Positions 1 to 34,178 of a stretch of 34,178 nt of DNA are shown piece by piece. The notes under the pieces were generated by a model. The model was not told the DNA's origin. It searched no databases and saw only the letters and a program-made list of their open reading frames with translations. The position numbers and the translations under genes are program-made. Every line of letters starts with the position of its first letter. Position 1 is the stretch's first letter. Source of the DNA: Moorena bouillonii PNG (lineage in GTDB: Bacteria; Cyanobacteriota; Cyanobacteriia; Cyanobacteriales; Coleofasciculaceae); NCBI RefSeq assembly GCF_001942495.1, contig NZ_MKZS01000001.1:2499277-2533454 (forward strand), written 5' to 3'.

Positions 1-281
1 CCTGTTTATTGTGGAGCCTTTATAGTTAGCAGGTTATGCAGAAAAGGGTTAAATACTTTTGAATAGCGATGCAGCGCGGTCTTGGGGGTTTCCCCCATGA
101 GCGACTGCATCAAGACAAGGCTCCACTATCTTACGGTAACTATCGCCTTTGGCGACGCTTGGCCGTAGGCCACGCCAAAGGCGAACGCGAACAAACCATG
201 AGCGACTGCCGTGGTTTCCCCCACTCGCGCTTTGCATCAAGACAGGGTAATTATCCTGACATGATATAAGTCATGTTTCGT

Positions 282-365
282 GTAAGCATATGCGCTACGC
301 GCATTGGCTGATAGCTGTTCGGTGTAGCGTGCGCGTAGGCCGTAGGCCTTTAGCTGAATGCTTAC
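282..365. repeat. Small inverted-repeat element (GTAAGCAT...GCTGAATGCTTAC)
   Basis: This 84-bp unit begins GTAAGCAT and ends GCTGAATGCTTAC, the same ends as the larger element at 9611-9857. Its interior is a mosaic of GCGCTACGCGC and GTAGGCC palindromes. I see no obvious target duplication around this copy, so it may be an old insertion or an internally deleted member of the family. Confidence 0.55.
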
Positions 366-660
366 AGTTGGTTTTGACCCCCTAACCCAATTTTGGGGAT
401 TAATGATGTCAAAGTACCTCATAATTTTGGGACATACAGGGGCAATGGGTAAGTTCTGTCCTATTTATTTGAATCAGTTTGAAGCTATTGAGATATAGCG
501 TTTCGTGTAGGAGATGTAAACCTGTATGGTCTTTTTTTCTTGTCCAATAAAACTCCGGCCCCTCCTGGGAGAGGTTAGGGGTGTGTTCCTCTTGCCTTTT
601 GCCTTTTGCCTCTTGCCTTTTTCAGCAATTCGTGTGTTTACAACCCAGATACAAACGCTA

Positions 661-713
661 TAGTTAAGCGATCGCGTTTTCCCCCCTGAGTCCTGACCTG
701 ACATTAATTAAAA
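661..713 (+). promoter_or_regulatory. Upstream segment conserved between the two paralogous TE-TPR genes
   Basis: These 53 bases directly before the start codon match 29090-29142 with only a few differences (shared TAGTTAAGCGATCGCG, CCCTGAGT, CCTGACATTAATTAAAA). Similarity starts abruptly at TAGTTAAGCG. The segment contains a HIP1 site and no clear Shine-Dalgarno sequence. It is probably the duplicated leader or promoter region; I cannot fix a transcription start. Confidence 0.5.
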
Positions 714-3700
714 ATGGCATCCTCCACTCCCAAAGAATCCAGTGTTAATCCTTCGAGCCAAACCGAGTCTGAAAGTTTGGTTTCAGATTTCTGGAAATCT
801 GTTAAAACTAACATCAAATTAAAGCATCAGGCTCCTCCAATTAAGCCTGTCCAACGTAACGGAAATCTACCCCTTTCCTTTGCCCAGGAGCGGCTGTGGT
901 ATCTCGACCAGTTGCAGCCTGGTAACTCTTTCCATAATATGCGTATGGCCCTTCGCCTCCAGGGTGTACTCAACATAGACGCACTGGAGCAAAGTCTGAG
1001 GGAAATTCTGTGCCGCCACGAAATCCTACGCACCACATTTACCGCTGTGGATGGCAAACCTGTGCAAGTCATCTGCCCAAATATCTCCCCAAATATCTCC
1101 CCAAATATCTCCCCAAATATCTCCCCAAATACAGTATTGGAGTTGCCAGTAGTAGACCTCCAGAAACTCCCTAAAACTGAGCGGGAAACTGAAACTCACC
1201 GACTAGCCACTGAAGAGGCTGAAAAGCCTTTCGACCTGGCACAAGGACCATTGTGGCGCTGCAAACTCTTGCGCCTGAGCGAAGAGGAACATGTACTGAT
1301 CTCGACAATACACCACATCATTTTTGACGGTTGGTCTAATGCTGTTTTCTGGCGAGAAATGGTTGCGCTCTACGAAGCCTTTGTCACCGGGAAGCCGTCG
1401 CCACTTCCTAAACTCCTGATTCAGTATGCTGATTTTGCTCAATCACAACGACAATGGCTGCAAGGTCAAGTGCTGGAGTCTCAGCTTGACTACTGGAAGC
1501 AGCAATTACGTGGTCATGTTCCCCAGTTAGAATTGCCCATTGACTACCCAAAACCCACTGTCCCAACTCACCAAGGTAGACTTCAATATCTAGCACTATC
1601 TAAACACCTCACCAAAGCCCTCAAGACCCTGAGTCATCAGGAGGGTGTGTCTCTGTTTGTGACATTACTGGCGGCATTTAAAACCTTACTTTATCGATAC
1701 ACAGGTCAGGAAGACATGATTGTGTGTTCTCCTGTGGCCGGTCGCAATCGAGTGCAAACCAAAAAGTTAATTGGATACTTTAACAATATTGTTGTAGTGC
1801 GCACTGGACTGGGGGGAAACCCAAGTTTTCGGGAAGTAATCGGTCGTGTCAGCCAAGTCACCTTAGGAGCCACTCAACACCAAGACTTGCCCTTCCAGAA
1901 GCTGGCAGATCTGGTTCCCATTCCTCTGTCGAGAGGGATGTTTGCTCTGCAAAATACCCCAAGTCAACCCGAACAGATGGCAGGCATCACGGTTAGTCTT
2001 CTGCCTTCAGATCGGCAGACGGCAGATTTTGATTTGTTCCTGTCTATGCAGGAGACGGGAGGACAACTCAACGGGAGGCTACAGTACAAAACTGATTTGT
2101 TTGAGGCAGCTACAATTACCCAGATGCTAGAGAATTTCCAGGCTTTACTGGAAAGTGTCATTGCTAATCCGGATCGGCATCTGGAGGAGTTGCCCTCTTT
2201 TGGAAAGGCAAACCCGATTGACGCAGTGGGGTCATCGTCCGCGATCGCTATTGAACCCGGAAAAATAGAAACAGTCCTAGCACAACATCCCGATGTCGAA
2301 GAAAGTCTGGTCACTATTCAGGAAGACCCACCGGGGGAAAAGTGCCTGATCGTCTATGTAGTCCCAAATCAGAAACAGGTTCCCAGCCTAAAGGAACTGC
2401 GCCGTTTCCTGAAGCAGAAGCTACCCAACTATAGGGTACCTTCAAGGTTTGTTCCCCTAGAGGCAATGCCCCTCACAACTGACGGTAACGTAGACTATAC
2501 TGCTCTACCAGCTCCCAACTTGATCAGGCAAACCCCAGAACAAGCCTATGTAGCACCTCGCACCCCCATTGAGCAAAAGCTAGCAGAAATTTGGGCGAAA
2601 GTCCTTTGGCGAGACCAAGATGTAGGCATCCATGACAACTTCTTTGACCTGGGAGGACATTCCTTACTGTCGATGCGCCTAGTGGCAGAAATTGAGGAAG
2701 CCTTCCAGAAAACACTCCCTTTAGCATCCCTATCCCAGTTAGCTACCATTGCTGAACTGGCTAGCTTTTTGGAGCAGGCAGCCGAATCAACACCAACACC
2801 CTCAGTCTTACCACCAATATCCCCACCATCATCACCCTTCCCTGAGCTGTCACCAGAAATCTATCGCAAACTATTGGCCTACAATGCTGGACGCAAAGGT
2901 CAACGAGCCGCCCCCAACTCCTTAATAGTAGGCATGAACACCTCTGGAACAAAGCAGCCCCTGTTCTGGTGTTCAGGACGGTTTCAACTCGTAGTTCAAC
3001 TAGCTGAGTATCTAGGTCAAGACCAGCCCACCTATGCCATACACTCAGGGCAGTCTGCTATAAAATACACCAACGATAATATCAAAGCCTTAGCAGCATA
3101 TTACGTCAGGGAAATTCTCACCATCCAGCCATCTGGGTCTTATTTACTGGGAGGAGGCTGCCATGCTGGAACGATTGCCTTTGAAATTGCCCAGCAACTA
3201 CTCAGTCAAGGCAAAACCATCACCCTGCTATGCCTACTCGAAAAATTCATCCCCCAACTCTATCCAGGCCGGGTGGCACTTTTCTTCGGTCGAGACAGTG
3301 AGTTCAACCCTTACAACTCTTTCCAGAACCTGGAGTTAGGCTGGCGTAAATTTTATCAGGGAGGATTTAGTATAGACCTGGTGTCTGGAGCCCACGGACA
3401 GTTCTGGTATCAACCCCACATCCACGTATTCATCCCAAAATTACAGGCTGCCATCGAGAACGCTCAGAAGGAGGAAACATTACAAACTGCCATCGAGAAT
3501 ACTCAGACAGAGGAAACCGGACAGATTTTCTCTGAGAAAGCCTATCGAGCTGAGCTTGTTGCCCGACCATCCTTGGTAGCTTCGGCGGGAGAAACCATCT
3601 CGATTCCGATCACAGTCAAGAATATTTCTTCTGTGACCTGGCTATCGACCCATAAAAGTGCGATCCGACTAGGAAATCACTGGTTAGATCAGACCACAGA

Positions 3701-4910
3701 AGTGATACAGTGGTCTGATGGTAGAGTAGACCTGCCATCGGATTTGCCACCAGGGGAAGACATTGAATTGTCCTTGGAGGTGACCACGCCAGTCGAATCT
3801 GGTCACTACTTGTTAGAACTGGATCTGGTGGAAGAGGGGATAACTTGGTTCAAAGATTTTGGTTCCCAAACCACCACCGTTGAGGTGAGTGTCAATCCTG
3901 AGCAGGAGACGATTACCTTAGAGCAAGACAATCCTGAAGTTTATCGCTGCCGAGGTCACTGGGAATTTGAGAAAGGGGATGTAGACAGAGCCATCATCAA
4001 CTACCAAAAAGCCCTTCAACTCGATCCAAGTGGGCCAGTTGAAGTCTATCAAAACCTAGGAGACGCTCTGAGTCAGCAAAAGCAGTTTCCATTAGCCATA
4101 ACTGCCTACACCAAAGCTCTTCAGTTACAGCCAGACAATGGACATGTTTATTTTAGGCTCGGCAATGCTCAGCTGGAGGAAAAGGAGCTAGATAGTGCCA
4201 TTGCCAGCTACCAAAAAGCGATTGAGCTGGCTCCTGCATCGGCTTGGATACACCAAAACCTAGGCAAAGCTTTGCATAAGCAAGGACAGTTAGAGTCCGC
4301 CATCGCTAATTACACCAAAGCCATCAAATTACAGCCCGATATGCCGGAGCTTTATGTTCAATTAAGTTCTGTTCAGCTCAGACTTGGACAAATCGAGTCA
4401 CCCATAGCCAACTACACAGAAGCGATTAGGTTGTTATATCCAAACAATCTGAAGGTTTATTGTCAATTGGGCAACGCTTACCTAAGAAACGGGGATAGAA
4501 AAGCAGCGATCACCTGTTATCAAAAAGTGATCGAGGTCAATCCATCTTATGCTGACGCCTACCGACACTGGGGGAATGCTCTGACTCACTTCGGGGAGCT
4601 AGAGTCGGCCATAGCCTATTATCAAAAAGCAATTGAATTGCAGCCAGACAATCCCAATTTTTATTATATGTTAGGCAATGCTCAGCTTAAGCAAGGGGAT
4701 ATAGGAAATGCGATCGCTTCTTATCAAAAAGTGATTGAGTTGAATCCCAAACAGTTTAGAGCGTACACAAATCTGGGATACCTTTTCAACAAGCTTGGGC
4801 AACTAGATCAAGCCTACGCTGCTTACACTAAAGCCATACAGTTACAACCCAAAAGTCGAGTTGTGGCTCGCAGCTTGGAAAACCTCAGGCGAAAAAAGGG
4901 GGGGATATAG
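714..4910 (+). CDS. NRPS-like protein: condensation, adenylation remnant, carrier, thioesterase, Ig-like, TPR
   Basis: A 1398-residue protein. Residues 1-50 look disordered. A condensation domain follows to about 480, with intact HHIIFDG near residue 200. The adenylation core is missing: only the C-terminal subdomain remains (about 510-595), and its A10 motif reads DGNVDYTALP, so the catalytic Lys of the usual NGKVD is Asn. A carrier domain has GGHSL with Ser650. The thioesterase has GGGCHAG with Cys816 in place of the usual Ser, then LLEKF and GAHGQF supplying likely acid and His. An Ig-like module (about 945-1058, with SDGRVDLP and EEGITWF) precedes about nine TPRs to the end. The carrier must be loaded in trans if it works. 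The substrate is unknown. The gene is a paralogue of the one at 29143, which lacks the condensation, adenylation and carrier parts. Domain calls are firm; function is not. Confidence 0.9.
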   Translation: MASSTPKESSVNPSSQTESESLVSDFWKSVKTNIKLKHQAPPIKPVQRNGNLPLSFAQERLWYLDQLQPGNSFHNMRMALRLQGVLNIDALEQSLREILCRHEILRTTFTAVDGKPVQVICPNISPNISPNISPNISPNTVLELPVVDLQKLPKTERETETHRLATEEAEKPFDLAQGPLWRCKLLRLSEEEHVLISTIHHIIFDGWSNAVFWREMVALYEAFVTGKPSPLPKLLIQYADFAQSQRQWLQGQVLESQLDYWKQQLRGHVPQLELPIDYPKPTVPTHQGRLQYLALSKHLTKALKTLSHQEGVSLFVTLLAAFKTLLYRYTGQEDMIVCSPVAGRNRVQTKKLIGYFNNIVVVRTGLGGNPSFREVIGRVSQVTLGATQHQDLPFQKLADLVPIPLSRGMFALQNTPSQPEQMAGITVSLLPSDRQTADFDLFLSMQETGGQLNGRLQYKTDLFEAATITQMLENFQALLESVIANPDRHLEELPSFGKANPIDAVGSSSAIAIEPGKIETVLAQHPDVEESLVTIQEDPPGEKCLIVYVVPNQKQVPSLKELRRFLKQKLPNYRVPSRFVPLEAMPLTTDGNVDYTALPAPNLIRQTPEQAYVAPRTPIEQKLAEIWAKVLWRDQDVGIHDNFFDLGGHSLLSMRLVAEIEEAFQKTLPLASLSQLATIAELASFLEQAAESTPTPSVLPPISPPSSPFPELSPEIYRKLLAYNAGRKGQRAAPNSLIVGMNTSGTKQPLFWCSGRFQLVVQLAEYLGQDQPTYAIHSGQSAIKYTNDNIKALAAYYVREILTIQPSGSYLLGGGCHAGTIAFEIAQQLLSQGKTITLLCLLEKFIPQLYPGRVALFFGRDSEFNPYNSFQNLELGWRKFYQGGFSIDLVSGAHGQFWYQPHIHVFIPKLQAAIENAQKEETLQTAIENTQTEETGQIFSEKAYRAELVARPSLVASAGETISIPITVKNISSVTWLSTHKSAIRLGNHWLDQTTEVIQWSDGRVDLPSDLPPGEDIELSLEVTTPVESGHYLLELDLVEEGITWFKDFGSQTTTVEVSVNPEQETITLEQDNPEVYRCRGHWEFEKGDVDRAIINYQKALQLDPSGPVEVYQNLGDALSQQKQFPLAITAYTKALQLQPDNGHVYFRLGNAQLEEKELDSAIASYQKAIELAPASAWIHQNLGKALHKQGQLESAIANYTKAIKLQPDMPELYVQLSSVQLRLGQIESPIANYTEAIRLLYPNNLKVYCQLGNAYLRNGDRKAAITCYQKVIEVNPSYADAYRHWGNALTHFGELESAIAYYQKAIELQPDNPNFYYMLGNAQLKQGDIGNAIASYQKVIELNPKQFRAYTNLGYLFNKLGQLDQAYAAYTKAIQLQPKSRVVARSLENLRRKKGGI
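1077..1131 (+). repeat. In-frame 12-bp tandem repeat (PNIS)
   Basis: Four perfect copies of CCAAATATCTCC and a partial fifth lie inside the condensation domain, encoding four PNIS units near residues 122-137. A multiple of three keeps the frame whatever the copy number, so slippage would change a loop length only. It sits in the N-terminal lobe, before HHIIFDG. Confidence 0.95.
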
Positions 4911-5003
4911 AAAAAGGGCTGTTGGAGCGAGAGCCAGATAAAATGCGATCGCGTCTTTGAGTGTAAAAGTTATAGAACAAGAATTCACGAATCACTTAAG
5001 TTA

Positions 5004-7691
5004 ATGAGTAAATCAAAAATTAAAAACCAAAACCCAATCTTGACTTGGGTAGCTAAAGGTAATGCCCTCATAGAACTGGGAAAATTTGAGGAAGCTGAAG
5101 CAGTATTCCAGGAACTTTCCCAGAAATACCCTGAAAAAAAACAAGGCTATGGAGGTTTGGCTCGTGTAGCGATACATTGCCAACAGTGGGAGCTGGTTGT
5201 TGAAAGACTTGATTTAGCAATTAGCCTTTTTCCAGGTGATTGGAAGTTTCTGTTGCAGAAAATCAATGCCCTATTGAATATTCCCTTATTTGAGGAAGCC
5301 AAACAGCTAATTCACGCTGGACAATCACGGTTTACCCAAAACATACAATTCACTATCGCTGAAGCGAATTTCTTCCAAAAACAATATAATTACCGAGAAG
5401 CCCAAAAAATCATGAAAACAGCCAATCTAAGATATCCGGAAAATTTGACTATTCAACTTGAGATGGCTTACAACCATTTACAACTTGGCGAAATTCAAGA
5501 CGCCAGAAGCCTACTAGATAAACTTAAACAGAACAGCTGGTGTAAAAAAATGCATCGATTTATAGAACTTTACTTAAAAGTTTTGAGCTATGACTATGAT
5601 AATAATCTAGGTGAACTTAAGCAATATATTCAGGAAATTATATCAAGCCCAACGTTTAATAGCCAATGGTTTAATAACGGGCTGCTCATCCAGTATGCCC
5701 AAGTATTAGTTAGTCAAGGTCATTATCAAGAAGCCTATGAATTATATAATCAGTTAACCAGACAGGCTCCTGGTAACTCAATGGTTTATAAAAAACAACT
5801 TCTTGGCCTATTTGAATTAGAAAAAATTACTAATATTGAAAAATTCAGCAATTTTGAGCAAACCCCTCAATTAGGGATTTTAGTAGAAGAAACTAGTCAG
5901 TCCCTACAGGCTCGACTCACCTCTTATCTAGGCACTCATTCAGACTTTACAGAAATTAATAGTTTTTTGGGGAAAGTTATTAAAAAAAATCAACAACTAT
6001 CAAGCAGCTATAAAACCGTTTTATTGAATACTTATATTTCTCCATTTGAGGTCTATAAAATCGCTTTTATTATCCTAGATAATATCCTAAATAAAATCCC
6101 GTTTTCCTTGGTTAGATTAGGGGATGGAGAAGGGCATTTTTTAGACTACCAAGAAACATTTCAGGATTTACAAAATCAGGATCGTGAAGAAACACAAATA
6201 CTTTTTTGGGGTAATGTACAGATAACTAGACATGACTTTAAAAAACTTATTCCTGACTATGTTTCAGCTATCAAAAATGCTGATATAATCGGAATTCCAG
6301 AACTCTATAGATTTTGTAAATCATTAAATTCTCAATTAATAAAAAACAATTATGGACGAGAAATGCGAGGGTTACTTTCTATAATTAATACCCTAACTGA
6401 TTCAAAATTTAATCAGGAACACTCTAGGGATAAACTTATCAATCAAACCCTGACATCCTGTAACATTCATCACGATCTTGAGACCTGGGGACTTTATCGA
6501 TTAATTTTCAATCACTTAAAGGAATGTTCAGTGATTTCATGTCACGATAATATTAGTCAAGTTCTCAGAGAAAAATACGGAGTTGCGGTTAACCGGTTAT
6601 ATAAAATACCGTCAGAATATAAATTTTCGCAACTGTTTAATTATGAAGACCAGCAAGCTCAACCTCATTATCCTTACTATTTTCATCAAATCTGTTCCGA
6701 AATTACTGTCTCCTATAGAGGAGAGGTATTTCTGGTGGCTGCAGGTTTCTTAGGCAAGATCTACTGTAATATTATCAAAAATCGCGGGGGTATTGCCCTT
6801 GATATTGGCAGTATTGCTGACTATTGGCTAAATTACAAGACAAGATGGAGTCTTCAGGGGATTCCTAATCCTAATTACTATGGGAAGTTTGCGAAACTAA
6901 TTAATAGGGATCTAAGGGGGGCTCAAGGAGCTTCATTGTCTTTACAAAAGTTAAATCAAAAAAATTATAAGTCAACTTATTACTGTGATAGAAATATATA
7001 TAGCGCAAGCGACCTGTTTTCAGAATGGGGATCGGTTAAAGAAAAACTCTTTCTTATCACTGGTCATCCCAGATGTGGTTCCGGATTTATGAGTAACCTA
7101 TTCAGACAATTGGGATTTGATATTGGTCATGAAAAACTCTGTCAAGATGGTATATCAAGCTGGTTAATGGCTGTCAAAGACCTTAAGGCTCCTTGGGGAG
7201 ATCAAAGTGCCTCTTACTACGTTAAGTTTAACTATTTAATTCTCTATGTCAGAAATCCTCAAGATGCTCTGCAATCAATCCTGTTAGAAAATGAAGTTGA
7301 ACGTTCGTTTAATTTCAGAAGAAACCATATCCTGAGACAACTTGATTTTGATATCAATCAATTTACTCATCCTTTGGATAAGGCTATTGCCTCTTTCCTA
7401 GGGTGGAATAAAATTATTGAGCTTCAAAAACCTGATCAAGTCGTCAAAGTAGAAGATTGTCTTGAAGATATTAAAAGGTTTATCACTCAAAAATCCCTGG
7501 CTAAGTTATTACCTGATGTTGTAGAAAATGTTTTGAACAACACCAAGATCAATAACAGCTATCAAAAATTTGCTAAAACCAAGCCTAACTTGACAGCAGA
7601 AGATTTTATTAAAATTGATAAAACTCTCAAACAAAATCTGATAAAATTCTGCAAAGCTTATGGTTATGATCATAATTTTATTGGCGGATAA
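5004..7691 (+). CDS. TPR protein fused to a GT-D-like glycosyltransferase and a sulfotransferase
   Basis: An 895-residue three-part protein. Residues about 10-290 are TPR-like helices. The middle part has RLGDGE near residue 371, then ISCHDN, AAGFLGK and GGIALDIGSIADYW, which match the GT-D fold (DUF1792-like) where the DGE motif binds the sugar nucleotide and metal. From about 680, FLITGHPRCGSGF resembles the 5'-phosphosulfate loop of PAPS-dependent sulfotransferases, followed by YVRNPQDAL, which fits the 3'-phosphate-binding arginine segment. The protein could add a sugar and a sulfate to the same glycan; that is inference. It starts 93 bp after the previous gene and is more A+T-rich than it. 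There is no signal peptide or membrane segment. Confidence 0.8.
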   Translation: MSKSKIKNQNPILTWVAKGNALIELGKFEEAEAVFQELSQKYPEKKQGYGGLARVAIHCQQWELVVERLDLAISLFPGDWKFLLQKINALLNIPLFEEAKQLIHAGQSRFTQNIQFTIAEANFFQKQYNYREAQKIMKTANLRYPENLTIQLEMAYNHLQLGEIQDARSLLDKLKQNSWCKKMHRFIELYLKVLSYDYDNNLGELKQYIQEIISSPTFNSQWFNNGLLIQYAQVLVSQGHYQEAYELYNQLTRQAPGNSMVYKKQLLGLFELEKITNIEKFSNFEQTPQLGILVEETSQSLQARLTSYLGTHSDFTEINSFLGKVIKKNQQLSSSYKTVLLNTYISPFEVYKIAFIILDNILNKIPFSLVRLGDGEGHFLDYQETFQDLQNQDREETQILFWGNVQITRHDFKKLIPDYVSAIKNADIIGIPELYRFCKSLNSQLIKNNYGREMRGLLSIINTLTDSKFNQEHSRDKLINQTLTSCNIHHDLETWGLYRLIFNHLKECSVISCHDNISQVLREKYGVAVNRLYKIPSEYKFSQLFNYEDQQAQPHYPYYFHQICSEITVSYRGEVFLVAAGFLGKIYCNIIKNRGGIALDIGSIADYWLNYKTRWSLQGIPNPNYYGKFAKLINRDLRGAQGASLSLQKLNQKNYKSTYYCDRNIYSASDLFSEWGSVKEKLFLITGHPRCGSGFMSNLFRQLGFDIGHEKLCQDGISSWLMAVKDLKAPWGDQSASYYVKFNYLILYVRNPQDALQSILLENEVERSFNFRRNHILRQLDFDINQFTHPLDKAIASFLGWNKIIELQKPDQVVKVEDCLEDIKRFITQKSLAKLLPDVVENVLNNTKINNSYQKFAKTKPNLTAEDFIKIDKTLKQNLIKFCKAYGYDHNFIGG

Positions 7692-7759
7692 ATTAAGGTT
7701 ATAATTGGAAAAATCAGCTAAATTAATTCATATTAAATAATCACTTTTTAGGTAAGTTC

Positions 7760-9232
7760 ATGAGTAAGTCAGACCCTAAGCAGAGTAATGTACAGGACGC
7801 TATTGACTATTATCGTAAAGTAATTCAACTTGATTCCAATCAACCTCCAGGACTGTACCAGAGATTGGGAAATCAATTACTTAGGACAAATCATGTACAG
7901 GAAGCTGAAGCAGTTTTCCAAGAACTCTCACAAAGGTACCCTGAAAAGCTGCAAGGATATGAAGGTTTAGCTCGTGTGGCACAACAAACTCAGCAGTGGG
8001 AGTTGGCACAACAAAGGTGGGAGAAAGTGCTGGAGTTGTCCCCGAACCATATCCGGGCTTTGGTTAGTAAGGGGAATACACTGATAGAGTTACGAAAATA
8101 TCAGGCAGCGGAGGCAGTTTTCGAGGAACTGTCACACCAGCATCCTGATCAGCCCCAAGGCTATGAAGGTTTGGCGCGTGTGGCACAACAAACTAAGCAG
8201 TGGGAGTTAGCCCTGGAGCGTTGGAATATCGCAATCAGTAAGACAAAGGCGAAGTCGAGCTATATCGGAAAATGCAGATTATTAGTTCGTTTTGTTGAGG
8301 ATGAAAAAGCATTTAATGTCATCGATACTCTTATTGCTGAAAAAGGAGATGATCTAGAAATATTACTAGCCAAAGCTGATTTACTCATGTCAGCCTTAAG
8401 ATTTGACGAGGCAGTTAAACTCCTTATAGGATTAAGGAATGACCATCCAGAAAATTTGAAAATTAAGCTCTTACTCTCTCAAGCTCTCATCGGAGCGAAA
8501 CACTTTGATGAAGCCAGTCGCCTAATCGAAGAACTGCCCAACTATCAGAATTTCTCTCAAGGAATCATTAAACTCCTAAAAACCTGGCAAAAAAACTACC
8601 AGAGTGGAATTAGCTTTGAGCAGCCAAAAATTTTTGGCATAGGGTTAAGTAAAACGGGAACAACTTCTCTTGATAAAGCGTTTATTATTCTCGGCTATGC
8701 TTCACTTCATTTTGAAAATCCTATCACTAAAAAAGTTATCGATTTAGAAGATATTTTGTATTATGATGCCTTCTCAGATGCCTCGATATGCTTCAGATTT
8801 GAAGAATTATTTTTTGCTTTTCCAAATGCTAAATTTATCTACACAGAACGAAATTTAAAAGATTGGATTAACTCCATATCTAATTTGTTTATTTACCGTG
8901 GCTTCAGTACCCCTACAGGAGTGAAAGCATGGCTTAATAAACGTGAATTTAGTATGATTGAAAAAGTTCGGTTTAATTTAATTCATCGTTATGCCTTTGA
9001 GAGTTTATATGCTAACCATTCGACTTGGGAGGAGGTATATACATCTTTTGAGAGACGAGTCAATAATTTTTTTCAAGACAAACCACCAGAAAAATTATTG
9101 AAACTAAATATATGCAGTGGTGAGGGCTGGGAAAAGCTCTGCAAATTTCTAGAGGTTCCAGTTCCTTCCCAACCATTCCCTCATCTGAATAAAGGTCCTG
9201 GCAACCAAAGTCATCTTTCCTTAGTTCTGTAA
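7760..9232 (+). CDS. TPR-sulfotransferase fusion
   Basis: A 490-residue protein. Residues 1-270 are TPRs, including two near-identical stretches (AEAVF.ELS..P, QGYEGLARVAQQT) that also occur at the start of the protein at 5004, so the two share a TPR ancestor. From about 288, IFGIGLSKTGTTSLDKA is a clear sulfotransferase phosphosulfate-binding loop of the family with GLSKTGTTSL, followed by FPNAKFIYTERNLKDWINS, which fits the strand that ends in the PAPS-contacting Arg. It would move sulfate from PAPS to a hydroxyl group; the acceptor is unknown. It sits 68 bp after the previous gene in the same direction and may share its transcript. Confidence 0.82.
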   Translation: MSKSDPKQSNVQDAIDYYRKVIQLDSNQPPGLYQRLGNQLLRTNHVQEAEAVFQELSQRYPEKLQGYEGLARVAQQTQQWELAQQRWEKVLELSPNHIRALVSKGNTLIELRKYQAAEAVFEELSHQHPDQPQGYEGLARVAQQTKQWELALERWNIAISKTKAKSSYIGKCRLLVRFVEDEKAFNVIDTLIAEKGDDLEILLAKADLLMSALRFDEAVKLLIGLRNDHPENLKIKLLLSQALIGAKHFDEASRLIEELPNYQNFSQGIIKLLKTWQKNYQSGISFEQPKIFGIGLSKTGTTSLDKAFIILGYASLHFENPITKKVIDLEDILYYDAFSDASICFRFEELFFAFPNAKFIYTERNLKDWINSISNLFIYRGFSTPTGVKAWLNKREFSMIEKVRFNLIHRYAFESLYANHSTWEEVYTSFERRVNNFFQDKPPEKLLKLNICSGEGWEKLCKFLEVPVPSQPFPHLNKGPGNQSHLSLVL

Positions 9233-9528
9233 CTGGTAGGACTTAGGAAGTTTATTTGATTTTGCCCTCCCTAACCCCCCAATACTGCCGGGAATTAGCG
9301 GATACTTCGCTTTTTTACAGATGGGGATTTCAGAGTGCCTTGCGTAATTCCTGACTGGAAATGTAGCAGAATACCAGCAATTACTAGTTATCATAAAATA
9401 AGTACCTGGACATAAATTATGTTAACTCTGTTCAGGGCTCTCTAGGAATTATGGGTACTGGGTAAGGATTCAGCCTACCGCTATCAGCTATCAGCTAAAA
9501 TGGACCGAAACCTTGATCTGGCAACCAT

Positions 9529-10213
9529 TAGTCCTCTTAAAAGGACTTGATTTACTCGCTGTGGCCGTTTAATCCCTGATGGATTATTGGGATTGGAGCA
9601 AGATCTCAATGTAGGCATTCAGCCGTCAGCTGTCAGCCGTCAGCTTAAAATAAACTTCGTTCGCATAGCCTGCGCATCACGCAAACGGGAGCATTTAATC
9701 ATGCTTACCTGTTTTATTCAAAAGCACCTCAAGTAAGGTGCGCTATGGGCATAAGCTGATAGCTGTTCGCTTAGGGTGGCCAAAGGCCTTTAGCTGATAG
9801 CACCTCAAGTAGCGTGCGCTTAGCGCATAGGCTGATAGCTGATAGCTGAATGCTTACATCTCAATAAAGGATTTATGCGATCGCTTATTTCAGTATGCTG
9901 CCCTCAGGGATGGATATATTTTTTTTTCAGGGATGGATATATTTTACTGAATCTTTATCAAAAAACACTATTTTTACTCAGTTTATTTATTAGTTCTTTA
10001 TAATAAATAACCAGTTTTTTCATAAACTAATATTGATCTATACTGCAGCCAAAAAAAAGCGCGATTAGGCTTGAGTCAGTCTCAAGCTCTACAAAGACAC
10101 GGAAAAATGTCCTGACCGATGGGCTATTAACCTGCATCTACCAAGAACTTCCAGAGGTCTTTAAAGCTCTCCAGCAGTATTTTGACTAACGGCACCTTGC
10201 CATTAAGGATATA
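9529..10213. repeat. Duplicated ~430-bp unit, copy 1 (interrupted)
   Basis: 9529-9610 plus 9866-10213 match 25731-26161 at high identity, ending in both at CATTAAGGATATA. Shared landmarks are CCTCTTNAAAAGACTTGATTTACT, a tandem pair of CAGGGATGGATATATTTT (about 9905-9946), CTGCAGCCAAAAAAAAGCGCG, and a GCTTGAG/CTCAAGC hairpin. The gap 9611-9857 is an insertion absent from copy 2. No frame is conserved well enough to call a protein. Confidence 0.85.
9611..9857. mobile_element. MITE-like element with terminal inverted repeats and 8-bp target duplication
   Basis: The left end GTAGGCATTCAGC and the right end GCTGAATGCTTAC are inverted repeats with one mismatch. ATCTCAAT stands directly outside both ends (9603-9610 and 9858-9865). 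The uninterrupted copy at 25805-25812 has this site once, as ATTTCAAT. That gives an empty-site comparison inside the window. The 247-bp interior has no gene, only GTCAGCCGTCAGC and CACCTCAAG repeats, so a transposase must act in trans. Confidence 0.75.
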
Positions 10214-10330
10214 TAGCGTTTCTCTCAGTTATGAGGTACAGTCTTCTTTGACGTTGATTCCCTGTTAGGTGCGCTCTTACTTGGCGAATTTAATTCGCCA
10301 CGGGTCGCACCTCTTGATGCAGCGCATCGC

Positions 10331-10365
10331 TATTCCCTATTCCCTATTCCCTATTCCCTGTTCCC
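10331..10365. repeat. Heptamer tandem repeat (ATTCCCT)
   Basis: About five copies of ATTCCCT/GTTCCC run directly into the hairpin at 10366. This is the short tandemly repeated repetitive type common in filamentous cyanobacteria. Confidence 0.85.
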
Positions 10366-10417
10366 GTCTTGATGCAGTCGCTCATGGGGTTTCCCCCATG
10401 AGCGACTGCATCAAGAC
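10366..10417. repeat. Perfect 24-bp hairpin repeat
   Basis: Arms GTCTTGATGCAG...ATGGGG and its exact complement flank a four-base loop, 52 bp in all. Degenerate copies lie at about 60-240 and a related copy at 25625-25674. It has no T-run after it, so it is better read as a dispersed palindromic repeat than as a terminator. Confidence 0.9.
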
Positions 10418-10703
10418 AACAGGTAAGCATTCGTTTAATAGTCACGAAATTCACAGGCTTCTAGCCTGTGCCACAAAGCTGATTAGCTTTTACCCAGACT
10501 TTGATTCTCATTAATCTCGAACTATTAAATTCGACCGTTTGCGTATCGGCGCACCCTACGCTGGGTTTATTTTAAGCTGTTCGCGTAGCGTGAGCTTTAG
10601 CTCACGGCTGACCGCTGACGGCACCTCAAGCAGCGTGCGCGTAGCGCATATGCTTAGTAATTAACTCATTCATTGTTGGACTTATAATTGGTTAATTTAA
10701 GGT

Positions 10704-10979
10704 ATGTTAAACTCAGAAACTGTAGTCAAGCAACTCAAAGAAATTATTGCCACAGAAGTAGATGCCAATCTTGAGCTAGAAGATATTGATGAAAATGCCT
10801 CTCTATTTGAGGATGGCTTAGGACTTGATTCTCTGGCAATTATGCAACTAATTACGTCAATTGAAAGACACTTTTGGTTGCGATTTACTGACGATGATAT
10901 CAGTCCAGATAATTTTGAAGACCTCACTATTTTATCGGAGTTAATTGCCAGTAAATTAACTCTTCACAGACAGCCTTAA
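10704..10979 (+). CDS. Acyl carrier protein
   Basis: A 91-residue acidic helical protein with GLDSLAIMQL, in which Ser43 is the expected 4'-phosphopantetheine site. Size and charge fit a free-standing carrier protein for an acyl or aminoacyl group. No ketosynthase, ligase or phosphopantetheinyl transferase is nearby, so its partner is unknown; the condensation-carrier-TE protein at 714 is the only candidate in the window (inference). A broken second copy lies at 27406-27682, and the homology extends upstream to about 10672. In both places a glycosyltransferase sequence follows it, so ACP and glycosyltransferase were duplicated together. Confidence 0.88.
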   Translation: MLNSETVVKQLKEIIATEVDANLELEDIDENASLFEDGLGLDSLAIMQLITSIERHFWLRFTDDDISPDNFEDLTILSELIASKLTLHRQP

Positions 10980-10988
10980 GGTAGCCAT

Positions 10989-11093
10989 AACATCACTGAC
11001 TGCTTTGCCATGGGTAAGCTGTTAGAAAATAGGCTGACGAATTTGAAGGTATTCCTGCTCATTGCCTGGAGGTTATTTATAATGGTGTGCTTC
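10989..11093 (+). pseudogene. Internal fragment of a GT4 glycosyltransferase
   Basis: About 105 bp align with 28317-28415 inside the intact GT4 gene: shared AACATCACTGACTGC, GAAGCTGTTAGAAAAT-like and CATTGCCTGGAGGTTATT runs. The first 430 bp or so and everything after GGTGTGCTTC are missing. An inverted-repeat element begins about 10 bp after the break. The small open frame over it at 11010 is not a real gene. Confidence 0.85.
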
Positions 11094-11102
11094 GTTTTTT
11101 CG

Positions 11103-11222
11103 GCGGTTTGCATAACTATCAGGTACACATTGTTTCTCCTCTTCCCTCTTCCCTCTTCCCTCTTCCCTGCTCCCTGCTCCCTACAAACCCAAAACTTTGT
11201 ACCTAACTGAAGTGCAAACCGC
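11103..11222. mobile_element. Inverted-repeat element with heptamer core, copy 1
   Basis: Ends GCGGTTTGCA...AGGTACA and TGTACCT...TGCAAACCGC form imperfect terminal inverted repeats of about 25 bp. The core is CTCTTCC/CTGCTCC heptamers. Two relatives lie at 27193-27370 and 27700-27846. It has no gene and marks the end of the truncated GT4 fragment. Confidence 0.65.
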
Positions 11223-11615
11223 TGTTGATAGTCTATTATACCAATCCTAAATGAATTGTGAGAATTTTTTTTCCCTTTTCCCTACTCCCTGTTCCCTGTT
11301 CCCTGTTCCCTGTTCCCTGTTCCCTTTGGTATATTAGGTGCATAACTACTAATTGTTTGTTTATGAAATAATTTAAAGGGGTGCTTGCTACAACTTAATT
11401 AAATAATTTACTAAGAGTAAACTAACAAATAGATAGTTCTGAATATCTAGCTATTTAATTTGAGGAGTGGGCTTCGATGGTCCTGTTGATCTCAGTCTCT
11501 CCCCACACCACTTTTATCAAGTTTTATTTCAATGAGAGTAAAGTGAGTAACGGGGATATTTTGTGTCTATTTTCTCTTAGTAAAGCTAAACATTTAGCTA
11601 GGTTAAACTTAACTC
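11223..11615. other. Intergenic region with heptamer tract
   Basis: No gene seen. 11240-11335 is a CCCTGTT heptamer run bounded by TATACCAA and TTTGGTATA, again an inverted-repeat frame around heptamers. The 280 bp before 11616 are A+T-rich and probably hold the promoter of that gene, but I cannot place the -10 and -35 boxes. Confidence 0.6.
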
Positions 11616-12065
11616 ATGCATAATTGCACTCAATTAACAGAAAAAAAAAGACGTGAACGCAATCGGAAACGTTCTAAACGAAGAGCTATTTTCTGTCCAA
11701 TTCATCGTTGCTACCTGGATAGCGTTAGTCAAAAATATCGCTTGTTTGCTGATCGAGCAGGACAACTAATGCAGCGTGGTCTTAAACGAAAATATGCCTT
11801 GATGCTGATATCGAGTCAAACCGCAGTACCTCTTGAAGGAGAGTGGCTAGAGGCTTTTTGGTGTAGTCAGTGCCAGGAAACCCAGTGGTATCACGTGTGC
11901 AAGACAGGCGATCGCACCTATAACCTATCTTTGGCTCCAGATCAGTTATGGCAGCAGGTAACAGGAGTGATAGATCCTCAAGGAAATCCCTCAGTCGGAG
12001 AGTTTACCCGTCGGCAGTCTAGAAGGATTGGTTTTCAGGGTGTTAAGGATTTTGGGGCAATTTAG
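11616..12065 (+). CDS. Conserved cyanobacterial hypothetical protein, possible zinc ribbon
   Basis: A 149-residue protein of unknown function. The first 25 residues are very basic (KKRRERNRKRSKRR). Then come C27-P-I-H30 and C83-S-Q-C86, a pattern that could bind one zinc ion. The middle (FADRAGQL, SSQTAVPLEGEWLEAFWC) looks like a conserved, folded domain and reminds me of a protein family found widely in cyanobacteria, but no function is known to me. The basic tail and possible zinc site would suit nucleic-acid binding; that is inference. The next frame, at 12084, is a remnant, so this gene is probably transcribed alone. Confidence 0.7.
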   Translation: MHNCTQLTEKKRRERNRKRSKRRAIFCPIHRCYLDSVSQKYRLFADRAGQLMQRGLKRKYALMLISSQTAVPLEGEWLEAFWCSQCQETQWYHVCKTGDRTYNLSLAPDQLWQQVTGVIDPQGNPSVGEFTRRQSRRIGFQGVKDFGAI

Positions 12066-12083
12066 CTTTTTATTTTATGATCT

Positions 12084-12305
12084 ATGAGTAGTCAAAGAAT
12101 AGCTGCTAAACCGAAACTAGTCATTGAAGTAGAGCGCAGGGAAAAGCAGTACTGGAAAAACTTGTGGCGCTACCGTGAGTTGTTCTATAAAGATTGGTTC
12201 AAGCACATTTTCGATTCAGAATCCGTAGAGGTTGAAATTGAAGATCAATGTCTTCGTGATTACGGCAATAGCCAATATCGGTTTACTGTCTTTATCTATA
12301 AGTAA
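12084..12305 (+). pseudogene. N-terminal remnant of an ABC-2 polysaccharide exporter permease
   Basis: The 73-residue frame begins like the permease of cyanobacterial polysaccharide ABC exporters (Wzm/KpsM type): KPKLVIE, then YWKNLWRYRELFY, the cytoplasmic segment just before the first membrane helix. After RELFY the expected FLAWRD...YKQT and all membrane segments are absent. A different polar tail of about 32 residues takes their place. I do not recognise the tail. This looks like a deletion joining two genes, and the product cannot be a transporter. No Wzt-type ATPase is in the window. Confidence 0.65.
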
Positions 12306-12417
12306 TTTAGATAAATATTAACCCCTTATTAAAATATAAATTACAAAAATATTACTATTGTTAAAAACTACCTTAAAAGACTTTATATATAGACGTTTTT
12401 TATGGGATTATAATAAT

Positions 12418-13908
12418 ATGAATAAACCAGATAAAGCAATTGATAAGTCTCAAAAAGCTATTGATATTAATGGTGAGCAGCCAGGTTGGATATACCTAGC
12501 TTTAGGTTATGTACATTATAACAACAATCAATTAAATGATGCAATTTATAATTACAAAAAAATTATTGAAATCAACTCTAATCAACCCAGTTTTATCTAT
12601 AAAAGACTGGGTAATGCTTTAGAAAGTCAAGAAAGATTATCAGAAGCCATTTCAATTTACCAACAAGGAATCAGAACTAATCCAGATCATCCTGAGCTTT
12701 ATATTTGTTTAGGGGATAGTTACGCAAATTTAGAGCATGTCGAAAAAGCTATAACAACCTATTATAAAGCTATAAGCCTGCGATATAAAAATCCTCAACT
12801 CTCTGGTTTTTTAGACGTTGAAGCAATTTTATCATCTTATTCAAAAGCAATAGAATCAACGTGTATAGAGAATTTTTATTACCATATAGGTAAAGCATTG
12901 AGTTATAGGCAAAATCTAAATCAAGCTGCCAAATTTTATAGGAAGGCTATTCAGATTAATCCGGAAATGTCGGCGGTTTACCAAAACTTAGGTGGTGTTG
13001 CTGCACAGCAAGGTAATTGTGAAGAGGCGATCGCCTTTTACATTAAGGCTATTAAGTCTGATCCAGGGAATGAGGAGTTCCATAATGAACTGTGGTGGCA
13101 CTTATTATCTATCCCTATCGCACTACAAAAATTGGAAAAAATCGATAACCTTGCTACAAACATAGTGCAAGTAGCAAATGAGACCAAAACCATGAACCAG
13201 TCTAATATAGCGCCTTTAGAATCTGATCATGGTGATTCTCTCAAAAATAGCCCACTCTTCTCAAACTTAATGGCTAATTATGAAAGAACTATCCAGTTGG
13301 CAACTCGCTCAAGTGAGACTATTTCAGCTAAAGACATGGTAGTGGTTCTTGCTAAAAAAAATAAAGCGATACATTTAAGGCTTTGGCAGCAATTTAAATT
13401 TATAAATTCTCTACTTAGGGAGCATGATATCAATTATTGGGCTATTGGTGGCACCCTAATTGGTGCTATTCGACATCAAGGTTTCATCCCTTGGGATAAC
13501 GATATTGATATTGAGATGAAAGAATCAGATCTAAATCGACTTTTCTCTTTAGAAGATCTACTCAATCAACATGGATTTTATTTGAAAAAAATTTCTAAAA
13601 GTTATTATCAAATTGCCGACAATTTTGACCTTTTTATATATGAACAAAGAAAATTGCCATCTCAAGGTGGCGAGCAACTATTTCCAGATGATCATGAAAT
13701 ATTCCCTTTGCAAAAATTGAAATTCTGTGACTTTGAGATTTATGCTCCCCATAAAGCAGAGGAATATCTGAAAAGGGCTTACGGAAATGATTGTCTGCAA
13801 AGATGCCGAATTTGGAATACTCATTTAAACAATTATTTTAAACCTGGCCATGATCCAGAAAGGTATGTCTTGAGCATTGATGATGTTAAGAATATATTTA
13901 AAATATGA
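12418..13908 (+). CDS. TPR-LicD family phosphotransferase
   Basis: A 496-residue protein from this ATG; a TTG at 12358 would add 20 residues but has no better ribosome site. Residues 1-240 are six or so TPRs. After a linker, WAIGGTLIGAIRHQGFIPWD followed by NDIDIEM is the signature of the LicD nucleotidyltransferase-like fold, in which the DxD pair binds metal. FIPWDNDIDI and the later RAYGNDC segment fit the family well. LicD proteins move phosphocholine, or other phosphodiester-linked groups, onto surface glycans. The donor here is unknown. It adds another TPR-enzyme fusion to the locus. Confidence 0.82.
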   Translation: MNKPDKAIDKSQKAIDINGEQPGWIYLALGYVHYNNNQLNDAIYNYKKIIEINSNQPSFIYKRLGNALESQERLSEAISIYQQGIRTNPDHPELYICLGDSYANLEHVEKAITTYYKAISLRYKNPQLSGFLDVEAILSSYSKAIESTCIENFYYHIGKALSYRQNLNQAAKFYRKAIQINPEMSAVYQNLGGVAAQQGNCEEAIAFYIKAIKSDPGNEEFHNELWWHLLSIPIALQKLEKIDNLATNIVQVANETKTMNQSNIAPLESDHGDSLKNSPLFSNLMANYERTIQLATRSSETISAKDMVVVLAKKNKAIHLRLWQQFKFINSLLREHDINYWAIGGTLIGAIRHQGFIPWDNDIDIEMKESDLNRLFSLEDLLNQHGFYLKKISKSYYQIADNFDLFIYEQRKLPSQGGEQLFPDDHEIFPLQKLKFCDFEIYAPHKAEEYLKRAYGNDCLQRCRIWNTHLNNYFKPGHDPERYVLSIDDVKNIFKI

Positions 13909-13932
13909 CTATAGCTTTTTAGTTTTATAAAA

Positions 13933-14241
13933 ATGGCAATCAATAGTAATAATTTCAGAGCAATTATCTTAGCGGCTAATTATGGAAGGCAGATGCGGCC
14001 CTTGACTAACCATACTCATAAAACATTATTATAGTACGGTGAAAAGACAGTTTGGCAACGGATCATAGATGCTCTGTTGTATGCTCATATTGATTGTATA
14101 ACCATCGTTACAGGTTATCCCAAATTGCGGATAAAACTAGAAGATATTTACTTGAATTACTGGCACTTGAGCAACCAATCATCATTCTGACTCCAACCAT
14201 AACAACTATATTAACAACTAGATTGCAGACGGGAGCTGAGT
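13933..14241 (+). pseudogene. Dead sugar-phosphate nucleotidyltransferase
   Basis: From ATG 13933 the frame reads RAIILAANYGRQMRPLTNHT, which is the N-terminal nucleotide-binding loop of NTP transferases (consensus LAAGxGxRxxPLT). The Gly after LAA is Asn. A TAG stop follows at codon 34 (14032-14034), then YGEKTVWQRIIDALL and ITIVTGY continue in the same frame before another stop near 14190. Only about 90 residues of a normally 230-residue or longer domain survive. It would have made an activated sugar or CDP-choline-like donor; next to LicD, the latter is tempting but unproven. Confidence 0.8.
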
Positions 14242-15003
14242 ATGCTAAGCAACGCTTTTTATTTCATTCATAAGATGGCGATTAATATAGGATTTATACC
14301 ATCAGAGTGGTTCTGTTTCTCTGAATATGACCCACGGAAGTTCTATGTATTCGCGGATCGAAGGCTAGTTTTTATAGAAGTTCCCAAAGTGGCCAGTTCC
14401 TCCATTTTGTACGCAATTGGCAAGGCTTATCAAGTCGAGTTCCAGCATTTCATACATAATGATCCGTTTTGGTATATTGAACGAGACAGGTTAAACCCGC
14501 AACAGCAAGAGTTTTACAAATTTGCCTTTGTGCGAAATCCTTTTGATAGATTAGTCTCTTGTTATAAGAATAAACTAATTCAGGTGCGCCACCAGACTAA
14601 GTGCAATCCTATTAGATATTTATTCGAGGGGTATATTCCTTTGGATGCTACTTTTGATGAATTTGTCAAAATCATCACCAAAATTCCTGACTATCTTGCT
14701 GAGAAACATTTTAAATCTCAGTACGCCATTTTGTCCCATGGGGGAAAGTTATTGCCTGATTGGATAGGGCGTTTTGAAACCTTAGCCGATTCCTGGGCAG
14801 AAATCGCTCAGAAATATGCTTTTGAACAGGACTTACCAAAATTAACATCAACTGAGCACCTCAAGAATACACCACCAGATTACCGAGCATACTACACAAA
14901 AGAATTGGCCGAGATGGTTTCCAGACGGTATAGAAAAGATCTGGTGTTATTTGGATACACCAAGGCTTACCAAGAACTCTTGGACTTTTTAGACAACAAG
15001 TAA
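14242..15003 (+). CDS. Carbohydrate sulfotransferase (sulfotransferase family 2 type)
   Basis: A 253-residue protein with VFIEVPKVASSSI near residues 43-55, the phosphosulfate-binding loop of the Golgi-type carbohydrate sulfotransferase family (PF03567-like), and FAFVRNPFDRLVSCYKNK near 95-112, the 3'-phosphate-binding segment. The later GRFETLADSW fits the family too. It would move sulfate from PAPS to a sugar hydroxyl. GGGAG stands 10 bp before the ATG. It is cytoplasmic by sequence, with no signal peptide or membrane anchor. This is the third sulfotransferase domain in the window and the only one without TPRs. Confidence 0.88.
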   Translation: MLSNAFYFIHKMAINIGFIPSEWFCFSEYDPRKFYVFADRRLVFIEVPKVASSSILYAIGKAYQVEFQHFIHNDPFWYIERDRLNPQQQEFYKFAFVRNPFDRLVSCYKNKLIQVRHQTKCNPIRYLFEGYIPLDATFDEFVKIITKIPDYLAEKHFKSQYAILSHGGKLLPDWIGRFETLADSWAEIAQKYAFEQDLPKLTSTEHLKNTPPDYRAYYTKELAEMVSRRYRKDLVLFGYTKAYQELLDFLDNK

Positions 15004-15020
15004 CAGATAAATCACTAGAG

Positions 15021-15861
15021 ATGGAAGAAATCACTTACCTCATTGCCAACTATAACAACGGTAAGTATATCACAGATTGCCTCAACTCCCTCCACCAACA
15101 AAGCTCTCCTAATTGGCGTGCTATCATCGTTGATGATAAAAGCACGGATAATTCGATACAGATAATAAATTCGCAACTTACTGAAAAAATTAAATTCTTA
15201 AAAAACGAGCAAAATATTGGTTATACACCCACGCTCATCCGCTTAATTGAACAGGCTACCACCGATATCGTGGGCATTTTAGATCCCGATGATGCACTGT
15301 ACCCAGAGGCAACAGAACTCGTTTTGCAAGCTTATTGTGAGTATCCTGAGGCGGGTTTTGTCTACACCAACCACGATTATTACAATGAAGAGTTAACAGC
15401 CAAAATCGGGTCATATCTTTCATCTGCCATCCCATCAGGCCGCACGAGTTTGATGCATGGAGTGGGTGCCATGAGGACCTTTCGACGCTCGCTCGGCATA
15501 TGCCAAAACTACAGGACTTGATCCAAGCATCTTGTATGCCGAAGATCGGGATTTAGTCTACAAAATGGAGGAGGTGACACCCTTTGTTTTTGTTGATCTA
15601 GCACTATATAAATATCGTTATGTGCCAAATTCACAAAGCCATAACCCACAAAAACGCAGACTCGGAGACAAAAATCATCGTCGTGCGTATCGTAACGCCC
15701 TAGCTCGCCGCCAAATTACTGGGCGGCGTAAAATTGGCCATTTGCTGTGGCTATACAGCCACCAGTTGTTACGTGGACAATTCCCAGGGAGACTCAAAGG
15801 GATTGTCAGTTGCTGCTTGCCCTATATAAACCGAATTGCATTCTGTCTAGCAGCGAGGTAA
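15021..15861 (+). pseudogene. Family 2 glycosyltransferase broken by a 4-bp duplication
   Basis: The N-terminal part is a GT2 domain: YLIANYNNGKYI, IIVDDKSTDNS and ILDPDDAL (the DxD metal site). The frame is lost at 15487-15494, where GCTC is present twice (GCTCGCTCGG). Removing one copy restores FRRSAYAKTTGLDPS and joins YAEDRDLVYKMEE onward to the stop at 15861, giving a 278-residue protein. As written, the protein ends at residue 166, after the donor-binding half. The downstream half is well preserved, so the change is recent, reversible or an assembly error. Confidence 0.85.
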
Positions 15862-15873
15862 TCAGAATGTATT

Positions 15874-15962
15874 AGGACTTACGCAAATACCTCAATTTAA
15901 CGCTACCTGTAGGGTTGGCAAAACCTTGATCACCCTACCCATGGAGTCTGTGCGTAAGTCCT
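15874..15962. mobile_element. 89-bp MITE-like element with 12-bp perfect inverted ends
   Basis: AGGACTTACGCA at 15874-15885 and TGCGTAAGTCCT at 15951-15962 are exact inverted repeats. Inside, GTAGGGT and ACCCTAC form a second nested pair, so the whole unit can fold into one hairpin. There is no gene. The ends resemble those of small elements common in cyanobacterial genomes; I cannot name the parent transposon with confidence. Confidence 0.8.
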
Positions 15963-16110
15963 GTGTATAAAAAAATGAGTTTTATCGCTTTGGAAAACCC
16001 TTATGGCGAGGCGCATTGGCACCAACCACTCAAAGACAGAGGAAAAATCCAATTTATGACGGGTTTAAGGATTAGGGTCAAGCAAACTAGATTTGAAGGA
16101 GGAAGATCAG

Positions 16111-17065
16111 ATGACGTTAGTTCGCATTATTGCAAACTGGGATTGGCCCCATTGGAGATCGGCCACTCCAAATCATAGTGGCATCTGGGAAGGAATAAAG
16201 TTTACCTTAGAACCTGTCGAAGAGTGCGATTATGTCATCGTCTTAAATGGAGCTAGTAAAACCACCACCATCACCTGCCCACCAGAACATATCTGGTCGA
16301 TGCTTCTTGAACCACCCACTGAATTTAGAAAGCCTTGGCATGTCAATCCGTCTTACTCTTTTCGCATGTTCACCACCGATGTGGACCTAACAGGCTCACA
16401 GTATATCCATAGCCAACCCGCTTTTACTTGGCATATCAATCAAGATTATGATTTTCTGGCTTCTTTTAAAGCACCTGAGAAAACCCAGCAACTATCTTGG
16501 ATTACCAGTGGACAAAGAGTATTGAAAGGGCATCGTGTCCGGATGGATTTTTTAGAGCAAATTCAAGGAAAATTGGATTTCGATCTGTGGGGACGGGACT
16601 TTAATCCGATAGATGATAAATGGGATGGTTTGGTTTCTTATCGCTATTCTTTAGCCATTGAAAACTATAGCAACCCTTTGTACTGGAGTGAAAAGCTAGC
16701 CGATTGCTATTTAGCATGGTGTATGCCCATTTATTATGGCTGCACGGGGATTACCGATTATTTCCCCCCCCGAGAGCTTAATCCAAATCGACATTAACCA
16801 GCCAGATGCTGCGGTGGAGAAAATTAAGGAGGCTATAGCCAGCAACGCTTGGCAGCAGAATCTGGACGCCATTGCATACGCACGGGAACTCATCCTCAAG
16901 CGATACCAGTTCTTCCCTTTTATGGTGTGCCAGATTCGTCACTTTCAAGCCACCTATGGCTCCTTTTTCCAAAAGCAGCCAGTAACGATTGCGCCCCGGA
17001 AAATCAAAGACAGGCTTTGGCCAAGAGGGGTGCGAAACAGCAAAAATTATAGCACTACGCATTAA
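16111..17065 (+). pseudogene. GT10 alpha-1,3-fucosyltransferase, frameshifted in a C8 tract
   Basis: The start is fixed by GAAGGAGG 7-8 bp before ATG 16111. The N-terminal part has IIANWDWPHW; the C-terminal catalytic part has YRYSLAIENYSNPLYWSEKL and PIYYGCTGITDYFP, the donor-binding hallmark of family 10 fucosyltransferases. At 16764-16771 a run of eight C puts the frame out, giving a stop at 16797. With seven C the frame continues as FPPESLIQIDIN to 17065, about 317 residues. GDP-fucose would be the donor. The rest of the gene is sound on both sides of the tract, so this may be an OFF state of a slippage switch, a fresh mutation, or a homopolymer error. Confidence 0.87.
16764..16771 (+). 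repeat. C8 homopolymer within the fucosyltransferase gene
   Basis: Eight consecutive C. Seven would keep the GT10 frame open. Poly-C tracts in fucosyltransferase genes of Helicobacter pylori are a known basis of phase variation; whether that happens here is inference. Confidence 0.9.
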
Positions 17066-17186
17066 GCTGTTTGACATTGATACAACCTGAAAAGCTTTTG
17101 TAGTAAACTTTTGCCTTTTGCCTCTTGCCAATGCCATTGCGCGTAGCGCTATAACTTGTTCATTTACCATGTCTGGGAGGAAAACC

Positions 17187-18116
17187 TTGATCTCCGTCAT
17201 TATTTGTACCTATAACCGAGCCGATTTGCTCACGGATGCTTTACACACCGTTTGCCAGCAGACCCTTGAGCACTCCGAATACGAAGTTATTGTGGTCGAT
17301 AACAACTCAACTGATCAGACGGCTACCGTAAGCCAGTCATTTGTGGCACGCTACCCCCATGTAAGTTACTGCTTCGAGCCGCAACAAGGGCTTTCTCATG
17401 CCCGTAATCGGGGCTGGCATGAGGCAAAGGGCGAGTATGTGGCTTATATTGATGATGATTGTAAGGTACCAGAAGGGTGGTTAGCGGTTGCTAAAGAGGT
17501 GATTGAGGGCGTATCACCCACAGTGTTTGGTGGACCTTATTTTGCTTTCTACAACACGCCCAAGCCAGCTTGGTACAAGGATATCTATGGCTCTAATTTT
17601 CCTTATGGCCAAGCACAGCACCTAGAAAGAGCAGAAGTCCTCTATGGCTCAAATCTTTTTTTGCGGCGCAACTTGTTTGAATGCGTTGGAGACTTCGATC
17701 CAAAATTAGGCATGAGCGGCCAAAAGATTGGTTATGGGGAAGAAACGGAGTTACTCCACCGTATCTGTGCCACCATGCCACAGGCCGTGATTTATTATGA
17801 GCCAAGGTTGTGGCTCTACCACTTGGTGCGCTCCGAAAAGATGAGCTGGCACTGGATTATTTCCGCCCGTTTTGCCCAAGGGCGTAACTGTTATTTCGTT
17901 TATCCGCCTTCCAACTCAAAGCTGATATTTATTATAGTACAAGTGGTCAAGTACAGTTTACTTTTACTCTTTAGCGTGCCCTTTGGCTTGCTGTTTCGGT
18001 CTCGAAAGCAATACCATTATTTCGATAATTTTTTATATGAAGTCATCTGTAATGATATTGAAACATTGGGTAAGCTTTATGAGCAATCTCGACAACTCAT
18101 TCTGTGCCAAGGGTGA
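17187..18116 (+). CDS. Family 2 glycosyltransferase
   Basis: A GT2 protein of about 309 residues from the TTG at 17187, chosen because GGGAGG ends six bases before it and it gives the typical start ISVIICTYNRADLL. An upstream ATG at 17169 has no ribosome site. Motifs are VVDNNSTDQT, GLSHARNRGW, YIDDDCKVP (metal-binding DxD) and GYGEETELLHRI. A hydrophobic stretch near residue 260 (KLIFIIVQVVKYSLLLLFSV) suggests a membrane anchor. It resembles enzymes of surface polysaccharide assembly. Donor and acceptor cannot be told from the sequence. Confidence 0.85.
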   Translation: MISVIICTYNRADLLTDALHTVCQQTLEHSEYEVIVVDNNSTDQTATVSQSFVARYPHVSYCFEPQQGLSHARNRGWHEAKGEYVAYIDDDCKVPEGWLAVAKEVIEGVSPTVFGGPYFAFYNTPKPAWYKDIYGSNFPYGQAQHLERAEVLYGSNLFLRRNLFECVGDFDPKLGMSGQKIGYGEETELLHRICATMPQAVIYYEPRLWLYHLVRSEKMSWHWIISARFAQGRNCYFVYPPSNSKLIFIIVQVVKYSLLLLFSVPFGLLFRSRKQYHYFDNFLYEVICNDIETLGKLYEQSRQLILCQG

Positions 18117-18120
18117 AGCG

Positions 18121-18159
18121 GTGTAAGCATTCATCTCATGTCCGGTTGAATACTTACAC
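18121..18159. repeat. Minimal inverted repeat (GTGTAAGCATTCA...TGAATACTTACAC)
   Basis: Thirteen-base arms with one mismatch around a 13-base loop. The arms are the same sequence as the ends of the element at 9611-9857, so this is a very short member of that family or its footprint. It lies just after the stop codon of the GT2 gene and could also form a transcript-end hairpin. Confidence 0.6.
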
Positions 18160-18537
18160 TCTAGCCGAATCGAAGGCAGAAGGCAGCTATGCTGAAGGCA
18201 GAAGTAAAGGAGTAAGGTTTAATCGGAGATGGTTTTTTATCACTAATTATCCGAACATGATATTAGTATCTGTACTCTCATTTAATGTGGATGGGATAGG
18301 CAATCACGGCTCAACTTATCCAGAAAGCTAGGATGGCATTGTTTGCCCCAAGTTGGTATGGCATTATCAACCTACAACGAAATGAACATCCTCGCTGCAA
18401 GCAGCGGAGTATCACTTCACGATTGCTCACACCCTAAGCGGTTTGCTATTGTTCCACAGTACCCTGCGAGGGTTGTTGTTCACAGACACAGCAAGCTGCG
18501 GGGAATCAGACCCAAAGAGCTTGAAGAAGGACTTCAA
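18160..18537. other. Intergenic region with hairpins, possible IS200/IS605-type remnant
   Basis: No gene is supported. An open frame from 18343 runs into the GT6 gene, but its first 65 residues look like translated non-coding DNA. CGCTGC-AA-GCAGCG at 18393-18406 is a perfect hairpin, and CAGCAAGCTGCGGGGAAT near 18491 resembles the end sequences left by IS200/IS605-type elements. That resemblance is from memory only. Confidence 0.45.
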
Positions 18538-19323
18538 ATGGAAAATCGATATAAAGTTGGATTATTAATAATTTGCACCGGAAAATACCATCGCTTTATG
18601 GAGGGATTATATGAAAGTGCTTCTAAGTTTTTTATGAATAATCATGATGTGACCTACTTTTTTTTTAGTGATCAAGATGATATGAAGCAATATCAAAATA
18701 TGAAAATTATAAAAATCCCACATCTACCTTGGCCACTGATAGCCCTAATGCGCTATCACTTTTTTGATCAGTACCGAGCAGTGTTGAGCGACATGGATTT
18801 TCTCTTTTGCTGTGATGTAGATATGCGTTTCGTTTCCCTGTGTGGCGACGAGATTCTGCCCAACACGTCATCGGGCTTGGTAGGAGTAGATCATCCCGGC
18901 TATTGTTTGATGCCGCGCCTGAAATCAAAATTTGATCGTCTATTAGAAAATCATCTATTAAAAAAAATTGGCATAACTCCTCGAATTACAAACAAACGCC
19001 TACGGGGCACCTATGAAACGAACCCTATCTCTACTGCTTATATAGCTCCCGATCAGGGCGAGGTTTATTACGCTGGTGCATTCAATGGTGGACGCACGGA
19101 TGCATTTTTGACCATGTGCGATCATATCAAACAGAATGTAAATCAGGATCTTAGCAAGAATTATATTGCCGTTTGGCACGACGAAAGTCATCTTAATCGC
19201 TATTTTATCAATCATCCACCGAAAACTTTGTCACCGAGCTACTGTTACCCGGAATCATGGAATTTGCCATTCCCAAAAATTCTTTTGGCTTTGGATAAAA
19301 ATCATCACGAAATTCGTCGATAA
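18538..19323 (+). CDS. GT6 glycosyltransferase, ABO / alpha-1,3-galactosyltransferase family
   Basis: A 261-residue protein. The ATG at 18538 matches the usual family start (KVGLLIICTGKY). Diagnostic motifs are LSDMDFLFCCDVDMRF with the D93-V94-D95 metal site, YYAGAFNGGR, WHDESHLNRYF and the C-terminal PSYCYPE. These are the core of family 6 (PF03414), which moves Gal or GalNAc in alpha-1,3 linkage with retention, classically onto a fucosylated Gal. Many bacterial members have NxN at the metal site; this one has DxD like vertebrate enzymes. The protein lacks the stem and membrane anchor of animal enzymes. It precedes a GT11 fucosyltransferase by 59 bp. The specificity cannot be read from sequence. 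Confidence 0.92.
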   Translation: MENRYKVGLLIICTGKYHRFMEGLYESASKFFMNNHDVTYFFFSDQDDMKQYQNMKIIKIPHLPWPLIALMRYHFFDQYRAVLSDMDFLFCCDVDMRFVSLCGDEILPNTSSGLVGVDHPGYCLMPRLKSKFDRLLENHLLKKIGITPRITNKRLRGTYETNPISTAYIAPDQGEVYYAGAFNGGRTDAFLTMCDHIKQNVNQDLSKNYIAVWHDESHLNRYFINHPPKTLSPSYCYPESWNLPFPKILLALDKNHHEIRR

Positions 19324-19382
19324 GTACCTACTCCATCTGTTGAGAGAAAGTAGTGGCATAGGTTCCAATGAAAGGTAAGTGC

Positions 19383-20273
19383 ATGGGCGTTGTTATCGTG
19401 AGATTGAGTGGTGGATTGGGCAATCAGATGTTTCAATATGCAATCGGACGTAAAATAGCCCTCGTTAATAATGTTCAATTGAAGCTAGATATTTCATCGT
19501 TTGAACATGATCTACTTCGCATGTACAACTTGTATTGGTTTCAGATTAAACAAGCTTTTGCTAGCTCGGAAGAATTGGCAGCACTCAAGTCATTAAGACA
19601 AACAAAAGAGTCGAATCCAGTTATTATTCGGTTAAGACAAGTAATGAAGCGGTTTGCAAGCTGGAAGGTTTTCAGGGAAGAGCAGTTGATGCCATTTAAC
19701 CCAAATATCATGACTAGCTCTGACAAGATTTATTTAGACGGCTACTGGCAAAGCGAGAAGTATTTTTTGGATATTGAAGATGTTATTCGGCGTGAGTATA
19801 CATGTAAATATGAGCCAAATGCTCAGAGTAAAAAAATAGCCGAAATGATAGCAAATAGTCACTCCGTTAGCATTCATGTTAGAAGAGGTGATTATGTCTC
19901 GAATCCAGCGAATAACCAATTACACGGTACCTGTAGTTTGACTTATTACCAGCAATGCGTCGAGCAGATTGCTAAAGAAGTGCTTCATCCGCATTTCTTT
20001 GTTTTCTCTGATCACCCTATTTGGGTAAAAGAAAATCTATGTTTGGACTACCCTATGACATTTGTCACCCATAATAACCATCTTAGAGATTATGAAGATT
20101 TGTGGCTGATGTCTCATTGCCAGCATCACATTATTGCCAATAGCAGCTTTAGCTGGTGGGCAGCTTGGCTCAATCCAAATTTGAATAAGAAAGTGTTTGC
20201 CCCGAAGAAGTGGTTTAACGACCCTCGTTTAGATACACGAGATTTACTCCCTGACAATTGGATCAAAGTATGA
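19383..20273 (+). CDS. GT11 alpha-1,2-fucosyltransferase
   Basis: A 296-residue protein from ATG 19383 (an ATG 15 bp upstream is possible). Motifs are VRLSGGLGNQMFQYAIGRK at the N-terminus, SIHVRRGDYV in the middle (HxRRGDY, GDP-fucose binding) and ANSSFSWWAAWLN near the end, which together define family 11 (PF01531). It would add alpha-1,2 fucose to a terminal Gal, making an H-type structure that a GT6 enzyme could extend. The stop overlaps the start of the next gene (ATGA at 20270), so the two are translationally coupled. Confidence 0.93.
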   Translation: MGVVIVRLSGGLGNQMFQYAIGRKIALVNNVQLKLDISSFEHDLLRMYNLYWFQIKQAFASSEELAALKSLRQTKESNPVIIRLRQVMKRFASWKVFREEQLMPFNPNIMTSSDKIYLDGYWQSEKYFLDIEDVIRREYTCKYEPNAQSKKIAEMIANSHSVSIHVRRGDYVSNPANNQLHGTCSLTYYQQCVEQIAKEVLHPHFFVFSDHPIWVKENLCLDYPMTFVTHNNHLRDYEDLWLMSHCQHHIIANSSFSWWAAWLNPNLNKKVFAPKKWFNDPRLDTRDLLPDNWIKV

Positions 20274-21331
20274 GTCAAATAACCGAGACGCCACTGGTTA
20301 GCGTCCTAATGCCAGTTTACAACGGTACCTTATATTTACGTGAGGCCGTTGATAGCATATTGAGTCAAACCCTCAGCAATTTTGAATTTATCATTGTTGA
20401 TGATGGCTCAACAGACGAAACTCCTAGGATTTTGGATAATTACAATGATCCACGCATTGTTAGAGTTACCAATCAAAGCAATCTGGGAATCGTCGATTCG
20501 CTAAATCGTGGGTTGAAGATGGTGCGGGGGAAATATGTGGCTCGGATGGATGCAGACGATATTAGCTTGCCAGAGCGCTTAAGGCAACAGGTCCAATTTT
20601 TGGAAGAACATCCAGAGATAGGAATTTTGGGGACTGCCATTACCATCTTGTTTGACGAAACAAATAGGTCCGAGAGTACAGACTGCTATTACCCTAGCCA
20701 GCCCGGTATTGTTCGTTGGAACCTCTTTTTTAAGAATTCTCAAACCGTTGCCCATCCAACAATGATGGTTCGGCGAATAATTTACGAACAATTAAAAGGG
20801 TATGACACTACTTTTGTCCATGCGGAGGATTATGATTTCTTGTTGAGGGCTTGTTTTCACACAGAGATCACGAATTTGCCAAATATTCTGTTGCATTATC
20901 GAAGACATGGTCGAAATGTTAGCTATATCCATCGTCAAGCACAAGCCAAAAACGCGATCCTTGCCCAGCGGAAAACACTTTGCGCTTTCTTATCTCAAGA
21001 ACTCTCCTTTGAAACCACTCATGCTTTGCATGTTCATCAATGGAAGGCAATCAACCTGGCAGAAACCCTTAACGTGGCTAAGTTACTCTCCCAACTTTAT
21101 CGAACTTGTATAAGTTCATTCAGGTTGACTCAAAGTGAAAGAGAGAAAATCCAGCATGATGTACTGCAAGGGCTAAAGAAGTTGGCATTAACACGGAAGG
21201 TAGGAGAAAAGCAAATGCTTTCAATAAAACTATGGTGGATATGGCTCATGATCTACTTTTATAAAGATAACGGTCAGGGTAATTGCATCTCAATCGAGCT
21301 CCAAAATGCTGTAACACTTCCTAAAACTTGA
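20270..21331 (+). CDS. Family 2 glycosyltransferase
   Basis: A 353-residue protein. The start at 20270 is chosen because it overlaps the stop of the GT11 gene as ATGA. The GT2 domain fills residues 1-230: PLVSVLMPVYNGTLYLREA, IIVDDGSTDET, RMDADDISLPERL (DxDD metal site), and a later AEDYDFLLRA. The C-terminal 110 residues are helical and not recognised. Enzymes of this type often act early or in the middle of surface polysaccharide assembly. Coupling to the fucosyltransferase suggests work on the same glycan. Confidence 0.9.
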   Translation: MSQITETPLVSVLMPVYNGTLYLREAVDSILSQTLSNFEFIIVDDGSTDETPRILDNYNDPRIVRVTNQSNLGIVDSLNRGLKMVRGKYVARMDADDISLPERLRQQVQFLEEHPEIGILGTAITILFDETNRSESTDCYYPSQPGIVRWNLFFKNSQTVAHPTMMVRRIIYEQLKGYDTTFVHAEDYDFLLRACFHTEITNLPNILLHYRRHGRNVSYIHRQAQAKNAILAQRKTLCAFLSQELSFETTHALHVHQWKAINLAETLNVAKLLSQLYRTCISSFRLTQSEREKIQHDVLQGLKKLALTRKVGEKQMLSIKLWWIWLMIYFYKDNGQGNCISIELQNAVTLPKT

Positions 21332-21591
21332 TCATCTTCTGAGCTCACAAAAGCACACCAATTGATTGGTCTTGCACCGGTTCGGCGTTTATGATCTAGG
21401 GCTTTACTGAGAAGAGGGGCGTCCATTACCTCCTCCAACTCACCTGCTCAGTCCCGATCAACTACGACTAACACCTGAGTCACCCTCCCCACACTCCCCT
21501 TAATTATGGGTATTGAACCAGACTTGATATTACACGCACCTGGCTTGTCGCCTTCCATCATTATGGAAACAGTTGTCATAGGATCATCAAG

Positions 21592-22539
21592 ATGTCGTTA
21601 AAAGTGTGTTTGCTGGTGATTTATAATCACAAATTTACTAAAAATGTTCCCAAAATTGAGAAGCTGTATGGCCACAGATTTGAACATATTTACCATCTGA
21701 TGCCTTTTTATCAGGGAAACGCGAACAATATTATCCCTGTATTTGAATCATCGGCTTGTTTTCAGGGCTATATTGCTCAAGCCCAATCTCGTCTTCCCGC
21801 GAGTGATTATTATGTATTCATTGGGGATGATGTACTCCTACATCCCGACTTAAACGCTCAAAATTTGATTGAAACATTGGGGTTAAATCCAGATTCAGGA
21901 TATATCAAGTTCCTGATACCTCTGGAAAAAGTCTCTTTTGCTTGGTCTCACAAGCTAGACGTGATACGCAAATACATAGCCAATTCTCCGTGGGTGACCT
22001 ATCGAGATGAAATTCCATCCTTGGCGATGGCTATTGCTATCCTGCAAGCCAAGCAAATAGAAATAACTGGTCGCTTATCTGTGGGAAATTTGCTAGCCCA
22101 TAGCTTCTTTCCTATGATTCGACGTGAATACCGAGAGTACTACTATGAACCTTGGCGATTTCTGGAGGCTTTACTATTTTTATTGAAAAATCGGTCAAAC
22201 CTTAAAATGCCATATCCGCTCCTCAATGGATATTCTGATTTGATTGTGGTTCCAGCCAGTGTCTTCGAGAAGTTTTATCATTATTGCGGGGTCTTTGGGG
22301 CGATGGATTTGTTTGTGGAGGTGGCGATTCCCACCGCGTTGGCCTTGAGTTGTCCGAAGGTCGTGACCGAAGCGGATACGGCTTGGCATGGTTATGAGAT
22401 GTGGAATGTACAAGAAAAGGCTGCCTTTACAGATAAAGCCCAATCTTACAACTACGAGATTTCTAGGTTGTTCGAGTCATATTTCACACCAGATTTGCTG
22501 TATGTCCATCCCGTTAAACTATCCCAGTGGAAGGTATAG
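21592..22539 (+). CDS. Unknown protein with glycosyltransferase-like DD motif
   Basis: A 315-residue protein that I cannot place in a named family. It starts KVCLLVIYNHKF, has DYYVFIGDDVLLHPDLN near residues 78-95 (a hydrophobic strand ending in an acidic pair, as in GT-A enzymes), and ends with an EADTAWHGYEMW segment, which could supply an acidic base and His. There is no signal peptide and no membrane segment. It lies 9 bp before the STELLO-like gene and after three fucosyl/GT genes, so a glycosyltransferase role is likely but inferred from context and the DD motif only. Confidence 0.6.
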   Translation: MSLKVCLLVIYNHKFTKNVPKIEKLYGHRFEHIYHLMPFYQGNANNIIPVFESSACFQGYIAQAQSRLPASDYYVFIGDDVLLHPDLNAQNLIETLGLNPDSGYIKFLIPLEKVSFAWSHKLDVIRKYIANSPWVTYRDEIPSLAMAIAILQAKQIEITGRLSVGNLLAHSFFPMIRREYREYYYEPWRFLEALLFLLKNRSNLKMPYPLLNGYSDLIVVPASVFEKFYHYCGVFGAMDLFVEVAIPTALALSCPKVVTEADTAWHGYEMWNVQEKAAFTDKAQSYNYEISRLFESYFTPDLLYVHPVKLSQWKV

Positions 22540-22547
22540 AAGTTCTT

Positions 22548-23567
22548 ATGACGAAAAAGTATATTATTGTTACCACAATTAATGATAAAACAGAAGGTAT
22601 TAGTCATTTTGAACAATTTCAAGATTGGCATATTGTCTTAGTAGGTGACTGCAAGACACCTGCCATCGACTCATCAGCAAATCTGACTTTTCTATCGGTT
22701 AGCGAACAAGAAAAGTTAGGATATGAGTTGGTTAAGCACTGCCCATATAATCACTACGCTCGTAAGAATATCGGTTATTTGTATGGGATTCAAGCAGGGG
22801 CAGAGGTGATTTATGACACCGATGATGACAACTGGCCTACCCAGAGTTGGGGAATCTACGATTTTTATGGCGACAGGCAATATGTGACCGAACAAAAATT
22901 TGTAAACATCTATCGTTATTTCACAGAAAAGCTAATTTGGCCGCGAGGGTACCCTTTAGATGAAATCCAGCATCAGACCGAGCATCAGCTTCTTAATACC
23001 GAGCCTGTCTCGATTGGGGTTTGGCAGGGGTTGGTCGATTTAGACCCTGATGTGGATGCTATTTACCGCTTGATCATCGGTGAAAACATTACCTTTGCCA
23101 AGAATAGCTCTGTGTTTTTGGGAAAGGAGCAATATTGTCCCTTCAATTCACAAAACACATTTTGGCATAGAGATGCCTTTCCCTACCTTTATCTGCCTTC
23201 AACTACAAGCTTCCGGTTTACCGATATATTGCGTGGATATATTGCCCAAAAACTAATGTGGAACCAAGGTATATATCTCGGATTTCAGCCTGCTGACGTT
23301 TACCAAAAGCGCAATCCACACGACCTGATGACAGATTTCAAGCAAGAAGTAGAATGTTACCTTGGGGTCAAAGCAATTGTGGCTTTGCTGGACACAGTGG
23401 AATTGGGAGAAAACCCCCTTGAAAATTTGCAAGTAGTCTACACATCTTTGGCAGAGGCTGGATTTGTTAGTGCGCTTGAGGTCTCGATTTGCCAAGCGTG
23501 GTTAAATGATTTGACCCGCATTCTTGAAAACAAGCACAACTATTACATCAAAGAGGGGGCTGCTTGA
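22548..23567 (+). CDS. STELLO / DUF288-like glycosyltransferase
   Basis: A 339-residue protein from ATG 22548 (a GTG at 22527 is less likely). KYIIVTTINDKTEGI, then WHIVLVGDCKTP, LGYELVKHCPYNHYARKNIGY and GAEVIYDTDDDN match the STELLO family (DUF288, PF03385), known from eukaryotes and scattered bacteria. The DTDDDN run near residue 90 is the expected metal and sugar-nucleotide site. In plants STELLO proteins act on cellulose synthesis in the Golgi; what bacterial copies do is poorly known. Its stop overlaps a TTG start of the truncated gene that follows. Confidence 0.82.
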   Translation: MTKKYIIVTTINDKTEGISHFEQFQDWHIVLVGDCKTPAIDSSANLTFLSVSEQEKLGYELVKHCPYNHYARKNIGYLYGIQAGAEVIYDTDDDNWPTQSWGIYDFYGDRQYVTEQKFVNIYRYFTEKLIWPRGYPLDEIQHQTEHQLLNTEPVSIGVWQGLVDLDPDVDAIYRLIIGENITFAKNSSVFLGKEQYCPFNSQNTFWHRDAFPYLYLPSTTSFRFTDILRGYIAQKLMWNQGIYLGFQPADVYQKRNPHDLMTDFKQEVECYLGVKAIVALLDTVELGENPLENLQVVYTSLAEAGFVSALEVSICQAWLNDLTRILENKHNYYIKEGAA

Positions 23568-23704
23568 AACCGATCAAAATTCTTCTAGTACAGTGCGAAA
23601 TCGACAATTGGCGAGTGGCACGGCCATGGTCATATAATGTCCATGTTGGTTGGGAAGTGGGATTCCATGCCAACAACGTCCAGTTCTTGACAATCTTGAC
23701 CTAA
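23564..23704 (+). pseudogene. Truncated gene cut by the IS element
   Basis: TTG at 23564 overlaps the previous stop and follows GAGGGGG. It opens 46 residues starting KPIKILLVQCEIDNWR and ending FLTILT at the left end of the IS200/IS605 element, where TAA arises from element sequence. The N-terminus looks like that of a glycosyltransferase of the GT-B kind, but is too short to be sure. No continuation is seen on the far side of the element, so a deletion followed or preceded insertion. Confidence 0.6.
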
Positions 23705-23721
23705 GACCCTGAGGGCGCAAG

Positions 23722-23743
23722 CCCCTGGATTCCATCCATGGGG
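23722..23743. repeat. IS left-end hairpin with bulged T
   Basis: CCCCTGGA and TCCATGGGG pair around loop TTCCA, leaving T at 23739 unpaired. It lies 21 bases inside the TTGAC target and is the probable TnpA-binding site. Confidence 0.75.
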
Positions 23744-23767
23744 TTAGCCCGAACAGGAATTTATTCC

Positions 23768-24166
23768 CTAAACCTCTTTCTGGTTTTGAACGTACCGTTT
23801 GATTGTCTCTAATGGAGCGCCTCCAACTGTGGACAAGAAGTAGGAATTAGTCCACAAAGTAGGCAGTCGGCTTTTTAGGTGAGGAAACTGTTCCCTGAGG
23901 TACCTACTGGTTGCTCCTTTGAATCGTTTTACCACTCTGTGAATACCAAACTGTGGATCACATTCACAGAGTAAATGAACATGATCAGGCATTATCTCTA
24001 ATTCGATGATTTCAACTTGGATCTCTTCTGCTATTTGGTGGAGGAGTTCTTTTAATCTTGCTTCCACCTCTTCCACTAATACTGGCCTGCGGTACTTGGG
24101 ACACCACACGACATGGTATTTGCATGAGTAGACAATGTTTTTGTTGTATTTATACTTATTTTTCAT
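23768..24166 (-). CDS. tnpA: IS200/IS605 Y1 transposase TnpA
   Basis: A 132-residue single-strand transposase of the HUH class. MPDHVHLL supplies the metal-binding pair H62 and H64, and IKRYVQNQ supplies the catalytic Tyr125. Length is normal for the family (130-150). Conserved KYHVVWCPKYRR near the N-terminus and LWTNSYFLSTVGG near the C-terminus are also typical. It faces away from tnpB, with about 77 bp between them. It would cut and rejoin single-stranded DNA at the two hairpin ends. Confidence 0.95.
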   Translation of the reverse strand: MKNKYKYNKNIVYSCKYHVVWCPKYRRPVLVEEVEARLKELLHQIAEEIQVEIIELEIMPDHVHLLCECDPQFGIHRVVKRFKGATSRYLREQFPHLKSRLPTLWTNSYFLSTVGGAPLETIKRYVQNQKEV

Positions 24167-24243
24167 TTCGTCCTGGACATTATCTAGTTGGCGTGTATAT
24201 ACTATAAAAGTACACGAAAGATAACGTCAAGGAGGTAATTTTA

Positions 24244-25446
24244 GTGCTAGCAATGGAGTTCAAAGCCGTCCTCACTAAAAACCAACAGAAAGCTGTAGAC
24301 GAAGCTATTCGTACATCTAAATTTGTGCGAAATAAAGTCTTGCGCTACTGGATGGACAATAAGGGAATTGGCAAGAAAGAACTCTATCGCTATAACACTC
24401 TATTACGAGATGAGTTTAAATTTGTAAAAGACCTCAACAGTCATGCTTGTCAGGTTTCCGTTGAAAACGTAGAAAGAGCCATTAAGCGCTTCTTTGACAA
24501 CTGCAAGAAGAAAGCCCCAGGAAAGAAGGGTTACCCAAAATTCAAGAAGCATTGTCGTTCTGTTGAGTACAAGCAATCTGGTTGGAAGTTATCACCAGAC
24601 AAGAAGTCTATCAAGTTTACAGACAAAAAGGGTATTGGTAAAGTCAAGCTCAAAGGAACCTGGGACTTGTGGTGGTTTGATCAAAAACTGATTAAACGGG
24701 TTCGGATTGTCAAAAAAGCCGACGGCTACTACGTCCAGTTTTGTGTCAAAGTAAATAGGACTGAAGAACTGGATAAAACTGGATGCGCTGTTGGGTTAGA
24801 TGTAGGTTTAAAAGAATTTTACACCGATTCTGATGGCTACTCTGAGCCTAATCCTAGGTTCTATAGAAAAAGTGAAAAACGTGTAAAATTTTGTCAACGT
24901 AGGCTTTCCCGAAAAAAGAAAGGCTCAGCCAACCGACGAAAAGCCAGAAACAGACTAGGTAGGGCACACCTCAAAATAAGTAGGCAACGTAGAGAACATG
25001 CCTTGAGACTGGCGCGTTGCGTAATCCAATCTAACGATTTGGTCGCTTACGAAGATTTGAAGGTCAAAAACTTAGTTAAAAATCATTGCCTTGCTAAGTC
25101 TATTAATGATGCTGGTTGGCGTCAATTTCGGGGATGGTTAGAGCATTTTGGCCAAAGGTTCAACAAGATTACTGTTGCAGTAAATCCTGCCTATACCAGC
25201 CAAAACTGCTCCGAGTGCGGTGAGGTAGTCAAAAAGTCTCTATCAACTAGAACTCATGCCTGTAAATGTGGTTGCAACCTAGATCGTGATCACAATGCCG
25301 CCAAAAACATACTTAACAGAGCCTTGAGTACGGTGGGGCACACCGAAACTTTTAAAAACGCTTGGGGAGATCTGTCCTCTACTAAACCTGATTCCGGTCT
25401 GGTTAAGCAAGACAGTTCGTTGAACCAAGAATCCCCTGCCTTCTAG
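24244..25446 (+). CDS. tnpB: TnpB RNA-guided nuclease
   Basis: A 400-residue protein. GTG 24244 is chosen because AAGGAGG lies eight bases before it; ATG 24253 is the alternative. The RuvC site is complete: D186 in GLDVGLKEF, E270 in VAYEDLKVKNL and the DRDHNAAKNI motif (D347/D349). A zinc finger has C322/C325 and C340/C342. A basic helix-turn-helix region fills the N-terminal third. TnpB proteins use an RNA from the element's right end to cut DNA next to the TAM, which keeps the element at its site. The stop codon lies in the loop of the right-end hairpin. Confidence 0.95.
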   Translation: MLAMEFKAVLTKNQQKAVDEAIRTSKFVRNKVLRYWMDNKGIGKKELYRYNTLLRDEFKFVKDLNSHACQVSVENVERAIKRFFDNCKKKAPGKKGYPKFKKHCRSVEYKQSGWKLSPDKKSIKFTDKKGIGKVKLKGTWDLWWFDQKLIKRVRIVKKADGYYVQFCVKVNRTEELDKTGCAVGLDVGLKEFYTDSDGYSEPNPRFYRKSEKRVKFCQRRLSRKKKGSANRRKARNRLGRAHLKISRQRREHALRLARCVIQSNDLVAYEDLKVKNLVKNHCLAKSINDAGWRQFRGWLEHFGQRFNKITVAVNPAYTSQNCSECGEVVKKSLSTRTHACKCGCNLDRDHNAAKNILNRALSTVGHTETFKNAWGDLSSTKPDSGLVKQDSSLNQESPAF

Positions 25447-25462
25447 GCATGGGGAGTGTCAA
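25330..25462 (+). ncRNA. Probable TnpB omega RNA
   Basis: In this family the guide RNA comes from the 3' end of tnpB through the right end of the element, and its guide is the flanking DNA. This interval overlaps the last 39 codons or so of tnpB and includes the right-end hairpin. The guide would begin near 25463. The 5' limit is a guess. Confidence 0.4.
25433..25454. repeat. IS right-end hairpin with bulged T
   Basis: CCCCTGCC and GGCATGGGG pair around loop TTCTA, leaving T at 25450 unpaired, the same shape as the left-end hairpin. Confidence 0.75.
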
Positions 25463-25468
25463 TCAATT

Positions 25469-25504
25469 GTCAAGGCATCGCAAACTACCAAAAAGCCATT
25501 GAGC
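25469..25504 (+). pseudogene. Fragment of a TPR gene
   Basis: The bases between the IS and the next inverted repeat read QGIANYQKAIEL, the second helix of a TPR as found many times in this window. It is cut on the left by the IS and on the right by GTAAGCATTCAGC. Very short, so only a remnant call is possible. Confidence 0.45.
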
Positions 25505-25505
25505 T

Positions 25506-25618
25506 GTAAGCATTCAGCCGTCAGCCGTCAGCCGTGAGCACCTCAAGTAGCGTGGCCAACGGCCAAGGCTCACGCTGCTTGAGGTGCTTTCCATAACTCA
25601 GATTAAACTTTTGCTTAC
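25506..25618. repeat. Palindromic repeat element with GTAAGCATTCAGC end
   Basis: It starts GTAAGCATTCAGC like the element at 9611 and may end at TGCTTAC (25612-25618). Inside, AGCACCTCAAGTAGCGTG and CACGCTGCTTGAGGTGCT form an 18-bp inverted repeat with one mismatch. The CACCTCAAG half-site recurs near 9726, 9800 and 10621. Confidence 0.65.
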
Positions 25619-25624
25619 TTGTTT

Positions 25625-25674
25625 TCTTGATGCAATAGCGAGTGGGGTTTCCCCCACTCGCTATTGCATCAAGA
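25625..25674. repeat. 23-bp hairpin repeat
   Basis: Arms TCTTGATGCAATAG...GTGGGG and the exact complement around a four-base loop. The outer part (CTTGATGCA) and loop (GGGGTTTCCCC) match the hairpin at 10366-10417, while the middle differs with compensating changes, as expected if the fold itself is kept. Confidence 0.88.
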
Positions 25675-25730
25675 CAGGTAAAAGAGTTTTAGGTTTTTTT
25701 AATAAAAGGTCGTTTAAATGCGGGACAGCT

Positions 25731-26161
25731 TAGTCCTCTTGAAAAGACTTGATTTACTCCCTGTGGGAGTTTAATCCCTGGTGGATTATTGAGATTAGTG
25801 CAAGATTTCAATAAAGGATTAATGCGATCGCGTTTTTCAGTGTGCTACCCTCAGGGATGGATATATTTTTTCTCTCAGGGATGGATATATTTTACTGAAA
25901 ATTTATCAAAAAACACTAGTTTTACTCAGTTTATTTATAAGTTCTTTATAAGAACTTTCCAGTTTTTTCATAAACTAATAGTGATGTATACTGCAGCCAA
26001 AAAAAAGCGCGATTAGGCTTGAGTCAGTCTCAAGCTCTACGAAGACAGGGAAAAATGTCCTGACGGATGGGTCCTTAACCTGCATCTACCAAGAGCTTCC
26101 AGAGGTCTTTAAAGCTCTCCAGCAGTATTTTAACTAACGGCAGCTTGCCATTAAGGATATA
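25731..26161. repeat. Duplicated ~430-bp unit, copy 2 (uninterrupted)
   Basis: Matches 9529-9610 plus 9866-10213. It contains the same tandem CAGGGATGGATATATTTT pair (about 25853-25897) and the GCTTGAG/CTCAAGC hairpin, and adds a clean ACTCCC-TGT-GGGAGT hairpin near 25756. It ends 78 bp before the gene at 26240, whereas copy 1 ends about 490 bp before the ACP gene. The 75-residue open frame over it is not conserved in copy 1. Confidence 0.85.
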
Positions 26162-26239
26162 AGCTTGATAGACAGAGACTTATCTGCCTGAATGCTAAAG
26201 ATAAAAATTACTCAACACTAAAATCAACTGAATTTCAAC

Positions 26240-27175
26240 ATGAAAATAGCTTGTGCTGCCTCTTATTTCAACTTTTTCGACAACGAAGAAAGATATGAAT
26301 GTTACCTTAAGTTTCGTAAACATATTGAGAAATGCCGATTATTTCTCTTAACCGTTGAAATTCAGTTATCTGACAAGCCATTCCATTTGAGTCACCTGGA
26401 TAATGTAATTTGTCTCAAAACTAATCACGTTAAATTTCATAAAAACAATGCTTTAAATATAGCCACACAGAAACTAATCGAACTTGGTTATGACCTGATC
26501 ATTAGATGTGATGCCGACATCGAATTTACTGACCTTAATTGGTCAGAACAATTAGCAGCAGCTCTTAGAGAAAACCAAATTATTCATTGCTGCAGTTTGC
26601 TTAAGCAAGAATATAGTGAAAACAAGTGGCGTACTCGCAAGTCAATTGTTAAAGCATATCTTGATGGTAAGCATCAAAATTATTCAGATGGTGGTGCTTG
26701 GGCATTTAGAAAAGATTTTTTTGAACTTGTTGGTTATTGGGATGATGTCCTTAATGTTACCAATGTCACCCCTTTTTTTTATCTCCTACCACAGGTGATC
26801 CAAGACAGATATTTAATGTTAATTGATGAGTCTAATAGATATCAAGAATATCTGATAAAAATCCAGAATTATGTCAAAAATATATCTTTTATGAACCAAA
26901 CAGTTGTCATGTACAATCACGCCAAAACTCTGTCTCGTCGAAAGCTAGATATAGACAGGGTTGATCAGCTAAATGACATTAAATTTGATTTCAAAAAGGA
27001 TACCTATTATGATGAATTTGGGGTGGTTCAATTTAACCCAAACAATCAACAAGCTATCTTAGCCATTAAGGAGTTTATCAAACTCAGAGAATTGCCCGAT
27101 GTAACTTACTCAATCAACCACCAGGATGGCTTCGATATGATCAAGGCAAGATTATCACTAAACCCGAAAAAATAA
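26240..27175 (+). CDS. GT-A-like glycosyltransferase, family uncertain
   Basis: A 311-residue protein. KIACAASYFNFF at the start, LGYDLIIRCDADIEFTD near residues 85-100 (strand plus DxD), and DGGAWAFRKDFFELVGYWDD near 155-173 fit the order of a GT-A enzyme: nucleotide-sugar DxD, then an acceptor loop of the WAFRK..F..vGyWDe kind seen in GT2-like and galactosyltransferase-like proteins. The C-terminal 130 residues are helical and unknown. It is alone between repeat blocks, A+T-rich, and probably has its own promoter. Confidence 0.7.
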   Translation: MKIACAASYFNFFDNEERYECYLKFRKHIEKCRLFLLTVEIQLSDKPFHLSHLDNVICLKTNHVKFHKNNALNIATQKLIELGYDLIIRCDADIEFTDLNWSEQLAAALRENQIIHCCSLLKQEYSENKWRTRKSIVKAYLDGKHQNYSDGGAWAFRKDFFELVGYWDDVLNVTNVTPFFYLLPQVIQDRYLMLIDESNRYQEYLIKIQNYVKNISFMNQTVVMYNHAKTLSRRKLDIDRVDQLNDIKFDFKKDTYYDEFGVVQFNPNNQQAILAIKEFIKLRELPDVTYSINHQDGFDMIKARLSLNPKK

Positions 27176-27192
27176 CTGATAATTAACTTATT

Positions 27193-27370
27193 TATAGCGG
27201 TTTGCAATTGGGTGAGGTACAAATTTTTTGGTTTTAGGGAACAGGGAACAGGGAACAGGGAACAGGGAACAGGGAAGATAGAATATAGAAGAGGGCACAG
27301 GGAACAGGGAACAGGGAACAGGGAACAGGGAAAAAATTATGTGTACCTCATTAGGCTAGACACCGCTATA
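27193..27370. mobile_element. Inverted-repeat element with heptamer core, copy 2
   Basis: TATAGCGGTTTGC...GAGGTACA and TGTACCTCA...CACCGCTATA are imperfect terminal inverted repeats of about 28 bp. Between them are two runs of GGGAACA heptamers (27238-27276 and 27297-27332). No gene; the open frame through it only translates the heptamers. Confidence 0.68.
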
Positions 27371-27405
27371 TTTATTGTTGGCTTTATAATTGGTTGATTT
27401 AGGGT

Positions 27406-27682
27406 ATGTTCAACTCGGAAACTGTAGTCAATCAACTCAAATAAATTATTGCCACAGAAGTATATGCCAATCTTGAGGTAGAATATATTGATAAAAATTA
27501 CTTTCTATTTGAGAAGACTTTAGGACTTGATTAGGGTAAATTTATACAACAAATAAAGTTTATTTGCAATATATTTTTTGCTTAAAAGTTATGACTAAAA
27601 TATCAGAAAATATATTTTTATAATATCACTATTTTATCGAAGTTAATTGCTAATACATAAAAAAAAATTACAGACAGCATTA
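27406..27682 (+). pseudogene. Dead copy of the acyl carrier protein gene
   Basis: From ATG 27406 it follows the gene at 10704 base by base (TCGGAAACTGTAGTCAA, ATTATTGCCACAGAAGTA, TTAGGACTTGATT). GAA at codon 13 is TAA (27442-27444), and the Ser codon of LDSL is lost in a second stop, GATTAG. The second half is scrambled, then homology returns at CAGACAGCATTAACGTAGCCAT. The 30 bp before the ATG also match. The product cannot work as a carrier. Confidence 0.92.
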
Positions 27683-27699
27683 ACGTAGCCATTGCAATA

Positions 27700-27846
27700 T
27701 ATAGCGGTTTTTATTATAATGAGGTACACATAATTTTTACCCTCCCTCTTAGCTCTTACGTCTTCTGAATTCACTGCTCCCTACTCCCTACTCCCTGCTC
27801 CCTACTCCCTAAAAATATGTACCTCACCTAATTTAAAACCGCTATA
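27700..27846. mobile_element. Inverted-repeat element with heptamer core, copy 3
   Basis: TATAGCGGTTTT...TGAGGTACA and TGTACCTCA...AAAACCGCTATA form the ends, with CCCTACT/CCCTGCT heptamers inside. It sits between the dead ACP and the GT4 gene. The heptamer strand is opposite to that in the copy at 27193, so the core can lie either way. Confidence 0.68.
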
Positions 27847-27874
27847 GCTATTCAAATTGACAGAGTAACTAACC

Positions 27875-29050
27875 ATGCCCAAACCCTTGACTATTGTTCA
27901 TATAATTCCAGAACTAAATCTAAAGGGTGGAGGAGTTAACACCTTCCTTAAAACCCTGATTTACTGTCTTGTTGATAAGCAAAATAAAAAAATTATTAAA
28001 AATATTATTGTTACGAATCAGTCAGACGAGTCAGATAGAAAAGATTTTCAAGCTCTGGGAACTCCTGTATTCAGTAGGTTAATGGCTTCTCAATTAGATC
28101 AAGGTAAGCCACTCGAAATCATCCAATGGATGACTCAGATACTCAAGCAACTTCAGCCTGATCTCGTTAATACCCATTTATTTTGGGCAGATACCCTTGG
28201 TAGACAAGCTGCTGTCAGTGCTGGTGTTCCGGTAATTATTACTAGGGAGTGCAACGTAAACCTTAATGAAACTGCAAAGCATAGGAAGATTAAGCGTGAT
28301 CTCGCTAACATCACTGACTGCATAGTTTGCAATGCGGAAGCTGTTAGAAAATATGCTGACGAAGTTGAAGGAATTCCTCCTCATTGCCTGGAGGTTATTC
28401 ATAATGGTGTGCTTCTTGAAAAATATGAATGTGACTGTAGTTATGACCACCAAAAAACAGTGGAATTTGTTTATGTTGGTAGACTAGAGCCACAGAAGAA
28501 TCCTCTACTTCTCATCAATGCATTTGCTGCCATCATTGTTGATTACCCTGATTGTCGCTTATCAATTATTGGGGATGGCAGCTTAAAGGAAGAATGCCTC
28601 AATCAGGTAAAAACCCTGGGATTGTCTGAATCTGTTAGGTTTTTAGGCTACAATAAAAAGCCGTGGGATTGGGTGAATCCAGGAAGCGTCTCCATTCTTA
28701 CCTCGAGTTTTGAAGGTTTGCCCAATGCAGTTTTAGAAGCTATGGCTGCAGGAATTATTTGCATTGTGCCTAACCTGGCAGTAATGAAAGAAATCGCTAA
28801 GGCCGGTTCAGAATTAATAATCTATGAAGTTGGTAATCAAAACAAGCTAATAGAGGCAATGAAATTATTGCTGGAGATGACGCCAGAGGAAAAGTTGCTG
28901 ATGATTCGAACAGCACGAACCAGAGTAGAACAAGATTTTGATGCCCATAAAATGGCAGATAAATATCTCAATTTATATCAGACTATTTATGGCAAAAAAG
29001 TATTAACTAAGCATACAGCCGATCAGGTACCCGGAAGCAGCGGCTATTAA
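27875..29050 (+). CDS. GT4 family glycosyltransferase
   Basis: A 391-residue GT-B enzyme. TIVHIIPELNLKGGGVNTF is the N-terminal glycine-rich acceptor loop. VYVGRLEPQKNPLLLINAF opens the C-terminal domain, and SSFEGLPNAVLEAMAAG carries the E-x7-E motif near residues 278-287 that binds the sugar nucleotide. Length is normal. An internal piece of a second copy survives at 10989-11093 behind the working ACP gene. The start is 29 bp after the inverted-repeat element at 27700, so that element may contribute to the leader. The last 15 residues are polar and probably not conserved. Confidence 0.92.
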   Translation: MPKPLTIVHIIPELNLKGGGVNTFLKTLIYCLVDKQNKKIIKNIIVTNQSDESDRKDFQALGTPVFSRLMASQLDQGKPLEIIQWMTQILKQLQPDLVNTHLFWADTLGRQAAVSAGVPVIITRECNVNLNETAKHRKIKRDLANITDCIVCNAEAVRKYADEVEGIPPHCLEVIHNGVLLEKYECDCSYDHQKTVEFVYVGRLEPQKNPLLLINAFAAIIVDYPDCRLSIIGDGSLKEECLNQVKTLGLSESVRFLGYNKKPWDWVNPGSVSILTSSFEGLPNAVLEAMAAGIICIVPNLAVMKEIAKAGSELIIYEVGNQNKLIEAMKLLLEMTPEEKLLMIRTARTRVEQDFDAHKMADKYLNLYQTIYGKKVLTKHTADQVPGSSGY

Positions 29051-29089
29051 ATCCTATTGATTGGAACCTATTGAGAGAGTTAAGTGAGA

Positions 29090-29142
29090 TAGTTAAGCGA
29101 TCGCGTTTTCCACCCTGAGTTTTTACCTGACATTAATTAAAA
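29090..29142 (+). promoter_or_regulatory. Upstream segment conserved with 661-713
   Basis: Duplicated 53-bp leader before the start codon, with HIP1 site and CCTGACATTAATTAAAA. See the matching segment at 661. Regulation by it is inferred from conservation only. Confidence 0.5.
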
Positions 29143-31221
29143 ATGGCATCCTCCAATCCCAAACAATCCGGTGTTAATCCTTCGAGCCAAACCCAGTCTG
29201 AAACAAAACTTTCAGATTTCCCGAAAGCTGCTGGGACTAAGGCCAAATTAAAAGATCAGGCTCCTCCGGTTAACCCTGTCCAACATAACGAAAACCTACC
29301 CCTTTCCTGTGCCCAAGAACGGGTGAGGCTAACCCTGCCTCAACTTTCACCAGAAATTTATCATCAACTGCGACTCTACACTCTTGCATGGAAAGGTAAA
29401 CGGGTCAGACCCAAATCCTTGATCGTGGGCATGAACACCAATGGGTCTAAACAGCCCTTATTCTGGTGCTTGCAGGGGTTTAGAGAACTCAGTCAACTGG
29501 CGAAGTATCTAGGTTTTGACCAGCCTATCTACGGCATGCGCTCGGGGCACCTGATCATGAAATATACCCAAAAGAACATTCAAGCCTTAGCAGCTCACTA
29601 CCTCGGGGAAATCCTAGCCGTGGAGCCAGATGGTCCTTACCTATTGGGAGGAAATTGTCAAAGTGCATCGATCATCTTTGAAATTGCCCAACAACTTATT
29701 TCTCAAGGCAAAACCGTGACTTTACTTTGTCTGGTCGAAAGATTCATCCCCCGACCCTATCCTGGTCCGATTGCCCTGTTGTTTGGTCGTCAGAGTAAGT
29801 TTAACCCCTACAAATTCTTCCGCAACCCAGAACTAGGCTGGAGCAAATTCTATCCAGGAGAACTATATGTTGACCTAGTTCCTGGTCGTCATGGGGAGTT
29901 CTTCAATGAACCCAAGATTCAGGTTAATAAACCCAAGATTCAGGTTTTGGTGGAAAAAGTGCAGTATTACATTGAGAAAACTCAGTCACAGCCAACTCCA
30001 CCCCAGTTGCCCCTCAATCAGACCAAATATCCCTTACTACCCAACCATGCCTATCGCGCCCAGCTGACGGCTCCCACATCTCTCGTCGCTCTCCCTGGTC
30101 AGACTCTGGTAATTGAGGTCAAAGTCAAGAATCTCTCCTCCCTGACTTGGCTTGAGACCGCTAAGAGTGGCATCCGAGTCGGGAATCACTGGTTAGATCA
30201 CAATGGCAAAGTCCGACAGTGGTCTGATGGCCGAGTAGACTTGGGTTCGGATTTGCCCCCCGACTCAGAAATTGAACTGTTCTTGGAGGTGACCACACCC
30301 ATGGCTGAGGGTCACTACTGTTTAGAACTGGATCTGGTGGAAGAGGGGATAACTTGGTTCAAACACAAAGGTTCCAAGACCACAACAGTTCAGGTGAGTG
30401 TCAATCCTGACCCAGACGAGATCACCAAAGAGGAAGCCAATTCTGAGGTCTATCGCCGCCGAGGTGACTCAGCCTTTGAGAAAGGGGATTTCGAAACCGC
30501 CATCCTCAACTACCAAAACGCCCTTCAACTCTCACCGTCTGGACCAGTTGAAGTTTATAAAAACCTAGGAGATGCTCTGAGCCAGAAACAGAAGTTCTCC
30601 GAAGCCATAACTGCCTATACCGAAGCTCTTAAGTTACAGCCAGATCATGAACAGGTCTATTTTAGGCTGGGTTCGGCTCAGTTGATGCAACAGGATCTAA
30701 ACGGAGCAATTGCCAGTTACCAAAAAGGGATTGAGCTGTCTGTCGAACAGGCTTGGATGTACCGAATGCTTGGGCAAGCTTTCCAGTACCAAGGAAACTT
30801 AGAGTCGGCGATCGCTACCTATACTAAAGCGATCGCATTACAACCAGACCATGCCATCACCTACATCCTATTGGGGAATGCCCACCTTTTAGCTGACCAT
30901 CTCGAGCTCGCCATGGCTAACTATAACAAAGCGATTCAGTTACAGCCAGACCAACCAGGGGCTTATCACTGCTTGGGGAATGCTCAGCTCCAAGCTAAAG
31001 ATGTAGAAAACGCGATCGCTTCTTATCACAAAGCCATTGCTTTGAATCCCGAATATTTTCCAGCCTACAAAAGCCTGGGAGACCTGTTCAAGGAGCTTAA
31101 GAAATTAGACGAAGCGATCGCGGCTTACGACAAAGCCCTGAAATTACAGCCGAACAATCGGGATGTGGCTTCCAGTAAAGATAGGCTGATGTGGCGCAAA
31201 AAACTCCAGAGTGGTGGTTAA
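29143..31221 (+). CDS. Thioesterase / Ig-like / TPR protein, shortened paralogue of the NRPS-like protein
   Basis: A 692-residue protein. Residues 1-61 match the start of the protein at 714, up to the first condensation motif (LSCAQER). The sequence then jumps to LPQLSPEIY, equal to residue about 711 of the other, so the condensation, adenylation-remnant and carrier parts are absent. The thioesterase keeps GGNCQSA with Cys172 at the nucleophile place, CLVERF and GRHGEF with the His. The Ig-like module (about 302-418; SDGRVDL, EEGITWF) and seven or so TPRs follow. The leftover condensation-domain start shows it came from the long form by an in-frame deletion. It may act as a free-standing hydrolase or acyltransferase; the substrate is unknown. 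Confidence 0.88.
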   Translation: MASSNPKQSGVNPSSQTQSETKLSDFPKAAGTKAKLKDQAPPVNPVQHNENLPLSCAQERVRLTLPQLSPEIYHQLRLYTLAWKGKRVRPKSLIVGMNTNGSKQPLFWCLQGFRELSQLAKYLGFDQPIYGMRSGHLIMKYTQKNIQALAAHYLGEILAVEPDGPYLLGGNCQSASIIFEIAQQLISQGKTVTLLCLVERFIPRPYPGPIALLFGRQSKFNPYKFFRNPELGWSKFYPGELYVDLVPGRHGEFFNEPKIQVNKPKIQVLVEKVQYYIEKTQSQPTPPQLPLNQTKYPLLPNHAYRAQLTAPTSLVALPGQTLVIEVKVKNLSSLTWLETAKSGIRVGNHWLDHNGKVRQWSDGRVDLGSDLPPDSEIELFLEVTTPMAEGHYCLELDLVEEGITWFKHKGSKTTTVQVSVNPDPDEITKEEANSEVYRRRGDSAFEKGDFETAILNYQNALQLSPSGPVEVYKNLGDALSQKQKFSEAITAYTEALKLQPDHEQVYFRLGSAQLMQQDLNGAIASYQKGIELSVEQAWMYRMLGQAFQYQGNLESAIATYTKAIALQPDHAITYILLGNAHLLADHLELAMANYNKAIQLQPDQPGAYHCLGNAQLQAKDVENAIASYHKAIALNPEYFPAYKSLGDLFKELKKLDEAIAAYDKALKLQPNNRDVASSKDRLMWRKKLQSGG

Positions 31222-31289
31222 CCCAGGGAGCAATTGGATCTAGCTATAACCTGAGGGGGTGACAATAAGGGTAAAAAGGAAACCGGGTG

Positions 31290-31690
31290 TAGGGTGTAAC
31301 GCAACAGTGATTGACTGCTGATGAAGTTGTTTCAGTAGTGCTAAGTCATCAATAATATTAATGCGATCGCTAAACTGTTCTGGGACAACTTTCTTTAAAT
31401 CCCGTCTCCAAAACTTATATGACTGACTCCTGAGCATTTTTCAGCATTCCATCTCGCTCAAAACCCGTAATTTATGGCATCCGATTTTGCTCCTGAGTAG
31501 GCTTTAGTTCAATTCTCAAATCACCCTCCAGTTCTTCCGGTAACACCATCATCCACTCACTTAGCCGGAATAACTGAATAATCTCATTTTTACTATAACC
31601 CCGATCGTATCTGTATCCAGTGATTCATAGCTCTGTGACCAGTTAATGTTACCATGAGCTTGGGGGAAAAACCATGCCATAAATGGCTCA
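31290..31690 (-). pseudogene. Decayed Rpn-family (PD-(D/E)XK) nuclease/transposase gene
   Basis: Read on the minus strand, one frame gives YDRGYSKNEIIQLFRLSEW then MMVLPEELEGDL, followed by a stop at the place of MPY, then GFERDGMLKNAQESVI and another stop. A second frame picks up VVPEQFSDRINIIDDLALLK and QLHQQSITV. This order is that of the C-terminal half of the cyanobacterial Rpn/DUF4351-like proteins, which are abundant in such genomes. At least two stops and one frameshift rule out function. The N-terminal catalytic half is not evident. Confidence 0.75.
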
Positions 31691-31774
31691 AAGTAATTAT
31701 CTCATGAAAATGCTATAGATAAATAAAATAAGGCAAGCATTGATTCACCTAATCAATGAAAGGGGATAACAGTA

Positions 31775-32716
31775 ATGAAACTCTTCTACTACCAATACTC
31801 ACCCAAACGATTCCCTGGTGGTCTCAATAACTTTGGCGATGACCTAAACCCTTGGTTATGGCAACAGTTAATCCCTAACTTACTAGATGACGATGAAAGC
31901 ACCGCCTTTGTTGGAATCGGTACCCTCCTAAATAATTTACTCCCCAAGCGTTTACCCAATGCTAGCCGAATCATCATTTTTAGTACTGGAGTCGGTTATG
32001 AAAAGTTACCAAAACTCCAAGATTCCTGGACAATTTACTGTGTAAGAGGACCCCTCTCCGCCAAAGCCTTAGGCATTTCCCCTCAATTAGCCGTTACCGA
32101 TGGAGCAGTGTTAGTCAGACGACTCTTCCATCCAACCAGTCAAAAAATCCATCAATTTGCCGTTATGCCCCATGCTAAATCTGCCAGATATGGCGGTCAA
32201 GCCTGGCATCAAATCTGTGAACAAATCGGCTTTAAGTATATTGACCCTCGTTTGCCTGTCGAGCAAGTATTATCTGCTATCAGCCAAACCAACATCTTAC
32301 TAACGGAAGCTATGCATGGCGCAATTGTAGCCGATGCGCTACGAATTCCTTGGATTCCCATCTGCACTAATCCAAATATCTTGGCATTTAAATGGCAGGA
32401 TTGGTGCTTATCTGTTGGTTTGAAATACCAACCCCAATATATCATTCCTCTGTGGGATTTATATCCTAGAACAGCACGAGGAATTCGTTCCTCAATCCGT
32501 TATGCTCACTTTTGCTTCAATTGGCTCAAACAAGATCAGTTGCATTCAGTCAAGACACTTTGGGGTGAAAAACAACAATTAATCGCCACTCAACTATTCA
32601 GAATCGCTCAAACTACCTCTCCCTACTTAAGTAATGATCATCGGATCGAACAACTTACTACTGAATTGGAAGAAAGGTTATATAAATTGAAATCAAGGAT
32701 GAATTATCAAGGATGA
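31775..32716 (+). CDS. Polysaccharide pyruvyl transferase family protein
   Basis: A 313-residue protein. NNFGDDLNPWLW near the start, CVRGPLSAKALG in the middle and TEAMHGAIVADALRIPWIPI near residues 172-191 are the conserved blocks of PF04230. The family moves pyruvate from phosphoenolpyruvate to sugars as a ketal, or is used in cell-wall glycan assembly, giving the polymer negative charge. It is separated from the paralogue at 29143 by a dead gene and is likely expressed from its own promoter. It is the last glycan gene before the polyamine transporter genes. Confidence 0.87.
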   Translation: MKLFYYQYSPKRFPGGLNNFGDDLNPWLWQQLIPNLLDDDESTAFVGIGTLLNNLLPKRLPNASRIIIFSTGVGYEKLPKLQDSWTIYCVRGPLSAKALGISPQLAVTDGAVLVRRLFHPTSQKIHQFAVMPHAKSARYGGQAWHQICEQIGFKYIDPRLPVEQVLSAISQTNILLTEAMHGAIVADALRIPWIPICTNPNILAFKWQDWCLSVGLKYQPQYIIPLWDLYPRTARGIRSSIRYAHFCFNWLKQDQLHSVKTLWGEKQQLIATQLFRIAQTTSPYLSNDHRIEQLTTELEERLYKLKSRMNYQG

Positions 32717-32782
32717 ATATAACTTTTTGGGTTGCATAACTAAGGCATGTAATAGTATAAAGTTATCTTGTATCAGTGATAA

Positions 32783-32820
32783 ATTCCCGATTCCCGATTC
32801 CCGATTCCCGATTCCCCATT
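32783..32820. repeat. Heptamer tandem repeat (ATTCCCG)
   Basis: Five copies of ATTCCCG, ending ATTCCCCATT, just after the potC stop (which is on the minus strand) and in the convergent gap between two genes. No strong terminator hairpin is seen. Confidence 0.88.
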
Positions 32821-32821
32821 A

Positions 32822-33667
32822 TTACCGATTTTCCACACTCCGATAACGGAGCCATTCAGCTATAAAAGCAACTGCACCTGATACCAGGATTAGCAAAACA
32901 CTAAGAGCATTTATATCTGGTTTAACACCAGTGCGGATGCGGCTAAAGATTTCCATAGGTAAGGTAGTTGCACCAGTCCCAGCTGTAAAACTAGAAATCA
33001 GAAAATCATCCATACTTAGGACAAAAGACAATAAACAACCGGCAATAATCCCTGGCATCAATTCCGGTAGTAAGATTTTTATAAAAGCTTGTAGGGGCGT
33101 TGCTCCTAAATCAAGGGCTGCTTCTTCTAGGTGAGGGTCAAGCTGGGTGATACGGGAGGAAACAACAATGGCAATATAAGCCAAACAGAAAACTATATGA
33201 GCTGCTATGATAGTCCACAGACTCAGAGGAATAGCCATAACTGCCAAAAAGATTAGAGTTGCGACTGCGATCGCAATATCTGGGATAATCAGGGGTAAGT
33301 AGGATATCCCTCGATACAAGCGTTTACCTGGAAACTGGTAACGGGCTAAACCGACTGCCATCATGGTACCCAATACCGCAGAAATTCCTACTGCCACTAG
33401 GGCTACCGTGAGACTATTGAATAGTGCGTTCCTTACACTCTCGTCCTGCCATAGTTTTAGGTACCACTTAAACGTGAATCCCTGCCACTGGGCGCTGTAT
33501 TTAGAGTCATTGAAGCTATAAAACGTCAGTACCAGCAGGGGTAAGTACATATAAAAGAACATCACCAGGGAGAAAATACCTTCCCAAGAAATCCGGAGTT
33601 TTGGTTGAGAGTTTACCATTTCTAGGGGAAGCTCCTCCTGCTGATGGTAGAGTTGCTCATTAGTCAT
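32822..33667 (-). CDS. potC: Spermidine/putrescine ABC transporter permease PotC
   Basis: A 281-residue inner-membrane permease with six predicted helices. EEAALDLGATPLQAFIKILL is the EAA loop that touches the ATPase, and SMDDFLISSFTAG near the end is typical of PotC. It would import polyamines with PotA, PotB and PotD; neither PotA nor PotD is in view. The start may be the internal ATG at 33617-33619 (Met17), which has GGAGGAG upstream; the first ATG is preceded only by repeat DNA. It follows potB in the same direction, 262 bp apart, with repeats between. Confidence 0.88.
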   Translation of the reverse strand: MTNEQLYHQQEELPLEMVNSQPKLRISWEGIFSLVMFFYMYLPLLVLTFYSFNDSKYSAQWQGFTFKWYLKLWQDESVRNALFNSLTVALVAVGISAVLGTMMAVGLARYQFPGKRLYRGISYLPLIIPDIAIAVATLIFLAVMAIPLSLWTIIAAHIVFCLAYIAIVVSSRITQLDPHLEEAALDLGATPLQAFIKILLPELMPGIIAGCLLSFVLSMDDFLISSFTAGTGATTLPMEIFSRIRTGVKPDINALSVLLILVSGAVAFIAEWLRYRSVENR

Positions 33668-33929
33668 TTGTTAATTGTTAATTGTTAATTGTTAATTGTT
33701 AATTTTACTTGTTAATTTTACTTGTTACTTGTTACTTATTAATTTTACTTGTTACTTGTTACTTAATTTAAAGTTTATAGTTGAAATTTTCAATTTTTAT
33801 GAATGCAACCCTTTTCTTGTTATAGGTATCCGTGTAGGAATTGTGAGAATTGTTGATCCGAATTTCCCTACTCCCTACTCCCTACTCCCTACTCCCTACT
33901 CCCTACTCCCTACTCCCTTTTCTATAGTG
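33668..33929. repeat. Tandem repeats between potB and potC
   Basis: 33668-33765 is TTGTTAA / TTTTACTTGTTAC repeats. 33867-33917 is seven CCCTACT heptamers. They fill most of the 262-bp gap between two genes that usually touch or overlap, so the repeats were probably inserted into the operon. I see no gene; the open frame here is translated repeat. Confidence 0.85.
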
Positions 33930-34178
33930 CTAGGGCTGTGCTTTGGGATCACCATACTTAATCAAAAGTGCGATCGCTATACTCACCACCAAAATTAACA
34001 TCATACTCAAAGCTGACCCAAATCCCCAGTTTTGAGTAGCTCCTAAAAACTGGTTATAAATCAATCTTGCTCCAGTCATACTCGATGCTCCCCCTAACAA
34101 TTCCGGATTAACAAAATCCCCTAATCCAGAGATAAATACCAGCAAAGAACCTGCAGCAATTCCTGGTAGAGTTTGGGG
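33930..34178 (-). CDS. potB: Spermidine/putrescine ABC transporter permease PotB (C-terminal part)
   Basis: The gene runs off the window; 82 residues of the C-terminus are seen. TLPGIAAGSLLVFISGLGDF then FVNPELLGG is the last part of the EAA region and the following helix of PotB-type permeases, and ALSMMLILVVSIAIALLIKY is the final membrane segment. Order potB then potC on the minus strand is the normal operon order. Confidence 0.85.
   Translation of the reverse strand, partial: PQTLPGIAAGSLLVFISGLGDFVNPELLGGASSMTGARLIYNQFLGATQNWGFGSALSMMLILVVSIAIALLIKYGDPKAQP

Follow-up and report, generated by a model that had tools for sequence, protein, structure and literature searches.

Blood-group-like sugars in Escherichia coli O86 depend on two glycosyltransferases, the GT11 enzyme WbwK for H and the GT6 enzyme WbnI for the B antigen, and the available part of the same source discusses bacterial ABO-type enzymes as mimicry of animals or as genes acquired from them (PMC4202792). 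Here we describe a GT6 gene and a GT11 gene lying side by side in Moorena bouillonii PNG, within a stretch of 34,178 nucleotides referred to as the window (contig NZ_MKZS01000001.1, positions 2,499,277 to 2,533,454). By sequence, the two proteins are relatives of the enzymes that build the human H and A/B blood-group sugars. The host had been taken for a cyanobacterium from the DNA itself, and it is one, since PsaA/PsaB were found in its genome. Within its class GT6 is rare, occurring in 2 of 388 genomes; in one further genome, G360, neither a GT6 nor a GT11 was found.

The GT6 and GT11 genes of the window

The features discussed below all lie on the forward strand:

7760..9232, + strand, TPR and sulfotransferase protein (PF17784, E 2e-36)
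12358..13908, + strand, TPR and LicD protein (PF04991, E 1.4e-23)
14242..15003, + strand, sulfotransferase (PF03567, E 9.3e-23)
16111..17065, + strand, remnant of a GT10 fucosyltransferase; frame open over 16111-16797, remainder in another frame to 17065
17169..18116, + strand, GT2 glycosyltransferase (PF00535, E 9e-32)
18538..19323, + strand, GT6; ATG start at 18538, AAGGA directly upstream
18814..18822, + strand, DVD metal-type (DXD) motif of GT6, from the alignment
18901..19002, + strand, 34-residue insert of GT6 between HPG and RGTYE, from the alignment
19072..19080, + strand, AGA donor-site tripeptide of GT6, at the place of human 266-268, from the alignment
19174..19185, + strand, WHDE catalytic stretch of GT6, from the alignment
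19368..20273, + strand, GT11 fucosyltransferase, 301 aa, intact (PF01531; ATG at 19368 or 19383)
19875..19892, + strand, HVRRGD motif of GT11, read directly in the sequence
20270..21331, + strand, GT2 glycosyltransferase overlapping the GT11 stop (PF00535, E 1.9e-36; junction read)

Profile searches bore out both family assignments of the initial annotation. The GT6 protein matched PF03414 at 139.9 bits (cut-off 25, E 1e-40) and fell outside the named subfamily NF041524 of NCBIfam (229.5 bits, cut-off 250) while remaining inside GT6. It has PDB matches by sequence and by fold, with the GT-A fold of ABO-type enzymes and the catalytic WHDE stretch, in which HDE is present in all 118 aligned rows with letters there and W in 117 of the 118. 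Identity to characterised enzymes is 31-42% over aligned residues. The DXD type leads us to expect metal dependence, and the predicted activity is alpha-1,3 transfer of Gal or GalNAc; the AGA tripeptide shares its first residue with the AGG-type A enzymes and its last with the MGA-type B enzymes. The 34-residue insert was found in the window and in a second genome of the genus (G386) only, among 121 aligned rows (L048 has 25 residues there); its pLDDT is 64-70, and model confidence is high elsewhere in the protein.

The GT11 protein matched PF01531 over positions 2-295 of 298 (129.1 bits, cut-off 23.9, E 2.7e-37), and a PDB sequence search with it returned nothing of its family. Its HVRRGD is of the form HxRRxD, which we take to be the GDP-fucose motif, and alpha-1,2 linkage to galactose is predicted. 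The same-strand spacing between the genes is the 59 bp first given if GT11 starts at ATG 19383, and 44 bp if it starts at ATG 19368. At its other end, ATGA at 20270-20273 joins the GT11 stop to the start of the next GT2 gene.

Recurrence of the pair and a possible pathway

The GT6-GT11 neighbourhood recurs in unrelated bacteria and in cyanophages. Across 92 non-redundant GT6 loci, GT11 density was 0.185 per kb within 1 kb of GT6 versus 0.009-0.031 per kb at 2-6 kb; GT10 served as a flat control (3, 4, 1, 2, 2 and 0 hits in successive 1-kb bins out to 6 kb, with the broken gene of the window, in two fragments, giving two of the four hits at 1-2 kb). The genome scan kept 80 of 121 confirmed loci; those that were short, duplicate or not GT6-sourced (L001-L013, L018, L019, L024, L025, L047, L128-L149 and L151) were left out of the 92-locus set, and six GT6 pieces of <180 residues (L035, L077 and L105, two apiece) were dropped beforehand. 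No GT11 lay within 2 kb of GT6 in 48 of the 92 loci, and among cellular DXD loci, to which that of the window belongs, the two genes are seldom paired (8 GT11 hits within 2 kb, n=39 loci). Many of the loci stop at contig ends. Of 16 fetched phage loci, 13 (10 from named cyanophages) have GT11 no more than 1.5 kb upstream of GT6; in cyanophages B23, Bellamy and S-8S55 it is directly upstream with a 4-base overlap, the families having been tested with Pfam for B23 and Bellamy. The pair in cyanobacteria or cyanophages is unnamed in the titles or abstract openings found, in a search that lay mostly outside the subscription literature.

Small GT6-bearing genomes of the phylum were also considered as Prochlorococcus-like, a reading that was rejected: the ones in family f31 are Gastranaerophilales, G269, G025 and G301 are without PsaA/PsaB, G301 and L126 carry the same GT6, and the aligned GT6s of the family are of the NXN type.

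In the GT6 tree, whose bootstrap had not settled, the window protein groups weakly among mostly viral GT6s, the 20-row set around it standing at 92/93 (not starred) and a 7-row set inside at 84/52. Ten phage GT6 rows with QGC, nine of them from Synechococcus phages and the tenth from a marine virus, form a clade of their own at a distance from the window protein, which argues against a simple origin from cyanophages. The placement of the window GT11 rests on 95/61, and this gene and the gene order look cellular. With weak support, the two proteins thus seem to have different kin, which would point to more than one assembly of the pair; such separate assembly, which may have occurred here, would favour one shared pathway in which fucose is placed on galactose and followed by alpha-1,3-Gal or GalNAc.

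On balance, and with modest confidence, we favour the view that GT11 and GT6 act one after the other in a single surface-glycan pathway. The first enzyme, GT11, would take L-fucose from GDP-fucose and place it on a terminal galactose, giving an H-like Fuc-alpha-1,2-Gal; GT6, as a metal-type (DXD) retaining enzyme, would then add Gal and/or GalNAc alpha-1,3 to that galactose, yielding a branched B- or A-like end on a core built by the flanking GT2 enzymes. We infer the linkage, the acceptor, the order of action, surface export and sulfation. The Pfam results, the PDB sequence and fold matches, the enrichment of GT11 with GT10 flat, the cyanophage pairs, the different kin of the two proteins and the precedent of E. 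coli O86 all support this pathway, as do candidate genes for the supply of GDP-fucose and UDP-galactose: gmd (565 bits, cut-off 415), an adjoining Fcl-like gene whose best model is GDP-L-fucose synthase (280.6 bits versus 500) and galE (458 bits, cut-off 262). It is weakened by the GT6 insert, which sits between HPG and TYE, and by the loci that have GT6 and no nearby GT11.

Do the two proteins act on other acceptors? Both could belong to the named families and yet GT6 might leave an end that is unbranched, alpha-Gal or Forssman-like, or GT11 might fucosylate another position, with no ABH structure resulting. GT6 members vary in acceptor according to the accessible text of PMC6351642, GT11 includes the alpha-1,3 enzyme HhFT2 (PMC4202792), which also weakens the pathway reading, and the low identity of the window GT6 to characterised enzymes and one locus (G257) with a GT6 and no GT11 found in its 20 kb point the same way. 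The concentration of GT11 beside GT6 across phyla and phages nevertheless argues against this, as does the listing of fucosylated galactose for WbnI and for BoGT6a as their acceptor (PMC4202792, in the part available), and we regard different acceptors as unlikely, if worth taking seriously.

Broken genes, mobile genes and a second genome

The surroundings of the pair are less well preserved. The GT10 frame is lost in a C run near 16764, and the match to PF00852 is for this reason partial (positions 2-93 of 182; 26 bits, barely above the cut-off of 23.9). The cluster recurs at ~98.7% identity in G386, where a nonsense change at the neighbouring codon cuts GT10 too; the gene had been read as frameshifted as written, which holds for the window and is not the whole of its condition. 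A complete, intact GT10 enzyme is thus absent from the window and from G386. The initial annotation had proposed a three-gene ABH/Lewis set and a search for it in related cyanobacteria: GT6 and GT11 are intact in G386, and the proposal that an H-type acceptor is then capped by GT6 is supported by family, fold, catalytic residues, recurrent neighbourhood and E. coli O86, but the Lewis third is rejected, since neither of the two genomes found with a GT10 has it whole, and GT10 is not enriched near GT6 elsewhere.

Other neighbours are varied. The GT2 at 17169..18116 is weakly HpsE-like (105 bits, cut-off 300), and sulfotransferase genes do lie nearby, as first noted; from this neighbourhood the glycan might be a sulfated form. 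No glycan polymerase or exporter was recognised within ~15 kb on each side (ORFs of at least 150 aa scanned: 8 of 10 on one side, 8 of 8 on the other), with one possible exception, a MatE-family protein ~14 kb downstream. A GT2 at 15021-15861 is broken in the window, and a TnpB gene lies at 24244-25446; among the matches listed, its plasmid matches were only of 60-67%, from other cyanobacteria, and a plasmid search with 23500-29100 gave no match.

Such surroundings raise the alternative that GT6 and GT11 are functionless open frames in a decaying island. Between the window and G386, GT6 differs by 2 silent and 6 changing substitutions and GT11 by 1 silent and 7 changing ones, few differences that could include sequencing errors; the changing-to-silent ratio is near neutral for both and for several neighbours, with no sign of strong purifying selection in either gene. 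These observations, together with the broken GT10 and GT2 genes, weaken the pathway reading, and the TnpB gene and the unusual insert are further points for decay; the uncommon pairing in cellular DXD loci and the distance of the Synechococcus-phage clade count against the pathway, and against the chemistry common to cyanobacteria and phages considered below, and in favour of decay. Both frames are nonetheless intact, free of indels, in two genomes, GT6 keeps its catalytic residues and has high model confidence outside the insert, an AAGGA stands before its start, and GT11 and GT2 overlap at their junction, so we consider decay quite improbable. Placement of the genes by contamination or misassembly, for which the rarity of GT6 in the class might speak, is rejected as extremely unlikely given the 8.26-Mb contig around the cluster and its recurrence in G386.

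Comparison with known systems

The successive action of GT11 and GT6 would have its closest parallel in E. coli O86, where GT11 makes the H acceptor that GT6 caps and where both families are found, as they are side by side in the window; the window host differs in being an oxygenic cyanobacterium. BoGT6a of Bacteroides ovatus (PDB 4ayj, 4cj8) has NAN and needs no metal, according to the text available (PMC3961637), whereas the window GT6 has DVD, AGA in place of AGG and the 34-residue insert. The GT6 of Parachlamydia acanthamoebae, likened here by description only, is a bacterial, metal-dependent DXD type (PMC3961637, as far as available). Cyanophage GT6s (P-SSM2, B23, S-CAM9, ACG-2014f and others) resemble the window enzyme in their DXD type and in having GT11 within 1.5 kb, but their order is GT11 then GT6, the reverse of that in the window, and the fetched Synechococcus-phage GT6s have QGC and form the separate, distant clade.

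An animal host hardly accounts for GT6 and GT11 standing together in a photosynthetic bacterium and in cyanophages, and the recurrence of the pair in other bacteria and in cyanobacterial viruses implies that sugar caps like those of blood groups may occur well away from any such host. We would speculate, while considering it rather doubtful, that ABH-type capping is a chemistry common to cyanobacteria and their phages, that this lineage put together its own pair by joining a GT6 of virus-like kind to a GT11 of cellular kind, and that the caps act in recognition or exclusion between phage and host, independently of animals. Do cyanobacteria and cyanophages form H-, A- or B-like ends, and if so, do such ends govern which phage infects which host? 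With respect to the human A and B synthases, the window GT6 shows ~34% identity over aligned residues, has no N-terminal extension and carries an AGA outside the tripeptides tested in the accessible portion of PMC6351642; DXD-type bacterial enzymes are now on hand for comparison with human ABO.

The GT6-GT11 pair in the window and its genus

The window lies within an 8.26-Mb contig of a genome (G000; 8.3 Mb, 98.9% complete) in which PsaA and PsaB were both found, and its host is therefore an oxygenic cyanobacterium. The features discussed here are as follows.

18538-19323: GT6 (ABO-type), PF03414, 139.9 bits, cut-off 25
19368-20273: GT11 (fucosyltransferase), PF01531, 129.1 bits, cut-off 23.9
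After GT11: GT2 gene whose start overlaps the GT11 stop via ATGA
714-4910: 1398-residue protein with condensation domain, AMP-binding C-terminal piece, carrier domain, thioesterase piece and many TPRs
29143-31221: shorter TPR protein with thioesterase piece

The initial annotation had proposed an ABH/Lewis-type set of GT10, GT6 and GT11. Its two-gene core was right and has more support than sequence alone offered. The Lewis part does not hold up here: GT10 matches at only 26 bits over half of the profile, a result of loss of the frame in a C run, and in G386, a same-genus genome, the gene stops at a nonsense codon adjoining the site of the window's lesion. The cluster was recovered in one of three other same-genus genomes searched (G386; 98.7% identity over 15964-23700), with GT6, GT11 and both GT2 genes intact and GT10 broken. 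A second, different GT10 copy in G386 has an open frame and DNA about 78% identical. An A- or B-like glycan end may reasonably be proposed as the putative product of the pair.

Among the matches listed for the other two genomes, G360 and G387, the TnpB region alone matched; searches of G360 with GT6 and GT11 gave no match, and the sole match of the GT11 search in G387 was 23% identical. This IS605-type TnpB element (23700-25463) lies inside the cluster, with other sequence at the same spot in G386. It is present in numerous copies across the genus, and the longer matches listed share 71-88% identity. At 15021-15861, a GT2 gene of the window is broken by a short duplication and has an open counterpart in G386.

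Silent and changing differences between the window and G386 number 2/6 for GT6 and 1/7 for GT11, small counts whose ratios are near the roughly 1 to 4 expected under neutrality, so that no strong purifying selection is seen on either gene since the lineages split. Several neighbours show a similar pattern (LicD-TPR 9/37, GT4 1/11), and constraint is seen in others, namely the pyruvyltransferase (14/9) and STELLO-like (8/6) genes.

Regarding sugar supply, G000 carries two gmd genes and galE over cut-off; the gene adjoining one gmd has GDP-L-fucose synthase as its best model, with a score under that model's cut-off. Sulfotransferases, LicD, STELLO-like and several TPR-fused proteins surround the pair. 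A scan of ORFs in the window and in flanks of about 15 kb revealed no recognisable polymerase or exporter dedicated to the glycan.

Recurrence of the pair around GT6

We sampled 121 GT6 stretches from 116 loci, of which 92 were left after 70%-identity clustering. GT11 matches per kb from GT6 fell from 0.185 (<1 kb) to 0.070 (1-2 kb) and 0.009-0.031 (2-6 kb). GT11 lay within 1 kb in 17/57 loci with the metal-type DXD motif, 15/32 of the NXN type and 0/3 others, and within 2 kb in 44/92. GT10 density, treated in the same way, was flat, which rules out a cluster merely rich in fucosyltransferases as the whole answer to the GT11 enrichment. Pairing is uneven: at distances up to 2 kb, the 19 loci of viruses or phages have 14 GT11 matches and the 39 cellular DXD loci have 8. 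Chlamydiota, Dependentiae/Babeliales and Verrucomicrobiota, which are often associated with protists as hosts, contribute many of the DXD loci (L049-L054, L056-L079, L085, L096, L098); L067 and L068 each hold two GT6 copies.

A draw across the phylum placed GT6 in 11/386 genomes and GT11 in 64/386, the two adjoining in three of the 11 (G000, G269, G025). G269 and G025 belong to Gastranaerophilales family f31, without photosystem I, and their GT2-GT11 fusion frame overlaps an NXN-type GT6 (L029 7477-9968, L032 9524-12078; Pfam run on the L032 fusion). The class draw found GT6 in 2/388 genomes (G000, G257), G386 not being among the matches listed. No GT11 was found in the G257 locus, L034; its GT6 has an odd donor site (QNC), and PsaA/PsaB are present in this genome.

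Phage pairs and the origin of the cyanobacterial genes

Searching with the window's GT6 protein recovered 71 phage records, among them 60 from Synechococcus phages and 4 from Prochlorococcus phages, with numerous near-copies (ACG-2014f). GT11 lies upstream of GT6 within 1.5 kb in 13 of the 16 phage loci fetched, with named cyanophages accounting for 10 and marine single-cell viruses for 3; in a 642-kb phage it is 4.3 kb away, and the fetched loci of a 635-kb phage and a faecal phage hold none. The 635-642-kb phage genomes (L157, L166) encode a DXD GT6. B23, Bellamy and S-8S55 (L153 4210-5720, L161 2198-3717, L163 2186-3717) share a 4-base overlap between the GT11 and GT6 frames. Pfam confirmed both families in B23, and GT11 also in Bellamy and P-SSM2. 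Near the ACG-2014f pair is a sulfotransferase gene annotated galactose-3-O-sulfotransferase (PF03567 match). Two environmental viral contigs, L014 and L015, carry a GT10-like gene shortly after GT6 (in L014, where Pfam was run, 24.2 bits, cut-off 23.9). The fetched Synechococcus-phage GT6s have the donor tripeptide QGC, absent from those tested in the available part of PMC6351642. GT6 was already known in two cyanophages (PMC3961637). In sequence records, depositors had labelled some phage genes family 6 or family 11. Our search of literature listings turned up no paper naming the GT6-GT11 pair in cyanobacteria or cyanophages.

In the GT6 tree, the window and G386 fall inside a 20-row set (support 92/93, not starred) in which viruses or phages make up 12 rows and the closest neighbours are the viral contigs L014 and L015; P-SSM2 is within this set, and ten QGC phage GT6s form a distant clade of their own. 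In the GT11 tree, the window sits in a mostly cellular set beside two Bacteroidota GT11s paired with NXN GT6 (95/61, weak). The window's order, GT6 then GT11, occurs in 18 of 24 same-strand matches within 2 kb in cells, which have 7 further matches on the opposite strand; all 14 viral GT11 matches have GT11 first. Taken together, tree placements and gene order suggest, without proving, that the window pair and the phage pair were assembled independently. The strongest evidence for GT6 and GT11 working together is that they have been paired repeatedly from different sources.

The cyanophage parallel to the window's pair deserves testing, and the window GT6 is an unusual member of its family. 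E. coli O86 likewise combines a bacterial GT11 with GT6, but the window's pair sits in an unexpected host.
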